The notes below the pieces were generated by a model that worked only from the letters and a program-made list of their open reading frames with translations, had not been told where the DNA came from and did no database searches. Below are positions 1-64,000 of a DNA stretch of 64,000 nt, piece after piece. The stretch comes from Tepidanaerobacter syntrophicus (GTDB taxonomy: Bacteria; Bacillota; Thermosediminibacteria; Thermosediminibacterales; Tepidanaerobacteraceae): NCBI RefSeq assembly GCF_001485475.2, contig NZ_DF976999.1, positions 220,001 through 284,000 on the forward strand, written 5' to 3'. Positions within the stretch are counted from its first letter, which is position 1; every line of letters starts with the position of its first letter. Both the position numbers and the translations under genes were made by a program.

Positions 1-926
1 CCCCTAGGAAGCCATCCATCAACGCATGCTTGAAGTATTGGTTTTGGTATCCAGCCAAGACACGAATTTAGTGTTGTTGTAAGCGCAAACATGGCACCGC
101 CAACTACAAAAAAGATATACAAAGGCCATGGCAGTATTTCTTGAGCTACAAGTGTTAAGGGTTTGTTTGCCACTTGTTCTACGGGCAACACTCCGGCAGC
201 TACTGTTGCCATAAGAGCATAGAATGCAGCTATAACAAGAGTGCCTGTTATTATAGCAAAAGGAATATCTTTTGTGGGGTTCTTGGCTTCAGCTCCAAGA
301 TGTATAACTACATTTGCGCCTCCTGTAGCCCATGTCATTAAGGCAGCTGCAGAAAACAATCCCCGCCATCCATGTGTCATAAAACCCTCTCCAAAGAAAT
401 TTGGCTGTATATTGGGCATACCATAAACAATAAATATGGTTAGTGCTACCGCCATAATCACCGCCATAAGGTTCTGCAGCTTTGCTGCTGCTTCTATTCC
501 CATCAAATTTATTAAATAAAAAATCGTTAACATAGCAAATGCCACTAAGGTGTGATTTAATCCAGGTATAAGTGCCAGGGTATAATCCGCAAAGCTTATT
601 GCATACATCGACAAAGTACACCAAGCAATTATATGGATAATTATAAAAAATCCTGCAGCACCTTCATGGACCAGTAAAGCCAATTGAGTATAAAATCCTC
701 CTCTTAACCTTATAGTTCCGCTTACAAAAATCATAGGAACTGTCATAGCAAGAGTGAAGAGTGCAGCAATTATCATTGCGATATTTGCAGATCTGCCGGT
801 CATTCCAATAGCAACTCCTGTCAGAGCAAAGACGCCGGCGCCTATTGTCTGCCCTATTGCAATAGACAAAAGTTCTTTTCTTCCAAGCACTCGCTTAAGT
901 TCTTTTGTTGAAGTCAGTTCTGGCAT
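1..926 (-). CDS. APC-family amino acid permease (3' end cut by window)
   Basis: Integral membrane secondary transporter for an amino acid. The reading frame opens at an ATG preceded by AGGAGG and runs off the left edge, so about 308 residues are seen and the C-terminus is missing. The N-terminus carries GQTIGAGVF (residues 25-33), the glycine-rich first-helix motif of the amino acid/polyamine/organocation superfamily, followed by many hydrophobic helices and short charged loops. It lies 81 bases downstream of the histidine ammonia-lyase gene on the same strand, so histidine uptake is the natural guess. Substrate is inference only; family assignment is firm. Confidence 0.8.
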   Translation of the reverse strand, partial: MPELTSTKELKRVLGRKELLSIAIGQTIGAGVFALTGVAIGMTGRSANIAMIIAALFTLAMTVPMIFVSGTIRLRGGFYTQLALLVHEGAAGFFIIIHIIAWCTLSMYAISFADYTLALIPGLNHTLVAFAMLTIFYLINLMGIEAAAKLQNLMAVIMAVALTIFIVYGMPNIQPNFFGEGFMTHGWRGLFSAAALMTWATGGANVVIHLGAEAKNPTKDIPFAIITGTLVIAAFYALMATVAAGVLPVEQVANKPLTLVAQEILPWPLYIFFVVGGAMFALTTTLNSCLGWIPKPILQACVDGWLPR

Positions 927-1007
927 AGTTATCCTCCTTTTAAGAATTTTTTAAACAGAATAGTAAATTAGATATATATTTACCACTTCCTTTTTTATAC
1001 TTTCTAT

Positions 1008-2513
1008 TTATATAAGTTCATTTGTCAAAATTAGATTTGAAATTGTGCTTATTTCGTTTGACAAAACTCTGTCATGTGACAATGTACCAACTTTTTCCCT
1101 TATTAACCTATATGCCTCTTTTGTCCCCTTCCCCATCTCCTTTCCTTTATTTTCTTTTAGCCGCAAATCTATTGCTTGTGCTGCGCATAAAAGCTCGATA
1201 GCTAAAACGTTTCTCGTGTTTTCAACTATTCTTCTTGCTTTTCTTGCTGCAATGGTTCCCATGCTTACATGGTCTTCCTGGTTTGCTGAAGATGGGATGG
1301 AATCTACGCTTGCCGGAGTTGCAAGGGTTTTATTTTCCGATACCAGTGATGCTGCAGTATATTGAGCTATCATAAGGCCTGAATTTAAGCCGCCATTGTC
1401 TACCAAGAATGCAGGCAGTCCCTCGTTTAGGCTAGGATTTACAAGGCGCTCAATCCGACGTTCCGCAATGCTTGCAAGCTCCGAAACCGCTATCCCCATA
1501 TAATCCATGTTTATAGCTATGGGCTCCCCATGGAAATTGCCGCCGGAAATAACCACATCGCTTTCAGGGAAAATTAAGGGATTATCTGTTGCCGAATTCA
1601 TTTCAATTTCAACTATCTCTTTAATATGTTCTAATGCGTCTCTTACGGCACCATGCACCTGTGGAATACATCTTAGTGTATATGCGTCTTGCACTTTTGG
1701 ATTACCTTGATGTGTTACAAATTTGCTTCCTTCTAAAAGTTTTCTCATGTTTCTTGCGCATTCTATCTGCCCTTTGTGAGGTCTTACTAAATTAACATTT
1801 TCGTCAAAGGCATCTATCACACCATTTAAAGCTTCAAAAGTCAGTGCCGCAGATATATCAGCAATTCTTGACAAATTTATTGCTTCAGCAAGAGCTAGGC
1901 TTCCTATGGCTGTCATGGCTTGTGTACCATTTATAAGGGCAAGTCCTTCCTTTGCTTCAAGTGTTACAGGCATTATTCCTGCCAGCTGCATAGCTTCTTT
2001 ACCCGGCATAACTCTTCCTTTGTATAAAGCCTCACCCTCACCTATCATAACGAGAACCATATGGGCTAAGGGAACCAAGTCTCCGCTGGCTCCTAGAGAG
2101 CCTTGCGATGGAACCCTGGGGATTACTCCTTTATTTAACATATCGATAAGGGTTTGAAGTGTGGAATATCTTATTCCCGAATATCCTTTGGCAAGCGCAT
2201 TTGCCCTAAGCAGCATCATAGCTCTTACCGCATCTTCGGAAAGATACTCGCCAACCCCGGCTGAGTGGCTTCGAATTAAGTTCACCTGCAGATCCCGGGT
2301 ATCTTGAGATGAAATATTTACATTGCAAAACTTTCCAAAACCGGTAGTTACGCCATATACCACCTCATTATTTTCAATGATTTTGTTTACATATTCTCTT
2401 GATACTTCAACTTTTTCTTTTGATATTGAAGATAGCTCAATTGATTCTTTTTCAACTGCAACTTTTATAATATCTTCCAGCCTCAAACTTTCTCCGTCTA
2501 TTATCAACACCAT
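1008..2513 (-). CDS. hutH: Histidine ammonia-lyase
   Basis: Converts L-histidine to trans-urocanate and ammonia, the first step of histidine breakdown. About 501 residues, the usual family length. The Ala-Ser-Gly that cyclises to the MIO electrophile is at about residues 142-144 (context GSLGASGDLVPL), with YGVTTGFG near 53-60. The QEDHVSMG segment and the SH in LIRSHSAG are those of histidine rather than tyrosine or phenylalanine lyases. The start is ambiguous: GTG at 2516, ATG at 2513 and further GTG/TTG codons follow one another just after GAGG. The other hut genes (urocanase, imidazolonepropionase) are not in this window; the next gene is the amino-acid permease. Confidence 0.93.
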   Translation of the reverse strand: MVLIIDGESLRLEDIIKVAVEKESIELSSISKEKVEVSREYVNKIIENNEVVYGVTTGFGKFCNVNISSQDTRDLQVNLIRSHSAGVGEYLSEDAVRAMMLLRANALAKGYSGIRYSTLQTLIDMLNKGVIPRVPSQGSLGASGDLVPLAHMVLVMIGEGEALYKGRVMPGKEAMQLAGIMPVTLEAKEGLALINGTQAMTAIGSLALAEAINLSRIADISAALTFEALNGVIDAFDENVNLVRPHKGQIECARNMRKLLEGSKFVTHQGNPKVQDAYTLRCIPQVHGAVRDALEHIKEIVEIEMNSATDNPLIFPESDVVISGGNFHGEPIAINMDYMGIAVSELASIAERRIERLVNPSLNEGLPAFLVDNGGLNSGLMIAQYTAASLVSENKTLATPASVDSIPSSANQEDHVSMGTIAARKARRIVENTRNVLAIELLCAAQAIDLRLKENKGKEMGKGTKEAYRLIREKVGTLSHDRVLSNEISTISNLILTNELI

Positions 2514-2516
2514 CAC

Positions 2517-2837
2517 CTCAAGTTTTTGTTAAATATGCAGCATATGGATAATTACTATTACCACTAGCCATTTCGCTATAAGCCGATTTTGCGATAAAGT
2601 AGTTATTATGCTTTTTGCAAGATTTTTTAATTTGTTATGTTATATACTATATTCAACATCTTAACTTTAATTCCTTCGCAAAAAACTATAATTTACCGGA
2701 TTTTTTTGTTTCTTCCTAATTTTCTGTATTAACGTATTAACGTTTTAATATGTTAAACAAAACTCAACAGTTAATTGACAAAACCTCTCTGAGCGTTATA
2801 ATTTAAATAAATCAAGAAGTCAAAGGAGTTTTGTAAA
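2517..2837. promoter_or_regulatory. Divergent intergenic region hutH / cysK
   Basis: AT-rich, 321 bases, no gene. It contains the cysK promoter described separately. I could not find a convincing sigma-A promoter for hutH on the minus strand, nor a T-box or S-box leader for either gene. Confidence 0.5.
2775..2802 (+). promoter_or_regulatory. Sigma-A promoter of cysK
   Basis: TTGACA at 2775-2780 and TATAAT at 2797-2802 are both perfect consensus hexamers, 16 bases apart. They lie 35 bases before the cysK start codon, which has its own AAAGGAG ribosome site. The short leader leaves no room for a riboswitch. Confidence 0.8.
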
Positions 2838-3773
2838 ATGGGCATTGACAATATAATCTATGATTCCATCTTGGAAACTATTGGAATGACTCCTATGGTA
2901 AAATTAAGCAAGCTTTCCCCTGAAAAAGGAGCAAGTATAACAGCTAAGATTGAGTCTTTTAATCCGGGAGGCAGCATAAAAGATCGTATTGCCCTTTCTA
3001 TGATAAATGATGCTGAAGATAAAGGACTTCTTAAAACCGGTTCCACGGTCATAGAGCCTACCAGCGGCAATACCGGGATAGGCCTTGCCATGGTGTGCGC
3101 AGTAAAAGGATACCGGCTTATTTTAGTTATGCCTGCATCTATGAGTATTGAACGAAGAAAGCTTTTAAAGGCGTATGGCGCCGAGTTCATACTTACGCCT
3201 CCTGAAGAAGGCATGGATGGCGCGATAAGAAAGGCTGAAGAACTTGCAAAAACCAATAGATACTTTATGCCGATGCAGTTTGACAACCCTGTCAATTCTT
3301 TCGCTCATGAAGTAACTACAGCAAAGGAAATTTTGAATCAGACAAAGGGCAAACTAGATGCTTTTGTTGCAACAGTCGGGACAGGCGGTACATTTACCGG
3401 AGTTGCAAGAAAATTAAAGGCCGAATTGCCTAATATAAAAGCAATTGCAGTGGAGCCGTCATCTTCTGCTGTTTTATCCAAAGGCGCGGCGGGTCCTCAT
3501 AAGATTCAGGGCATTGGTGCAGGGTTTATCCCAAAAGTTTTGGATATTGATTTAATTGATGAAATTATCACTGTCACAGATGAAGATGCCTACGAAATGA
3601 CGCGAAAGCTTTCCACTATAGAAGGAATCCTTGCCGGCATTTCATCAGGAGCCGCGGTGTGGGCAGCGCAGAAAATTGCAGCGGATTTAGAGCCGAGTAA
3701 ACTAGTAGTAACTATACTTCCTGATACCGGAGAGCGATATCTAAGCACGGAAGGTCTATTCCCTGAGTATTAG
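2838..3773 (+). CDS. cysK: Cysteine synthase A (O-acetylserine sulfhydrylase)
   Basis: PLP enzyme forming cysteine from O-acetylserine and sulfide in the cytoplasm. 311 residues, normal length. The PLP lysine is Lys48 in NPGGSIKDR, the substrate-binding loop TSGNTG is at 75-80, and the phosphate-binding GTGGTFTG follows in the second half. The C-terminal LPDTGERYLS is typical of CysK. It is a single gene with its own promoter and terminator, unlinked to a serine acetyltransferase here. A cystathionine beta-synthase-like activity is not excluded, but CysK is much more likely. Confidence 0.95.
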   Translation: MGIDNIIYDSILETIGMTPMVKLSKLSPEKGASITAKIESFNPGGSIKDRIALSMINDAEDKGLLKTGSTVIEPTSGNTGIGLAMVCAVKGYRLILVMPASMSIERRKLLKAYGAEFILTPPEEGMDGAIRKAEELAKTNRYFMPMQFDNPVNSFAHEVTTAKEILNQTKGKLDAFVATVGTGGTFTGVARKLKAELPNIKAIAVEPSSSAVLSKGAAGPHKIQGIGAGFIPKVLDIDLIDEIITVTDEDAYEMTRKLSTIEGILAGISSGAAVWAAQKIAADLEPSKLVVTILPDTGERYLSTEGLFPEY

Positions 3774-3778
3774 AATCT

Positions 3779-3816
3779 TAAATCCACCTTAGCGAATATT
3801 AAGGTGGATTTATTTG
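3779..3816 (+). terminator. Intrinsic terminator after cysK
   Basis: Perfect 13-bp stem (3779-3791 with 3800-3812, core AATCCACCTTA) with an 8-base loop, followed by a T-rich stretch, starting 6 bases after the cysK stop codon. It separates cysK from the GntR regulator gene. Confidence 0.85.
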
Positions 3817-3861
3817 TTTGATTATTGTAAAATATATTAGGAAAAGGAGGCTATTTAAGGT

Positions 3862-4632
3862 ATGCTGGATAATTCAAGCAAAGTTAATTTGTATGAACAG
3901 CTAAAGTTAGCGATAAAAAATGACATTTTAAATGGAATTTACAAAGAAGGAGACAGACTCCCAAACGAAAAGCAGCTGTGCGAGCAATACGGCGTAAGCC
4001 GAATAACCGTAAGAAGGGCAATAAAGGAGCTTGCCAAAGAAGGGCTTATTGAAGTAAAACACGGCAAGGGAACTTTTGTAAGCAAGGAAAAGCTGAGTAT
4101 AAAGATATTAGATCTAGGAGGTTATGCGGAAAATTTAGTAAGCAAAAATCGCTCTTTCTTATCAAAGGTTTTAGAAAAAAAATTAATTAACGCAGATGAT
4201 CACCTGTGTAATATATTTAAAATGAAAACTAAAGGAAGCTCTAAGGTATTAGAGCTTACGCGTCTTATAATAGATGAAGGAGAACCGCTGGGTATCGATA
4301 TTGCTTATTTTCCTCTTAATATTTATCCCGGTATACATGAAAAAATCCACGACAATACCTCCACTTTCAATCTAATTCAAAAAGATTACGGAATTGTCAT
4401 GGCTAAAGCATATAAGGAATTTAGCGTTGTTACCGCCCAAAGCGATTACAGCAAGCTGCTGGATTGCACCCCTAGCGAGCCTCTGTTTTTTATAAAAAAA
4501 GTAATATATGATCCTCATGAGATACCGGTTCACTATTCTTTAAACTATATACTTGCAAGTCGAGTAAAGTATGTTATAAATGTAGACATACCTTACGAGC
4601 AAGGCGCAGAGAAAAAAGCGATTACTCAGTAA
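3862..4632 (+). CDS. frlR: GntR/HutC-family transcription regulator, likely of the frl operon
   Basis: 256 residues: an N-terminal winged helix (about 8-75; GVSRITVRRAIKELAKEGLIEVKHGKGTF is the typical GntR recognition region, quoted here in part only as family evidence) and a C-terminal UTRA effector domain (about 95-245) that in relatives binds small sugars or phosphorylated sugars. AAGGAGG lies 11 bases before the ATG. The gene converges on the fructosamine operon, ending 6 bases from the end of frlD, so FrlR-type control by a fructosamine phosphate is inferred. The palindrome at 9614-9631 is its likely operator. Confidence 0.8.
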   Translation: MLDNSSKVNLYEQLKLAIKNDILNGIYKEGDRLPNEKQLCEQYGVSRITVRRAIKELAKEGLIEVKHGKGTFVSKEKLSIKILDLGGYAENLVSKNRSFLSKVLEKKLINADDHLCNIFKMKTKGSSKVLELTRLIIDEGEPLGIDIAYFPLNIYPGIHEKIHDNTSTFNLIQKDYGIVMAKAYKEFSVVTAQSDYSKLLDCTPSEPLFFIKKVIYDPHEIPVHYSLNYILASRVKYVINVDIPYEQGAEKKAITQ

Positions 4633-4638
4633 TAAGGT

Positions 4639-5463
4639 CTATTCACTTTCCAGCTGATGAGGATACCCAAATCCCCCGTAAAAAGTGCATGTCTTTGCTG
4701 CGCATTTTGCTGCATATTTTAGCGCGGCAGCCATATCACCGCTTTGAATATAGTAGGTTAAAAATCCTGCTATAAAGCTGTCTCCGGCTCCCATTGTATC
4801 AACCACTTTCACAGGCACTATATCCTGCTCGAATATTTTCCCTTCTTTGGAAAAAATAGCCCCTTTAGACCCTCTGGTTATTCCCACAATTTCCGCGCCA
4901 AGCATATGGCACTTATTTATAAGTTCTTTCACTTTGCTCAAGCTCATGTCTGAGCCTGACAAAAAGGCATATTTTACATGAGGGCACACTGCCTCTAAAT
5001 ATTTATTATCTTTCATATCAGAAAAATCAAAGGAAATATCACAGCATTTCTTAATAGCTTCAAGTTCCGGTTCCAAGCTCGAATAACAGCTTGTATGGCA
5101 TATATCGAATTTTGATATATATTCCAAGTCGTTAGGCGTTATTTTTAATCTTACAACATGCTGCACAGTATCCTTTGGCCCGCCTATAAATACCCTATCT
5201 TTCTCCGGTGTAAGATTTACTCTGGGCTGACCGCTAATTCCTATCATTGTTCTGGATCTCTCATAACTTACGCCTTCCTGAGCAAGCGCCCACTTTATAT
5301 GTTGTGCCTTGTCGTCATTTCCAAAAATGCCTATATAAGCACTTTCCCGGAATCCGTTGCGTTTACAGTTTACTGCCACATTCACACAGTTTCCGCCGGG
5401 ATAATAAAGTCCCTGGTCTATGTAACAATCTGCTACATTATCTCCTACCGCAATCATCTTCAT
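4639..5463 (-). CDS. frlD: Fructoselysine/fructosamine 6-kinase, PfkB family
   Basis: Phosphorylates the sugar part of a fructosamine (Amadori compound) at C6 so that the FrlB deglycase can split it. 274 residues, ribokinase fold: N-terminal YYPGGNCVNVAVN substrate motif (about 21-33) and C-terminal DTMGAGDSFIAGF with catalytic Asp at about 228. The N-terminal GDNVADCY, the DFSDMKDN segment and the AAKTCTFYGG end resemble E. coli and Bacillus FrlD more than fructokinase or ribokinase. It is the last gene of the frl operon, 6 bases after the permease gene. Confidence 0.85.
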   Translation of the reverse strand: MKMIAVGDNVADCYIDQGLYYPGGNCVNVAVNCKRNGFRESAYIGIFGNDDKAQHIKWALAQEGVSYERSRTMIGISGQPRVNLTPEKDRVFIGGPKDTVQHVVRLKITPNDLEYISKFDICHTSCYSSLEPELEAIKKCCDISFDFSDMKDNKYLEAVCPHVKYAFLSGSDMSLSKVKELINKCHMLGAEIVGITRGSKGAIFSKEGKIFEQDIVPVKVVDTMGAGDSFIAGFLTYYIQSGDMAAALKYAAKCAAKTCTFYGGFGYPHQLESE

Positions 5464-5469
5464 TTTTCA

Positions 5470-6324
5470 TCATCCTTTCAGTGCCCCTTCAGACATTCCT
5501 CTTACAAGATGCTTTTGAAGAGCGATTAGCAAAATAATCATTGGTATGGCAGAAATTACCATTCCTGCAAGCAGGACGCCCCAATTGGTTTGAAGTGCAT
5601 CCCTGAAATTCATTAAACCAGATGGAATTGTTTTTAATTTATCCGAGTCTATAAAAATTATAGCAAACAAGAATTCATTCCATGCATAGTATGCAGTAAG
5701 CATAATAGTGGTGAATATTATCGGCTTTGACATAGGCATATATATTCTTGAATAAATGCCAAGCTCTGAGCACCCGTCTATTATGGCAGATTCTTCTATT
5801 TCCTTCGGAATGCTTAAAAAATAAGATCGGATAAGCAGGACAGAAAGCGGCAGTCTAAAAGTAATATACGGGAGAATGAGGCCTAATCTTGTATTATGTA
5901 TTCCGAGCTTTTGCAATAAAACATAAAGAGGAATAAGGCATACCTGAGGATTCACCATCATACCTGCCGTACAAAGCATTAATGCTATATCGATTCCGCG
6001 AGATTTATACCTGCTAAGTCCGTAAGCACATAGCGACGCGATTATGACAACTCCTGCTATTGTTGCCGCTGTGACGATTACACTGTTGACAAAGTAGCTT
6101 GATATTCCCTTTTCCCATGCAGTTGCATAATTAGAGATAAGCCATTGGCCCGGCAGGCTCCATACATTACTATATATTTCATCATAACTTTTAAAAGATG
6201 ACATAATCATCCAAAAAAGAGGGTAAAGAATAATAACTGCCCAAAGTATTAGTAAAACCATAATGAAGCTGCCGCTTAATCCTAATTTTTGTCTATGTGA
6301 GCTTTTCATTTTTTTATTCGCCAT
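5470..6324 (-). CDS. frlM: Sugar ABC transporter permease, MalG type
   Basis: One of two membrane permeases of a carbohydrate importer of the CUT1 class. 284 residues with about six hydrophobic helices. The cytoplasmic EAA loop reads EESAIIDGCSELGIYSRIYMP (first part quoted; about residues 175-195), where the ATPase docks. It sits 3 bases downstream of the MalF-type permease. By order (deglycase, binding protein, two permeases, kinase) it matches B. subtilis frlM. No ATPase gene is present in the operon, so a shared MsmX-like ATPase encoded elsewhere must energise it. Confidence 0.85.
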   Translation of the reverse strand: MANKKMKSSHRQKLGLSGSFIMVLLILWAVIILYPLFWMIMSSFKSYDEIYSNVWSLPGQWLISNYATAWEKGISSYFVNSVIVTAATIAGVVIIASLCAYGLSRYKSRGIDIALMLCTAGMMVNPQVCLIPLYVLLQKLGIHNTRLGLILPYITFRLPLSVLLIRSYFLSIPKEIEESAIIDGCSELGIYSRIYMPMSKPIIFTTIMLTAYYAWNEFLFAIIFIDSDKLKTIPSGLMNFRDALQTNWGVLLAGMVISAIPMIILLIALQKHLVRGMSEGALKG

Positions 6325-6327
6325 TTG

Positions 6328-7224
6328 TTAATCCTCCTCCCCGCCGCCAAATAGCTTAAACTGTATTACAGCAAGTAACGCTGTAATTACAAATATTACT
6401 ATGGCAATAGTTGAGGCATAACCCATTTTGTCTTTAAAAAAGCCAGATAAATACATATGCACGGCTAAAGTTATAGAGCTTGTGCCCGGACCCCCGCCCT
6501 TGGTCAATATATAAGGTTCGTTGAAAACCAGCATTGAGCCCGTTATTGTTATTAGGGTTGTCACGAAAATAGTTTCTTTAACCTGAGGTACGGTTATACT
6601 AAAAAAACGTCTTATTTTGCTTGCTCCGTCAATTTCTGCAGCCTCGTATAGCTCTTGAGGTATTTTTTGAATTGCTACAATAAACAGCATCATTATGTAG
6701 CCTATGCTCTGCCATTGAGATACTGCTATAACTGCATAAGGTGCTGTTTTAGACAATCCCAGCCAAGGCTTTGCTAAATGGCCTAAACCTATTAATTTTA
6801 AGAAATTGTTTAATAATCCAATTTGAGGATGGTAGATGAAGCTAAACAAAAGGCAGATTACGGAAATCGAGATAACTACCGGCATAAAATATACCACTCT
6901 AAAAAATGGGGCAATTCTTCTGAAAAGCTTATCCTCTAATATCGCAGCCAGAATCAAACCGCCAAATACCTGACATATGACAGAAATTATAGCATATCGA
7001 ACATTATTTGTTAATCCTGTAACAACAACCTTATCTTTTAATAAAGCTTTAAAATTAGCTAAGCCGACAAATGTTTTTGTTGGAGAAAAAGCTGCAAAAT
7101 CATATAAACTGTAAATAAAGTTTTGAATTAGCGGCAAGAAAATGAATACAAAAAGCAGAATAAAGCACGGCAGCATAAAGAGATATGGCGTTATCTGCTT
7201 TTTAAGTTGTTTCATATATATCAC
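6328..7224 (-). CDS. frlN: Sugar ABC transporter permease, MalF type
   Basis: Second permease of the importer, 298 residues, six predicted helices with the first at about 12-35. The EAA motif EAAEIDGASKIRRFF is in the last third. The encoded start MIYMKQLKKQ may begin at Met1 or Met4. It is 60 bases downstream of the substrate-binding protein and 3 bases before the partner permease. Substrate (fructosamines such as fructoselysine or fructosylated amino acids) is inferred from the flanking deglycase and kinase. Confidence 0.85.
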   Translation of the reverse strand: MIYMKQLKKQITPYLFMLPCFILLFVFIFLPLIQNFIYSLYDFAAFSPTKTFVGLANFKALLKDKVVVTGLTNNVRYAIISVICQVFGGLILAAILEDKLFRRIAPFFRVVYFMPVVISISVICLLFSFIYHPQIGLLNNFLKLIGLGHLAKPWLGLSKTAPYAVIAVSQWQSIGYIMMLFIVAIQKIPQELYEAAEIDGASKIRRFFSITVPQVKETIFVTTLITITGSMLVFNEPYILTKGGGPGTSSITLAVHMYLSGFFKDKMGYASTIAIVIFVITALLAVIQFKLFGGGEED

Positions 7225-7284
7225 TCGCTCCTTTTGTAAAAATGGGGAGAGGGAAGGCGCATGTCTTCCCGTCCCGAAAAGCTC

Positions 7285-8580
7285 TTATTTAGCACTATTT
7301 CTCAATTTTGCAGCTTCTTGTTGCACTGACTTAATTACATCCTCAGGTGTCATCTCGCCTATAACCATTGATTGGCATCCTCTCATAAATGCATCTGCTA
7401 TATTGATATTTACTGCATTGTCAAACCAGGGAACAGTTCTTGTAGCATTGAGTATTACATCGTATGCTGCTAAAGACTTATCTGATGCATTTTCCGATGT
7501 CACAGCTCCTTTAATGGCATTGAGCTGTCCACAGTCCTTTGTAAATTTGAATGCCATTTCTTTAGAGGTGAGGAATTTTAGAAACTCTTCAGCCTCTTTT
7601 GGCGCATTTTTACTTAACATAAACCCTTCCGGTGCGCCGGTCAGTGCATGAGGATCGCCTTTTCCATTTTCAAAGGGCGGAAAATCAAAGAAGGCAAAAT
7701 CTTTCATTCCTGCATCTTCCACGTATTTTATCTCTGCAAACTGCATATATATTATTGGCACTTCCCCGTTTGCAAACATATTTCTTGCAGTTTCATGATC
7801 TATTGCAGTTGCAACCTCTCCCATGTAGTCTGTAAGAGTTTTAAAGGCTTTTAATGCCGTAACATATGATGGATCGGTAAATTCCCCGGTCTTTGGATTG
7901 TAGTCCTTTTCTAGAATTTGAGGATCTATTAATCTTTGATTTATCGTACCGATATAATGCGATATCGCCCAAGCATCTGACAGTCCTTCGATTATCGGGG
8001 TTTCATAGCCTGCTTTTTTTAGTTTATCAAGAATCTGTACAAATTCTTCAAAGGTTTTTGGCGGTTCTATATTATTATCCTCGAATATTTTCGTGTTGTA
8101 AGCAAAAGCTTTGCCATCAATTGTAAGGGGAACTCCGTAAAGTTTGCCGTCAAAAGTAAATGCTCCAAGCTGAGATTCCAAAATATTGCTTGACCATTCC
8201 TTGTCTTGTGCAAAAAGCTCGTCTAATGGTTTAACCTTGCCTGATGATACAATATTTTCAGCAAATGAATCTGACCAGGAAGAAAATATATCAGGTAAAT
8301 CTTCGTTAGAAACTAAAACACGAATTTTTTCCTTGTAGGAATCATTTAAAACACAGTCCATATTAATTTTTACATTTGGGTGCTGTGCTTCAAACTCTGC
8401 TACCGCTTCTTTAAAGAACGTATTTCTTGGCTCATTTGGCCAGCGGTGAAAAAACTTGATTTCTACTTTTTGGCCATCGCTTTCGGCCGGTTTTGATGCT
8501 TGCTGGTTTGAACTTGTGCCGCAAGCTGCAACAGTCACAACCATAACCAAACAAAGTGCTAAAATAATTAAACGTTTCAT
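7285..8580 (-). CDS. frlO: Sugar ABC transporter substrate-binding lipoprotein
   Basis: Extracellular solute receptor of the importer, 431 residues, family 1. An N-terminal signal peptide ends in a lipobox (VAAC, Cys20), so the protein is expected to be lipid-anchored outside the membrane. A serine/glutamine-rich linker follows, then the two-lobe binding domain starting VEIKFFHRWPNEPR. It follows frlB by 27 bases and precedes the two permeases. The likely ligand is a fructosamine, from context only. Confidence 0.88.
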   Translation of the reverse strand: MKRLIILALCLVMVVTVAACGTSSNQQASKPAESDGQKVEIKFFHRWPNEPRNTFFKEAVAEFEAQHPNVKINMDCVLNDSYKEKIRVLVSNEDLPDIFSSWSDSFAENIVSSGKVKPLDELFAQDKEWSSNILESQLGAFTFDGKLYGVPLTIDGKAFAYNTKIFEDNNIEPPKTFEEFVQILDKLKKAGYETPIIEGLSDAWAISHYIGTINQRLIDPQILEKDYNPKTGEFTDPSYVTALKAFKTLTDYMGEVATAIDHETARNMFANGEVPIIYMQFAEIKYVEDAGMKDFAFFDFPPFENGKGDPHALTGAPEGFMLSKNAPKEAEEFLKFLTSKEMAFKFTKDCGQLNAIKGAVTSENASDKSLAAYDVILNATRTVPWFDNAVNINIADAFMRGCQSMVIGEMTPEDVIKSVQQEAAKLRNSAK

Positions 8581-8607
8581 TGATGCGTAACCCCCTTTAA
8601 AATTTTA

Positions 8608-9582
8608 TTAATATTCCATTTTCCACATATAGCGGCGAACAGAAAGCGGATGGCCTGTGTGCTCTGCAAGCCTGTCTGCATACTGTCTCAAAACTACGCC
8701 GGCAATAAGCGGAGTAAAATAACTCTTTAAATCTTCATCTATTCCGTCCATATTAAAGTCTTTTGCATCTACTACAGTCAGTTTTTCACTGAACTTTTTA
8801 ACAAAGTCGTGAGCTCTTTCGTCCAGAGGTCTTGTCTCTCCCAACCCTTTAATAAGAAGAAAAGGCACATCAAAATCTGTAACTTCAAAAGGACCATGGA
8901 AATATTCTCCTGCATGAATGGCGTTAGAATTAATCCATAGCATTTCCATTAGCAAGCAGCTTGTAAATGAATATGCAACACCGTAATTAGGACCGCTAGC
9001 CATAGTATATATAAGTTTTTCTCTCTTATATTTCTTGCCGAACTCATCTGCCGCATCAAAGGTCATTTCCTTATTGACATCATATAATTTTTGCAAATTA
9101 TCTATCGAGCCGATGGCCTTTTCGTATTTTTCATTTGCTGCAATTTCATTTAAAATACCAAAAATTAATCTGTAGAGCATCCCGCTATTTCCTTCTTTTG
9201 CCGTGGCTTCGACACCATAATCATAGTGAATCGGAAATTCTGCAGCTTTCCAAAGCGGTGAATCAACCACATTTGAAAAAGCTATTGTTACAGCTCCTTT
9301 TTTCCTTGCGAATTCCGCGGCTTTTGCAGTTTCAGGAGTATTGCCTGAGTGCGAACACAAAATTACAACACTGCCTTTACCTAGTGCTTTCGGTTCCCTG
9401 TGAACAAATTCGTTTGATGAATAAATTGCAGACGGAGTTTCTATCTCTCTATCAAATATGTAATGTGCCGGATATAAATTTGCCATAGACCCGCCGCATG
9501 CTACAAAATAAAAGTTCTTCAAATCCGTTGATTTAACTGCACGAATAGCATCGTTTAATTGTGTTACATGTTCCTGGTTCAT
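8608..9582 (-). CDS. frlB: Fructosamine 6-phosphate deglycase (SIS domain)
   Basis: Splits a 6-phosphofructosamine (for example fructoselysine 6-phosphate) into glucose 6-phosphate and the amino acid. 324 residues with two SIS (sugar isomerase) domains; the phosphosugar-binding serines lie in CGGSMAN (about 29-35) and LCSHSGNTPETA (about 75-86). It lacks the glutaminase domain of GlmS. It is the first gene of the operon, and its promoter and operator lie just upstream. GlmS-like or tagatose isomerases are alternatives, but the FrlD-type kinase in the operon favours FrlB. Confidence 0.88.
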   Translation of the reverse strand: MNQEHVTQLNDAIRAVKSTDLKNFYFVACGGSMANLYPAHYIFDREIETPSAIYSSNEFVHREPKALGKGSVVILCSHSGNTPETAKAAEFARKKGAVTIAFSNVVDSPLWKAAEFPIHYDYGVEATAKEGNSGMLYRLIFGILNEIAANEKYEKAIGSIDNLQKLYDVNKEMTFDAADEFGKKYKREKLIYTMASGPNYGVAYSFTSCLLMEMLWINSNAIHAGEYFHGPFEVTDFDVPFLLIKGLGETRPLDERAHDFVKKFSEKLTVVDAKDFNMDGIDEDLKSYFTPLIAGVVLRQYADRLAEHTGHPLSVRRYMWKMEY

Positions 9583-9613
9583 ATTTATAATTCCTCCCTG
9601 ACGAAATTTTATA

Positions 9614-9631
9614 TGACCTCATATGATGTCA
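9614..9631 (-). promoter_or_regulatory. Candidate FrlR operator
   Basis: TGACCTCATATGATGTCA is an 18-bp palindrome with one mismatched pair. It begins about 8 bases downstream of the frl -10 box on the minus strand, covering the predicted transcription start, where a bound GntR repressor would block initiation. Assignment to the regulator at 3862-4632 is inference. Confidence 0.6.
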
Positions 9632-9638
9632 TGTTTAG

Positions 9639-9667
9639 ATTATATAACTATCTTTTAAAAAAATCAA
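9639..9667 (-). promoter_or_regulatory. Sigma-A promoter of the frl operon
   Basis: On the minus strand TTGATT (9667-9662), 17-base spacer, TATAAT (9644-9639). The operator-like palindrome follows at once and frlB starts 57 bases below the -10 box. Confidence 0.75.
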
Positions 9668-9740
9668 TAGACTTTTTTGATTATTTTATTATTGTTAGGA
9701 GTTAAATTACTCTGTAATCGATTTTCAGGAAATTCTTTTT

Positions 9741-9754
9741 GTAGCTATAGCTAC
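9741..9754. promoter_or_regulatory. Perfect 14-bp palindrome upstream of hcp
   Basis: GTAGCTATAGCTAC is fully self-complementary and lies 66 bases before the hcp start codon, in a long AT-rich leader. It is a candidate operator for a nitrosative-stress or redox regulator; I cannot name the regulator. Confidence 0.4.
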
Positions 9755-9819
9755 CGAAATTTTGTTTCAGGTATTGTATTCTAAGAATAGAAAAAACATA
9801 AAGAAAGAGGTGTTGGACA

Positions 9820-11376
9820 ATGTTTTGTTTTCAATGTGAACAAACTGCAGGCGGCAAAGGCTGCACCAAAGTCGGGGTTTGCGGTAAAGATGCAAGCGTT
9901 GCGCAAAAGCAAGATGAACTTACTTGCGCGCTTATCGAGCTTGCAAGAGCTGCAGATGGTAAAAGCCCCGGGCCGGAAGCTGACAAATTAATGATGGAAG
10001 GATTATTTGCAACCGTTACAAATGTCAACTTTGATCCAAATAGAATCCAGGAGTTAATAGAGCTTGTAAAAACAGAAAAGGAAAAACTTGGCGGAGCTGA
10101 AGATTTTCCTCAAGATAAATTATGGGATGACGATGTAAATGCGCGTTCACTGCGGTCAACGCTGCTCTTTGGAATGCGAGGCATGGCAGCCTATGCATGG
10201 CATGCTCATATTCTCGGAAAAGAAGACAAGGATATTATAAATTGGTTTTATAAAGGAATGAAGGCGATTGGGGAAGATCATTCCACGGATGAAGCGTTAA
10301 ATCTTTTGATGGAGTTTGGCAACGTAAACTTGCAGTGTATGGCGCTTTTAGATGAAGCAAATACCTCTGCTTTCGGCCACCCCGTTCCTACAACGGTTCC
10401 TATGAAGGTAGAAAAAGGACCGTTTATAATCATTACAGGCCATGACCTTCTGGACTTAAAACAGCTGCTGGAGCAGACGGAAGGAAAAGGAATTAATATA
10501 TACACCCACGGCGAAATGCTGCCGGCTCACGGTTATCCTGAGCTTAAAAAATACCCTCATCTCAAGGGCAATTTTGGGACTGCTTGGCAAAATCAGCAAA
10601 GAGAATTCGACGGGGTTCCGGCTCCGATTTTATTTACAACAAATTGCCTAATGCCGCCGAAGGCAAGTTATGCAGATAGAGTTTTTACTACAGGCGTGGT
10701 AGGCTATCCCCAAACACAGCACATTAGTGAAGGTAAGAATGGTATAAAGGATTTTTCACCTGTAATAAACAAGGCTTTGGAGCTTGGCGGATATCCTGAG
10801 GATAAAATATTTACCGGAATTAACGGCGGAACCGAAGTCATGACCGGGTTTGCAAGAAACGCTGTTTTAGGTGTTGCGGACAAAGTGATAGAAGCCGTAA
10901 AGGCCGGAGATATAAAGCATATATTCTTAGTGGGCGGATGCGATGGAGCAAGGCCAGGGCGAAATTATTATACCGAGTTTGTTAAAAAGACACCCAAGGA
11001 TTCGGTGGTTCTCACCCTTGCTTGTGGTAAATACCGCTTCAATGACCTTGATTTAGGGAAAATAGGCGGTCTTCCAAGGATTATGGACATGGGTCAGTGC
11101 AATGATGCATATTCCGCTATTGTGGTAGCAACAGAACTTGCAAAAGCATTTAACTGCAGCGTAAACGATCTTCCCCTAACTCTTGTTTTATCATGGTATG
11201 AACAAAAAGCGGTATGTATTCTCCTTACGCTTTTAGCGCTTAATATCAAGAATATATATCTTGGACCTACATTGCCGGCATTCCTGTCTCAAGATGTGTT
11301 AAATGTTCTAGTAGAAAAATTTAATATTACTCAAATCAGCACCCCTGATGAAGACTTGAAGAAAATTTTAGGATAA
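9820..11376 (+). CDS. hcp: Hybrid-cluster protein (hydroxylamine reductase / NO-stress enzyme)
   Basis: Cytoplasmic Fe-S protein that reduces hydroxylamine in vitro and acts on nitric oxide in anaerobes. 518 residues, full-length for the family. The N-terminal cluster cysteines are C3, C6, C15 and C21, the C-x2-C-x8-C-x5-C spacing. Hybrid-cluster ligands are visible as GHDLLDL, THGEMLPAHGYPEL, NCLMPP, GGCDGARPGRNYY and LACGKYRFN. It stands alone, divergent from frl, with no hcr reductase gene beside it. The AGAAAGAGGTG site precedes the ATG. Confidence 0.95.
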   Translation: MFCFQCEQTAGGKGCTKVGVCGKDASVAQKQDELTCALIELARAADGKSPGPEADKLMMEGLFATVTNVNFDPNRIQELIELVKTEKEKLGGAEDFPQDKLWDDDVNARSLRSTLLFGMRGMAAYAWHAHILGKEDKDIINWFYKGMKAIGEDHSTDEALNLLMEFGNVNLQCMALLDEANTSAFGHPVPTTVPMKVEKGPFIIITGHDLLDLKQLLEQTEGKGINIYTHGEMLPAHGYPELKKYPHLKGNFGTAWQNQQREFDGVPAPILFTTNCLMPPKASYADRVFTTGVVGYPQTQHISEGKNGIKDFSPVINKALELGGYPEDKIFTGINGGTEVMTGFARNAVLGVADKVIEAVKAGDIKHIFLVGGCDGARPGRNYYTEFVKKTPKDSVVLTLACGKYRFNDLDLGKIGGLPRIMDMGQCNDAYSAIVVATELAKAFNCSVNDLPLTLVLSWYEQKAVCILLTLLALNIKNIYLGPTLPAFLSQDVLNVLVEKFNITQISTPDEDLKKILG

Positions 11377-11406
11377 CTAAATTAGGTGCGACATCTTTGT
11401 CACAAG

Positions 11407-11434
11407 AATAACACACAGGGAATAACACACAGGG
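11407..11434 (+). repeat. 14-base tandem duplication at the edge of palindrome copy 1
   Basis: AATAACACACAGGG occurs twice head to tail (11407-11420 and 11421-11434); the second copy runs into the left arm of the long palindrome. It looks like replication slippage or an insertion footprint. It is absent from the other palindrome copy. Confidence 0.7.
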
Positions 11435-11484
11435 ACGGTTCTTTTGTGTTGTCTGACAACACAAAAGAACCGTCCCTGTGTGTT
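11424..11484. repeat. 61-nt perfect palindrome, copy 1 (REP/MITE-like)
   Basis: Two 30-base arms (11424-11453 and 11455-11484) are exact reverse complements around a single T. The arms contain CAGGGACGGTTCTTTTGTG. The same arms recur at 13541-13601. The short open frames over this stretch are translations of the repeat, not genes. The downstream run 11485-11584 (poly-C/T, then a partial GAACCGTCC echo at 11511-11519) may be an eroded part of a longer element. Confidence 0.9.
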
Positions 11485-11584
11485 CCCCCTTTCCCCCCTT
11501 TCCCACCTTTCGAACCGTCCTTGCCTTTCGGCAATTGCCGCACCTTTTTCGCAAATGAATAAGCAAGTGTGTGACAGATAAAAG

Positions 11585-12223
11585 TCACCGGGCAAGATAT
11601 AGCTTCAAAGAAAATTTGTAAGATATAGCAAGCAAAGCAAGGGATAATGCACAAACTACAAGAAATGTTGTATAAATGCTGCTTGAGGTGATAAGAGATA
11701 TAATAGAAGACAAGAAATTAAAATCCTGCATTTGCATCAAACTTCCTATCTTCTCGAACCCAAATGGCAGAAATATCATTACAAGAAATAATAGGGTCTG
11801 GTATGTTGTCGCCTTTTCATAACCATATTTAAAAAATGCAGGAAGGTAGATGGCATTGATAAAGCATATAATTGGAACAAAAAACATAAAACTCATGTAA
11901 TAAGCGCGAAAATCTTCTTTAATTAATAAACTAAACAGTAAAGAAACTACAGCAACAATAATAAGCATCGACAATAGAAATATATATTTGCTTAAAACGA
12001 TTACAGATGCTTTTATCGGCAGTGTTCTTAAAAATATGTCACCCTTATCTTTATCATCGTAAAAGCAGCTCCTTATAAGCATGCTGTATGATGCAAAGCC
12101 TCCTGCAAAAATAGCGACAGAAGACGATGGTCCGCTAAGAATTAAGATAAAACAAACAAGCATTGAAATTAATAACAAATATTTTCTATTAACATAAAAG
12201 TCTTTCATAACAAGGTGTATCAT
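11585..12223 (-). CDS. ABC-2 type membrane protein of an ABC exporter
   Basis: 212 residues, about six hydrophobic segments with no soluble domain, matching an ABC-2 permease subunit. It starts 3 bases after the ATPase gene and is the last gene of the regulator-ATPase-permease operon. Bacterial relatives of this three-gene arrangement (Ytr, BcrAB) deal with cell-wall-active peptides or antibiotics; the substrate here is unknown. The C-terminus ends close to the palindromic repeat at 11424-11484. Confidence 0.75.
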   Translation of the reverse strand: MIHLVMKDFYVNRKYLLLISMLVCFILILSGPSSSVAIFAGGFASYSMLIRSCFYDDKDKGDIFLRTLPIKASVIVLSKYIFLLSMLIIVAVVSLLFSLLIKEDFRAYYMSFMFFVPIICFINAIYLPAFFKYGYEKATTYQTLLFLVMIFLPFGFEKIGSLMQMQDFNFLSSIISLITSSSIYTTFLVVCALSLALLAISYKFSLKLYLAR

Positions 12224-12226
12224 ATG

Positions 12227-13090
12227 TCAATTCTCCTTTTTTGTAAGATGAATAAGGATATCATCAAGGGTTGTTCTATCTATTACAAGCGAAGAAACAT
12301 CATGACGTGATTTAAAAGATTCAATGTCTTCTACTATGCCGCTAAAGCCGGTTCTTGATATCTTTATGCCCATTAAATCATCTTTATATTCTTCTATCTT
12401 CCTAACATCACCTTTGACCAGCTTCCATGAATTTAATATTTTGTCCTTTTCCTCTGAAAAAATTATTCTTCCTTCATTAATTAATGTTATATAGTCTGCA
12501 ATTTTTTCTATGTCCGAGGTAATATGTGATGAAAAAAACACGCCATGCTCTTCGTTTTGAATAAATTCCATTAGGATATCTAGTAGTTCATCTCTTATCA
12601 CAGGATCTAAGCCCGAGGTTGGTTCATCTAATATAAGCAGCTCTGGTTTATGAGAAAGTGCTAGGGCTAACGCTGTTTTCATTTTTGTCCCTTTTGAAAG
12701 CTGCTTTACTATTTGTGATTTTTTTATACAAAACTTTTCAAGAAGCTCATTAAATCTCTCATCATCCCAATCTGAATAAAATTTTCCTGCAAAATTTCCC
12801 GTCCATCCCACCGTCAAATCATCGTAAAAAATTGGCTGCTCATGCACGTACCCTATTTTGTTTTTTATTGGGATTTCGTATTTTATGTTGTCTTTTCCAA
12901 AAATATTTATTTTGCCCGAATCGCGTCTTATCATATTCATTATTAATTTTATCGTTGTGGTTTTTCCTGCGCCGTTTGCACCGATAAATCCCATTATGTA
13001 GCCTTTTGGCAGCGTAATGTTTATATCAGACAACGCAAAACTATTAAAACGTTTGTTCAGATTTATTACTTCTAGTATATTTTCCATCAA
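12227..13090 (-). CDS. ABC transporter ATP-binding protein (YtrB/BcrA-like)
   Basis: 287 residues. Walker A is GANGAGKTT (about 37-45), Walker B LLILDEPTSGLDP, and the H-loop lies in FFSSHITSDIEK. The signature motif is degenerate, QLSKGTKMK instead of LSGGQ, as in many antibiotic-export ATPases of this group. The start overlaps the regulator's stop codon by 4 bases, so translation is probably coupled. With the ABC-2 membrane protein it should form an exporter or a flippase-like complex. Confidence 0.88.
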   Translation of the reverse strand: MMENILEVINLNKRFNSFALSDINITLPKGYIMGFIGANGAGKTTTIKLIMNMIRRDSGKINIFGKDNIKYEIPIKNKIGYVHEQPIFYDDLTVGWTGNFAGKFYSDWDDERFNELLEKFCIKKSQIVKQLSKGTKMKTALALALSHKPELLILDEPTSGLDPVIRDELLDILMEFIQNEEHGVFFSSHITSDIEKIADYITLINEGRIIFSEEKDKILNSWKLVKGDVRKIEEYKDDLMGIKISRTGFSGIVEDIESFKSRHDVSSLVIDRTTLDDILIHLTKKEN

Positions 13091-13464
13091 TACTCCTCCT
13101 CAAGAATTTTACGAAACATCTCTTCCAGCTCTTTTTTCAAAACTCCGTTTTTCTTAGCTTCGGTAATTATCTCCCGCATTTGCTGCTCGATTTCAGCCCT
13201 TCGCATAGACGCAATTTTATCTGCATCATAATCAGCCACGAAACTTCCTTTGCCCGGCCGTGTAACAATAAGTTTTTGCTGTTCGAGTTCAAAATAGGCT
13301 CGCTTTGTAGTTATGACGCTTGTCTTTAAGTCTTGAGCCAACTGTCTTATTGATGGCAGGGCATCTCCAGGCGCAAGTTCACCGGTTAAGATTTTATTTT
13401 TTATACCTTCAAAAATTTGCTCATAAAGGGGTCTTGGATCATTGTTAGAGATAGGTATAAACAT
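13087..13464 (-). CDS. GntR-family regulator, YtrA subfamily
   Basis: 125 residues: a GntR winged helix (about 10-75; DLKTSVITTKRAYFELEQ) followed by only about 45 residues, the short C-terminal arm of the YtrA subgroup, which has no large effector domain. It is the first gene of the operon and overlaps the ATPase gene by 4 bases. YtrA proteins repress their own operon and are relieved by cell-envelope antibiotics; the repeat at 13481-13510 directly upstream fits an autoregulatory site. Confidence 0.85.
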   Translation of the reverse strand: MFIPISNNDPRPLYEQIFEGIKNKILTGELAPGDALPSIRQLAQDLKTSVITTKRAYFELEQQKLIVTRPGKGSFVADYDADKIASMRRAEIEQQMREIITEAKKNGVLKKELEEMFRKILEEEY

Positions 13465-13480
13465 AATTCCTCCTTATCTG

Positions 13481-13510
13481 TGTATATAGTATATATACAG
13501 TATATATACA
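13481..13510. promoter_or_regulatory. Candidate YtrA-type operator
   Basis: TGTATATA-GTA-TATATACA is a perfect inverted repeat at 13481-13499, and GTATATATACA is directly repeated at 13489-13499 and 13500-13510. It ends 17 bases from the regulator's start codon, over the expected promoter. Alternating TA sequence alone can be palindromic by chance, but the flanking TG...CA boundaries fit GntR-type sites. Confidence 0.55.
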
Positions 13511-13540
13511 AAATTTATTTATGTCAACATTATTTTACAG

Positions 13541-13601
13541 AACACACAGGGACGGTTCTTTTGTGTTGTCAGACAACACAAAAGAACCGTCCCTGTGTGT
13601 T
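13541..13601. repeat. 61-nt perfect palindrome, copy 2 (REP/MITE-like)
   Basis: The same 30-base arms as copy 1 (13541-13570 and 13572-13601), with A instead of T at the centre, so the two copies are exact reverse complements of each other. Together they bracket the regulator-ABC operon. The following 13602-13690 is a pyrimidine-rich stretch of CTGTTC-like repeats with no gene. Confidence 0.9.
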
Positions 13602-13690
13602 ATTCCTGCCTCCTGTGTTCACCCCTGTTCCTGTTCCTTCTGTTCTTGTTCCCTCTGTGCTATGCTTGCTTCTCTGTTCCTTTTTTTGCT

Positions 13691-13718
13691 TTGTTAAGCA
13701 TACATATTAGTGTATAAT
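13691..13718 (+). promoter_or_regulatory. Sigma-A promoter of cca
   Basis: TTGTTA (13691-13696), 16-base spacer, TATAAT (13713-13718), 32 bases before the cca ATG. Confidence 0.7.
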
Positions 13719-13750
13719 ATAAATAAAAATACTCGATTTGGGGTTTTGCT

Positions 13751-15076
13751 ATGATTCAGTTTAATTTGCCGTTTAAAATCAAAGAGATATGCCTTAAGCT
13801 TAAGTCTGCAGGATTTGAAGCTTATGTTGTGGGGGGAACAATAAGGGATATAATAATAAATAGAGAAATTTCCGACTTTGATATAACGACTAATGCATTC
13901 CCAGATGAAATTAAGTCAGTTTTCCCAAATGCAAAACCTTATGGCGATTTTGGCACTATGCTTATAGTAGAAGATGGCATAAAGGTAGAAATAACCCCAT
14001 ATAGAAACGACGCACCAGGGCGCAAGCCTAACTATACTTTTGGCGGCACTATATATACCGACCTTTCCCGTCGGGACTTTACCATTAATTCTATTGCCTA
14101 TGACCCAATAGAAGATAAGCTTATAGATCCATTTGGCGGAATCGACGATATTGAAAAGAGGGTTATCAGGTGCACCGGTTCAACTAGGAGAATCTGGGAA
14201 GATCCGTTGAGAGCCATGCGCGCAGCAAGATTTCAGGCACAGCTTGGCTTTTCAATCGAAGCTTCTACGCTTTATGCTTTAAAAGCACAATCTTGCGAAC
14301 TGGCTACTGTTTCTTGGGAGCGAATACGAGATGAGCTTTCAAAAATCTTGACGGCGGATTATAATTTCGAAGGTCTAATAACTCTCGTGATAACTGATCT
14401 CATGAACTATATAATACCAGAACTTATGGCGGGCATGGGAGTTATGCATTCAAACAAGCCTGTCGATGTCTTAGAGCATAACCTTATAGCGTGTAAAATA
14501 ATAAGAAACACATTGTCGTTGAGGCTCGCTGCTCTTCTCCATGATATTGCAAAACCCGCAACAGCGGTAAACGGGGAGGATGGCATAAAATTCCCCAAAC
14601 ACCAAATCAAATCAGCAGCTGTTGCAAAGAAAATCCTTCAAAGGCTTCGGTTTGACAACAAAACAATAAAAAAAGTGGTTCTCTTGATTGAAAACCACAT
14701 GTTTTACTATACTAAAGATTCTTCTTTGGCAGATGCAAGAAGGCTTGTGTCAAAAGTGGGCTGGGAAAATATATACGACTTGATAGATCTGCGTGTAGCA
14801 GACAAGATAGCCAGCGGGTTCGATACGATTTATTCTCCCGGACTTAAAAAGCTGATTATGGATCTTGAAGTTATTAAAGAAGAGAACAGCGACTATCAAA
14901 TAAAGGATCTTGCAGTTACCGGTAAAGACATCATGACAGAACTAAAAATGCCAGCAGGTCCGCAAATAGGTGAAATCCTAAATTTTTTGCTGGATAAAGT
15001 TTTGGAAGACCCTTCTTTGAATAACAGGGATACTCTTCTTGAACTTGCAAAAACATATGCAGCTGCTAAATCTTAA
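13751..15076 (+). CDS. cca: CCA tRNA nucleotidyltransferase with HD domain
   Basis: Adds or repairs the 3'-CCA end of tRNAs. 441 residues. The nucleotidyltransferase head has GG at 28-29 (VVGGTIRD) and the metal-binding Asp pair D42/D44 (SDFDITT); the tRNA-binding helical part follows (DPLRAMRAARFQAQLGF). A C-terminal HD phosphohydrolase domain is marked by LAALLHDIAKP and by IENHMFYY. The gene overlaps the convergent birA by 4 bases at their stop codons. Specificity for A only versus C plus A cannot be told from sequence. Confidence 0.92.
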   Translation: MIQFNLPFKIKEICLKLKSAGFEAYVVGGTIRDIIINREISDFDITTNAFPDEIKSVFPNAKPYGDFGTMLIVEDGIKVEITPYRNDAPGRKPNYTFGGTIYTDLSRRDFTINSIAYDPIEDKLIDPFGGIDDIEKRVIRCTGSTRRIWEDPLRAMRAARFQAQLGFSIEASTLYALKAQSCELATVSWERIRDELSKILTADYNFEGLITLVITDLMNYIIPELMAGMGVMHSNKPVDVLEHNLIACKIIRNTLSLRLAALLHDIAKPATAVNGEDGIKFPKHQIKSAAVAKKILQRLRFDNKTIKKVVLLIENHMFYYTKDSSLADARRLVSKVGWENIYDLIDLRVADKIASGFDTIYSPGLKKLIMDLEVIKEENSDYQIKDLAVTGKDIMTELKMPAGPQIGEILNFLLDKVLEDPSLNNRDTLLELAKTYAAAKS

Positions 15077-16080
15077 TCTTCGTTTTGTCTCAAAGATACA
15101 TCTCCGCTTAATACCCTTGCAATATCCCCATCCTGTTTTTTAACTAATAAAGCTCCGAACTCATCAATATCTACGGCAGTTCCTTCAAAGCTGCCGTTTA
15201 TGCTTTTTATGTTTACTTTTTTGCCCAGATTTACACATAATGATTTCCATCTTTCAAGTATCTCGTAAAACCCTTCTGTCTCAGCTTTTTCGTAATAATC
15301 CTCAAGTTTACTGAGAACTGCACACAATAACTTTAATCTATTTATCTTCTGTCCTTTTACTTCCTTCAAGGAGACAGCGATATCCTTTAGCTCTTCGGAA
15401 AAACTGTCGTTATTTGCATTAATCCCAACACCGATTACCACATAATTTACGGCATCTAATTCAGCGCTCATTTCAGTGAGGATGCCGCATACTTTTTTGC
15501 CGTGAATTAAAATGTCATTAGGCCATTTTATGTCTGCTTCAATTTCTATTTCAGACCTAATAGCTTCAGCTACCGCAACTGCCGTCATAATGGTAAGCTT
15601 TGGAGCGTCTTGGGGTAATAAATAAGGTCTTAGAATCACAGAAAGCCAAATTCCGCCCAGCGGCGACTGCCACTGTCTTTCTATACGTCCCCTGCCTCTG
15701 TTTTGTCTTTCCGCTATCACTAATGTTCCCTCAGGCGCCCCTTCTTGAGCTATTTTTTTTGCCGCATTATTAGTTGAGTCGATAAGTGAATAATAATAAA
15801 TTTCGCTCCCCAAAATAGATAAATCGCAGGACGACCATATCTCTTCAGGAAGCAAGAGGTCCGGCGACTCTTCGATACAATAGCCTAAGCGCGATGAGGA
15901 TTTTATTTTATAACCCCACTCTCTTAATGTATTTATTTGCTTCCATACTGCTGTGCGGCTTATACCAAAGTCTTTGCTGATTTTTTCGCCTGAAATATAT
16001 CTTCCTCTATTTTCAAGAAGTAACATTAAAAGTTCATTCGGCTGTGATTTATTAGATACTAATGTAAGATTTTCGTTCAC
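15073..16080 (-). CDS. birA: Biotin-protein ligase / biotin operon repressor
   Basis: Attaches biotin to carboxyl carrier proteins and, in the bifunctional type, represses biotin genes. 335 residues: N-terminal helix-turn-helix (about 15-75; ISKDFGISRTAVWKQINTLREWG region), central ligase domain with the biotinyl-adenylate motif GRGRIERQW (about 128-136) and WPNDILIHGKKVCGIL with the catalytic lysine, and a C-terminal SH3-like domain. The presence of the DNA-binding domain implies regulatory function. No biotin genes are visible here. Confidence 0.92.
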   Translation of the reverse strand: MNENLTLVSNKSQPNELLMLLLENRGRYISGEKISKDFGISRTAVWKQINTLREWGYKIKSSSRLGYCIEESPDLLLPEEIWSSCDLSILGSEIYYYSLIDSTNNAAKKIAQEGAPEGTLVIAERQNRGRGRIERQWQSPLGGIWLSVILRPYLLPQDAPKLTIMTAVAVAEAIRSEIEIEADIKWPNDILIHGKKVCGILTEMSAELDAVNYVVIGVGINANNDSFSEELKDIAVSLKEVKGQKINRLKLLCAVLSKLEDYYEKAETEGFYEILERWKSLCVNLGKKVNIKSINGSFEGTAVDIDEFGALLVKKQDGDIARVLSGDVSLRQNED

Positions 16081-16112
16081 TATTACAGCACCTCTTGTTT
16101 CGGTAATATACT

Positions 16113-16147
16113 ATAATGCCGCCGGAAACTGATTCCGGCGGCATTAT
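16113..16147. other. Strong 15-bp perfect hairpin between osmC-like gene and birA
   Basis: Arms 16113-16127 and 16133-16147 (core ATGCCGCCGGAA) with a 5-base loop. It lies just below the OsmC-family gene and above birA. There is no T-tract on either side, so it may stabilise the 3' end of the upstream transcript or act as a weak terminator. Confidence 0.5.
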
Positions 16148-16159
16148 GAAGAAATTTAA

Positions 16160-16600
16160 CTAAGCTTTAACCTCATATGTCCCAACTACCGGCACTCCTG
16201 CCAAGGTATCTTTTACAGGACAGTGTGTCTCGATAAATTTATACAATCTATCTATATTCTCTTTTGGAGAGTCGGATACTATATGCATTTTATAGCGGAT
16301 TTCCGAAAAACCCTTTCTTACATTAGGATTTTTGCCTGTAAAACCGTCAGGGTCTATGTCGCCTTCCAGCTCCACTGAAAAACCCTTAAGATCTACATTA
16401 AATTTTGGAGCAAAGGAACTTGCTACAATACTCATGCAGCCGCCTAGGGCACATAACAATAATTCAACAGGATTCATAGCTGTGTCTGTGCCGCCATCGC
16501 TTATAGGCTCATCAACTGTAACCTTAAAGTTTCTGGCCGCACATTCCACTAAAGTGCCACTTTTCCAATCAGCTTTTGCTTTTACTGTATTTACCGCCAT
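16160..16600 (-). CDS. OsmC/YhfA-family protein
   Basis: Thiol-dependent peroxidase-fold protein, 146 residues from the chosen start. The start at 16600 (MAVNTVK) is preceded by GGAGG with 8-base spacing; an ATG five codons upstream would place that ribosome site inside the gene. The two conserved cysteines are about C55 (LCALGGCMSI) and C127 (ETHCPV), as in OsmC/Ohr. Role: detoxification of organic peroxides or other electrophiles by family knowledge; exact substrate unknown. It lies 72 bases after typA. Confidence 0.85.
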   Translation of the reverse strand: MAVNTVKAKADWKSGTLVECAARNFKVTVDEPISDGGTDTAMNPVELLLCALGGCMSIVASSFAPKFNVDLKGFSVELEGDIDPDGFTGKNPNVRKGFSEIRYKMHIVSDSPKENIDRLYKFIETHCPVKDTLAGVPVVGTYEVKA

Positions 16601-16672
16601 TGTCGACACCTCCATGTGAAATTTACTACAATTAAATTATACCGCTTTTTCTGCTTATTGTCACGGGTTTAG

Positions 16673-18505
16673 TTAATTTACTTTACTTGTTCTTCCTTTC
16701 ATTTTCTGCCGATCTTGGCGGGAGAGCACTGCCTTTCTCATCCTGAGGCTTTTCGGCGTCACTTCTAGAAGCTCGTCATCTGCGATAAATTCGAGGCACT
16801 TTTCGAGGGTCATTTCTTTTGGAGGAGTCAGTCTTAAAGTCTCTTCAGCAGTTGAAGAACGCAAATTTGTAATATGCTTTTTCTTGCAAACATTGATATC
16901 CAGGTCATCTGGTCTTGAGTTTTCGCCCACTATCATCCCCTCATAGACTTTTGTCTGGGGACCGATAAAAAGCGTTCCTCGCTCCTGGGCGTTGTAAAGA
17001 CCGTAGGTGTTGCTTTCTCCAGTTTCAAAGGCTATAAGGGATCCTCTGTTTCTTGTAGGTATATCGCCTTTGTAGGGAGCAAAGCCTGCAAAAACCGAGT
17101 TGATAATACCTTCACCCTTGGTATCAGTTATGAATTCAGACCGATAGCCTAAAAGACCTCTTGTGGGAATTTCGAATTCAAGCCTTACGGAGTTGCCGCT
17201 GAGATTTTCCATGCTAAGGAGCTGGCCGCGCCGCATACCCATTTTTTCCATAACAATTCCTACATAGGCTTCAGGAACATCTATAACAACAGATTCAATA
17301 GGTTCCATAATCTTGCCGTTTACTTCTTTCATGATTACGGTGGGCTTTGATACCTGAAATTCAAAACCCTCTCGCCTCATGGTCTCTATCAGCACAGAAA
17401 GATGCAGTTCTCCTCTGCCGGAAACCTTGAATTTATCGGGACTATCTGTTTCTTCAACTCTAAGGCTTACATTGCTTCTGGCTTCTTTAAAAAGTCTGTC
17501 TCTCAGGTGCCGAGAAGTAATGTATTCCCCTTCCTTGCCTGCAAAAGGACTATTATTAACACTAAATATCATAGAAAGAGTCGGCTCATCTATATTTACA
17601 TAAGGCACCGGTTCAGGTTTTTCCGCATCTGCAATAGTTTCCCCTATTTCGATATCTTCGATGCCGGTAACAGCTATAATATCTCCGACTGTAGCAGATT
17701 CAGCAGGTTCTCTTTTTAAGCCGTTAAATTCAAAAAGATTGCTTATCTTAACTTTTTCAATCGACCCGTCTTTTTTGCATACCGCATATTCTTGTCCAAC
17801 TATAATCGTGCCGCGAAATACTCTGCCAATAGCGATTCTGCCTACATATTCATCATAATCAAGGGTGGTAATCAGCACCTGGACAGGAGCATCTGGGTCC
17901 CCCACAGGAGCTGGCACATAGTTTATTATAGCTTCAAATAGAGGTTTTAAATCATTTGACGTGTCGTTTAAATCAAGTTTCGCATACCCGTCTCTTGCAG
18001 AAGCATATATTACGGGAAACTCTATCTGTGAGTCATTTGCACCTAAATCAATAAAAAGCTCTAGTATCTCATCTAATACTTGGTTTACCCTGGCATCAGG
18101 TCTATCAATCTTATTTATCACAACAATTGCCGGCAAATCTAGCGCCAGCGCTTTTTTCAGCACAAAACGCGTTTGAGGCATGGGACCTTCAAAAGCATCG
18201 ACCAGCAAAAGAACACCGTCCACCATCTTTAAAACCCGCTCTACCTCTCCGCCAAAATCAGCGTGGCCGGGGGTGTCAATAATATTTATTTTTATTCCGT
18301 TATATGTTACTGCTGTGTTCTTTGCTAAAATAGTTATGCCGCGCTCACGTTCAATTTCGTTTGAGTCCATTATTCGCTCTTCAACTTTTTGGTTCTGGCG
18401 AAATATACCACTTTGTTTTAGCATTCCGTCAACAAGTGTCGTCTTGCCGTGGTCTACGTGAGCTATAATAGCTATATTTCTTATATCATTTCTTTTAGTA
18501 TTCAT
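16673..18505 (-). CDS. typA: Ribosome-associated GTPase TypA/BipA
   Basis: Translational GTPase related to EF-G, needed for growth under stress or cold and for 50S assembly in several bacteria. 610 residues, full length. G1 is [10 protein letters not shown] (about 15-24), G2 [12 protein letters not shown]3 DTPGHADF, G4 NKID. EF-G-like domains and the BipA-specific C-terminal domain ([21 protein letters not shown] region) follow. It starts 24 bases after the metallo-hydrolase gene, in the same direction. Confidence 0.95.
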
Positions 18506-18529
18506 CTTTACTGCATCTCCCTCGGGGAT

Positions 18530-19420
18530 TTAAACATAAAAATACATCTTCCCATCTATTATATCCATACTTATTGATTGTTTTTCAAGAAGAAAGGTTA
18601 AAAAAGCACTCACAGAGGTTATTGTTATAAAGTACTGAGATATATTCATTGGTATATCATACTTTTTTATTATTAGTTCTGTCAAGTCTTCTCTAGTTTG
18701 AGGCTGAGAAAGAATATCGGTTATCAATCCAAGATTCTCATTTATATTGTCAATATTTTTTTGTATTAAAGACTTTGGGTTTTCTACCGGTCCGTCGCAG
18801 TGAGAAATTACGTAGCAATCATAGTTAGATTCAAGTAAAAACTCCAATGTCTTCAAATGCGCTCCCACATCAAAGACAAAGGGCAGAGGATATTTTTCCA
18901 TTTTATCCTCGCTAAAAAAGGCGTCTCCGCAAAAAATAACCCCATCTTCGGTAACGATTCCTATTTGGCCGATTGTATGGCCTTCAAGAGGCACTATCTC
19001 AAATTTCTTGTCGCCAAGTTCAACAAAACCCTCCGTAAGTTCTATGTCTACTGCTGTATCTTTAGCCTTCAAGACTCGCGTGGAAAGTCCCGGCATCGGC
19101 GCAGCGCCATATAATATAATATTTTCCATATTGCTGTTTTCCATAAACACCTTTTCTAGTGGTGATGCTCCTATAATCGAAGCAGGCTGATTTTCTTTTA
19201 TAAAATTATCCGCCCCAAAGTGATCAGGATGTGCATGGGTATTTAAGATATACTTTACCTTAAGTCCGTTTTCTTCCAATGTTTCTAAAAGTTTTCTGCC
19301 TGTTGTATTATCAAGTCCCGTGTCTATCAGGGCGCATAACCCGTTTTTATATCTATAAACACCAACATTGGTAGGTGCCTGGATATAGTAAGTGCGTCCC
19401 CTAAGTTTTGTAAGTTCCAT
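18530..19420 (-). CDS. Metallo-beta-lactamase fold hydrolase
   Basis: 296 residues. The metal-binding motif HAHPDH is at about 61-66, with later His/Asp ligands in EGHTIGQIG and FCGDAFF. The C-terminal 100 residues may be a helical or winged-helix add-on, seen in some thioesterase-type or glyoxalase II-like members. Substrate not recognised. It lies immediately upstream of typA and may be cotranscribed. Confidence 0.8.
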   Translation of the reverse strand: MELTKLRGRTYYIQAPTNVGVYRYKNGLCALIDTGLDNTTGRKLLETLEENGLKVKYILNTHAHPDHFGADNFIKENQPASIIGASPLEKVFMENSNMENIILYGAAPMPGLSTRVLKAKDTAVDIELTEGFVELGDKKFEIVPLEGHTIGQIGIVTEDGVIFCGDAFFSEDKMEKYPLPFVFDVGAHLKTLEFLLESNYDCYVISHCDGPVENPKSLIQKNIDNINENLGLITDILSQPQTREDLTELIIKKYDIPMNISQYFITITSVSAFLTFLLEKQSISMDIIDGKMYFYV

Positions 19421-19510
19421 CTAATTTCCTCCATATTAAAACAATTAACATAAGCACTATTAATATTATACATATGTTTGCCTACTAAAATCAAGAAACT
19501 TGTAAAATGT

Positions 19511-19536
19511 AAAAAACCTGCCAAAAAACAGGCAGG
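19511..19536 (-). terminator. Intrinsic terminator after the 101-residue gene
   Basis: Minus strand: CCTGCC (19536-19531), 8-base loop, GGCAGG (19522-19517), then six T. It ends the transcript of the upstream pcrB/unknown gene group before the metallo-hydrolase gene. Confidence 0.75.
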
Positions 19537-19570
19537 CTTAAAAACCGTTAAAACTAGATAAAAAACTTAA

Positions 19571-19876
19571 TCACAATTGCTCTCCAACTAATTCATAGTA
19601 TTTATTCTTCCAATAATCAAGACGAGCCTTCATATCCTCCACAATCTTAAGGTCCTGGTCGATGTAAAATCCTTGTTGGATACGCTCTTCTTTAGCTTTA
19701 ATCCCTTCTTCATAAGCCCTTAGGGCATCCGCCAACAATTTTTTTGCAAATTCGACGCGTTCAATTTCATGGGGCCAAGTAGAATTTTTGTAATCCCTTA
19801 TAAACACCTTTAAAATATTGAAAAGCATTTCGCCATCTGTATAAAGATTAATATTAAAATCCAGGTTTTGTGACAT
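19571..19876 (-). CDS. Unknown small protein
   Basis: 101 residues, acidic and strongly helical, no signal peptide or membrane segment. Heptad-like spacing in the middle (IERVEFAKKLLADALRAYEE) suggests a coiled coil or helical bundle. A good ribosome site (GGGAGGTTG) precedes the ATG. It follows pcrB by 73 bases and precedes the terminator at 19511-19536. I do not recognise a family. Confidence 0.6.
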   Translation of the reverse strand: MSQNLDFNINLYTDGEMLFNILKVFIRDYKNSTWPHEIERVEFAKKLLADALRAYEEGIKAKEERIQQGFYIDQDLKIVEDMKARLDYWKNKYYELVGEQL

Positions 19877-19949
19877 TTTTCAACCTCCCGGAATGAAGTC
19901 TTGTGAATATATTATTCCACAAAAATTTGCAAAATCCTTCATATATTTT

Positions 19950-20657
19950 TCATAATTCTAGGTTCGTGGATTTTGCCGCTTTCACCGTGTCCTTTAAATT
20001 TTTTATCGAGTCAGTATAAATCATGTTTCCAACTACAATGGTATCCGCAAATTTGCTTGCGATTTCTGCTTTTTTAGCATCATCAATCCCGCCACCATAG
20101 AATATTTTCGCTTTATTAGTTCCTTTTTTGATATGAGAAATAAGTTCAGTATCGCCAAAGGTTCCGCTGTATTCTATGTAAATCAGTGGAAGGGAGAAAA
20201 GGTGCTCTGCGCAATTTGCGTATGCTAAGGCATCTTCTTTTCCTAAAGGGCAAAGTGCTTTACTAAGTTTTGCAGCAGCACAGTCAGGATTGAGTATGAT
20301 ATAACCTTCGGGAAGAATTTCATCCCACTCCATAAGGTCGCCTACAAGTTTGACAGCTTCCTTATGCGCCCCTATAATCCACCGAGGATCATTGGAATTT
20401 AAAACAATGGGTATTAAGTAACCATCAAAGCCAAACGTTATAGCATTTATCGTAGAAACTTCTAAAACCTTAGGCAGTGGATATGGTTTTAATAGTTTGA
20501 AAAGCTTTAGGACATTTTGTCGTGTAATATTTTGAGTCCCTCCTACAACAATAGCATCAGTACCGCTTTCTACAACTTTCTGTACCAACCATTCATCTGC
20601 CGGTTTGTCCGGATCAAGTTTTACAACATGTCGCCAATTTTTCCACTCAGGAAACAC
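19950..20657 (-). CDS. pcrB: PcrB-family heptaprenylglyceryl phosphate synthase
   Basis: Transfers a polyprenyl chain to sn-glycerol 1-phosphate, making an archaeal-type ether lipid precursor. About 236 residues. It matches Bacillus PcrB through EWKNWRHVVKLDPDK, ESGTDAIVVGGT, VLEVSTINAI, IPIVLNSND, EYSGTFGD and IFYGGGIDD. I chose the GTG at 20657: GGGAGG lies 6 bases upstream and the product starts MFPEWK as relatives do; the longer frame to 20681 would bury that site. The gene overlaps the preceding epimerase gene by 11 bases. No AraM (glycerol 1-phosphate dehydrogenase) gene is visible. Confidence 0.88.
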   Translation of the reverse strand: MFPEWKNWRHVVKLDPDKPADEWLVQKVVESGTDAIVVGGTQNITRQNVLKLFKLLKPYPLPKVLEVSTINAITFGFDGYLIPIVLNSNDPRWIIGAHKEAVKLVGDLMEWDEILPEGYIILNPDCAAAKLSKALCPLGKEDALAYANCAEHLFSLPLIYIEYSGTFGDTELISHIKKGTNKAKIFYGGGIDDAKKAEIASKFADTIVVGNMIYTDSIKNLKDTVKAAKSTNLEL

Positions 20658-21462
20658 CAATATCCTCCCTCTTATAATCAATCATTGCAGCTAATCGCGA
20701 AATACTTTTAAATGCCTTTAGCAAAAAAGTATCTGCTCCTGCTTTACTTTCTTCATCTGTCGGATATACCTCAAGGGTTAAGCCTCCATGAAACGTTTTG
20801 GCGGGAAATTTATCCGTAAATTTATTCCAGTTAATTGTGCCACCTCCGGGAAGCCAATGTCTGTCCCGCTTTCCATCATTATCCGAAATATGTAAGGCTA
20901 TTAATTTTTCACCAAAGTCTTCTAATAGGTTTTCCTCGTGATTTAGCACTGCATGAGAAGTATCATAGCAAAGTCCTAGATTTGGCGATTCTATTTCTGA
21001 TAATATAAAAGGTATTCCTCCGGTCATCTTTGTATTTTCCAGCGCAATTTTTACATTATATTCCTCGGCTTTTTTTGTAAGGTAAGATAAGCTTTCGATT
21101 CCATATTTATTTATAGTTGGGATTTTATCTCCTTCTACAATATGCATTACCATAATAGGTATCTCATGTTTTGCGCAATCTTCAAGCCATGCCGTATGCT
21201 CTTTTAGAATTTTTTGTCGAGCGGACTTGCTCTCGCTCCATAAATCAGCGGAATCAGTAAAAGGGGCATGAATGTTTTCCAGATACAGTCCTGCCTCTCT
21301 AACCATTTCCGGCATTGCATTTTTAGGAATACAAGGTGTTCCCTCTTCGTCTTCCCACCATAGTGAAGTTGCCTCAAAACCGGCGCTTTTTATGAGATCA
21401 AGTCTTTCGAATATAGGCATGACAAAACCAAACCATGAAAATATGCCCAATTTTAGTGTCAT
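20647..21462 (-). CDS. Sugar phosphate isomerase/epimerase-like TIM barrel
   Basis: 271 residues, xylose-isomerase-like fold (AP endonuclease 2 superfamily). The metal ligands of this fold are visible as Glu in IALENTK, Asp in CYDTSHA, His in LHISDNDG and Glu in TLEVYP. Individual substrates vary widely in this family. It lies 24 bases after the PLP lyase gene and overlaps pcrB. A role on a methylthio-pentose intermediate is possible from the neighbourhood but unproven. Confidence 0.75.
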   Translation of the reverse strand: MTLKLGIFSWFGFVMPIFERLDLIKSAGFEATSLWWEDEEGTPCIPKNAMPEMVREAGLYLENIHAPFTDSADLWSESKSARQKILKEHTAWLEDCAKHEIPIMVMHIVEGDKIPTINKYGIESLSYLTKKAEEYNVKIALENTKMTGGIPFILSEIESPNLGLCYDTSHAVLNHEENLLEDFGEKLIALHISDNDGKRDRHWLPGGGTINWNKFTDKFPAKTFHGGLTLEVYPTDEESKAGADTFLLKAFKSISRLAAMIDYKREDIGVS

Positions 21463-21486
21463 TGCTTAAAATCTCCTTGCAAAACT

Positions 21487-22674
21487 TTAGTTTAAGGTGT
21501 CAAGAGCTCTTGAAAGGTCGCCAATAATATCTTTTACGTCTTCTATCCCAACCGAAAGTCGAACCATACTTTCGGTAAGTCCAAACTCTCTTAACTTTTC
21601 TTTTGGATAGCCGGCATGAGTCATTGCTGCCGGAAGCTCAATAAGGGTCTCGCAATCTCCAAGACTTACTGCAAGCTTAGCCAATTTCACATTATTCACG
21701 AATTTTTTTGCAGCTTCAAGACCACCTTTTACCTCAAAACTTATCATAGCTCCAAAGCCGCTCATTTGCTCTTTTGCTAAAAGGTGACCCTTCGCGGTTT
21801 CAAGTCCGGGATATATCACAGATTCGATTTTTGGGTGGCCTTTAAGAAACTTTGCAATAGCAATTGCATTGGCCTCGTGTTGGCGCATTCTAAGACCTAG
21901 AGTTTTTAAGCCTCGCAGCATGAGCCAAGCATTAAACGGACTCATGACTCCCCCAAATTCACACATATACTCGAATTTCAAATCCCGTATATAATCTACA
22001 TCTTTGGAAACCGCTACTCCTCCCAGCGCATCACCATGGCCGCAAATATACTTAGTTGCGCTGTGAACTGCCACATCTGCGCCTAGGGAAAGTGGTTTTT
22101 GAAAATACGGAGTCGCAAATGTGTTATCGACTACAACTTTTGCATTGTGAGCCTTCGCTATCTCTGAAACCTTGCGAATATCTATGATGTCAAGGCTCGG
22201 ATTTGCCGGCGTTTCAAAATAGAGGACTTTGGTATTTGCATCTATCGCAGCTTTTACCGCTTCAAGGTCCGTAAAATCTACGCTCTTGCAGTTAATTTTA
22301 TATTTTGTAAGCAATTTATGGGTTGCGGTATAGCTGGAACCATAAAGAACTGTATGGGTAAGTAAGGTGTCGCCCGGGGAAAGAAATGAAAAGAGAACCG
22401 ATGTAATAGCAGACATTCCTGAGGCAAATGCTACAGCGTCTCTGCCATCTTCAAGGCCTGCCATCCTCTTTTCAAACAGCCTTAAAGTAGGGTTATTACC
22501 TCTTGTGTATAAATACCCCTCTTTTCTAAAATTCATTATATCTTCGGCATCTTGCACATCATCAAACACGTACGTAGATGTCATGAATATCGGCGGATTC
22601 AAAGCATTTGCAGGATTATTTTCTTCATTTTTACCATGTATTGAAAGGGTATCAAAACCATAATCGTCGTTCAT
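21487..22674 (-). CDS. Trans-sulfuration family PLP enzyme, probable methionine gamma-lyase
   Basis: 395 residues, Cys/Met metabolism PLP family. The Schiff-base lysine is in HSATKYICGHGD (about residue 206); YTRGNNPT binds the PLP phosphate of the neighbouring subunit. At the position where methionine gamma-lyase has Cys in LYGCT, this protein has Ser (VLYGSSYTATHKLL), and it lacks the YGGTYR pattern of cystathionine lyases and synthases. Methionine gamma-lyase would release methanethiol, ammonia and 2-oxobutyrate; cystathionine gamma-lyase is the alternative. It is third in the methylthioadenosine operon, 41 bases after the phosphorylase gene. Confidence 0.78.
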   Translation of the reverse strand: MNDDYGFDTLSIHGKNEENNPANALNPPIFMTSTYVFDDVQDAEDIMNFRKEGYLYTRGNNPTLRLFEKRMAGLEDGRDAVAFASGMSAITSVLFSFLSPGDTLLTHTVLYGSSYTATHKLLTKYKINCKSVDFTDLEAVKAAIDANTKVLYFETPANPSLDIIDIRKVSEIAKAHNAKVVVDNTFATPYFQKPLSLGADVAVHSATKYICGHGDALGGVAVSKDVDYIRDLKFEYMCEFGGVMSPFNAWLMLRGLKTLGLRMRQHEANAIAIAKFLKGHPKIESVIYPGLETAKGHLLAKEQMSGFGAMISFEVKGGLEAAKKFVNNVKLAKLAVSLGDCETLIELPAAMTHAGYPKEKLREFGLTESMVRLSVGIEDVKDIIGDLSRALDTLN

Positions 22675-22715
22675 TTTTATTCCTCCGTTTTAGTAACAAT
22701 CATTTTTTATTCATA

Positions 22716-23486
22716 TTATAGCTTGATTAAAGAAGCATTACATTTGCAATCATCTTGGGAAAGTTCTTCTTCGGTAAAAACTGTCATAAATATTTCCGAA
22801 ATAAGCGCCTTATTGCTCTCCACTGCACCTTTAATATCATGACCTGCCACATCGCCCTTTATTCCGGTGCACCAATTAGTAACAATTCCTATTGCCTGAT
22901 AGCACATGCCCAGCTCTTTGGCAAGGACCACTTCAGGCACGTTTGTCATACCGACTACATCTGCTCCCAGCATTTTATACATTTTGATTTCGCTGGCGGT
23001 TTCAAATCTCGGGCCTTCAGTGCATGCATAGACTGCATCGCCTTTTATGTTAAGACCCATGGTTTTGGCGTATTCTTTAAACTTTCTTCCAAGATTCGGG
23101 CAATACGGGGCATCCATGGCAACATGGACAACGCCCTTTTCTCCACCTTCATAAAATGTAAGAGGGCGCGTCTTAGTAAAATCAAGGAAATCCTTTAATA
23201 CTACAACATCTGCCGGGGCAAAGTTTTCATTGCATGAACCTACGGCGCAGGTGGTATATATGTATTTTACACCTATGTCTTTTAGTGCCTTGATATTTGC
23301 CCTGTAATTTATTAAATGAGGCGGCACCGAATGTCCCTTCCCATGTCTTGCAAGAAATGCGACTTCTTCGCCACTTTTTGTTTTTACCACATCAATTGTA
23401 ACTGATCCGTATTCGGTTTCGATTTCTCGAGAGCAGGCTTCGCCTATATCGTAAACTCCGGTTCCGCCTATTATTGCTTTTTCCAT
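22716..23486 (-). CDS. S-methyl-5'-thioinosine (6-oxopurine) phosphorylase
   Basis: Phosphorolysis of a methylthio-nucleoside to methylthioribose 1-phosphate and a purine base. 256 residues, MTAP/PNP fold: phosphate-binding GGTGVYD, RHGKGH (HSVPPH follows), CAVGS, and GADVVGMTNVPEVVLA. The base-recognising loop reads VTNWCTG, with Asn where adenine-specific MTAP has TDYD; this matches 6-oxopurine enzymes. The neighbouring deaminase, 22 bases upstream, would supply methylthioinosine. So MTI phosphorylase is preferred over MTA phosphorylase. Confidence 0.82.
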   Translation of the reverse strand: MEKAIIGGTGVYDIGEACSREIETEYGSVTIDVVKTKSGEEVAFLARHGKGHSVPPHLINYRANIKALKDIGVKYIYTTCAVGSCNENFAPADVVVLKDFLDFTKTRPLTFYEGGEKGVVHVAMDAPYCPNLGRKFKEYAKTMGLNIKGDAVYACTEGPRFETASEIKMYKMLGADVVGMTNVPEVVLAKELGMCYQAIGIVTNWCTGIKGDVAGHDIKGAVESNKALISEIFMTVFTEEELSQDDCKCNASLIKL

Positions 23487-23508
23487 ATATTTTCACATCC
23501 CTTCAGCT

Positions 23509-24795
23509 TTAAGCTCCTGTTAGCTTTTGAGCGCAGCGCGCCGTATTGTACATGGCCTTCTCTAAGTCTATTGTTTTAAGTTCATAATTTTCCATAAGTA
23601 TCTTTCCATCTACAATTACAGTGTGTACATCAGATGCTTGGGCGCAGTAGCATACAGCGGATAGAGGGTTGTGTAGAGGACATAAATGAGGCTTATTTAG
23701 GTCGATGAGTATAATATCTGCCTTCTTTCCAACATCTATGCTTCCAAGTTCACCATCGACTCCAAGCGCTTTAGCTCCATTTATTGTTGCCATCTTTATA
23801 GCAGTTTCTGCAGGAATTGATACAGCATCATTGTTTACGCATTTATTTACTATTGATGCAAGGTGAATTTCTTCAAACATATTAAGGTTGTTGTTAGATG
23901 AAGCCCCATCAGTGCCAAGGGATACATTTACTCCGGCTTTTACCATCTTTTCAACAGGCGCAAAACCGCTGGCAAGCTTTAAATTGCTGGTAGGGTTATA
24001 GGCTACGCTTACATTGCATTCTTTAAGTATCTGGATATCGTCGTCATCAACATGGACACAGTGAGCTGCAATGGTGGGTCTTTCAAAAATTCCCAGATCA
24101 TATACATGTTTTATCGGTGTCTTTCGCCATTGTTTTATACTGTCATTTACTTCTTGCCGCGTTTCCGAAAGATGAATATGAATTCCTATCCCCAATTCAT
24201 CCGCCAGTGCCTTTACCTTCTTGAGATAGCGCGGACTGCAGGTATAAGGAGCATGGGGACCGGCAAAAATCTTAATTCTTCCATCCTTGCCGTCAAATTT
24301 TCTATAAAGCTCTTTTGTTTCTTTTAATTGAAATTCCATACCTAACGGTTCATCAGTAAGTCCTCTTGCAATATACGCCCTAACTCCTGTTTCCAGGGCG
24401 ACTTTAATGGTTTCTTCTACAAAAAAATACATATCAAGAAATCCGGTTACGCCGCTTTTTATAAGTTCTGCGATTCCTAGGACAGATGCCCAATAAACGG
24501 CTTCAGCAGTCAGTTTTTTCTCAAGAGGCCATATCTTCTTCGTAAGCCAATCCTGGAGCAGCATATCATCTGCATAATTTCTAAAAAGATTCATTGCAAG
24601 GTGTGTGTGAGTGTTTATAAAGCCCGGCATAACTAACATATTATTTGCATCAATGATTTTATCAGCACCAAAACCTTCGCTAATTTCTCCAACCTGAACA
24701 ATTTTTGAATTCTCTATACCTATATCAACTTTTTTAACTACTGCCTTATCTTTTTCAAAGAGCAAAACCCGGCCATTTTTTATAATTAACTTCAA
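23509..24795 (-). CDS. mtaD: 5-methylthioadenosine / S-adenosylhomocysteine deaminase
   Basis: Amidohydrolase that deaminates methylthioadenosine to methylthioinosine and SAH to S-inosylhomocysteine. 428 residues. Metal ligands: HTHL in GFINTHTHLAMN (about 60-65), His in HIHLSETRQE, His in AAHCVHVDD, Asp in LGTDGASSNNN. The start codon is TTG at 24795, placed 9 bases after GGGGAGG. First gene of the salvage operon that continues through the phosphorylase, C-S lyase and epimerase genes. Confidence 0.9.
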   Translation of the reverse strand: MKLIIKNGRVLLFEKDKAVVKKVDIGIENSKIVQVGEISEGFGADKIIDANNMLVMPGFINTHTHLAMNLFRNYADDMLLQDWLTKKIWPLEKKLTAEAVYWASVLGIAELIKSGVTGFLDMYFFVEETIKVALETGVRAYIARGLTDEPLGMEFQLKETKELYRKFDGKDGRIKIFAGPHAPYTCSPRYLKKVKALADELGIGIHIHLSETRQEVNDSIKQWRKTPIKHVYDLGIFERPTIAAHCVHVDDDDIQILKECNVSVAYNPTSNLKLASGFAPVEKMVKAGVNVSLGTDGASSNNNLNMFEEIHLASIVNKCVNNDAVSIPAETAIKMATINGAKALGVDGELGSIDVGKKADIILIDLNKPHLCPLHNPLSAVCYCAQASDVHTVIVDGKILMENYELKTIDLEKAMYNTARCAQKLTGA

Positions 24796-24901
24796 GATAT
24801 ATTACCTCCCCTTCAACAAATATCTGAATATATCACACTATAAATACAGTTTAACATATTATGCAGGGCAAATAAACAAAATTCCATAAGATATACTTCC
24901 A

Positions 24902-24930
24902 TTGATTTTATCCTTTTATTTTCTTATAAT
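24902..24930 (+). promoter_or_regulatory. Sigma-A promoter of the ABC exporter gene
   Basis: TTGATT (24902-24907), 17-base spacer, TATAAT (24925-24930). The open frame could be extended upstream to the TTG that forms this -35 box, but the promoter inside that extension shows the real start is further down. Confidence 0.75.
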
Positions 24931-24964
24931 GGTTTTAGCTGGAATTATTCTTGAGGGTGAAAAA

Positions 24965-26680
24965 ATGATACGGGAATTTACAAAATATTACAGGGCCCAT
25001 GTGCCGCTATTTTTATTGGACTTCGGCAGTGCTTTTCTTGCATCTCTTCTGGATTTAGTTTTTCCAAAGGTTGTTAATATTGTTATAGATGATCTGCTGC
25101 CTCAGAGAAATATTCAATTGGTAATTAGAATCGGAATATTCCTATTTTTCCTTTATATTATAAGGTATATATTAGGATATATCGTCCATTATTATGGTCA
25201 TACCCTTGGAACCAAAATTGAATATGATATGCGCCAAGACCTTTTTAACCACATACAAAAACTCTCCTTTACTTATTTTGACAATAATAAAACCGGACAT
25301 ATAATGTCCAGGATCGTCAATGACCTAAACGAGATATCGGAACTGGCGCATCACGGTCCCGAAGACTTATTTATCGCATCAGTTACATTGATTGGCACCT
25401 TTTTTATTCTTTTAAATACAAATTGGCAGCTAACACTATTGATTTTTGCCATAATGCCTTTTATGGCTTGGTTTTCTATAAGCAAAAACCAGCAAATGGA
25501 GCAGGCTTTTAGGAATACGCGGCTGAAAATCGCTGACATAAATGCCCAACTAGAAGACAGTATATCGGGCATCAGAGAAGTAAAGGCATTTACAAATGAA
25601 GACTATGAAAAAATAAAATTTCAATTTGGAAATGAAGGTTTTAGACAGGCAAAACAAAAAGCATATAAAACAATGGCCGAGTTCTTTTCGGGAATGGATT
25701 TTCTTTCGAATTTTATAAACCTTGTGGTGCTAATCGCCGGTGGATGGCTTTGCTACAGCAATATGATGACAACAGGCGAGCTGGTGGGTTTTCTCCTTTA
25801 TGTATCTATGTTTTTGCAGCCTCTGCGGCGCATAATGTCTCTGCTTGAGATATATCAAAGCGGTATGGCAGGTTTTAGAAGATTTAGGGAGATTATGGAA
25901 ATTGAACCGGAGATAGTCGATAAACCCGGTGCAATACCGCTGGACAAGGTTAGGGGAAATATAGTTTTTGATAATGTGGCATTTAGCTATGATAATAAGA
26001 CAGAGGTTTTTTCAAATATAAGCTTTAAAATAAACGCCGGAGAAACTGTGGCTTTTGTTGGGCCTTCCGGCGCCGGAAAAACAACGCTAGCAAGCCTTAT
26101 TCCCAGGTTTTACGAAATCGAAGAAGGGGCAATCTACATCGATGGAATAGATATCCGAAATGTCACTCAAAAATCATTAAGACAAAATATAGGTATAGTT
26201 CAACAAAATGTATTTTTGTTTACCGGCACCGTTCGGGATAACATAGCTTATGGAAAGCCGGATGCATCAGATGAAGAAATAATAAAGGCTGCCAAAAAAG
26301 CCAATGCCCATGACTTTATAATGGAACTTGAAAACGGATACGATACCTATATAGGCGAACGGGGGGTTAAGCTTTCCGGCGGTCAAAAACAGCGGCTGGC
26401 TATTGCAAGGATATTTTTGAAAGACCCGCCTATTTTAATCTTAGATGAAGCTACATCTGCTTTGGATAATGAAACTGAACAAATTATTCAAGAGTCATTA
26501 TTTGCACTTTCAAAAAACCGGACCACATTAATAATAGCACATAGACTGGCCACTATAAGGCACGCAGGGCGTATATTTGTTTTGACTAAAGATGGAATAG
26601 TCGAGGAAGGAAGCCATCAGGAACTCATCAGCAAGCAAGGACTATACTATAGGCTTTACAATGCTCAATTCGGAAGTTAA
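24965..26680 (+). CDS. ABC exporter, fused membrane and ATPase domains
   Basis: 571 residues, half-transporter of the MsbA/BmrA multidrug and lipid type, working as a dimer in the membrane. N-terminal six-helix domain (about 10-300), then the ATPase: Walker A GPSGAGKTT, signature LSGGQKQR, Walker B ILILDEATSALD, H-loop IAHRLAT. The start at 24965 (MIREFTKYY) follows GAGGGTG and lies 35 bases after the -10 box. It is a monocistronic unit with its own terminator. The substrate is unknown. Confidence 0.88.
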   Translation: MIREFTKYYRAHVPLFLLDFGSAFLASLLDLVFPKVVNIVIDDLLPQRNIQLVIRIGIFLFFLYIIRYILGYIVHYYGHTLGTKIEYDMRQDLFNHIQKLSFTYFDNNKTGHIMSRIVNDLNEISELAHHGPEDLFIASVTLIGTFFILLNTNWQLTLLIFAIMPFMAWFSISKNQQMEQAFRNTRLKIADINAQLEDSISGIREVKAFTNEDYEKIKFQFGNEGFRQAKQKAYKTMAEFFSGMDFLSNFINLVVLIAGGWLCYSNMMTTGELVGFLLYVSMFLQPLRRIMSLLEIYQSGMAGFRRFREIMEIEPEIVDKPGAIPLDKVRGNIVFDNVAFSYDNKTEVFSNISFKINAGETVAFVGPSGAGKTTLASLIPRFYEIEEGAIYIDGIDIRNVTQKSLRQNIGIVQQNVFLFTGTVRDNIAYGKPDASDEEIIKAAKKANAHDFIMELENGYDTYIGERGVKLSGGQKQRLAIARIFLKDPPILILDEATSALDNETEQIIQESLFALSKNRTTLIIAHRLATIRHAGRIFVLTKDGIVEEGSHQELISKQGLYYRLYNAQFGS

Positions 26681-26689
26681 ATTAAAGGT

Positions 26690-26730
26690 GCCTGCGCTAA
26701 TAATTGCGCAGGCTCAGTTTATTATTTCTA
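26690..26730 (+). terminator. Intrinsic terminator after the ABC exporter gene
   Basis: 8-bp GC-rich stem GCCTGCGC (26690-26697) with GCGCAGGC (26706-26713), 8-base loop, then a T-rich run (TTTATTATTTC). Confidence 0.75.
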
Positions 26731-26794
26731 ATAGTATAATTTTGTCAGTTATATTATTATCATAAATGATATTGGCGCATCTGATTCAAGGATT

Positions 26795-28138
26795 TCAGGA
26801 ATTCTGAGCAAGTTGTTCTTGTATGATTTTAACCGCTTCTTCCAGCTCTAGAAGTTTTTGAACACCTGACTTCATGTCTTTTAGGGAGACCTTATTGTTT
26901 TCTGTTTCTTCTTCGCCTATAAATATCACGTAAGGGATTTTAAGGTTGTTGGCATAACTTAGTTTTTTGCTTATTTTTACATCTTCAAAGTGTATTTCGG
27001 AGACAATGCCATTTGCTCTGAGGGTATTTGCAACTTTTATAGCATTCAGGTTGAATTTTTCTTCCATGGGTATCACTAAAACCTTTGTAAAAGTTATTGG
27101 AGAATCTTCTTTAAGAAGGCCCGCTTCTTTTAGTTGATAAAAAAGGCGAGTAAGTCCTATTGAAACTCCTACTCCCGGCAGCTTTTGAGTTGTATAATAT
27201 TCTGCCAGATTCTCATATCTGCCTCCTGAACAGACACTGCCAATTTCCGGATAATCATCAAGAAAGGTTTCATATACCGTGCCGGTGTAATAGTCCAGCC
27301 CCCTTGCAATAGTCAAGTCAATGGAGTAATTTGCAGGCGGAACGCCAAATGCTTCAGCATATTCTGTGACCTTTTCCAGTTCCTCTATACCTTCTTTAAA
27401 CATTGCAGATGTAAGATTAAGTGCTTTAAGCGATGCAAGTTTTTCCTCATTTGTTCCTTTTATTTTGACAAATTTTAATATCTCATGCGATGTATCATTC
27501 GAAAGTCCTAGTTTCGAAAGTTCGCTGATAACACCCTTTTCTCCTATTTTTTCCAGTTTATCAACTGCCCTTAAAACTTCAGTTGTATCTTCTATATTTA
27601 ACGAGCCAAAAAAGCCGTTTAAGATTTTTCTATTGTTTATCCGTATTGTAAAATTACCAAAGCCCAGATTTTTAAACGTGGAGTATATTATGCTTACAAT
27701 CTCAGCATCATAAATTACGCTTAATCTTCCATTGCCTATAATATCTACATCGCATTGATAAAATTCTCTAAATCTTCCCCTCTGGCTCTTTTCTCCTCTG
27801 TAAACCTTGCCGATATGGTATCTTCTAAACGGAAAATTTAGTTCTGAAAAATGCTGTGCCACATACCTTGCAAGAGGCACTGTAAGATCAAACCTTAATG
27901 CCATATCTGTATCGCCTTTGGTAAACCGATATATCTGCTTCTCAGTTTCTCCTCCGCCCTTTGCAAGAAGTATTTCGGACCTTTCGATAAGAGGGGTTTC
28001 AATCGGCACAAAACCGTAATTTTCATATGTTTTTCTTATCACATCTTTAATCTCGTTAAAAAGTATTTGATCTTGCGGTAAAAGTTCTAAAAAGCCCGGT
28101 AATGTTGCAGGCTTTACAATATCTTTGCTCAAAATCAT
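26795..28138 (-). CDS. hisS: Histidyl-tRNA synthetase, archaeal/eukaryal-like type
   Basis: Charges tRNA-His. 447 residues, class II aminoacyl-tRNA synthetase. Motif 2 region RRYHIGKVYRGEKSQRGRFREFYQCDVD and the histidine loop ARGLDYYTGTVYE (partly quoted) identify HisRS; the C-terminal anticodon-binding domain follows. Motif 1/2 contains MALRFDLTVPLARYVA instead of the LRPEGTA form of the common bacterial enzyme, a pattern of archaeal and eukaryal HisRS and of a minority of Clostridia. It overlaps the preceding phosphatase-like gene by 4 bases. Whether the genome has a second hisS cannot be seen. Confidence 0.88.
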   Translation of the reverse strand: MILSKDIVKPATLPGFLELLPQDQILFNEIKDVIRKTYENYGFVPIETPLIERSEILLAKGGGETEKQIYRFTKGDTDMALRFDLTVPLARYVAQHFSELNFPFRRYHIGKVYRGEKSQRGRFREFYQCDVDIIGNGRLSVIYDAEIVSIIYSTFKNLGFGNFTIRINNRKILNGFFGSLNIEDTTEVLRAVDKLEKIGEKGVISELSKLGLSNDTSHEILKFVKIKGTNEEKLASLKALNLTSAMFKEGIEELEKVTEYAEAFGVPPANYSIDLTIARGLDYYTGTVYETFLDDYPEIGSVCSGGRYENLAEYYTTQKLPGVGVSIGLTRLFYQLKEAGLLKEDSPITFTKVLVIPMEEKFNLNAIKVANTLRANGIVSEIHFEDVKISKKLSYANNLKIPYVIFIGEEETENNKVSLKDMKSGVQKLLELEEAVKIIQEQLAQNS

Positions 28139-30345
28139 ACCTCCGTTCCATTTTTGGTCATTTGTTTGTTGTTCTCTATTTCGTCAATGCACATCATAAT
28201 TAAGGGTATCGTAAGCGGTATCATCATAGTAGCAGCTGCCACAACTCCTGAATCATTAAAGGCAAGGGCAGCAAGCGTAGCTATAATGCCTGCTATAAAT
28301 CCAAAATAAAGATAAACATGTTTTCTAAATATTTCTTTCAAGATGCCCACAGGCCTTGCAAAAAGTATGCATAAAGTAGCCACAGTGCCAAAAAGCACCC
28401 AGACCCAGGATGAATACCTTATGAGTTTGTAGTTCATCGATAGCTTTCTTGCGAATATCTGAAACAAGGCAAAAAAGCTATTGTGCTTTATAAGCTCAGT
28501 GGTCTGTCCGATATGAGATTGGGCATTAGAAGACGGCCGCATGCCATCATATATAAATAAGGCTAAAATAGATACTACTAAAAGGCAAATAAGTACTAAA
28601 AAGTCTTTTTTTGTAAGTTTTCCCCTTGTATTTAAGATAACTGATACACCAAAACCGATAAACGCTGCCATCGAGCCTCCTACATTTGTCCCTAATGAAG
28701 GTGCCATAAGTGTAAGCAGGATTACTAAGTAAAAAACCATGCTTAATATCTTTATAATTTTCTGCTTGCCCCCTGCCCGGTCCATAATAGCAGCGATGCC
28801 GATTATGGCTGCGCCTATCAAAAATCCCATATATTCATTGCCGATTCCATAAAATCTTGCTCCTACTATAGGATCATATCCTAAAATCGAAACCCTCATT
28901 AGAGGATTTTCTAAAAATGTATCTATAAGTATTATAAGCACCGGTGGAAGGCAAGTTGCTATAAAAATCTTTAAGTTGTCTTTTAAGAAATAAAAAACTA
29001 GTAAGCTTACTAAAAGTACGCTGCCTATAAGGCATAAAACAAACTTAGGTACGCTCCAGGGGCTTGCCAGAGGTAAAAGCAGCAGCATTGTCGGGGTTAT
29101 TAGAACTCCTATTAACAGGAATTTTACATAGGTTAAATATTTTTCAAAATACTTTATAGATATTAGAAATAGTATAAGGACTCCTATAATGAATCCGATG
29201 TATGTCTTTACAACCGATGAACGTATTTTGTAGTTAAAAATTACAATTCTATTAAGCTCTTCTAAATATCCTAATGGATTTTCTATGTTTTTTGCAGTCA
29301 ATTTATGTCCTGTCATAGAAGCATCCTTTGGAATACCAAAATAGTCAAGAATACATGCTGCAATATCTGTGTTAGTTACAATTCCATCTCTTTTTGTAGT
29401 GGCCGACGTTAAGGTTCCGCAAGGGATATTTTTATTTAAAGCTATAATCGGAGTAAGCCTTTTACCGGCTGATGAATCTTCTGTCGAGGGGAAGGGGACA
29501 ACCAGCAAGAATAGGGTATTATCATCAATTTGGGAAAACAGTTTTCCAATAAGTTTATCTGTCTGACTGAAAATTTCAGACTTTATTCCATTATATCTAT
29601 CCTCGGCAATATCCATATATTTGTTTAGTCTTGACATATCCCCGGGTTGAATTACGATAAAATCAGCCTTATCCTTTATATCGCAAAAAGCCGTATACAA
29701 TTTATCATAATCACTTCGTATCCCGTAAGGACTCATAGGATCATGTGCAAGCAAAGTCTGATTTACAACTCCAAAATCTGTTATCCCATTTTCATCTGTG
29801 GTTATAAGTGATGCATTTATTTTTATATCATCAAAGTCTGTGTCTTCATTCCCTATTATTGCTGTCTTATAACCATTTTCATGAAGCAGTGTTCCCAAAA
29901 GCGCAGGTTTTGCAATGCGGTTTAATTTTTTATTCTGTAAATTAAGTTCTGTAATTCCCACATTTGCGATGTTTTCCAAACTCATATCATTGCCTGTATT
30001 TCGCTTATAAACCACATTTATGGGTTCATTATGAAATAGATCATAATAACCTCCTGCATAAGCTGCATAGTTTGCACTTGTAGCATACGCCCCTGCTCCG
30101 ATAGTCGCGTATGAGTTAGCAGATGTAAAAGAGCTGGCGGAGTTTACATTCATAAGGCCAAGTGCACCGTTTTTAAGTAAATACTCAATATTTTTCCCGC
30201 CATATGTAACCATTTCTTCATAATTTGTGTCATCAAGAATAACCATTATGACCTTTTTCTCTGAAATTGGTTTTGCATATCCATAATGTGGTATAATCAT
30301 TACAAACATTATAAGTATCATAAAAATTACGATGCCTTTTTTCAT
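28135..30345 (-). CDS. Membrane protein with extracytoplasmic phosphatase-like domain
   Basis: 736 residues. A signal peptide or first helix (about 5-24) is followed by a roughly 350-residue outside domain with alkaline-phosphatase-superfamily features: VIMVILDDTNYEEM near the N-terminus, SFTSANSYATIGAGAYA (possible nucleophile Ser/Thr region) and IVTNTDIAACILDYFGIPKDASMTGH near its end. The C-terminal half has about nine to ten membrane helices. It may modify an envelope polymer or act as a lipid-linked phosphatase or transferase. Promoter at 30388-30416; translationally coupled with hisS, which is unusual. Confidence 0.7.
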   Translation of the reverse strand: MKKGIVIFMILIMFVMIIPHYGYAKPISEKKVIMVILDDTNYEEMVTYGGKNIEYLLKNGALGLMNVNSASSFTSANSYATIGAGAYATSANYAAYAGGYYDLFHNEPINVVYKRNTGNDMSLENIANVGITELNLQNKKLNRIAKPALLGTLLHENGYKTAIIGNEDTDFDDIKINASLITTDENGITDFGVVNQTLLAHDPMSPYGIRSDYDKLYTAFCDIKDKADFIVIQPGDMSRLNKYMDIAEDRYNGIKSEIFSQTDKLIGKLFSQIDDNTLFLLVVPFPSTEDSSAGKRLTPIIALNKNIPCGTLTSATTKRDGIVTNTDIAACILDYFGIPKDASMTGHKLTAKNIENPLGYLEELNRIVIFNYKIRSSVVKTYIGFIIGVLILFLISIKYFEKYLTYVKFLLIGVLITPTMLLLLPLASPWSVPKFVLCLIGSVLLVSLLVFYFLKDNLKIFIATCLPPVLIILIDTFLENPLMRVSILGYDPIVGARFYGIGNEYMGFLIGAAIIGIAAIMDRAGGKQKIIKILSMVFYLVILLTLMAPSLGTNVGGSMAAFIGFGVSVILNTRGKLTKKDFLVLICLLVVSILALFIYDGMRPSSNAQSHIGQTTELIKHNSFFALFQIFARKLSMNYKLIRYSSWVWVLFGTVATLCILFARPVGILKEIFRKHVYLYFGFIAGIIATLAALAFNDSGVVAAATMMIPLTIPLIMMCIDEIENNKQMTKNGTEV

Positions 30346-30387
30346 ATATCCTCCAAAAATAATCGTGTTTTCATATTATACATCGCT

Positions 30388-30416
30388 ATTATATCAATAG
30401 GATGCCAACCTTGCAA
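30388..30416 (-). promoter_or_regulatory. Sigma-A promoter of the phosphatase-like gene and hisS
   Basis: Minus strand TTGCAA (30416-30411), 17-base spacer, TATAAT (30393-30388). It lies 43 bases before the start of the gene at 28135-30345. Confidence 0.7.
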
Positions 30417-30438
30417 CAAAATTGAAATTTTCAAATAG

Positions 30439-30467
30439 TTGAGATGGCTCTTTCATTGTGCTAAATT
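30439..30467 (+). promoter_or_regulatory. Sigma-A promoter of the steA cluster
   Basis: TTGAGA (30439-30444), 17-base spacer, TAAATT (30462-30467). The -10 box overlaps the upstream GTG (30458) that could extend the steA frame, which argues for translation starting at 30524. Confidence 0.6.
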
Positions 30468-30523
30468 ATAGGAGGATAGATTTTTCTAAACCGTATATTA
30501 ATTTTCGAAGGTGTGAAGTTTAT

Positions 30524-31648
30524 ATGCCTATTACCGGCACTGCAAAGATTGATTATAGAACCAAAAACCTGATCAAGCGCTTAAAGCCGGGAGATATTGC
30601 CATAATCCATCATGAAGACTTAGATGAAGTAGGAGCGCTGGGTCTAGTAAATTGCAAGGTTAAGGCTGTTATTAATGCGCAAAAATCAATAACGGGCCGT
30701 TATCCTAATCCCGGTCCTGAGATACTGGCAAATGCCAATATTCCGATTTTAGATGATGTAGGCGAAGATATAATGTCGCTTGAAGAGGGCTCTGTCATTA
30801 CAATCGAGGATGACGGCAAAATTTATTGCGAAAACAAACTTATAGGCGAAGGGGTATTTTTGACTCCCGAGATTATTAAATCAAAAATGGAAGATGCAAA
30901 ACGAAACATTGAAAATTCCCTTGATGAGTTTATAAACAATACTTTGGACTATGCAAAAAAAGAAAAATACTTAATAATGGGCGGTGTCTCAATACCCGAT
31001 ATAAATACTCCAATTAACGGACGGCATGTTTTAATCGTTGTAAGGGGCAACAACTATAAAGAAGATCTTGCCGCAATTAAAACTTACATTGATGAAGTCA
31101 GACCCGTACTTATAGGAGTTGACGGCGGAGCTGATGCGCTTTTGGAGTACGGCTATACCCCTGACATTATTATCGGTGATATGGACAGCGTATCAGATAA
31201 CACTTTAAGAATTTGCAAAGAAAAAGATATTGTAGTTCATGCATATCCAGACGGCAGATCACCGGGGCTTGAAAGAATAAAGAAATTAGGCCTTGATGCA
31301 AAAATTTTCACATCTCCCGGCACTAGTGAAGACATAGCAATGCTTTTAGCGTATGAAAAAGGCGCAGATTTAATAGTAGCTGTAGGCACTCATTCAAGTA
31401 TGATAGATTTTTTAGAAAAGGGCCGTAAGGGCATGGGGAGCACTTTTTTAGTCAGGCTGAAGGTCGGGTCAATCTTAGTAGACGCAAAAGGTGTCAGTAA
31501 GCTTTACAACCAAAGATTGCGTCCTTCCTACATGCTGGGAATTTTTGCTGCCGCTTTGGTGCCGATTCTTGTAATTTTTAATATTTCTCCGCCTATTAAG
31601 CATGCATTAAAACTCTTGGAACTTAGATTAAAAATGCTTTTACCTTAA
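30524..31648 (+). CDS. steA: SteA-like cytokinetic ring protein (thiamine pyrophosphokinase fold)
   Basis: 374 residues from ATG 30524 (MPITGTAKIDYRTK), preceded by GAAGGTG. The N-terminal part matches SteA of actinobacteria (RYPNPGPEILANANIPILDDVG region). The middle holds a thiamine-pyrophosphokinase-like domain with GVDGGADALLEYGYTP and IIGDMDSVSD, and the end has a hydrophobic helix near residues 330-352, so it is probably membrane-bound. In Corynebacterium SteA with SteB works in cell separation. First gene of a five-gene same-strand cluster. Confidence 0.82.
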   Translation: MPITGTAKIDYRTKNLIKRLKPGDIAIIHHEDLDEVGALGLVNCKVKAVINAQKSITGRYPNPGPEILANANIPILDDVGEDIMSLEEGSVITIEDDGKIYCENKLIGEGVFLTPEIIKSKMEDAKRNIENSLDEFINNTLDYAKKEKYLIMGGVSIPDINTPINGRHVLIVVRGNNYKEDLAAIKTYIDEVRPVLIGVDGGADALLEYGYTPDIIIGDMDSVSDNTLRICKEKDIVVHAYPDGRSPGLERIKKLGLDAKIFTSPGTSEDIAMLLAYEKGADLIVAVGTHSSMIDFLEKGRKGMGSTFLVRLKVGSILVDAKGVSKLYNQRLRPSYMLGIFAAALVPILVIFNISPPIKHALKLLELRLKMLLP

Positions 31649-31660
31649 AGGAGCAAAAAT

Positions 31661-32551
31661 ATGCTGATTAACATAAAATATTTAGTCATTACTGTAATAT
31701 CGATTTTTTTAGCACTGGGTATTGGTATACTTGTAGGAGTTCAGATGGATTCTGAAGAAATTATAGTTGAGCAGCAGGAAATTACGCTTCAAAAAATGGA
31801 AGAAAAGTTTAGTGAACTCAATCAAACCAACGAGGAACTTAAAAACCAGATCCAGAAGCTCTCTGATGCAAACCAATTAAGCGAGACTTATATAAAAAAT
31901 ATTTTTCCCGACTATATAAAGGGTAAACTTGCAGGAATGCACGTTGTAGTTGTTGAAACATCCGGAGACTACGTCTATACCGAGATGCGTCAAGCTCTTA
32001 AAACAGCAGGTGCCGATGTTGTATCTATAAGTTTTGATAATGATAAACTTTTTAATATGACCGAAGAAGACGAAAGCGAATTGATGGCATATTTCAAGCT
32101 TGCAAGCAAGGAAAACATCATTCCTGCCATTGTCAAAAATGTTTCAGATGCAGCTTATGGCAAAGCAAATAAGGAGAACTTAGCTTTTCTAATAGAAAAA
32201 GGTATATTATATGTTAGCGGTAATTTGGAAACTCCTGCAAACTATGTGGTTATTGCCGGAGGAAGCAGCCGAGACGAAGGCGATAACAGATATGAAGCCA
32301 TTGATATCCCTTTGATAAGAGAACTTAAAAAATATTCCCTACCGGTTATCGGCGTAGAAACTACGGATGCAAAAATTTCCTATATTGAAATGTATAAAAA
32401 GCAAAATATCTCTACCGTCGACAATGTAGATACTGTAATCGGACAAACTTCGTTGATACTTGTTATGACTGGAAAAGAAGGCCATTACGGAGTCAAAAAC
32501 AGTGCTAATTCACTTATGCCTTTCTTGAGCGAGGAGGAAAAGACCCAGTGA
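31661..32551 (+). CDS. steB: SteB / MctB-like membrane-anchored coiled-coil protein
   Basis: 296 residues. One N-terminal helix (about 6-27) anchors it, then a coiled coil (about 35-75: EEIIVEQQEITLQKMEEKF start, leucine and glutamate-rich), then an outside alpha/beta domain. The family is annotated in databases both as copper transporter MctB (DUF3186) and as SteB, the partner of SteA. No copper-binding Cys/His cluster is evident here and the gene follows steA by 12 bases, so the SteB role is preferred. It overlaps the next gene by 4 bases. Confidence 0.78.
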   Translation: MLINIKYLVITVISIFLALGIGILVGVQMDSEEIIVEQQEITLQKMEEKFSELNQTNEELKNQIQKLSDANQLSETYIKNIFPDYIKGKLAGMHVVVVETSGDYVYTEMRQALKTAGADVVSISFDNDKLFNMTEEDESELMAYFKLASKENIIPAIVKNVSDAAYGKANKENLAFLIEKGILYVSGNLETPANYVVIAGGSSRDEGDNRYEAIDIPLIRELKKYSLPVIGVETTDAKISYIEMYKKQNISTVDNVDTVIGQTSLILVMTGKEGHYGVKNSANSLMPFLSEEEKTQ

Positions 32552-33240
32552 AAGTAAGCATACTAATCCCAGCTTTTAATGAAGAAAAAAACATTGCAAA
32601 AACTCTTGATGGTTTAGCGGAATTTAAAGATAAATTTTGCAAGGAACGCCAAATAGAATTGCAGGTATTGGTAATTGATGACGGATCCTCTGACCGAACC
32701 GCAGCGATTGCGGCAGAGAAGGGGGCAAAAGTTATAAAGCTTGTCTCAAACACCGGAAAAGGCGGGGCCCTTCGGGAGGGACTCAAGTATGCAGAGGGTG
32801 ATATCATAGTCTTTTTAGACGCAGATTTACAGGAAACTTCGCAAGAGGTATCCAAATTGCTGCTTCCTATTCTAGAGGATAGTGCCGATGTAACCATTGC
32901 CAAATTTAAGCCGGTGGCCGGTAAAAAAGGGTTTGGCCTTGTAAAAGCATTGGCTTTTTACGGGGTTAAATCCCTTACAGGTAGAGAAATTACAACAGCA
33001 CTTTCAGGTCAGCGAGCCTTCAAGAGGCAAGTCTTAAATGATATCCAGGGGATACCTGAAGGCTTTGGCATAGAAGTCGGCATGTTGGTAGATATACTCA
33101 GGAAAGGCTATAGAGTGCAGGAAGTAGACGTGGATATGAGTCATGATGTAACAGGTAGAGATTTTAGTGGTTTTGTTCATAGAGGCAAGCAGTTTTTAGA
33201 TATTTTAAAAGTTCTTGTTCGAAAAAAGGGGGGTCGATAA
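32548..33240 (+). CDS. Family 2 glycosyltransferase
   Basis: 230 residues, GT-A fold. Visible motifs are LIPAFNEEKNIAKTL, VIDDGSSDRTA and the metal-binding FLDADLQE; it has no membrane-spanning tail, unlike dolichyl-phosphate mannose synthase fusions. It overlaps both neighbours (4 bases before, 1 base after), which indicates tight translational coupling within the SteA cluster. Likely uses a nucleotide sugar to glycosylate a lipid or polymer at the membrane. Confidence 0.85.
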   Translation: MKVSILIPAFNEEKNIAKTLDGLAEFKDKFCKERQIELQVLVIDDGSSDRTAAIAAEKGAKVIKLVSNTGKGGALREGLKYAEGDIIVFLDADLQETSQEVSKLLLPILEDSADVTIAKFKPVAGKKGFGLVKALAFYGVKSLTGREITTALSGQRAFKRQVLNDIQGIPEGFGIEVGMLVDILRKGYRVQEVDVDMSHDVTGRDFSGFVHRGKQFLDILKVLVRKKGGR

Positions 33241-34067
33241 TGTCTACATTTTATGTTATTACTTTTTTGCTTTTTTTAGCGGCAACTTATCTTGCGACTC
33301 CACAGTTTATTAGTATTTTTGAAGAAGGGAAAGCACTTGTAAAAAACTATAAAGGGGTTTTAATACCTCAGGGAATCGGCATTATTTTCCCTATTTTTTA
33401 TCTTGCTTGGTCTGCTCTATTTGGATTAATTTTCGGCAAATTTCCGATGGATATATTTTTGATTTTACTTGCTGTTTTTTCAGCAAGTTTTATTGGCTTT
33501 ATAGATGATATGCTGGGCGCAAGAAATGTTTTAGGTTTTAAGGGGCACTTTGGCAAGCTGCTGCAGGGTAAACTTACAACCGGAGGATTAAAGGCTATTT
33601 CGGGTTTGCTTGCTGCCTTCGTTATAAGTGCGGTTATTGCACCGGATGCTATTTTTGAAGTTATTTTAAACACTCTTGTCATAGCACTTTTTACAAATCT
33701 ATTTAACTTACTGGATTTAAGGCCGGGCCGTTCTATAAAATTTTTCCTTATTTTATTTATAGTTTTTCTTCTAGGGCTTGCATTTGGGCAAAAATTATCT
33801 TATGCTCTGCCATATCTTCCTTTGGTGGGAATTATTTTAGGTTATTTCCCTTATGATTTAAGTGCCAAGTGCATGATGGGCGATGCAGGTTCAAATGTTA
33901 TCGGAATGTCAATGGGGATTCTTGCTGCCTCTGCTTTTGAAGTTTATACGAAGATTTTGATTCTGATACTTCTTATAGCAGTGCATATCTATACAGAAAA
34001 ATATTCGCTGACAGACTTGATTAATAAAAACCGTTTTTTAAGTTTTTTAGACGAACTTGGCAGATAA
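33240..34067 (+). CDS. MraY/WecA-like polyprenyl-phosphate glycosyl-1-phosphate transferase homologue
   Basis: 275 residues, about eight hydrophobic helices. Family motifs: FIDDMLGARNVLGFKGHFGK (Asp-Asp pair), NLFNLLDLRPGRS and MMGDAGSNVIGM, the counterparts of the catalytic loops of MraY and WecA. The usual second-loop NxxNxxDG is altered to NLLDLRPG, so its activity may differ from MraY. It lies in the SteA cluster together with the family 2 transferase, suggesting synthesis or remodelling of an envelope glycan. Confidence 0.82.
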   Translation: MSTFYVITFLLFLAATYLATPQFISIFEEGKALVKNYKGVLIPQGIGIIFPIFYLAWSALFGLIFGKFPMDIFLILLAVFSASFIGFIDDMLGARNVLGFKGHFGKLLQGKLTTGGLKAISGLLAAFVISAVIAPDAIFEVILNTLVIALFTNLFNLLDLRPGRSIKFFLILFIVFLLGLAFGQKLSYALPYLPLVGIILGYFPYDLSAKCMMGDAGSNVIGMSMGILAASAFEVYTKILILILLIAVHIYTEKYSLTDLINKNRFLSFLDELGR

Positions 34068-34079
34068 AGGAGAAATTCA

Positions 34080-35153
34080 ATGATTTCTTATGCAAAGGGA
34101 ATAGTGAAAAGCATTTTATCGGCAAGAAAAGGCGTAACTGAGATAGAAGTTGAAATTGGCAGAGAAAACTTTAAAGCAATAAACTATGATTTCTTGACAG
34201 GTCAGGTAGCCGTTGGAGATAGTGTGCTTTTAAATACAACAGCACAGGATTTAAAATTAGGCAGTGGCGGGTATCATTTTGTAGTATCTGTAAATTGTGG
34301 GGAAGGTTTTGTAGCTAAAAATGCCCCGGGCCATATAATGAAGCTTAGGTATACCCCGCTTCAATTTGCAGTTTTAAGTGCCGAGGAAGAAGATAGCCCT
34401 TATCATAGCATTTTTAATAATTTCTCCGGCCTTGGCAGAAAACCCGTAATTATCGGTGAGCTGCACAGTATGGTTGCACCGGCGGTTTTCGGTGTAAAGC
34501 GAAATAGACCGAAGTTAAAGGTCTCATATATTATGACAGACGGCGGAGCATTGCCCTTAAGCTTTAGTAAAACCGTCAAATATTTAAAAGAGAATAATCT
34601 AATTGATGGAACTGTTACATACGGTCAGGCTTTTGGGGGAGATATTGAGTCTGTAAATATTTATACTGCTTTAATATCGGCTTTTGAAATCTTGCATTCT
34701 GATGTAGCTGTTGTCGCAATGGGCCCCGGTATAACCGGCACAGGAACCGAATATGGTTTTTCGGGTATTGAGCAAGGACCTATCATAGATGCGGTAAATA
34801 ATCTGGGAGGTCTGCCAATTTTTATTCCAAGAATAAGTTTTGCCGACAAAAGAAAGCGGCATTGTGGGATAAGCCATCACAGTATTACGGTGCTTAATAA
34901 AGTCGCAATGAGCAGCGCAAATATTGTTGTTCCTAAGTTTTCAGGAAATAAGTTCGATTGCATACAAAAACAAATAGATGAAAATACCTTAAATCAAAAA
35001 CATAAAATTATCTATGTTGATGAATTAGAAAAGCTCACACAAGACCTTTTATCTTTTGATTTTAAACTGTCTACCATGGGAAGAGGAATTGATAAGGATG
35101 CGGAATTTTTTATAACAGCTGCCGCGGCGGGATATTATGCATCAAGTATTTGA
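34080..35153 (+). CDS. DUF3866 family protein
   Basis: 357 residues, soluble, rich in small residues. It has the conserved core GPGITGTGTEYGFSGIEQG, HSMVAPAVF and RKRHCGISHHS of the uncharacterised DUF3866 family. An N-terminal segment of about 80 residues resembles a beta-barrel. No function is established for this family. It ends the SteA cluster, 12 bases after the MraY-like gene, and is followed by a terminator. Confidence 0.75.
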   Translation: MISYAKGIVKSILSARKGVTEIEVEIGRENFKAINYDFLTGQVAVGDSVLLNTTAQDLKLGSGGYHFVVSVNCGEGFVAKNAPGHIMKLRYTPLQFAVLSAEEEDSPYHSIFNNFSGLGRKPVIIGELHSMVAPAVFGVKRNRPKLKVSYIMTDGGALPLSFSKTVKYLKENNLIDGTVTYGQAFGGDIESVNIYTALISAFEILHSDVAVVAMGPGITGTGTEYGFSGIEQGPIIDAVNNLGGLPIFIPRISFADKRKRHCGISHHSITVLNKVAMSSANIVVPKFSGNKFDCIQKQIDENTLNQKHKIIYVDELEKLTQDLLSFDFKLSTMGRGIDKDAEFFITAAAAGYYASSI

Positions 35154-35175
35154 TAAAAGTTTACTATTGTAAGCA

Positions 35176-35229
35176 AAAAAGAGGCATCTTAGAATTATTT
35201 AAAGAAATAATTCTAAGATGCCTCTTTTT
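35176..35229. terminator. Bidirectional terminator between the steA cluster and ilvE
   Basis: Perfect 25-bp stem (35176-35200 with 35205-35229) with a 4-base loop; A-tract on the left arm and T-tract on the right arm give a terminator on both strands, serving the convergent DUF3866 and ilvE genes. Confidence 0.92.
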
Positions 35230-35305
35230 ATACCCGTGAACCACTCACCACTTACTCATTCATTCGTTGAAGTGGGAGTTTCTTGGTCAATAGAGGGTTA
35301 AAAAA

Positions 35306-36184
35306 TTATTTGTAGATTTCCGTTCCTTCTGTTTTAATTAATTCCTTAAACTCTTTTATTATTTGCTTTGTTATCGGACCGGGTTTGCCGTCTGCAATAG
35401 GACGTCCGTCAACTTTAACTACAGGAACTGCTTCAGCTGCTGTTCCGGAAAGGAAACATTCATCTGCTGTAAAGACCTCGTATCTGGTAAATACCTTTTC
35501 TTCTACTTTTATTCCAAGTCTTTCTGCGGCTTCTATTATTGCATTTCTGGTTATTCCGACTAAAATGCCTACATAGGGCGGCGGAGTTATGAGAACACCG
35601 TTTTTCACAATAAAGATATTATCGCCGGTACATTCTGCCACATAATCTTCGTTGTTTAATAATAAAGCTTCAGGTGCCCCTGCTAAGTTTGCCTCTAGCT
35701 TTGCCATTATGTTATTTAAGTAGTTTAGCGACTTCATTTGAGGATTTACACCTTCCGGCCTGTTTCTCCTAGTTGCCGCTGTAATAATTTCCATACCCTT
35801 TTCGTAAAGTTCTTCAGGATATAGCACTATTTTATCGGCAATACATACAACGGTAGGCTTGCTGCACTTTTTCGGGTCAAGACCCAGGTCTCCTGCTCCT
35901 CTAGATATTACCAGTCTTATATATGCATCCTGCAGCTGGTTTCTTCTCAATGTTTCCAGAACAACTTCAGTCATTTCTTCTTTGGTAAGGGGAACGTTAA
36001 TCATTATGCCGCGAGCGCCGTTGTATAACCTGTCAATATGCTCTTTTAATTTGAACACTCTGCCGTTATAGGCTCTAATACCTTCAAAAACGCCATCGCC
36101 ATATAAAAAACCGTGGTCAAAAACGGAAATTTTGGCTTCTTCCTTTGGATAGTACTTGCCATCTACGTAAATTTGAATACTCAT
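35306..36184 (-). CDS. ilvE: Branched-chain amino acid aminotransferase
   Basis: Last step of Ile, Val and Leu synthesis: transfer of the amino group from glutamate. 292 residues, fold-type IV PLP enzyme. The PLP lysine is in NPQMKSLNYLNN (about residue 152), and the conserved Glu-x-x-GDNIF is at AECTGDNIF. The MSIQIYVDGKYYP start and length match IlvE; D-amino acid transaminase is a less likely alternative. It lies 111 bases below the T-box-controlled ilvB. Confidence 0.9.
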   Translation of the reverse strand: MSIQIYVDGKYYPKEEAKISVFDHGFLYGDGVFEGIRAYNGRVFKLKEHIDRLYNGARGIMINVPLTKEEMTEVVLETLRRNQLQDAYIRLVISRGAGDLGLDPKKCSKPTVVCIADKIVLYPEELYEKGMEIITAATRRNRPEGVNPQMKSLNYLNNIMAKLEANLAGAPEALLLNNEDYVAECTGDNIFIVKNGVLITPPPYVGILVGITRNAIIEAAERLGIKVEEKVFTRYEVFTADECFLSGTAAEAVPVVKVDGRPIADGKPGPITKQIIKEFKELIKTEGTEIYK

Positions 36185-36295
36185 CTAGAAATTTCCTCCC
36201 TCAAAGTTTTATAAATTAGTGCTTGTTTCCTGATAAAAGTATAACACAAATAGTCTTTGCACTTACATATATTAATATACATCTATTTGCATTAA

Positions 36296-37978
36296 TTAAT
36301 CAATCCCTAACATTTCACTGATAGGTTTTCCTGCAGGTACCATCGGCATAACATTTTCTTCTGCGTCTATTTTAACATCTATAACCACAGGTGCATTAAG
36401 CTGGATTGCGTTGTGGATAATTTTTGGAAGCTCATTCTTATCATCGACTTCAAATCCCTGCACTCCACATGCTTCTGCAAGTTTTGCGTAATTTACGTCT
36501 GCGCCTTCAAGAGATACCTGGGAATATCTTTTGTCAAAAAACAGTTCCTGCCATTGTCTTACCATACCTAAGGTCCGGTTGTTAAATATCACCGTAATAA
36601 CCGGGATTTTGTGCCTGGACGCGGTTATAAGTTCATGGCAATTCATTTCAAAACTGCCATCCCCTGCGATATTGAAAACTATTTTATCTTTCCTTCCAAC
36701 TTTTGCTCCAAGAGCTGCCGGAAGGCCGAAGCCCATGGTCCCTAATCCGCCGGAAGATATGAAGGTTCTCGGCTCTTTAAATTTGTAATACTGGGCAGCC
36801 CACATTTGATGCTGGCCTACTTCTGTCACAATAATTGCTTCACCTTTACTCTGTCTGTAAATTTCTTCTATTACATACTGAGGCTTAAGTCCCTCTTCGG
36901 AATATTTGAGAGGATAGAGATTTTTCATGCGGGCTACTTCGTTTACCCAATCCTCGTTTTTTACAGACGGCAAGATATCAAGCAAATTAATTAAAAATTG
37001 TTTCACATCTGCTTTTATTCCTAAATCCACGTCAACATTTTTGCCTATTTCTGCTCTATCAATATCAACATGTATAATTTTTGCATTAGGAGCAAATTTT
37101 TTAACATCTCCCGTAACCCTGTCGTCAAACCTGGCACCTAAAGCTATCAAAAGATCGCATTCAGTTACAGCCATGTTTGCATAGGCCGTGCCATGCATGC
37201 CAAGCATGCCAAGGGCAAGGGGATGGTCAGCTGGAAAGGACGAAAGACCCATTAAGGTTGTTGTAACCGGTGCATTGATTTTTTCGGCAAGCTTTAGAAG
37301 CTCCTCGGCGGCGTCAGATGTCACAATTCCACCGCCTGCATAAATAACCGGTTTTTTTGCTCTTTCAATCATTTCAGCTGCTTTTTCTACTAATTTATTA
37401 AAACCGCTGGAAGGTTCAAGTTTGGTAAGGTATGTCCTTACAAAACCGTTTACTTCCTTTTCTACCTCGTTGTAGTTTACTTCGCCTGCCATCACATCTT
37501 TTGGCAAATCTATGAGCACTGGACCGGGTCTGCCGCTAGTTGCAATCGTATACGCTTCTTTGACCTTTTTTACGATTTCATTTTTGTTTCTTATTAAAAA
37601 ACTGTGTTTCGTAATAGGCAAAGTGATCCCTGTAATATCAACTTCTTGAAAGGAATCTCTGCCCAAAAGATCCAGTGCGACCTGACCGGTAAAGGCAAGA
37701 AGGGGCACTGAATCCATATATGCGTTTGCAATTCCTGTCACTAAATTCGTAGCTCCGGGGCCGGAAGTGCTCAAGACTACCCCTACCTTACCAGTTGCTC
37801 TGGCGTAGCCGTCTGCTGCATGGGCTGCTCCTTGTTCATGCACAGTCCTTATGTGTCTGATTTCCTTGCAGCTGTACAGAGCATCGTAAATCGGCAGCGC
37901 TGAACCGCCTGGGAAACCAAAGATAGTATTAACACCTAATTCGCTTAATGTTTTTAGTAAGAGTTCAGCACCAGTCAT
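36296..37978 (-). CDS. ilvB: Acetolactate synthase large subunit, first copy
   Basis: Thiamine diphosphate enzyme making acetolactate or acetohydroxybutyrate. 560 residues. Catalytic Glu in [18 protein letters not shown]-type central domain, and the ThDP motif GDGSFEMN to NNRTLGM. It is followed by ilvE but not by an ilvN small subunit, unlike the second copy at 46730-48397. It stands behind a T-box leader read here as Ile-specific, so this copy may supply the isoleucine branch. Confidence 0.92.
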   Translation of the reverse strand: MTGAELLLKTLSELGVNTIFGFPGGSALPIYDALYSCKEIRHIRTVHEQGAAHAADGYARATGKVGVVLSTSGPGATNLVTGIANAYMDSVPLLAFTGQVALDLLGRDSFQEVDITGITLPITKHSFLIRNKNEIVKKVKEAYTIATSGRPGPVLIDLPKDVMAGEVNYNEVEKEVNGFVRTYLTKLEPSSGFNKLVEKAAEMIERAKKPVIYAGGGIVTSDAAEELLKLAEKINAPVTTTLMGLSSFPADHPLALGMLGMHGTAYANMAVTECDLLIALGARFDDRVTGDVKKFAPNAKIIHVDIDRAEIGKNVDVDLGIKADVKQFLINLLDILPSVKNEDWVNEVARMKNLYPLKYSEEGLKPQYVIEEIYRQSKGEAIIVTEVGQHQMWAAQYYKFKEPRTFISSGGLGTMGFGLPAALGAKVGRKDKIVFNIAGDGSFEMNCHELITASRHKIPVITVIFNNRTLGMVRQWQELFFDKRYSQVSLEGADVNYAKLAEACGVQGFEVDDKNELPKIIHNAIQLNAPVVIDVKIDAEENVMPMVPAGKPISEMLGID

Positions 37979-38049
37979 AATTATCCCCTTCTTCTATTTA
38001 ATAATAAATTTTTACATCGTTTAAAGATAACTTCAGTATGGAGGTAAAA

Positions 38050-38335
38050 TAAAAAGACCTTCCGCCTAACCTTATAAAAGGGGCGAAAGATCTTCGCGTT
38101 ACCACCCTAGTTCATTTATACCTTGCGGTATAAATCTCAGTAGGTACGGGGCGCCTTGCCCGATACCCGGCCTTTCTAACGGGGGCCAATTTCCTTATAA
38201 GGAACCCGGCCAGAATTACTATAAGTTCACTCTGGCAGCTCCGAGACGATTTTCGCTGACTGCTTCAAGCATCGGCTTTCACCTTATCCGACTCTCTTTA
38301 GCTTGAAATAATCGCTACTCTTCTCTTCACAGCTT
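38050..38335 (-). ncRNA. T-box riboswitch, probable isoleucine specificity
   Basis: tRNA-sensing leader on the minus strand. The T-box consensus is present as GGGTGGTAACGCG (about 38105-38093), followed by a terminator stem formed by GATCTTTCGCC and GGCGGAAGGTC before a T-run. In stem I the specifier side reads GCGAAA-AUC-G-UCUC (38255-38243), matching the GAAA-codon-purine-helix layout known from glyQS. AGUA of the facing strand is seen in GAGUAGCG. The AUC triplet at 38250-38248 would pair with tRNA-Ile (GAU anticodon). Family certain; codon reading is inference. Confidence 0.9.
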
Positions 38336-38359
38336 TTAAAAACCAATATATTGTTTTAT

Positions 38360-38388
38360 ATTATAACACCTGAGTTTAGAAAATTCAA
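38360..38388 (-). promoter_or_regulatory. Sigma-A promoter of the first T-box / ilvB-ilvE unit
   Basis: Minus strand TTGAAT (38388-38383), 17-base spacer, TATAAT (38365-38360). Confidence 0.75.
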
Positions 38389-38439
38389 CTATGGTTTTAT
38401 AAAAGTTTTATAAAAATTTCTACTCGTATGCCCCTATTT

Positions 38440-38486
38440 TAAAAAAAGTAACAAGGCAGTTCAAAGATTTTATCGATGAACTGCCT
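38440..38486 (-). terminator. Intrinsic terminator after the ene-reductase gene
   Basis: Minus strand: 10-bp perfect stem AGGCAGTTCA (38486-38477) with TGAACTGCCT (38463-38454), then TGTTAC and a run of seven T. It is 17 bases past the stop codon. Confidence 0.85.
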
Positions 38487-38502
38487 ATTTTTAGTTCCTT
38501 TA

Positions 38503-40437
38503 TTATATTTTTACTGCTATCCTTGCTGCTTCTTCTATTGCCTCTAGGGCTTTTCTAGCTTTAACAGCATCTCCTATAACATATATTTCAGGGACTTTCC
38601 CCTTGATTTTTTCTTCCAAGGGATTATAAGCTTTGGCTCCCATTGCAAGAACTATAGAATCAAAGCCGGTAATTTTTTCATCTTTTCCGTCTTTCTCATA
38701 TACTACTCCATCATCAAGGAATTCTTTAACAGTCGCATTCGTAATTGCCTTAACTCCCCACTTTTTTAATCTTTCTAATAAGTAGTATTTCACGTCATCT
38801 TGCTCATCCATTGCAATTTCAGGAAGCATTTCTATTATCGTTACATTGTGGAAATGTTCGCCCAGATAATCTGCTGTTTCAGAACCTACCATGCCACCGC
38901 CTACTACTAAAACGTTTTGTCCGACTTCTTTCTTCCCATCAAGTAAGTCAATAGCCTTTACAAATTTAGGGTTCTCTATTCCTTTTATATCTGGTACTAG
39001 CGGTACACCACCTGTAGCAAGAATTACTACATCGGCATTTTCAGATGCAATTGTTTCTTCTGTAGCCTCTGTCTCCATTTTATATTCTACCCCGTATTTT
39101 TTACCCATAGTCTCGTAATATTTTAGAGCCTTTATAATTTCTTGTTTTGTAGGAGGTATGGCTCCTATTCTGTATTGTCCGCCAAGTTTCTTTTCCTTCT
39201 CATATAGTGTAACTTTATGACCTCTTTTTGCAGCTATCCATGCAGCTTCAAGCCCTCCGGGGCCGCCGCCTATTACTATTACTTTTTTTGGATTATCTGT
39301 TTTTTCTACTTTCAATTCACCTTCCCTACCGGTAAAAGGGTTAACCAAGCATGAAATATAAGGTTTGGTAGGATCAAATAAGTAGCCGACGCAAGCTTGC
39401 ATACAGCTTATGCATGGAGCTATTTCCTCGAGCTGTCCCGCTGCAACTTTATTGGGAAGCTCAGGGTCAGTCAAGGATTCTCTTCCTAAGGCAACTAAAT
39501 CGGCTTTCCCAGTTTCCAATATATCTTCAGCTAATAAGGGATCATTTATTCTGCCCACTGCTATAACGGGAATGCTTACAGATTTTTTAATTTCCTCTGC
39601 GGCATATACATTAAATCCGGCAGGAACTGCAGCTGGCGCAATAGCACCCGGAACACTGCCGTAAACGCATCGTGACACATGGATAGCATTTACGCCGACG
39701 CTTTCCAGGACTCGTGCTGCCATCCTGGACTCTGTTATCGTTCTTGCCTCAGGCATATCCTCATCGCCGCTGATTCTAAATAATATTGGTAAGCCATTTC
39801 CAACTTTCCTTCTAATATTTTTTATGATTTCTACAGGGAATTTCATTCTACTATTAAAATCCCCACCAAATTCATCGCTTCTCTTATTTGAATAAGCAGA
39901 CATAAATTGAGCAACTAAATATCCATGAGCACCATGAACTTCAACTGCGTCAAATCCTATTTCTTTGGCTCTTTTTGCAGCATCCCCAAATTTTTCTATA
40001 AGGTCATATACTTCCTCGGTCGTGAGTTCTCTAGGCATTTCTTTGTCAACGGGACAAGGAATAGGAGACGGTGCTACCGGTTGAGCACCAATAACCGCGC
40101 TCATTGTTTGTCTGCCTGCATGGTGAAGCTGAACTGCCATTTTGACATCGCCGTGTTTATGTACCTCATCTACCAACTGCTTAAGTCCGGGAATGAATTT
40201 ATCATCCCATAATCCCAATTGTCCTGGTATCGCCTTACCCAAAGGATCAATTGCTGCCACTTCTAAAATTAAAAGGCCATAACCCCCTTGGGCTCTTAGT
40301 TTCCAATAATCAATAAGTTGCTGTGATACAGTACTGTCTAAATTTCCAAACTTTGTACCCATAGGAGGAATAACAAAGCGATTTTTCAACTCCATAGACC
40401 CTATTTTAATTGGTGACATTAATACCGGAAATTTCAT
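38503..40437 (-). CDS. NADH:flavin oxidoreductase / ene-reductase with Fe-S cluster
   Basis: 644 residues in three parts: an Old Yellow Enzyme TIM barrel binding FMN (1-335), a 4Fe-4S site C342, C345, C349 and C363, and FAD/NAD(P)H domains starting VIVIGGGPGGLEAA (about 386-399). This is the layout of 2,4-dienoyl-CoA reductase, 2-enoate reductase and bile-acid BaiCD/BaiH enzymes. It reduces an activated C=C bond; the substrate is unknown (2-enoates and aromatic acrylates are options). It is monocistronic between two branched-chain amino acid units but is not part of that pathway. Confidence 0.87.
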   Translation of the reverse strand: MKFPVLMSPIKIGSMELKNRFVIPPMGTKFGNLDSTVSQQLIDYWKLRAQGGYGLLILEVAAIDPLGKAIPGQLGLWDDKFIPGLKQLVDEVHKHGDVKMAVQLHHAGRQTMSAVIGAQPVAPSPIPCPVDKEMPRELTTEEVYDLIEKFGDAAKRAKEIGFDAVEVHGAHGYLVAQFMSAYSNKRSDEFGGDFNSRMKFPVEIIKNIRRKVGNGLPILFRISGDEDMPEARTITESRMAARVLESVGVNAIHVSRCVYGSVPGAIAPAAVPAGFNVYAAEEIKKSVSIPVIAVGRINDPLLAEDILETGKADLVALGRESLTDPELPNKVAAGQLEEIAPCISCMQACVGYLFDPTKPYISCLVNPFTGREGELKVEKTDNPKKVIVIGGGPGGLEAAWIAAKRGHKVTLYEKEKKLGGQYRIGAIPPTKQEIIKALKYYETMGKKYGVEYKMETEATEETIASENADVVILATGGVPLVPDIKGIENPKFVKAIDLLDGKKEVGQNVLVVGGGMVGSETADYLGEHFHNVTIIEMLPEIAMDEQDDVKYYLLERLKKWGVKAITNATVKEFLDDGVVYEKDGKDEKITGFDSIVLAMGAKAYNPLEEKIKGKVPEIYVIGDAVKARKALEAIEEAARIAVKI

Positions 40438-40740
40438 GTCAAAACTCCTCTCATAATTTAAAAAATTAATAAACTTTCATATTATATAATTTCTACATTT
40501 ATCTTAAAAATCCTGCAATTATTTATTTGCTTTTGCGAATTTTTTTAATTGCATTTTTGCAGATAGTCATTTTGGTAAAAATGCCGGTATTGTGCAAAAA
40601 ACTGTGCGAAGTATTTGGGTCGCTATACTTCCCACCGGTTTATTTATTTTAGTTTTATAAAACATATAAAAACAACACCAATCGCAAGATCATGATTGGC
40701 GTTGTCAAGATTTTAAAAAGGTATCACTTTTAGAATGGAA
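40438..40740. promoter_or_regulatory. Intergenic region with inverted repeats
   Basis: No gene. It holds the leu terminator (40665-40705), an inverted repeat TGCAATTA / TAATTGCA (40514-40521 and 40546-40553) 76-116 bases before the ene-reductase start, and a nested potential stem (CCGGT...ACCGG outside GAAGTAT...ATACTTC) at about 40583-40641. No clear sigma-A promoter with both boxes was found for the ene-reductase gene. Confidence 0.4.
40665..40705 (-). terminator. Intrinsic terminator of the ilv-leu operon
   Basis: Minus strand: ACAACGCCAATC (40705-40694) pairs with GATTGGTGTTGT (40683-40672) with one G-U pair and a 10-base loop, followed by TTTTTATATG. It follows the leuB stop by 35 bases. 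Confidence 0.85.
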
Positions 40741-41811
40741 TTAAATATAGCCTTTAATTATGTCTCCCATTTCCGAAGTTGACACTACTTTTTTTGCGCC
40801 TGCTTGTATGTCAAATGTCCTGTATCCTTCATTGAGTGTTTTTTCGACTGCATTTTGCACTGAAGCAGCAGCCTCTTTTTTATCAAAGGAATATTCCAGC
40901 ATCATAGCTGCTGATAGAATGCATGCAACGGGGTTCGCCTTTCCAAAACCTGCAATATCCGGGGCTGAGCCGTGTATAGGCTCGTAAAGATACGGTTTGC
41001 TGTCTCCAAGGCTTGCAGAAGGCAGCATTCCAATAGAGCCCGTAAGCACTGAAGCTTCATCGCTTAGTATATCTCCAAAGGTGTTTTCCGTTAAAATAAC
41101 ATCAAATTGACGAGGGTTTAATATAAGCTGCATCGAGCAATTATCGACATACATGTGGGAAAGAGTGACATCAGGATAATCTTTTGCCATTTCCGTAACA
41201 ATACTTCTCCATAGTCTTGAAGTCTCTAAAACATTAGCTTTATCTACTGAAGTTAGGTGTTTTTTCCTTCGTTGCGCCGCTTCAAAGGCTATGCGGGCTA
41301 CTCGCTTAATTTCTTTGTCGGTATACTCCATAGTGTCAAATCCTCTTACACCATCTGCTGTCTTTTCAATGCCTCTAGGTTTGCCAAAATAAAGTCCCCC
41401 TGTAAGTTCTCGAACTATCATTATGTCAAGTTCATCGCCAATAATTTCCCTTTTAATCGGCGAAGCATCGGCTAATGCTTTAAATAAAATTACTGAGCGC
41501 AAATTTGCATAAAGGTCAAGACTTTTTCTAAGTCCTAAAATTGCCTGCTCCGGCCGCTTTTCTTTCGGCAGCGCATCCCACTTCGGTCCTCCTACTGCAC
41601 CAAATAAAATCCCATCAGAGCTTTTGCAAAGTTCTATGACTTTATCCGGCAAGGGCGTGCCATATGCATCTACTGCGGCTCCTCCTACAATTCCTTCTTC
41701 AAACTGAAAGTCTATATTATATTTTTCCCCTACCGCTTTTAAGATCTTTACCGCTTCGGCAATTATTTCGGGACCTATGCCGTCTCCCGGCAAAAGGGCT
41801 ACTTTATACAC
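40741..41811 (-). CDS. leuB: 3-isopropylmalate dehydrogenase
   Basis: NAD-dependent oxidative decarboxylation in leucine synthesis. 356 residues, beta-decarboxylating dehydrogenase family: GDGIGPEI at the N-terminus, [14 protein letters not shown] substrate region, the catalytic Tyr in [14 protein letters not shown], Lys/Asp in YVDNCSMQL, and NAD-binding [18 protein letters not shown]. Its start codon shares a base with the leuD stop. Last gene of the operon. Confidence 0.95.
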
Positions 41812-42302
41812 TATTTCTTCACCTCTTTTGCATAATTCATAAGACCGCCTGCGCTTATTATCCCCTTAATAAATTCAGGGAAGGGCCTTGCATAAAAGAT
41901 TTCGCCAGATGTTATATTCTTTATAGTTCCACTGTCTGTATCTATTTCTAATTCATCGCCTGTCTTTATTTTCTCACTGCACCCCGGACACTCTAATATC
42001 GGAAGACCGATATTTATAGAGTTTCTATAAAATATGCGGGCAAAAGACGATGCCACAACACAGCTTATACCTGCCGATTTTATCGCAAGAGGCGCATGCT
42101 CTCTTGAACTACCGCAGCCAAAATTATTTCCTGCTACGATAATATCGCCGGGTTTAATTTTTTGAGTAAAGTCAGGGATTATATCTTCCATGCAATGTGC
42201 CGCTAATTCTTTGGGGTCAGTTGTATTTAGATAACGTGCGGGTATTATTACATCAGTATCTATATTGTCGCCAAAGACCCATGCTTTGCCTTTAAAAATC
42301 AT
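41811..42302 (-). CDS. leuD: 3-isopropylmalate dehydratase small subunit
   Basis: Swivelling domain of isopropylmalate isomerase. 163 residues from ATG 42302 ([17 protein letters not shown]), chosen because AAGGAGG lies 9 bases upstream; a longer frame to 42329 would lack this. Motifs [26 protein letters not shown] and SFARIFYRN are present. It overlaps leuC by 11 bases. Confidence 0.93.
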
Positions 42303-43566
42303 CGCCAACAACCTCCTTCGGATGGGCAATCCTTCCTTTTATTGCAGATGCCGCTGCTACCAAAGGACTTGCAAGGTAAACTTCGCTTTCCGGATGACCC
42401 ATTCTTCCGACAAAGTTCCTGTTTGTAGTGGAAACAGCTTTTTCTCCTTTTGCAAGAACCCCCATGTGGCCGCCAAGGCAGGGTCCGCATGTAGGTGTGC
42501 TTACGGCCGCACCGGCTTCAATGAAAATCTCGGTTATCCCTTCACGCATCATTTCCTGATAAACTTGCTGCGTTGCAGGAATTACTATCATGCGCACATA
42601 AGGGTGAACCTTATGGCCTTTTATGACACTTGCGGCAAGCCTCATATCTTCTAACCTGCCATTGGTGCACGAACCTATTACAACTTGATCTATTTGGATA
42701 TTAGAAGCCTCATCAACATCTACCACATTTTCAGGAAGGTGAGGCAGGGCAACTTTTGGCTGCATATTTTCTACGTTATACTCGATTATATCTGCATATT
42801 TAGCATTTTCATCGCTTTTGAATATATTGTAAGGTCTTTTAGCTCGACTTCTAATATATTCCAGCGTTATATCATCCGAGTTTATTATGCCGTTTTTAGC
42901 CCCTGCTTCAATGGCCATATTTGCCATGGTCAGTCTTCCGTCCATACTAAGGGAGCTGATGGCATCTCCTGTAAACTCCATGGCTTTATAAAGGGCTCCG
43001 TCAACACCGATATCTCCTATGGTGTGCAAAATCAAGTCTTTGCCTGTAATCCATTTATTCAATTTGCCGTAATAGACAAATTTTATTGTCTCGGGAACTT
43101 TAAACCAGCATTGGCCTGTCATCATAGCAAACGCCAAGTCAGTAGATCCCACTCCTGTAGAAAATGCTCCAAGGGCGCCATATGTGCATGTGTGAGAATC
43201 TGCCCCGATTACAAGATCTCCCGGCAGCACAATTCCCTGCTCCGGCAAAAGCGCATGTTCAATTCCCATGCGGCCTACTTCGTAATAATGGAGTATATTT
43301 TGTTCTTTTGCAAACTCTCTCAAAGACTTGCATAGTTCTGCTGATTTTATATCTTTATTAGGGGCAAAATGATCAGGTATAAGGGCAACCTTTTCTTGAT
43401 TAAAAACTTTTTCCCCTCCTGCTTTTTTAAATTCTTCTATTGCAACAGGTCCGGTAATATCATTTGCTAAGGCAAGATCTACATCTGCCATAATAAGCTC
43501 GCCGGGCTCTACAAAATTCTTTCCTGCGTGATTTGCAAGGATTTTTTCAGTAATGGTCATTCCCAT
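42292..43566 (-). CDS. leuC: 3-isopropylmalate dehydratase large subunit
   Basis: Aconitase-family 4Fe-4S subunit of isopropylmalate isomerase. 424 residues, the shorter type common in Clostridia and archaea. Substrate and cluster motifs include [13 protein letters not shown], the first cluster Cys in IGSCTNGR and the pair CGPCLGG. It pairs with leuD downstream; the 11-base overlap suggests coupled translation. Confidence 0.94.
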
Positions 43567-43581
43567 TAAAAAGCCACCTCC

Positions 43582-45114
43582 CTAAGACGATTTACCATTG
43601 CCATTATTCCAAAGTGTTTTATTCATTGCATTGGCATATGCCATAACACTGGCTTCAATAATATCAGTGCTCAGACCCCTGCCCAAGAATATCTTGCCAT
43701 CTTTATCTACTTTTACGGTAACTTCACCTAACGCATCTTTTCCGCCGGTAACTGATTTTATGGAGTAATCAACTAGCTTGCAATCAATATTACAAGCACG
43801 TTCAAGAGCTCTGTATAGTGCATCAATAGGGCCACTGCCTGTAGCTGCTTCTTCCACAATCTCGCCATTTATGTTAACTCTAACGCTAGCAGTAGCCATT
43901 GCCTTGTTCCCCGTCGACACTTGGAAGCATTCGACTTCTATGCTTTGCGGAAGCTTAACCGCTTGATCTTCTACAATTGCTTCAATATCCAGATCTGTGA
44001 CTTCTTTCTTTTTATCGGCTAGTTCTTTGAATCTTTCAAATGCCTTATCAAGTTCATCTTGCGGCAGTTCATACCCTAGTTCTTTAAGTCTTTCGGCAAA
44101 AGCATGCCTTCCCGAATGTTTACCGAGAACTAAAGTATTTGTTGCAAGGCCTATGGACTCAGGAGTCATTATTTCATAGGTAGACTTTTCGGCCAAAACC
44201 CCATGCTGGTGAATTCCCGCTTCATGAGCAAAAGCGTTTGCACCTACGACTGCTTTATTCGGTTGTATGGCTATTCCTGTAATTGTGCTTACAAGCTTGC
44301 TGGTACGATAAATTTGCCGTGTATTAATACTATGCTCCACCTTATAAAAATCTTTGCGGGTATTAAGTGCCATTACGATTTCTTCTAATGCAGCATTTCC
44401 CGCTCTCTCTCCTAATCCGTTCACAGCGCATTCGATTTGAGTTACTCCACACAGCACAGCCTCTAACGAATTTGCTACCGCCATTCCAAGATCGTCATGG
44501 CAGTGGACGCTGACTTTTGCTTTATCTATTTCGGGAACCCTTTCCATTAATGTAGTTACTAAATTAGCAAACTCTCTGGGTGTCGCGTAGCCTACCGTAT
44601 CCGGGATATTAATGACCGTAGCGCCTGCTTTAATTGCTTCCGAATACAATCTGCATAGAAATTCTATGTCAGACCTGGATGCGTCCTCTGCTGAAAATTC
44701 CACATCCTCAACATAAGATTTAGCTCTTTTTACTGCAGCAACTGCAGCTTCCAAAACCTCATCTTCAGTCATCTTTAATTTATATTTCATATGAATAGGT
44801 GATGAAGCTATGAATGTATGGATTCTGGGTCTTTCCGCAGGTTTTAAGGCCTCTGCAGCTCTATCTATATCCTTAGATGTAGCTCTTGCAAGACCTGCAA
44901 TAATCGGACCCCTTACTTCTTCAGCAATCGCTTTGACCGCATTAAAATCTCCGTTAGAAGCTATAGGAAAGCCTGCTTCTATCACATCCACCGACAGTTT
45001 TTCAAGCTGTTTTGCTATTTCAAGTTTCTCTTTTGCATTTAAGGAAATGCCTGGTGTTTGTTCGCCATCTCTTAAGGTTGTATCAAAAATTTCAACTTTC
45101 CTAGTCATACACAT
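43582..45114 (-). CDS. leuA: 2-isopropylmalate synthase
   Basis: Condenses acetyl-CoA with 2-oxoisovalerate, the committed step of leucine synthesis. 510 residues: HMG-CoA-lyase-like TIM barrel with [15 protein letters not shown] at the start and metal ligands in [16 protein letters not shown], then a C-terminal LeuA regulatory domain from about 390 that in relatives mediates leucine feedback inhibition. Citramalate synthase or homocitrate synthase is less likely given the leuCDB genes that follow. Confidence 0.94.
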
Positions 45115-45172
45115 TCCACCTTTTTTGATAATTCTGATTTATTTTATTGTTCTTAAGGCTGGTATTTTTAGG

Positions 45173-45193
45173 AAGGCGGCGTAAAGCCGCCTT
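45173..45193. other. Intercistronic hairpin between ilvC and leuA
   Basis: Perfect 8-bp GC-rich stem AAGGCGGC (45173-45180) with GCCGCCTT (45186-45193), 5-base loop. No T-tract follows on the minus strand, so it is more likely a partial terminator or an RNA-stability element that sets the ratio of ilv to leu messages. Confidence 0.5.
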
Positions 45194-45220
45194 GCATTTT
45201 ACGATTGTCTGTTAATATGT

Positions 45221-46219
45221 TTATTTCTTTTTCTTAAGCCAGGGCATCATGCTTCTTAGCTCTGCCCCTACTTTTTCTATTTGGTGCTCCGCTTCCTTTG
45301 CCTGAATTGCTCTATAGACAGGTCTTCCACTTTGATTTTCCAATATCCAGTTCTTGGTAAATTGCCCTGTCACTATCTCATCTAGCACCTTTTTCATTTC
45401 CTTGCGGGTATCTTCGTTTATGATGCGCTTGCCCACCATAAAATCTCCATATTTTGCGGTATCGCTTACGGAATATCTCATCCAGCTTAAACCGCCTTCA
45501 TATATTAAGTCCACTATAAGTTTCATCTCATGTAAACACTCAAAATATGCTATCTCAGGCTGGTATCCTGCTTCCACAAGGGTTTCAAAACCGGCTTTTA
45601 TAAGCTCTGAAACGCCGCCGCAAAGCACGCACTGCTCGCCGAATAAGTCAGTCTGGGTTTCTTCTGCAAAAGTGGTCTCTATAACGCCGGCACGTGTGCC
45701 GCCTATACCTCTTGCATATGCTAAAGCAATATCTTTTGCTCTGCCTGTATAGTCTTGCTCAACTGCTACGAGGCAGGGAACGCCAGCCCCTTCCTGATAT
45801 GTTCTTCTTACAAGATGCCCGGGACCTTTAGGTGCCACCATAAATACGTCAACATATTCCGGTGGTATTACCTGACTGTATACAATTGCAAAACCATGAG
45901 CAAATGCAAGGGCATTTCCGGGTTTTAGATAAGGTTTAATTTCTTCTTCATAAACCTTACCCTGAATGTGGTCTGGAATTAGCATCATTATAATATCAGC
46001 CGCTTTGGCTGCTTCGCTTACTGTCTTTACTGTAAGGCCTGCCTCTTCGGCGATTTTCCAGGATTTGCTTCCTTCATACAGTCCCACAACCACATTAACT
46101 CCACTTTCCTTCAAGTTTAATGCATGTCCATGGCCTTGACTCCCATAACCTATAACTGCTACGGTTTTCCCTTCTAATAATTGTAAATCAGCATCGCTGT
46201 CATAATACATTTTTGCCAT
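45221..46219 (-). CDS. ilvC: Ketol-acid reductoisomerase
   Basis: Isomerises and reduces acetolactate or acetohydroxybutyrate. 332 residues, class I enzyme. The cofactor loop is [19 protein letters not shown], and the metal-binding residues lie in [12 protein letters not shown] and [17 protein letters not shown]. It follows ilvN by 2 bases. Confidence 0.95.
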
Positions 46220-46221
46220 TA

Positions 46222-46725
46222 TTAAGCTTCCTCCTCAATTTTTATGGTATTAGAACCTCTATTTACGGCAATAACGCCGGTTCTAACAAGTTCTTTTATG
46301 CCAAAGGGCCTTAAAAGCTCTTCGAATGCGGATACTTTGTCCTTGTCACCGGTAAGCTCTATCGTAAGAGACTTTTGGCTGACATCAACTATGCTCGCTC
46401 TAAAGATTTCTGCAATCTGAATTATCTCTGACCTCATATGCGAATCTGCATCAACTTTTATAAGCACTAATTCCCGTGTCACAGAATCCTCTGGAACAAT
46501 TTTACTTACCTTAATAACATCAATTAGCTTGTTTAGCTGTTTTTTTACTTGTTCAACTACATTTTCATCTCCGTCAACGACTATGGTCATTCTGGAAATA
46601 TCAGGATTTTCTGTGGTCCCTACCGCAAGACTGTCAATGTTAAAGCCTCGCCTGCTAAAAAGACCTGCTATCCTGAATAATACGCCGGGTTGGTTTTCTA
46701 CAAGCACTGAAAGTGTTGTTTTCAT
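46222..46725 (-). CDS. ilvN: Acetolactate synthase small (regulatory) subunit
   Basis: Gives valine feedback control to the large subunit. 167 residues from ATG 46725 ([14 protein letters not shown]), preceded by GGAGGG at 7 bases; an upstream ATG at 46740 would have the ribosome site inside the gene. N-terminal ACT domain (about 2-75) and a C-terminal ACT-like domain. It overlaps the stop of the second ilvB slightly. Confidence 0.93.
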
Positions 46726-46729
46726 GTTA

Positions 46730-48397
46730 TTACCCTCCAATCATTTCATTGATAGGAGAACCGGTCAGCACCATTGGGTATACATTTTTATGAATATCAA
46801 TAATGCACTCTAATAAAAACGGACCATCATGGGATAGCATAGTATCTATAGCATCAGATACTTCGTCCTGCTTCTCAATTCTCATGGATTTTATGTTATA
46901 GCCTTCTGTAATTTTCGTAAAATCAGGAACAAATTTGAAAAATACTTGATTATAGCGCTTATCACAGTAAAATTCTTGAAGCTGTCTTACAAGGCCTAAT
47001 CCGGAATTATTAAATAAAATCATTTTTACAGGAAGATCATTTTCTACAATCGTAGCCATCTCGTTCAAGTTCATTTGGATACTTCCATCACCGCATATAT
47101 TAATAACTAAGGCATCCCTGTTTGCAATCTGAACTCCCATAGCCGCAGGTAAACCATAGCCCATGGTGCCTAAGCCGCCTGATGAAATAAAAGTTCTGGG
47201 CTTTATAAATTCATAATGCTGAGCAGTCCACATCTGATGCATACCAACTTCAGTTGTGATTATGGCTTTTCCTTTAGTTTTGTCAGAAAGTGTGCGAATT
47301 ATTTCAATTGGATCTAATTTATCTTTGTCTTCAAGGCCCTTGTATTCGGCTTCCTTTTTAAGATTTGCCGCATATTTATTCCATGTTGAAGGTGCCTTGG
47401 GCTGAACATTTTTAGCTATTTCTCCTAAAACCTGCTTTACATCTCCCACTATAGGAATATCCGGTTTAACGTTTTTTCCTATTTCTGCAGGGTCGATGTC
47501 AATGTGTATTATTTTAGCCTTTGGAGCAAAACCGTCAATTTTGCCTACGCTCCTGTCGGCAAATCTTGCTCCTGCCGCAATTAGCAAATCTGAGTCGGTA
47601 ACGATCTTATTAGCCGATGCCAGGCCATGCATGCCAAGCATTCCCATATAAAGCGGATGATCGGATGGAAAAGAGCCTATGCCCATTAGTGTTGTCACAA
47701 CCGGAATATTAGCCTTTGTTGCAAGCTCAAAAAGTATATCTTCGGCTCCTGCCATGTTTATACCGCCGCCTGCGCAAATAACAGGGCAGCGTGCTTTGTT
47801 GATTAATTCTGCAGCTTTTTGTATTTGTTTCGGATGTCCCACAACATTTGGCTTATATCCGCGCAATACGACTTTTTCAGGATATTTGAAATTTATTTTA
47901 GCCTCGGCTACATCTTTAGGTAAATCTATCAGCACCGGCCCGGGCCTGCCTGTAGATGCAATATAAAAAGCCTCTTTTACTATCTTTGGAATGTCGTTGG
48001 GATTTTTAACAAGATAGTTGTGTTTTGTAAACGGTGCAGTTGCCCCGGTTATGTCAACTTCTTGAAAAACATCTTTACCGATTACAGATGTTGCCACCTG
48101 ACCGGTAATAGCTACTATCGGAATAGAGTCCATATAAGCTGTCGCAATCCCCGTAACAAGATTAGTTGCCCCGGGACCTGATGTCGCCATACATACTCCT
48201 ACTTTTCGCGAGACTCTTGCATAGCCGCTGGCCGCATGAGCAGCTCCTTGCTCGCAGCGTGTTAAAATGTGTCGTATCGATGAATCTTTTAAAGCATCAT
48301 ATACCGGCAGTATAGCTCCTCCCGGATATCCGAAAATGTATTCTACCTTCTCAATTTCCAGCGATTTTACAAGGGCCTCTGCTCCTGTCATTTTCAT
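46730..48397 (-). CDS. ilvB: Acetolactate synthase large subunit, second copy
   Basis: 555 residues, ThDP-dependent. Catalytic Glu in [14 protein letters not shown], ThDP motif GDGSIQMN to [10 protein letters not shown]. It is clearly a paralogue of the 36296-37978 protein, not a recent copy, as much of the central domain differs. First gene of ilvB-ilvN-ilvC-leuACDB, behind a T-box read as leucine-specific. It is the copy paired with a small subunit. Confidence 0.93.
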
Positions 48398-48424
48398 CTA
48401 CCACACCACCTTTCTTAAGCTGTA

Positions 48425-48690
48425 TATAAAATTAACCCCTCGCCTTGAGATATTATCTCAGGGACGAGGGGTCTTTTCCCGTGGTACCACCCTGTTTTGC
48501 CATACCTTGCGGTATAAGCCTTATGAAGTAGAAAACTACTTCATTTTAACGCAATACTGCGGCATCGGACTACTGCTGTTTCGCCCGAGCTGTTCAGGAG
48601 CGAGCATCTAATGAATAGGCGGACCGGATTGCACCTTACCCGGCTCTCTTTGCCGCTTTCCTCATTATCCTCTCCATCATTACAATTGAT
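48425..48690 (-). ncRNA. T-box riboswitch, probable leucine specificity
   Basis: Minus strand leader. The T-box consensus is CAGGGTGGTACCACGGG (48494-48478), followed by a long terminator stem (CCCCTCG ... CGAGGGG, about 48469-48436). In stem I the UAAUGA/UCAUUA helix is followed by GAUG-CUC-G-CUCC, where CUC (48604-48602) sits exactly where AUC sits in the other T-box, and CUCC closes on GGAG. CUC would be read by tRNA-Leu (GAG). Family certain; specifier reading is inference but fits the leu genes. Confidence 0.9.
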
Positions 48691-48717
48691 AGTATAAATT
48701 TCTTGGTATTGTTATGT

Positions 48718-48745
48718 ATTTTATCACGATTTTCAATTATGTCAA
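48718..48745 (-). promoter_or_regulatory. Sigma-A promoter of the ilv-leu operon
   Basis: Minus strand TTGACA (48745-48740), 16-base spacer, TAAAAT (48723-48718). It lies between the pyk stop codon and the T-box, so the operon is transcribed apart from pyk. Confidence 0.8.
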
Positions 48746-48766
48746 GAGTTATTTTTGATTTGTGTC

Positions 48767-50209
48767 TTATTCTGCAATAATGTCGTTTTCTACCTCATGG
48801 ACACGTATAAGATTGGTAGTGCCTGTTACATTTATAGGAACCCCTGCAGTTATAACAACCATGTCTCCATTCTTTACTATTCCGGTATCTAAAGCACCCC
48901 TTACTGCTTCAGAAAACATTTCATCAGTTGAAGATGTTTCGCGAACCAGCACCGGGATTACACCATAAACAATTTGAAGTGTTTGTAAGGTTTTTTTTCT
49001 GAAAGTGACTGCGATTATCGGAGCAGTCGGCCTGTACTTTGCAACAGCCCTGGCTGTGTATCCTGATTTAGTAGATGTGATAATTGCTGCCGCCTTAATT
49101 TCTGCAGCTATGGAACATGTAGCATGGCTTATGGCATCCGTGACCGATTTTGCGATTATCGGTCTTGGATTTTGTGTTCTGTGTTTTGCTCTTTCTACAA
49201 GGGCATCATCGGCTTTCTGTGCTATACTTGCCATCATTCTGACAGCCTCCACAGGATACTTTCCGGATGCCGTTTCACCGGACAGCATAATCGCATCGGT
49301 TCCATCAAAAATAGCATTTGCCACATCGGTCACTTCAGCTCTGGTAGGACGAGGATTTCTAATCATGGAATCCAACATCTGAGTTGCGGTGACGACAGGC
49401 TTTCCTGCTGCGTTGCATTTAGCTATAATTTTCTTTTGTACAAGGGGTATCTCTTGTACAGGTATTTCGACTCCTAAGTCGCCCCGAGCCACCATTATCC
49501 CATCAGCAGCATTTATTATTTCATCTATGTTTTGGACTCCTTCACCATTTTCTATTTTTGCGATTATGTGAACTTCTTCTCCACCGTTGGAATTGAGAAC
49601 TTTTCGGATATCTTTCACATCGGAAGCTTTTCTGACAAAGGATGCTGCGACAAAATCAATTCCCATATTTATTCCGAATATAATATCTTCAATGTCTTTT
49701 TTAGATAAGGCAGGTAAGTCCAAGGATTTGCCCGGGATATTTACACCTTGTCTATCAGTTAGAACGCCCCCGTTTACAACCCTGCACACAACTTTTTCTC
49801 CTATTATTTCCTTAACACAAAGTTCTATCAAACCATCTGAAAGCAGTATTTTATCACCGGGGACAACCGTTTTAGCTAATTTCTCGTAATTTATAAAGGC
49901 CTGTTCTCTATCACCTATCACAGGTGCTGTTGTAAGTATGAAATCCTGTCCGGTTTCAAGGACAGTCTTTCCGCCTTCGAAATTACCCAGGCGAATCTCC
50001 GGCCCCTTGGTGTCAAGAAGCAGTGCTACATTTGCATTAAGTTCGCTGCATGCTTCCCTTAGGGCAACAATCTTTTTCGCATGTTCTTCATAATCTCCGT
50101 GAGACAGGTTTACTCGGGCAATATTCATGCCTGCTTGAATAAGCCGGGTTATCGTCTCTTTATCCTGACTTGAGGGCCCGAGAGTGCAAATTATTTTCGT
50201 CCTGAGCAT
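48767..50209 (-). CDS. pyk: Pyruvate kinase
   Basis: Last step of glycolysis, PEP plus ADP to pyruvate plus ATP. 480 residues: the core A, B and C domains only, without the extra C-terminal PEP-utiliser domain carried by Bacillus-type enzymes. Motifs IARVNLSHGDYEEH, LLDTKGPEIRLG, the catalytic Lys/Glu in HIIAKIENGEG and MVARGDLGVEI. It follows pfkA by 12 bases. Confidence 0.95.
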   Translation of the reverse strand: MLRTKIICTLGPSSQDKETITRLIQAGMNIARVNLSHGDYEEHAKKIVALREACSELNANVALLLDTKGPEIRLGNFEGGKTVLETGQDFILTTAPVIGDREQAFINYEKLAKTVVPGDKILLSDGLIELCVKEIIGEKVVCRVVNGGVLTDRQGVNIPGKSLDLPALSKKDIEDIIFGINMGIDFVAASFVRKASDVKDIRKVLNSNGGEEVHIIAKIENGEGVQNIDEIINAADGIMVARGDLGVEIPVQEIPLVQKKIIAKCNAAGKPVVTATQMLDSMIRNPRPTRAEVTDVANAIFDGTDAIMLSGETASGKYPVEAVRMMASIAQKADDALVERAKHRTQNPRPIIAKSVTDAISHATCSIAAEIKAAAIITSTKSGYTARAVAKYRPTAPIIAVTFRKKTLQTLQIVYGVIPVLVRETSSTDEMFSEAVRGALDTGIVKNGDMVVITAGVPINVTGTTNLIRVHEVENDIIAE

Positions 50210-50221
50210 AAAATCACATCC

Positions 50222-51181
50222 TCACAGTGATAAAATATCTGCAAGTTCATATAGCTGCATATTCAATGGTTTTGAAACGCTTAGCACTTTTTCGATATCT
50301 GTTGCAACAAATTCCCCGTTAACAACTCCGACCATCTTGTCTTTTACATTCTGCGTAATAAGATCCACGGCCTTGCCTCCCATGCTGCTTGCAAGTATTC
50401 TGTCGTAGGCTGATGGGTTCCCGCCTCTTTGCAGGTGGCCTAAAATAATCGCCCTTGTTTCAAGACCGGTTTTTTCTTGTATGGTTTTGCCAATTTCTAT
50501 GCTGTTTCCCGCGCCTTCAGCTACAATAATTATGCTGTGGAGTTTGCCTCTAACATACCCTTGTTTTATTTTTTCGCAAATTGCATCCAGTTCAAAGGGA
50601 ATTTCCGGCACCAAAATTGTCTCAGCACCGCTTGCGATGCCTGTATACAAGGCTAAATGTCCGGCTCTTCTTCCCATAACTTCTATGACAAAAGTGCGTT
50701 CATGGGAAGTGGCTGTATCTCTGACTTTGTTTAGAGCATCTACCACTGTATTTGCCGCGGTATCAAACCCTATGCAATTGTCAGTATATGCTATGTCATT
50801 ATCTATCGTTGCGGGTATCCCAATAGTTGGCATTCCAAGTTTTGATAGAGCATTAGCGCCTCTTAAAGAGCCATCGCCGCCGATCACCACAAGTCCCTCT
50901 ATGCCAAAGGCTTCCAGGTTTTTAAGTCCCTTTTCCTGACCCTCTTTAGTCTTAAATTCTTCACATCTTGCCGTAAGAAGCATTGTGCCGCCCCGATGTA
51001 TTATATCGCCTACAGACCTGAGATCAAGCTTTACAAAATCCGAATTTATAAGGCCTAAAAATCCCCGGTGTATCCCATAAACTTCGATTCCGTTATGAAG
51101 AGCCTTTCTGACAACTGCTCTTATAGCTGCATTCATTCCGGGTGCATCGCCGCCACTTGTAAGTATGCCAATTCTGTTCAT
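50222..51181 (-). CDS. pfkA: ATP-dependent 6-phosphofructokinase
   Basis: Commits fructose 6-phosphate to glycolysis. 319 residues, bacterial allosteric type. ATP site GGDAPGMNAAIR, catalytic Asp in GIPATIDNDIAYTD, GYDTA-type loop GFDTAANTV, and Arg effector/substrate residues in EVMGRRAGHLA and HLQRGGNPSAYDR. It sits between a small unknown gene and pyk. Confidence 0.95.
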   Translation of the reverse strand: MNRIGILTSGGDAPGMNAAIRAVVRKALHNGIEVYGIHRGFLGLINSDFVKLDLRSVGDIIHRGGTMLLTARCEEFKTKEGQEKGLKNLEAFGIEGLVVIGGDGSLRGANALSKLGMPTIGIPATIDNDIAYTDNCIGFDTAANTVVDALNKVRDTATSHERTFVIEVMGRRAGHLALYTGIASGAETILVPEIPFELDAICEKIKQGYVRGKLHSIIIVAEGAGNSIEIGKTIQEKTGLETRAIILGHLQRGGNPSAYDRILASSMGGKAVDLITQNVKDKMVGVVNGEFVATDIEKVLSVSKPLNMQLYELADILSL

Positions 51182-51199
51182 GATTATTTCTCCTCTCGA

Positions 51200-51394
51200 T
51201 TATAAGTTCTTTTCTAATATAAAATTTTGAACTTCTTCAGCCTCTGATTCAGGAACCAATATTTCGATATAGCAGCCGTGTTTCTTACTTTTCATTACCT
51301 CTCTTGTTGTCACTAGGAAACCTTCGTTTTTTATAGCCTCTGCCACTTTATAAGCGGTATCTTCATCTGAGGCTATGTATACAACAGTCCACAA
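51200..51394 (-). CDS. Small protein between dnaE and pfkA, possible DUF2007-like
   Basis: 64 residues from a TTG start at 51394, chosen because AAGGAGG lies 8 bases upstream; the longer frame to 51439 would overlap dnaE by 4 bases. Alpha-beta pattern (MWTVVYIASDEDTAYKVAEA start) like small ferredoxin-fold signal-type proteins. No firm family assignment. It lies in a strongly conserved dnaE-pfkA-pyk setting. Confidence 0.65.
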   Translation of the reverse strand: MWTVVYIASDEDTAYKVAEAIKNEGFLVTTREVMKSKKHGCYIEILVPESEAEEVQNFILEKNL

Positions 51395-51435
51395 AGTTAC
51401 GGCCTCCTTTTCTCGATTTTGCCAATGCAACCAAG

Positions 51436-54400
51436 TCATTGATTCTCTTTTACTGATAATCTATCTAAAAACATGTAATTTTTTAGGCCGGTCATTTTAG
51501 AAAATATACTTAGATTATCTGAAGAAATTCCTAATTTATCCTTTAAAATAAAGCTCCTTCCGCTGTCTGAAAGGTGTATCACTACAGGGGTATCGCCGGG
51601 GTACATCGCCGAAAATTCCCTTACGCCGTCCAGGTTTATATCTTCATTTTCTGATACAGAAAATACTACCGGTTTTGCAGAGTTATTTTCTTTTAGAGGA
51701 ATTATTTCCTCGGCAATAACCTTTAAAGATTCGTCCTCTTTATAGCTTAGCCTGCCCTTTACATAAATTTTTGAGTCCGTAAACAGATATGATTTGTACT
51801 TTTCAAAAATCGTTGGGAAAATTATAATCTCTATCGTTCCGGTTAAGTCTTCAAGTGTTGCAAAGGCCATTAAATTATTATTCTTTGTAACCTTTGTCTT
51901 GATTTCTGTTAAAAGTCCCCCTATAGTCACTGCCATATTGTCTTGAACAGTAGTAGGATCGTTCTTATCTTTGCTGTAAAATGTAACATTCCTTGCCAAT
52001 TCTTCTTCGTGTTCTAAGAGCGGATGGCCGCTTAAATAAATACCCAACATTTCTTTTTCCATTGCAAGAAGTTCTACTTTTGGATATTCCGGCATGTCAG
52101 GTAAGGTTTCTTTAAATGACGGGGTATCATCTAGTATGTCAAAAATTGAAATTTGATTTTTCATATTCTGTTTTTGTTGTTTTTGAATATTTGTCAAAGT
52201 AGTTTCATAAATTGCCAATAATTGAGATCTTTTTGCTCCGATTGATGAAAATGCACCACTTTTTATTAGGCTTTCTACTGCTTTTTTATTTAAATCTCCG
52301 GAAACTTTTTCAGCAAAGTCAGTAAAAGACACAAATTTACCTTTTTCTTTTCGCGCTTTGATAATTGCCCTTGCCACATTTTGGCCGACATTTTTTACGG
52401 CAGTAAGCCCAAATCTTATTTTATTGGAAACAACAGTAAAATTTTCATAGCTTTCATTTATATCAGGAGGCAGAACCTCTATTCCCATTCTACTGCATTC
52501 GCTTATATAATAAGCAACTTTATCTGCATTGTCAATCACACTAGTCAGGAGAGCCGCCATAAATTCTACCGGAAAATGGGCTTTAAGATATGCGGTTTGG
52601 TATGCTATAACCGCATAAGCTGCTGTATGTGCTTTGTTGAAACCATAACCTGCAAAATAGGATATTTCGTCAAAGATTTTGCCTGCTGTTATTTTATCGA
52701 TTCCGTTTTTCACGCATCCCTGTATGAAAGACTCCCGCTGAGCTGCCATAACATCTTGTTTTTTCTTTCCCATGGCTTTGCGCAGGATATCTGCTTGAGC
52801 AAGGGAAAAGCCTGCCAGCTGCTGGGCAATCTGCATTGCCTGTTCCTGATAAAGGATAATTCCATATGTTTCATCAAGTATGGGTTTTAGTGCGGGATGC
52901 AAATAATGAATCTCTTTTTGGCCATTTTTACTTTTTATAAATTCCTCGGCTGCTCCGCTTCCTAAGGGGCCAGGCCTATAAAGTCCGATTATTGCAGCTA
53001 CATCCTGAAAAGATTCAGGCTGAAGCTCTGTAAGTAAGTTTCTCATGCCGGCACTTTCAAGTTGAAATACACCTGCTGTATTCCCACGGCTTAGCATTTC
53101 ATAAACCTTTTTGTCGTCTAACGGTAGTTTATCAAGGTCTATCTCAATATTCTTTGTGTGGCGCACTATATTTATGGCATCTCTAATGACCGTAAGGGTT
53201 CGAAGTCCTAAAAAGTCCATCTTTAGAAGTCCCAGTTCTTCAAGAGCCGTCATCGTATATTGAGTAGCTATAACGCTATCTGCATCACCGATTTTATGAA
53301 GCGGCACATGCTCTACAATAGGATCTTTTGAAATAACAACACCTGCAGCATGGGTTGATGCGTGGCGTGGAAATCCTTCAAGAGCCTTTGCTACATCCAA
53401 AAGTCTCTTTACTCTTTCATTTTCATTATACATTTTATTTAGTTCGGGATTCATTTCCAATGCCTGTTTAATTGTTATGCCTATTTCCTGAGGTATCATT
53501 TTTGCAATCGTGTCTACCTCACCGTAAGGATAGCCCATAACTCTGCCCACATCTCGTATGGCAGCTCTTGCCGCCATAGTTCCGAACGTGACGATTTGTG
53601 CCACTCTATTTTCGCCATATTTCTTTACAACATAATCTATAACTTCTTGACGTCTTTCGAAACAGAAGTCCACATCAATATCAGGCATTGAAACTCTTTC
53701 GGGATTGAGAAAGCGTTCAAATAAAAGATTATATTTCAGTGGATCGATATTTGTTATATGCAAACAATATGCCACAAGGCTTCCTGCGGCAGATCCCCTT
53801 CCGGGCCCCACCATTATTCCGTTTTGCCTTGCATAGTTTATAAAGTCCCACACTATCAAAAAATAGCTGGAATAGCCCATCTTTTTAATTGTATCAAGTT
53901 CATAATCTAGGCGTTCTTTAATTTTTTCCGTTATAACCGGATATCTGTCATGGGCACCTTCATAGCAAAGTTTTTCCAAGTAATCATCTTGAGTATACCC
54001 TTCCGGCACATCAAAGGTGGGAAGATGAATTGTATTAAAATCCAGTTTTACATTGCACTTTTCTGCAATTTCAACTGTATTTTTTATAGCATCAGGCGCA
54101 TAGGCAAAAAGATTGGACATTTCCTGTGCTGATTTTAAGTAAAACTCTGAGGTCTGAAACTTCATTCTGTTTTCATCATCAAGGGTTTTGCCTGTTTGTA
54201 TGCACAGCAGTGCATCTTGCACCATGGCATCTTCTTTATCGATATAATGAATATCATTTGTTGCAACCAGTGGAATACCTGTTTCCTTGCTTAATCGCAA
54301 AATGTCTTTGATTATCTTTCTTTGTTCTAATATGCCGTGATCTTGTAATTCCAAATAAAAATTGCCATTACCAAATATTTCATTGAAATTTTCAGCAGTT

Positions 54401-54870
54401 TTTTTGGCTTCATCATAATTGCCCGCTAAAAGTTGTGAAGGTATTTTGCCGGCAAGACAGGCGCTTAAAGCAATAAGGCCCTCTGAATGGTTTTTAAGAA
54501 CTTCTATATCGACCCTGGGCTTGTAATAGAATCCTTCTATAAATCCTAGGGAAACAAGTTTCATTAAATTTTTATAGCCCGTTTCATCTTTTGCAAGAAG
54601 AACCAAATGGTATAGATTGTCGTCTATGCCGGGTTCGCGATCTTGCATAGTTCTTGCTGCCATATAGACTTCACAACCTATTATCGGCTTTATACCATAT
54701 GATAGCATGGTTTTATAAAAATCCACGACACCATACATCACGCCGTGATCTGTAATTGCAACGCTTTTCATTTTAAGATCAGATAAATGCTTGGCAAGTC
54801 TTTCTATTTCGCATGCACCGTCTAAAAGGCTGTAGTTTGTGTGCACATGTAGGTGGACAAACTCACTCAT
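51436..54870 (-). CDS. dnaE: DNA polymerase III alpha subunit (DnaE)
   Basis: Replicative C-family polymerase. 1144 residues: PHP domain first (HVHTNYSLLDGACEI), then the polymerase with the catalytic Asp pair in PDIDVDFCFERR (about residues 398-409), the thumb/fingers, a tandem helix-hairpin-helix and an OB-fold (about 990-1075). The lack of an inserted exonuclease separates it from PolC, which low-GC Gram-positives also need and which is not in this window. Confidence 0.95.
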   Translation of the reverse strand: MSEFVHLHVHTNYSLLDGACEIERLAKHLSDLKMKSVAITDHGVMYGVVDFYKTMLSYGIKPIIGCEVYMAARTMQDREPGIDDNLYHLVLLAKDETGYKNLMKLVSLGFIEGFYYKPRVDIEVLKNHSEGLIALSACLAGKIPSQLLAGNYDEAKKTAENFNEIFGNGNFYLELQDHGILEQRKIIKDILRLSKETGIPLVATNDIHYIDKEDAMVQDALLCIQTGKTLDDENRMKFQTSEFYLKSAQEMSNLFAYAPDAIKNTVEIAEKCNVKLDFNTIHLPTFDVPEGYTQDDYLEKLCYEGAHDRYPVITEKIKERLDYELDTIKKMGYSSYFLIVWDFINYARQNGIMVGPGRGSAAGSLVAYCLHITNIDPLKYNLLFERFLNPERVSMPDIDVDFCFERRQEVIDYVVKKYGENRVAQIVTFGTMAARAAIRDVGRVMGYPYGEVDTIAKMIPQEIGITIKQALEMNPELNKMYNENERVKRLLDVAKALEGFPRHASTHAAGVVISKDPIVEHVPLHKIGDADSVIATQYTMTALEELGLLKMDFLGLRTLTVIRDAINIVRHTKNIEIDLDKLPLDDKKVYEMLSRGNTAGVFQLESAGMRNLLTELQPESFQDVAAIIGLYRPGPLGSGAAEEFIKSKNGQKEIHYLHPALKPILDETYGIILYQEQAMQIAQQLAGFSLAQADILRKAMGKKKQDVMAAQRESFIQGCVKNGIDKITAGKIFDEISYFAGYGFNKAHTAAYAVIAYQTAYLKAHFPVEFMAALLTSVIDNADKVAYYISECSRMGIEVLPPDINESYENFTVVSNKIRFGLTAVKNVGQNVARAIIKARKEKGKFVSFTDFAEKVSGDLNKKAVESLIKSGAFSSIGAKRSQLLAIYETTLTNIQKQQKQNMKNQISIFDILDDTPSFKETLPDMPEYPKVELLAMEKEMLGIYLSGHPLLEHEEELARNVTFYSKDKNDPTTVQDNMAVTIGGLLTEIKTKVTKNNNLMAFATLEDLTGTIEIIIFPTIFEKYKSYLFTDSKIYVKGRLSYKEDESLKVIAEEIIPLKENNSAKPVVFSVSENEDINLDGVREFSAMYPGDTPVVIHLSDSGRSFILKDKLGISSDNLSIFSKMTGLKNYMFLDRLSVKENQ

Positions 54871-54879
54871 TAAACTCGC

Positions 54880-56187
54880 CTACCTCTCTATAACCCTTGC
54901 TGAAATAATCGCCTTTGCAACTAGCTTTCCTTCGTGGATAAGGTTTACTTCGGCTTTTCCGGATTTGCGTCCGATGTCTATTATTTTAGCTTCAACCTCA
55001 ATTTCTTCTTCCAGCTGCACCGGTTTGGAAAAATACACGGTAAAGCTATCTAAAACTGTCTCCAGTTTTTTTTGAGCCCTGAATGCCTCAAAACCCGCAT
55101 TTGCCATTATCGTCATAAGAGCCCCACTGCTTGCAACACCGTATGGATTTAGCATCACAGGGTCTGTTTTGCCTCGAAGTTTTATCCCGTCTTCTGTCTT
55201 AAGCATTGAAAATCGATTCATTATTATGGCATCTGCAGTCTCTCCCAGTTGGGGTTGAAAGCTTAGATGCTGCAGTGCCTTTATTGCATCTTTTCGGGTC
55301 AAGATGCCAACGAGCTTCTTATCTTCCACCACCGGTATCAGTTTTATACCTTCCCAAACCATTAGCTGCGCTGCATGAGCTACGGGAGTATCCTTTGTAA
55401 GTGTGATAGGATCTTTGCTCATTACATCTTTTATCGGCACATCATCTTCAAGGCTTGATATATCATTTATGGTAACAATACCGCAAACCTTCATATCCTT
55501 ATCTACAACAGGAAACTTGCTATGCTGGGTCATTTTATAAAGCTTTCGCCAATCACCTATAGTCGCATCAATAGTTAAATAGTCAGGGTTTGTCACCATG
55601 GCATCTTTGACTCTTGCCACTTCTTTACGCACAAGTCTTTTATAGATAGCACGATTAATAATAGTTGCAACAGTAAATGTGTCATAAGATGAAGAAAGCA
55701 AAGGCATTTCTACTTTATCTGCAAGCTCGATCACTTCGCTGTCCACTTCAAAACCGCCTGTGACAAGCACCGCCGCTTTGCGCTCTAGTGCAAGGATTTG
55801 GGCATCTTTCCGATTGCCGACTATTAAAAGACTGCCCGGCTCAATAAATTTCGGCATCTCTTTTACCTCCATAGCCCCTATTAAAAATTTACTTAAAGGC
55901 TTATGAAGGCCTGATCTACCGCCAAGCACACTACCTTCCACAATATTTACCACTTCGGCAAAGGACAAGCGCTCTATTATCTCATCCTCTTTTTTTTCGA
56001 TTCTGATTGTGCCTACCCGGGGCATCGTATAAACATAGCCTGCAAGTTGAGCATCTTTGATTGCCCGGTATGCCGTTCCTTCGCTAACATTAAGATCATT
56101 TGCAAGCTGGCGTACGGATATTTTTGAGCCGACTTCAAGTTTTTTTATATACTCCATGATACGAGCATGCTTTGTCATAATCTCCAC
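54880..56187 (-). CDS. DRTGG-CBS-hotdog multidomain regulator (YtoI-like)
   Basis: 435 residues in four parts: N-terminal winged helix (about 5-60, ISVRQLANDLNVSEGTAYRA region), a DRTGG domain (about 70-185), a CBS pair (about 190-310, with GIVTINDISSL and GILTRKDAIKAL) and a C-terminal hotdog-fold thioesterase-like domain (about 325-430). CBS pairs bind adenosyl nucleotides and hotdog domains often bind acyl-CoA, so it may sense energy or acyl-CoA state. No function is established. The first Met is followed by Met4. Confidence 0.82.
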   Translation of the reverse strand: MEIMTKHARIMEYIKKLEVGSKISVRQLANDLNVSEGTAYRAIKDAQLAGYVYTMPRVGTIRIEKKEDEIIERLSFAEVVNIVEGSVLGGRSGLHKPLSKFLIGAMEVKEMPKFIEPGSLLIVGNRKDAQILALERKAAVLVTGGFEVDSEVIELADKVEMPLLSSSYDTFTVATIINRAIYKRLVRKEVARVKDAMVTNPDYLTIDATIGDWRKLYKMTQHSKFPVVDKDMKVCGIVTINDISSLEDDVPIKDVMSKDPITLTKDTPVAHAAQLMVWEGIKLIPVVEDKKLVGILTRKDAIKALQHLSFQPQLGETADAIIMNRFSMLKTEDGIKLRGKTDPVMLNPYGVASSGALMTIMANAGFEAFRAQKKLETVLDSFTVYFSKPVQLEEEIEVEAKIIDIGRKSGKAEVNLIHEGKLVAKAIISARVIER

Positions 56188-56236
56188 CCTGACTTATTTT
56201 TTGAATTTAAAAGCTACCATCACGGTAGCTTTTAAA

Positions 56237-56503
56237 TTATTCTTCACCAAATTTGCTTTCTATTAATTCTACTAATTTTTCTACGGCTTCTTTTTCGTCT
56301 TCGCCTTCAGCTGAAATTGTAATTTGGGTGCCTTGGCTTACCGCAAGTGACATAACACCCATTATGCTTTTCGCGTTAACCTTTTTTCCTTCCTTTTCAA
56401 TAAATATTTCAGATTTGAATTTGTTTGCTGCTTGGACAAATAACGCTGCAGGCCTTGCATGCAGACCCGTTTTGTTTTTGACTGTTACAGTTTGTTGAAT
56501 CAT
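56237..56503 (-). CDS. ptsH: HPr phosphocarrier protein
   Basis: 88 residues. His15 in TGLHARPA is the PEP-dependent phosphorylation site and Ser46 in AKSIMGVMSL the HPr-kinase site, so this is HPr-like rather than a pure Crh (which lacks His15). It is 4 bases from whiA, a position where Bacillus has crh, and may combine transport with carbon catabolite control. EI and HPr kinase genes are not in this window. Confidence 0.93.
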   Translation of the reverse strand: MIQQTVTVKNKTGLHARPAALFVQAANKFKSEIFIEKEGKKVNAKSIMGVMSLAVSQGTQITISAEGEDEKEAVEKLVELIESKFGEE

Positions 56504-56507
56504 TTAG

Positions 56508-57464
56508 TTATTCTCCTTCCATCGACTGTAGCTTATCAGCTATTTTTTCAATTTTTTTTAATCTATAACTCACACCGGATTTGCCTAATACGGGATCCAA
56601 CATCTGCCCCAATTCTTTTAGGCTCAAATCTGGATGTTTGAGTCGAAGCTCTGCAATTTGCTTTAAATTATCCGGTAACTCACTAAATTTTTTGGTTTTT
56701 TTTAAATAGTTGATGCTTTCGCTCTGCCTTACAGATGCGTCTATAGTTTTATTTATATTGGCTGTCTCGCAATTTACAATTCGATTTACGCTGTTGCGCA
56801 TCTCTTTGAGCACTCTTATATCTTCATATTTTAAAAGGCTGGTATGCGCTCCCATAATTCCAAGCATATCAGCGATATGGTCTCCATTTTTTAAATACAC
56901 CATATAGTTATTTTTTCGTTCTGTAATATTTGCTTTAAGCCCAAAATCTTCGATAAGCTTGAGTAAAAGCTGTGCTGATTCTTTATCTTGGGTTACAAAT
57001 TCCATATGATAAGGTCCTTTTGGATTGCTAATTGACCCACTACCTAAAAACGCACCGCGCAGATATGCTTTTTTGCAGCACTTTTTTTTAATAAGGTCTG
57101 GATTAATTCTGCCTTTTTGCACGGGTATTATGCCGGCCTCTTCTAGAAATTCTTTGCACTCGTTAGCATCAACACTAATTACATACATGCTTTTGTCTTT
57201 TAAGAAATTATTTCGCTTTACAGCAATTCGCTCAGGGGTTGCAATATTTTTCTTTAAAAGCTTATAAACCCTTCGAGCTGTTGGAGCATGGATGGTCTGA
57301 ATTTGAAGCAGTATTCTTTTTTTGCGGCCGCCTTGTATTTGAATTGTACCGGCCATTCGGATAAATGCAGCAAGTTCAGCCCGGCTGCAGCAGATTTTTG
57401 AAGGCAAATTCGCCAATTCTTCCTTAACTTCATACGAAAAAGACACTTCTCTGCCTCGTTTCAA
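56508..57464 (-). CDS. whiA: WhiA, DNA-binding division and chromosome protein
   Basis: 318 residues: an N-terminal degenerate LAGLIDADG homing-endonuclease-like domain (about 15-200, AYLRGAFLGSGSISNP) and a C-terminal helix-turn-helix (about 235-300, LSLKELGQMLDPVLGKSGVSYRL region). Affects cell division and chromosome segregation in Bacillus; transcription factor in Streptomyces. Typical place after rapZ and yvcK. Confidence 0.93.
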   Translation of the reverse strand: MKRGREVSFSYEVKEELANLPSKICCSRAELAAFIRMAGTIQIQGGRKKRILLQIQTIHAPTARRVYKLLKKNIATPERIAVKRNNFLKDKSMYVISVDANECKEFLEEAGIIPVQKGRINPDLIKKKCCKKAYLRGAFLGSGSISNPKGPYHMEFVTQDKESAQLLLKLIEDFGLKANITERKNNYMVYLKNGDHIADMLGIMGAHTSLLKYEDIRVLKEMRNSVNRIVNCETANINKTIDASVRQSESINYLKKTKKFSELPDNLKQIAELRLKHPDLSLKELGQMLDPVLGKSGVSYRLKKIEKIADKLQSMEGE

Positions 57465-57492
57465 TTTATTCTACATTAAATTTTAAAAACCT

Positions 57493-58449
57493 TCAATTGG
57501 AATTTTCATAAACCAGCTTCATAATTGCCTGAGAAAGTTTTTCAGGATGATGGTGGGCAACATTTGCCGTATTTACAACAGATTCTGTCACAACCTTGTA
57601 ACCCATAGCTTCGATAACTTCTTTATCACACTCTACATAAGTCGAACCCTCTGCTTTATAGCGTGCCAGAACCTCTTCGGGAATTTCGCCGGTATTTATT
57701 ATAACATATTCCATTACATTTGGGTGAGAGTGTTTTATAACAGCCTTGACATGATCTGATGCTTTATAATCCGGAGTTTCTCCGGGCTGTGTCATCACAT
57801 TTACCACATAGACTTTTTTGGCTTTTGACCTTACTATAGCTTCAGTTATATCTTTTACCAGCAAATTCGGAATTAGACTGGTATAAAGGCTGCCGGGGCC
57901 TAAGACAATTAAATCAGCTTTCTCTATGGCTTCCAGTGCCTCATCTAAAGGTTTGGCATCGGCAGGTCTTAGCATAACCTGGGATATCCTTTTTTGTGAA
58001 TGGGTAATAAAAGACTGTCCCCTTACCACATCTCCATCTTCATAAACCGCCTCTAATACCACATCCTCCAATGTAGAAGGTAAAACTGTTCCCTTCACTG
58101 CCAAAATTTTACTGGATTCTTTTATAGCAAGTTCAAAATTGCCCAGCATCTCAGTCATTGCAGCTATAAACAAGTTTCCAAAACTGTGTCCTTTTAGAGT
58201 TCCGCTGCTGAATCGGTATTGAAACAAACGTTCCATAAGCGGCTCTGTATATGCCAAAGCCAAAAGACAGTTTCTGATATCCCCCGGAGGCGGCATTTTA
58301 AGCTCGCTTCTTATAACTCCGGAGCTTCCCCCATCATCTGCCATGGTTACAATGGCAGTAATATAATTAGAGTATGGTTTAAGGCCCCTTAAAAGATTAG
58401 GTAGGCCCGTTCCCCCTCCCAAACATACTATGTTTAAATCTGAACCCAT
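57493..58449 (-). CDS. yvcK: YvcK-family gluconeogenesis factor
   Basis: About 318 residues from ATG 58449 (MGSDLNIVCLGGGTG); the frame can be extended to 58509, overlapping rapZ, with no better ribosome site. Nucleotide-sugar binding fold with CLGGGTGLPNLLRGLK, TMADDGGSSGVIR, PPPGDIRNCLLAL and LGPGSLYTSLIPNL. YvcK binds UDP-sugars and links carbon source to peptidoglycan precursor supply in Gram-positives. Confidence 0.9.
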   Translation of the reverse strand: MGSDLNIVCLGGGTGLPNLLRGLKPYSNYITAIVTMADDGGSSGVIRSELKMPPPGDIRNCLLALAYTEPLMERLFQYRFSSGTLKGHSFGNLFIAAMTEMLGNFELAIKESSKILAVKGTVLPSTLEDVVLEAVYEDGDVVRGQSFITHSQKRISQVMLRPADAKPLDEALEAIEKADLIVLGPGSLYTSLIPNLLVKDITEAIVRSKAKKVYVVNVMTQPGETPDYKASDHVKAVIKHSHPNVMEYVIINTGEIPEEVLARYKAEGSTYVECDKEVIEAMGYKVVTESVVNTANVAHHHPEKLSQAIMKLVYENSN

Positions 58450-58475
58450 ACAGCTTTCAGCTCCATTTCCTTTCT

Positions 58476-59333
58476 TTATAAATCCCTGTGATCCGTTATC
58501 ACGCGACATCGGTCAGTCTTAAGCTTGGCAGCCAGTTCGTCTGCCAAAACTACGGACCTGTGCTTGCCGCCGGTGCAGCCTATCCCTATTATTAGCTGGG
58601 TTTTACCCTCTCGGATATAGTAGGGTATTAGAAATTCTACCATATCTGTCAGTTTTTCCAAAAACTTCTTGCTCTCCGGCCACTTCATTACAAAGTCCTT
58701 GACCTTTTTATCTTTGCCTGTAAATTCCTTTAGTTCTTCAATATAATAAGGATTCGGTAAAAACCTTACATCAAAAACTAAATCAGCATCAAGTGGTATC
58801 CCCTGCTTAAATCCGAAGGAAACTATGTTTATTAAAAACTGATCTTCCTTTTCGTTTTTGATAAATCTAAGCACTATTTCTTCTTTAAGTTCCGAAGGTT
58901 TCAAAGAGGAAGTGTCTATTATATAATCAGCTGCTTCCCTAAGCTTTGACATCTTCTCCCTTTCAAAGTTTATACCTTCCACGATTCTGCCTTCAAAAGC
59001 TAAGGGATGGCGGTGGCGGCTTTCTTTATATCTTTTAACTAGAGCCTCGTCGGAAGCTTCCAGGAAAAGTATTCTATATTTATATCCTTCTGCTTTTAAT
59101 TCGTTTAGACTCTCAAAAAGTTTGTCAAAAAAGCCTCCGCCCCTTAAATCTATAACCAGGGCTATCTTATCTATTTTTTTTACGCTTTGCCTACAAAGTT
59201 CCATAAATGTAGGCAGAAGAGCCGGCGGCAGGTTATCTACGCAAAAATATCCGTAATCTTCAAAAACCCTCATTGCCTGAGTTTTTCCGGCACCTGAAAG
59301 TCCTGTAATAATTACAACGTCCATCTCGTCCAA
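58476..59333 (-). CDS. rapZ: RapZ/YvcJ nucleotide-binding protein
   Basis: 285 residues. P-loop GLSGAGKT (about 11-18) and Walker B-like LVIDLRG; the C-terminal RapZ domain has [12 protein letters not shown]. In E. coli RapZ steers RNase E onto GlmZ; in Bacillus it affects competence. The start is a TTG 7 bases after GAGGTG; ATG three codons downstream is possible. First gene of the rapZ-yvcK-whiA-ptsH-dnaE block. Confidence 0.92.
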
Positions 59334-59355
59334 ATACTCTCACCTCATTGACAGT

Positions 59356-59384
59356 ATAATACAAATTACGATTAAAATCTACAA
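59356..59384 (-). promoter_or_regulatory. Sigma-A promoter of the rapZ block
   Basis: Minus strand TTGTAG (59384-59379), 17-base spacer, TATTAT (59361-59356), 23 bases before rapZ. Confidence 0.55.
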
Positions 59385-59400
59385 TTAGTAAAAACAAACC

Positions 59401-59428
59401 TTGGAAAACCTAAAATATTTGCTATAAT
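59401..59428 (+). promoter_or_regulatory. Sigma-A promoter of the ylbF-family gene
   Basis: TTGGAA (59401-59406), 16-base spacer, TATAAT (59423-59428), 42 bases before the start codon. Confidence 0.75.
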
Positions 59429-59469
59429 AGGATTTGAGGTTTTATAAAAGAACTAAGGAGGTCGGTAAA

Positions 59470-59814
59470 ATGAATGCCTATGATGCTGCTCACCAGCTTG
59501 CCCGCAGTCTAGAAGAATCCGTTGAGTATGTGGAATATAAAAAGGCTAAAGAGAAGGTTAAGCAAGATCCGCAGGTTTTAAAAATGTTAAAGGATTTAAG
59601 AGCAAAACAACTTGAGGTTCAGGCTCTGACACTTTCAGGGAAGCCAAATGCCGAAGCTCAAAAAAGTCTGGAAAGCTTATATAATATTGCTATTAATAAT
59701 TCACTAATAAAGGAATTTTTAGATGCAGAGGAGCGTTTTGCGGTCTTATTTACTGATATTCAAAATATCATAGTAAGAAACATTGACTTTACTTTGGATA
59801 GTGAAGAAAAGTGA
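59470..59814 (+). CDS. YlbF/YmcA-family (UPF0342-like) protein
   Basis: 114 residues from ATG 59470 (MNAYDAAHQ), which has AAGGAGG 8 bases upstream; the open frame 36 bases longer lacks such a site and begins near the -10 box. Predicted all-helical. Family members in Bacillus form the Y-complex that directs RNase Y and influences biofilm and sporulation. It is monocistronic. Confidence 0.8.
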   Translation: MNAYDAAHQLARSLEESVEYVEYKKAKEKVKQDPQVLKMLKDLRAKQLEVQALTLSGKPNAEAQKSLESLYNIAINNSLIKEFLDAEERFAVLFTDIQNIIVRNIDFTLDSEEK

Positions 59815-59823
59815 TTCTTGAAT

Positions 59824-59874
59824 AAATCAACCGCTTTATCCTGTAAAACAGACAGTGAATAAGCGGTTGATTTT
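59824..59874. terminator. Bidirectional terminator between ylbF-like gene and mgtE
   Basis: Long stem: AAATCAACCGC (59824-59834) pairs with GCGGTTGATTT, extended by TTAT/ATAA; T-run on both strands. It serves the convergent ylbF-like and second mgtE genes. Confidence 0.85.
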
Positions 59875-59878
59875 GTAT

Positions 59879-61219
59879 TTATAGTTTTAAAATCTTAGCC
59901 GCTGTTGAAAAGTAAATGAAAAGGCCTAAAACATCAAGCAGCGTAGTTACAAAAGGTCCGGAAGCTACAGCCGGATCGCGCCCCATTTTGTGCCAAAATA
60001 GCGGCATGAAAGTGCCTAGCGCTGCTGCGATTGTAAGATTTATTGCCATTGCTATTCCTACTGTAACACCTAACAGTATTTCGCCCTGCCAGACATAGGT
60101 CACAGCAGCGACCACCAGTCCGTTTATAAGTCCTAAAATAGCTCCTATGACAGCTTCGCGAAGAATATTTTTTATCATTGAAGCAGTAGTCAGTGTTCCT
60201 GTTGCAAGACCCCTTATCACAATAGCTGCAGACTGGGTGCCTACGTTGCCCCCCATATCCATGAGCACCGGTATGAAAAATGATAGGGCTACAATCGTCT
60301 GCAGTGCTTCCGAAAAATTATTGATAACGCGACCGGAAATGATTTCACCGGCTATTGCCACTAAAATCCATGGCAATCTCCTCTTGGCTCTGGACCAGGG
60401 TGAAATTTCCTCAAAATTTATCGTTTTATCAATATCTGAGCCAGAAAATTTTAATATATCTTCAGTGGTTTCTTCTTCGGTTACTGTCATTGCATCGTCA
60501 ACTGTTACTATTCCAAGTAGAACATCATTGTCATCTACAACCGGCAAGGCTAAAAGTCCATATTTTTGAATCATTTGTGCCGCTTCTTCTTGGGGTGCCG
60601 AAACGTTTATCTTTTTTACGTCTGTTTTCATAAATTCTTTTATAGGCGCATCCTCAGGTGCTAAAATCAGATCTCTTAATGATATAACGCCAACTAGCTT
60701 TCCTTGAGAATCAATTACATAAAGATAGTAAATAGTTTCTGCATCCGGCGCAATTTCCGCAAGTCTATCTAAGACATCCTTTGCCTTTAAATGCTGGGGA
60801 AACGCAATATAATCTGTGGTCATACGACCGCCGGCTGTATCTTCGTCGTAGGCCAAGAGGTTTTTCAGCTCTTTTTTGTCTTCTTCTTTCATAAGAGACA
60901 ATATCTTCTTACGTTCCCCGTTTTTCAGCTCTCCTAAAAAATCCGCTAGAATATCAGAGGACATCTCAGAAATCAATTTAGATGCGTAATCGGGGTCAAT
61001 ATTAGTCAAAATAAAATATCTTTTATCGGTGTCAATCTCCTCTAAGACTTGAACAGCATCGTCAAATTCCAAGGCGCCAAACAATGTTATGCATTGCTCA
61101 GGCAAAAGTTCATCAAGCAGTTCCGCTATATCTACAGGATGATAGTTCTTAAGCTCATTTTTCAATTTATCTATATCGCCTTCATTTATTATGCCATAAA
61201 TTTTTTCTATCTCGATCAT
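59879..61219 (-). CDS. mgtE: MgtE-family magnesium channel/transporter, second gene
   Basis: 446 residues: N-terminal helical MgtE_N superhelix (about 1-125), CBS pair (about 130-250, GVISLRDLILAP and GIVTVDDAMTV) and a C-terminal five-helix channel (about 280-445) with the conserved MDMGGNVGTQSAAI and ASGPFVTTLLDVLGL. Mg2+ in the CBS region closes the channel in MgtE. It overlaps the preceding mgtE by 4 bases and is cotranscribed from the M-box leader. Confidence 0.92.
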   Translation of the reverse strand: MIEIEKIYGIINEGDIDKLKNELKNYHPVDIAELLDELLPEQCITLFGALEFDDAVQVLEEIDTDKRYFILTNIDPDYASKLISEMSSDILADFLGELKNGERKKILSLMKEEDKKELKNLLAYDEDTAGGRMTTDYIAFPQHLKAKDVLDRLAEIAPDAETIYYLYVIDSQGKLVGVISLRDLILAPEDAPIKEFMKTDVKKINVSAPQEEAAQMIQKYGLLALPVVDDNDVLLGIVTVDDAMTVTEEETTEDILKFSGSDIDKTINFEEISPWSRAKRRLPWILVAIAGEIISGRVINNFSEALQTIVALSFFIPVLMDMGGNVGTQSAAIVIRGLATGTLTTASMIKNILREAVIGAILGLINGLVVAAVTYVWQGEILLGVTVGIAMAINLTIAAALGTFMPLFWHKMGRDPAVASGPFVTTLLDVLGLFIYFSTAAKILKL

Positions 61220-62604
61220 ACTATCACCCCTATCTGCTGCACTATAGAGTTTTGTACGTTAAAGATTTCTATCAAATTTACAGAAAGTGTAAAATAGATT
61301 AAAAGTGTGATTATATCGACTACAGTGGTTATAAAAGGGCCTGACGCTACAGCGGGATCAATGCTCATTAAATTAAATAAAAGAGGTATAAGGACACCTA
61401 CAAGAGAGGCAACTGTCAGAGAAAAGCACATGGCAAGCCCAACGGCTGCGCTCAGTTTAATATCTTGCTGCCACGTATAAGCAACAAGCGATATAATTGC
61501 GCCGCATATTATCCCCAGCTGCAGTCCTGCTAAAGTCTCTCCTAAAATAAACTTGAATAAGTTCTTTTTATTCAATTCCTCAGTGGCTATACCGCGAACT
61601 GTCAAGGCCAGTGACTGGGTGCCTATATTCCCGCCGGTAGCCATCAGAACCGGTATAAAAAATGCGACAGCGACAACAGATTGAATAACGCTTGAATAGC
61701 CATCGATAACCTTACCTGAGATCATGTCTCCGAAAAGGCAAACTATTAGCCAAAAGATTCTTCGTTTTGACGCTTCCCACACTGATGAATTTAAAAGAAC
61801 ATCCTCTTCAGTAGTTATACCTGCCATTTTATGGATATCTTCTGTGTTTTCTGCTTCCAAAACCTCCATCGCATCATCTACGGTAACTATACCCAATAAG
61901 CGATTGTTGTCATCTACAACAGGCACAGCCAGCAAACCGTATCTTGAAATGATTTTGGCAACTTCTTCTTGGTCATCGTCTACTTTAACAGATATAACAT
62001 TCGTATGCATTATATCTTTTATCTTTTTATCTCGAGGCGCAGCAATAAGTTCTCTAAGTGATAAAACTCCCTGTAAGTGCTTTTTGTTATCTACCACATA
62101 GAGATAGTATATTGTTTCAGCCTCCTGGCCAAATTTTCTTGCATCTTCAATAGCCTGGTTTACAGTTTCATCTGCAAAAATATATACATAATCTGTAGTC
62201 ATTAAGCCGCCGGCTGTATCTTCGGCCATTTTTAAAAGCTCTTTTAGTTCTTCATAATCTTCTTTGGGAAGCTTTGCCAGGAGATGTTCTGCCTGAGTTG
62301 TAGGCATTTCTTGGAAAAGGTCTATAATTTCATCAACAGACATATTTTCCAGTATTTTTACTATCTCTTCCTCCGGCAGTTCTTCTAATATCTCAACACT
62401 TTCAGATGGGTCAAGTTCCTCTAATACTTCTGCAATTTTGGAGCTGCTGAGCATTTGAAGAAATTGCTTTTTATTTCCGTTTTTTATTTCATCAAGTATT
62501 TCGGCAATATCTGCCGGATGCAGATTTGCAAGTATTTTTTGGGCTTCTTCGCTTTTGTTAAGCACCAAATGTTTTAAAAGCACTATATCTTTTTTTGGCA
62601 GCAT
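61216..62604 (-). CDS. mgtE: MgtE-family magnesium channel/transporter, first gene
   Basis: 462 residues from ATG 62604 (GTG at 62607 precedes it; AAGGAGG is 7 bases before the ATG). Same three-part layout: MgtE_N repeats (about 15-135, many EELP/EEL helices), CBS pair (about 140-260, GVLSLRELIAAP, GIVTVDDAMEV) and channel helices with MATGGNIGTQSLAL and ASGPFITTVVDIITL. It is a diverged paralogue of the downstream mgtE. The leader contains an M-box and an extra switch-like structure. Confidence 0.93.
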   Translation of the reverse strand: MLPKKDIVLLKHLVLNKSEEAQKILANLHPADIAEILDEIKNGNKKQFLQMLSSSKIAEVLEELDPSESVEILEELPEEEIVKILENMSVDEIIDLFQEMPTTQAEHLLAKLPKEDYEELKELLKMAEDTAGGLMTTDYVYIFADETVNQAIEDARKFGQEAETIYYLYVVDNKKHLQGVLSLRELIAAPRDKKIKDIMHTNVISVKVDDDQEEVAKIISRYGLLAVPVVDDNNRLLGIVTVDDAMEVLEAENTEDIHKMAGITTEEDVLLNSSVWEASKRRIFWLIVCLFGDMISGKVIDGYSSVIQSVVAVAFFIPVLMATGGNIGTQSLALTVRGIATEELNKKNLFKFILGETLAGLQLGIICGAIISLVAYTWQQDIKLSAAVGLAMCFSLTVASLVGVLIPLLFNLMSIDPAVASGPFITTVVDIITLLIYFTLSVNLIEIFNVQNSIVQQIGVIV

Positions 62605-62611
62605 CACATTT

Positions 62612-62726
62612 CCTCCTTTTCTAGGAGGTCTGCCCGGCCTTAAGGGCGGTAGGGCACACCTCCCATGATATTATTTTGTTTTTCGGACTATGGCTAGGAT
62701 CCGGGTCCACCTTACCGCCCCCTTAA
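62612..62726 (-). ncRNA. Uncharacterised structured leader covering the mgtE ribosome-binding site
   Basis: On the minus strand the RNA between the M-box terminator and mgtE contains, in order: A1 UUAAGGGGGCGGUA (62726-62713), B1 GGAGGUGUGCCC (62663-62652), A2 UACCGCCCUUAA (62651-62640), B2 GGGCAGACCUCC (62635-62624) and the ribosome site GGAGG (62616-62612). A1 pairs with A2, B1 with B2 (one mismatch), and the CCUCC of B2 can instead pair with the ribosome site over a 7-base loop. A2 lies within the B loop, so A and B either form a pseudoknot or compete. It resembles a translational switch; no known class recognised. Confidence 0.55.
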
Positions 62727-62737
62727 TTTTTTATATA

Positions 62738-62768
62738 TAAAAACAAAAACCCTTCCGGACGAAAGGGT
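62738..62768 (-). terminator. Intrinsic terminator of the M-box riboswitch
   Basis: Minus strand stem ACCCTT (62768-62763) with AAGGGT (62754-62749), 8-base loop, then TTTTTGTTTT. It is the expression platform of the Mg2+ riboswitch. Confidence 0.85.
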
Positions 62769-62782
62769 ACAACAAAATACTT

Positions 62783-62942
62783 TCCCCTCGTCATCGGTTT
62801 TAGCACTGTGCGACTTTGGAATCTTGTTCCAGCCACATTAGATTTTACCTTAATCCGGCAAAACCTGCTAACCCATTGGTGTCTCTCGACATTTCCGGGC
62901 AGTGGCCTGTATTCGCACAGGAGCCTCACCTAACGGGAAGTT
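62783..62942 (-). ncRNA. M-box (ykoK leader) Mg2+ riboswitch
   Basis: Minus strand. It carries the M-box hallmarks in order: GTTAGGTGAGGCTCCTGT, CTGCCCGGAAATGTCGAGAG, CACCAATGGGTTAGCAGG, GGATTAAGGTAAAATCTAAT and CAGTGCTAAAACCGATGACGAGGGG (segments quoted in part; the last two lie near 62857-62838 and 62808-62784). High Mg2+ folds the aptamer and favours the terminator that follows, lowering expression of the two mgtE genes. Confidence 0.95.
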
Positions 62943-62970
62943 AGATGAATTTTAATTTTGCATCCACCTT

Positions 62971-63000
62971 ATTTTAATATCTTTACAGGCGAGATGTCAA
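62971..63000 (-). promoter_or_regulatory. Sigma-A promoter of the M-box / mgtE operon
   Basis: Minus strand TTGACA (63000-62995), 18-base spacer, TAAAAT (62976-62971). It starts 14 bases past the stop of the deacetylase-family gene. Confidence 0.7.
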
Positions 63001-63013
63001 GGAAAAGTTATAA

Positions 63014-64000
63014 TTAAAGGTGTCTTTTGAAGAAAATATCATTTTTTCGGTCTTGAAGGTAAATTCTGAAGTAATTTTGCGCATCGGCTTCTTTATACAT
63101 TTTGTATCCTTCATCTATGCAGGAAGGACAGGCATCTTGCGGTATCGTTACCGCAAAAATAGGCATACCTCTATCACTGGTAGATTCTATCATATTTACA
63201 CCTGAACACTTATTGCAGACCTTAAATCTTTGGGTCTGATATTCCATTATGCCGTCAGTATCATAGTAGACATTCCGTTTTCTTATAATTTCTTCTTTAC
63301 CTTTTATTATTTCTTGAGCAATTGACTCTTTATTGCGCCAGCGTTTATAAATTGTCTCACACAGTTCTTTGATATACTCTGTTATTTTTTGCGGCTGTTT
63401 AAGTTTTGCAGGATCATAATCCGGCTCTCTTACATGGGAATAATCCAGTCCTGCCATTGCCAAAATTATCCCAAGATTAACATAGGGAAGTGCGCCTTCT
63501 ATTGAGTATCCGCCTTCCAGGACTGCAATATCAGGATTTAATCTGTGATTTAGCTCAGCATAACCCCATGCTGTAAAATTCATATTCGTAAGGGGGTCGG
63601 TATAGTGGTTGTCCTGTCCGGCAGAATTTACTATAAGTTCCGGCTTGTATTCATCAAGAATCGGTAAAACAAGATTGTCAAGCACATACAGAAAACCTTC
63701 CTGGCCGGTTCCCGGAGGCAGAGGCACATTTATGTTATATCCAATTGCTCCGGGGCCTCCAAACTCATCGATAAAACCGGTGCCGGGGTAAAGCGTTCTT
63801 CCGTCCTGATGAAAAGAAATAAACAGTGTATCCCTGTCATTCCAGTAAATGTCCTGGGTCCCATCGCCGTGATGGCAGTCAGTATCTATTATAGCAACCC
63901 GCCGGTGGCCATATCGGGCCCTGAGATTTTCCAACATTATGGCTTCAATATTTATTATGCAAAAACCTCTGTCGCCATAAACGACGCGCTGGGCGTGATG
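63014..64000 (-). CDS. Histone-deacetylase-family protein with C-terminal zinc-ribbon-like tail (5' end cut by window)
   Basis: Zinc hydrolase of the HDAC/AcuC/acetylpolyamine amidohydrolase class. The frame is open to the window edge, so the first residues are missing; 328 codons are seen. The visible start HHAQRVVYGDRGFC holds the active-site His pair. Zinc ligands are Asp and His in DTDCHHGDGT and Asp in YTDPL; the catalytic Tyr is in LEGGYS. After the catalytic domain come two CxxC pairs, CNKC and CPSC, about 32 residues apart, which look like a zinc ribbon not found in AcuC. Substrate (acetyl-lysine or acetylated polyamine) unknown. Confidence 0.85.
   Translation of the reverse strand, partial: HHAQRVVYGDRGFCIINIEAIMLENLRARYGHRRVAIIDTDCHHGDGTQDIYWNDRDTLFISFHQDGRTLYPGTGFIDEFGGPGAIGYNINVPLPPGTGQEGFLYVLDNLVLPILDEYKPELIVNSAGQDNHYTDPLTNMNFTAWGYAELNHRLNPDIAVLEGGYSIEGALPYVNLGIILAMAGLDYSHVREPDYDPAKLKQPQKITEYIKELCETIYKRWRNKESIAQEIIKGKEEIIRKRNVYYDTDGIMEYQTQRFKVCNKCSGVNMIESTSDRGMPIFAVTIPQDACPSCIDEGYKMYKEADAQNYFRIYLQDRKNDIFFKRHL

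Follow-up and report, generated by a model that had tools for sequence, protein, structure and literature searches.

We identified a run of four open reading frames in Tepidanaerobacter syntrophicus on the minus strand of the window (the whole stretch of 64,000 nucleotides that was analysed), at positions 20647-24795. A preliminary description had placed four genes head to tail here, and the ORF check of the window, the coordinates and the family scans all agree with it: the four products are an amidohydrolase, a member of the phosphorylase superfamily, a PLP enzyme of the Cys/Met family and a xylose-isomerase-like TIM barrel. The intergenic gaps within the run are 22, 41 and 24 bases, and a ribosome-binding-like stretch, read by eye, lies ahead of each ORF. 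A terminator scan of the minus strand gave no match between the four genes and one weak terminator-like match within the phosphorylase gene. The run is followed by pcrB (19950..20681, minus strand), encoding a PcrB heptaprenylglyceryl-phosphate synthase (PF01884, 236 bits; NF003197, 277.7 bits, above the cut-off of 260). The pcrB frame extends into the last part of the TIM-barrel gene, and its likely start, read by eye, is near 20658; PcrB is a neighbour outside the salvage pathway discussed below. The final gene (19571..19876, minus strand) encodes a 101-aa protein without a family match that has homologues in L056, L057 and L064, and the gene run ends at a terminator-like hairpin (19514..19539, minus strand) of 9 pairs followed by a T-run. 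No regulatory RNA reached the gathering score in an Rfam scan of window positions 15000-30000, and promoter-like sites occurred at chance level (25 observed, 25.8 expected).

The first gene (23509..24795, minus strand, TTG start) encodes a 428-aa deaminase-like amidohydrolase (PF01979, 261 bits) with MTA, SAH and 5'-deoxyadenosine as predicted substrates. Its nearest solved relatives include the MTA/SAH deaminase PDB 4f0r (E 9e-86). Residues H63, H65, H208, H245 and D296, which we take to be the amidohydrolase metal ligands, are invariant in 10 chosen aligned rows. No NCBIfam model was above its cut-off among the matches listed for this protein (NF012037, 328.7 against 779; NF005557, 387.3 against 522).

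The second gene (22716..23486, minus strand) encodes a 256-aa MTAP-family phosphorylase that scores below the MTAP equivalog cut-off (TIGR01694, 245.6 against 274.85 bits) and just below the MTIP equivalog cut-off (NF006599, 216.7 against 223). Its base-binding loop had been described as TNWCTG instead of TDYD, and we indeed read T203-N204-W205-C206 where the MTAPs of S. tokodaii and human have TDYD. Asn is found at the first base-site Asp position of MTA phosphorylases in 33 of 33 aligned rows, among them L035 with only 28% identity; the references in this comparison were human and archaeal MTAP, and the P. aeruginosa MTIP 3ozb was compared by fold. Position 204 is presumably the base-site residue that sets base preference, Asn being the PNP-like state. 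Judged from these residues, the base pocket appears suited to hypoxanthine, and 5'-methylthioinosine and 5'-deoxyinosine are the probable substrates. The structural model of the phosphorylase matched MTAPs with Z 29-32, 3ozb with Z 28.7 and PNPs with Z of at most 24.6.

The third gene (21487..22674, minus strand) encodes a 395-aa PLP enzyme of the Cys/Met family (PF01053, 481 bits). It had been called methionine-gamma-lyase-like, which is correct at the level of the superfamily, as methionine gamma-lyases are its best PDB matches, but does not extend to a canonical lyase, since the protein scores below the methionine gamma-lyase cut-off (TIGR01328, 469.7 against 549.7), does not carry the Cys and Lys-Asp marks and falls in its own clade. 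The active-site marks of methionine gamma-lyase are, we assume, Cys116 and Lys240-Asp241. The window protein and its clade have the signature YGS/YMCE, with Ser for Cys (YGS for YGC) and Cys-Glu for Lys-Asp, whereas both marks are kept in the comparison sequence L074 (alignments A1-A3 held 14, 14 and 10 chosen rows). In the tree, from which L012 was left out as a fragment, the enzyme belongs to a separate clade with support 1.0; identity is at least 61% inside the clade and at most 49% in comparisons with six family members from outside it. A methionine gamma-lyase proper is encoded at C5:147358 (577.7 bits, above the cut-off of 549.7). By sequence, the PLP protein is thus a member of a clade of its own that recurs in the cluster.

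The absence of the methionine gamma-lyase marks would also suit an O-acyl-homoserine sulfhydrylase that converts methanethiol to methionine, as in a Rhodospirillum-like sulfur salvage cluster. The PLP superfamily includes the O-acetylhomoserine sulfhydrylases (TIGR01326, 394.9 bits for the window protein), and the use of methanethiol by a sulfhydrylase is reported in PMC6302742. We nevertheless consider this assignment improbable in view of the low identity of the clade to the other family members compared and of the lack of a nitrogenase-like reductase to free methanethiol: a PF00148 profile search of the T. syntrophicus genome gave no match, and hence no candidate for a methylthio-alkane reductase. 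Sulfur would therefore not be recovered via this reductase, and the ethylene-forming branch was rejected.

The T. syntrophicus genome encodes MtnA at C7:409178 (TIGR00512, 468.5 bits, cut-off 279), so that the reported lack of mtnA holds within the window and not genome-wide. The preliminary description had named a complete classical mtn pathway elsewhere as evidence against its proposal; with mtnA present this is half the case, and a complete pathway was not demonstrated. A class II aldolase is encoded at C9:164495 (NF005302, 340.4 bits, cut-off 264), and it is 57-63% identical to aldolases in clusters of Thermoanaerobacter, Caldanaerobacter and Tissierella, with 63% to the Thermoanaerobacter wiegelii copy adjoining the deaminase, mtnA, phosphorylase and PLP genes. 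Because its own neighbourhood is sugar-catabolism-like (a DeoR regulator, a 2-hydroxyacid dehydrogenase and a xylose-isomerase-like protein), it may serve another sugar. In this genome mtnA, the aldolase gene and the four-gene run are on three separate contigs.

In relatives these genes are found together. In a set of 30 loci retrieved with the phosphorylase as the sole query, a PLP gene is near the phosphorylase in 14, a deaminase gene in 13, mtnA in 16 and a class II aldolase gene in 13, counting as PLP gene 'not nearby' also L030, which ends at the phosphorylase, one of some loci that end early. The locus and genome sets overlap (L007 and L008 correspond to G001 and G008). This clustering is above chance. 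In T. wiegelii (L017) the deaminase gene is followed by those for the aldolase, MtnA, the phosphorylase and the PLP enzyme, in this order, and L014, L024 and L028 have the same gene set together with a zinc alcohol dehydrogenase-like protein and an ECF transporter. By coordinates, a phosphorylase homologue (38-42% identity) lies at most 1.5 kb from a class II aldolase gene in 9 of 9 genomes of the sister family f2. Both the clustering and the invariant Asn support the earlier suggestion that a deaminase acts first and is followed by a hypoxanthine-type phosphorylase. The PNP-like Asn could also point to general purine nucleoside salvage, in which the two enzymes would take adenosine to inosine and hypoxanthine, and PMC6302742 describes an M. 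jannaschii MTIP that takes several nucleosides. Such a role is very improbable, however, given a separate PNP-family gene at C7:161839, a fold closer to MTAP than to PNP and the repeated clustering of the phosphorylase with mtnA.

The fourth gene (20647..21462, minus strand) encodes a TIM-barrel sugar epimerase/isomerase-like protein (PF01261, 99.5 bits). Among the best 50 PDB matches listed for its model (pLDDT 93.5), the top ones are mostly sugar 3-epimerases with 11-23% identity, and because identity is this low, the likeness does not tell the substrate. Residues E142, D167, H191 and E231 are invariant and are candidate metal-site residues. The preliminary description had suggested that this epimerase could act on the methylthio-pentose, in an anaerobic route not yet described. 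The putative metal site is in keeping with this, as is the position of the gene, which directly adjoins the salvage genes in the window and lies next to the PLP gene in five genomes (G001, G002, G004, G008 and G012). Linkage argues against it: a homologue is present in only 2 of the 30 phosphorylase loci, both from the same family as T. syntrophicus, and its linkage to the PLP gene is confined to that family. In G006 the gene is paired with pcrB and no PLP gene, and in G005, G010 and six f2 genomes it is sited away from the cluster. In addition, mtnA and a class II aldolase gene are both in the genome, and the known class II aldolase offers the simplest step after MtnA. The TIM-barrel protein was therefore rejected as a pathway enzyme on linkage; it probably lies outside the pathway and tracks pcrB and not the salvage genes, and the epimerase route is extremely improbable.

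We favour, with moderate confidence, a form of the known DHAP shunt for SAM by-products in which deamination comes first and whose genes are here spread across three contigs. The genes for the deaminase, the phosphorylase and the PLP enzyme are best read as the first half of the shunt and a side branch. MTA arises in polyamine synthesis, and 5'-deoxyadenosine is released by radical SAM enzymes. Both would be deaminated, to methylthioinosine and 5'-deoxyinosine, and the phosphorylase would release hypoxanthine together with methylthioribose 1-phosphate or 5-deoxyribose 1-phosphate. MtnA (contig C7) would isomerise the resulting sugar phosphate, the class II aldolase (contig C9) would yield DHAP and (methylthio)acetaldehyde or acetaldehyde, and an alcohol dehydrogenase would reduce the aldehyde, while the PLP enzyme would deal with the sulfur amino-acid end. 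We infer every reaction of this scheme as well as the part played in it by the C9 aldolase. Several points count against the shunt: its genes lie on three contigs, the C9 aldolase has a sugar-catabolism-like neighbourhood, no methylthio-alkane reductase candidate is present, and the phosphorylase and the deaminase are below every curated equivalog cut-off among the matches listed.

Two variants of the DHAP shunt are listed in PMC10986504, with a nucleosidase and kinase (Pfs/MtnK) or with MtnP. Organisms with the shunt, in which MtnA and the aldolase Ald2 follow, are Rhodospirillum, Bacillus thuringiensis and E. coli ATCC 25922. The proposed pathway has the phosphorylase, MtnA, a class II aldolase, here only a putative Ald2 counterpart, and the predicted products DHAP and an aldehyde in common with these, and differs in that the deaminase comes first, the phosphorylase is of the Asn type and a PLP enzyme is added in T. 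syntrophicus. Deamination ahead of phosphorolysis, followed by MtnA, is shared with Methanocaldococcus jannaschii, whose deaminase, MTI phosphorylase and MtnA act on MTI and 5'-deoxyinosine products according to PMC6302742. In addition, M. jannaschii possesses an S-inosylhomocysteine hydrolase (PMC10978960), whereas the T. syntrophicus genome has no SAH/SIH hydrolase homologue (PF05221); a further difference is that in relatives of T. syntrophicus the salvage genes are joined by a class II aldolase gene. The MTA deaminase and MTI phosphorylase (3ozb) of Pseudomonas aeruginosa share the two steps and the MTAP fold, but belong to another lineage and context, and the MTIP model was just missed. 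A literature search, in which subscription journals were largely not covered, returned no description of this cluster.

Neither of the two known SAH-cleaving enzymes was detected in the T. syntrophicus genome: PF05221 gave no match for SAH hydrolase, there is no TIGR01704 MTA/SAH nucleosidase, and the only two PF01048 proteins are a PNP-like one and the window phosphorylase. In its family (f1) SAH hydrolase is found in 0 of 13 genomes and a nucleosidase above cut-off in one (G003, which is without the window-type phosphorylase), and 10 of 13 have a window-type phosphorylase above 350 bits. Both enzymes are missing in 19 of 30 phosphorylase genomes, namely in 12 of the 14 that have a PLP gene close by and in 7 of the other 16 (Fisher p 0.026, uncorrected for kinship or incomplete genomes); several weak nucleosidase-like matches in the 30 genomes (23-46 bits) are below cut-off. 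In five genomes (G029, G033, G036, G037 and G038) SAH hydrolase adjoins the phosphorylase homologue or its mtnA. As the genome is without either enzyme and its family, G003 apart, likewise, the cluster may also, or mainly, serve a third route of SAH disposal that replaces hydrolase and nucleosidase. SAH would be converted to S-inosylhomocysteine, hypoxanthine would be removed by the Asn-type phosphorylase or another enzyme, and the PLP clade would cleave the homocysteine C-S bond, so that all three SAM by-products would be handled. This proposal, which is compatible with the DHAP shunt and can be true alongside it, we regard as possible but rather unlikely. The phosphorylase would have to accommodate homocysteine, L013 and L019 have both the PLP gene and a nucleosidase above cut-off (the L019 copy in two pieces), and the seven genomes lacking both enzymes without a PLP gene nearby (it may be elsewhere) speak against it.

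Every cell has to clear MTA, 5'-deoxyadenosine and SAH because these block SAM enzymes. The cluster probably represents a new arrangement of known steps, in which the amino group is removed from the spent SAM by-products before their breakdown. If true, the deaminase-first shunt would be a third variant beside the two in PMC10986504 and would explain by-product clearance in these thermophilic anaerobes. PMC10978960 points to a gap, namely organisms that have to process S-inosylhomocysteine in some other way. With both known SAH-cleaving enzymes missing here, this gap becomes a concrete and testable question, and a missing way of disposing of toxic SAH may be hidden in the cluster.

Four ORFs were called head to tail on the minus strand from 24795 to 20647, in good agreement with the gene run reported in the preliminary description. 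They encode a deaminase (23509..24795), a phosphorylase (22716..23486), a PLP-dependent enzyme (21487..22674) and a TIM-barrel protein (20647..21462), with spacers of 22, 41 and 24 bases. At its end the TIM-barrel gene extends into the frame of pcrB (19950..20681), which is followed by a gene for a 101-amino-acid protein (19571..19876) and a terminator-like hairpin (19539-19514). The genome (2.43 Mb, 9 contigs) is 99.95% complete. Of the named relatives found, Tepidanaerobacter sp. EBM-38 is the closest, with a phosphorylase identity of 77%. In two same-genus relatives (loci L056 and L057) a dicarboxylate symporter-family gene (PF00375, checked in L057), which is not present in the window, sits between the phosphorylase and PLP genes.

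Judged by its sequence and by a structure model (pLDDT 83.7), the phosphorylase is a member of the MTAP family. The model matched MTAPs with Z scores of 29-32, Pseudomonas aeruginosa MTIP with 28.7 and PNPs with at most 24.6, and in profile searches the protein fell below the curated cut-offs of both MTAP and MTIP. In MTAPs, Asp residues hold the adenine ring. At the site of T-D-Y-D in the human and archaeal MTAPs, the alignment places T-N-W-C in the phosphorylase, and the N is conserved in all 33 aligned rows.

It had been proposed that salvage genes including mtnA are absent and that the pathway could run through the TIM-barrel protein as an epimerase. The genome does encode mtnA on contig C7 (TIGR00512, 468.5 bits; a second search agrees) and a class II aldolase on contig C9 (NF005302, 340.4 bits). 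Among 30 loci fetched with the phosphorylase, several of which end at contig ends, mtnA was found in 16, the PLP gene in 14, a deaminase and a class II aldolase in 13 each, and the TIM-barrel gene in just two. The earlier interpretation was half right: its reading of the base loop is sound, but mtnA is not absent from the genome and a place of the epimerase in the pathway was not supported. In Thermoanaerobacter wiegelii (L017), deaminase, aldolase, mtnA, phosphorylase and PLP gene lie in a row; its aldolase is 63% identical to the C9 copy, and those of L028, L019 and L025 are 57-62% identical. By coordinates, all nine genomes of the sister family carry a phosphorylase homologue (38-42% identity) at most 1.5 kb from an aldolase. 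The plain reading of the gene set is a DHAP shunt beginning with deamination. The variants listed in PMC10986504 use Pfs/MtnK or MtnP, whereas the one proposed here would open with a deaminase. Promiscuous service of deaminase, MTI phosphorylase and MtnA to 5'-deoxyadenosine is reviewed in PMC6302742.

Several other clusters were observed. In genome G006 of the organism's own family, a run at L073 844-4554 (a 247-amino-acid protein, an MtnA-like isomerase, an aldolase and, by eye, an iron alcohol dehydrogenase-like protein) resembles a compact DHAP shunt. In L014, L024, L028, L042 and partly L030, an ECF transporter (ATPase and T component; QueT-family S component by Pfam in L028 and L042) lies within the mtnA/phosphorylase cluster; what it imports may be nucleoside by-products instead of precursors of queuosine. 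On C7, L038 5543-10038 holds in row an ADP-ribosylglycohydrolase, a PF04227 pseudouridine-5'-phosphate glycosidase-like protein, a second MtnA/eIF2B-like isomerase (TIGR00511 205.8, below the cut-off of 314.1) and a PTS permease, a putative ribose-phosphate module.

The linkage of the TIM-barrel gene is local. Of 41 genomes, 23 contain a match at E <=0.001, and in 15 of these it scores more than 100 bits. Within the family the gene adjoins pcrB in G001, G002, G004, G006, G008 and G012, in G006 without an adjoining PLP gene, and lies among other genes in G005 and G010. Homologues in six sister-family genomes (G013-G017, G020; 34-41% identity) are near unrelated genes. The likely metal ligands are conserved in the alignment, so the protein probably has sugar epimerase or isomerase activity.

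The PLP enzyme scored 469.7 bits against the methionine gamma-lyase model TIGR01328, below the cut-off of 549.7, whereas the true methionine gamma-lyase of the genome (C5:147358) reached 577.7 bits. The latter has YTRLGNPT, YGCT and YLKDF, in contrast to the YTRGNNPT, YGS[ST] and YMCE[FL] kept by the clade members compared (fragment L012 being readable at the first two places only). A tree separated 18 clade members from six other family members with support 1.0; identities are 61-98% within the clade and 36-49% between the groups. The genome has three further strong PLP-family members. Another Cys/Met PLP enzyme was seen at L076 and L070 (C9), L071 and L072, in a sugar-catabolism-like cluster with an aldolase, dehydrogenases and, by eye, a sugar-kinase-like protein.

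Profile searches of the genome found no PF05221 SAH hydrolase, no TIGR01704 nucleosidase and only two PF01048 members. SAH hydrolase is absent from all 13 genomes of the family (G000 to G012), and a nucleosidase above cut-off occurs only in G003, which is without a window-type phosphorylase. All seven family genomes that are at least 92% complete (G000, G001, G002, G004, G005, G007, G011) have the phosphorylase and neither SAH enzyme; G006 (88% complete) lacks all three. A nucleosidase is present in 9/9 sister-family genomes. The 30 genomes reached via the loci comprise eight with a nucleosidase above cut-off, three with the hydrolase and 19 with neither. Both enzymes were missing in 12 of the 14 with the PLP gene nearby versus 7 of the 16 without it (Fisher p 0.026, kinship ignored). 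SAH hydrolase adjoins a phosphorylase homologue or its mtnA in five (G029, G033, G036, G037, G038) of the 12 phylum-level relatives having it, and the slot near the phosphorylase can therefore hold an SAH enzyme. Together with the pattern of absence, this suggests that the deaminase, the phosphorylase and the PLP enzyme may take over the role of SAH hydrolase and nucleosidase. Weak nucleosidase-like matches (32-45 bits, below cut-off) in frames of about 238-254 amino acids, in G051 (C1:1677530), G058, G062, G048, G066 and others, might represent a further nucleoside enzyme.

According to PMC10978960, SAH in M. jannaschii is deaminated and then handled by S-inosylhomocysteine hydrolase, and its authors state that some organisms must metabolise S-inosylhomocysteine via another pathway. 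Deamination to S-inosylhomocysteine, variants of the DHAP shunt and promiscuous use of MtnA are published, and the parts of the pathway are therefore already known. Within the literature searched, the way the genes are arranged, the clade of PLP enzymes and the simultaneous lack of the two SAH enzymes seem new. The outcome is a known pathway in a new variant, together with one testable question.
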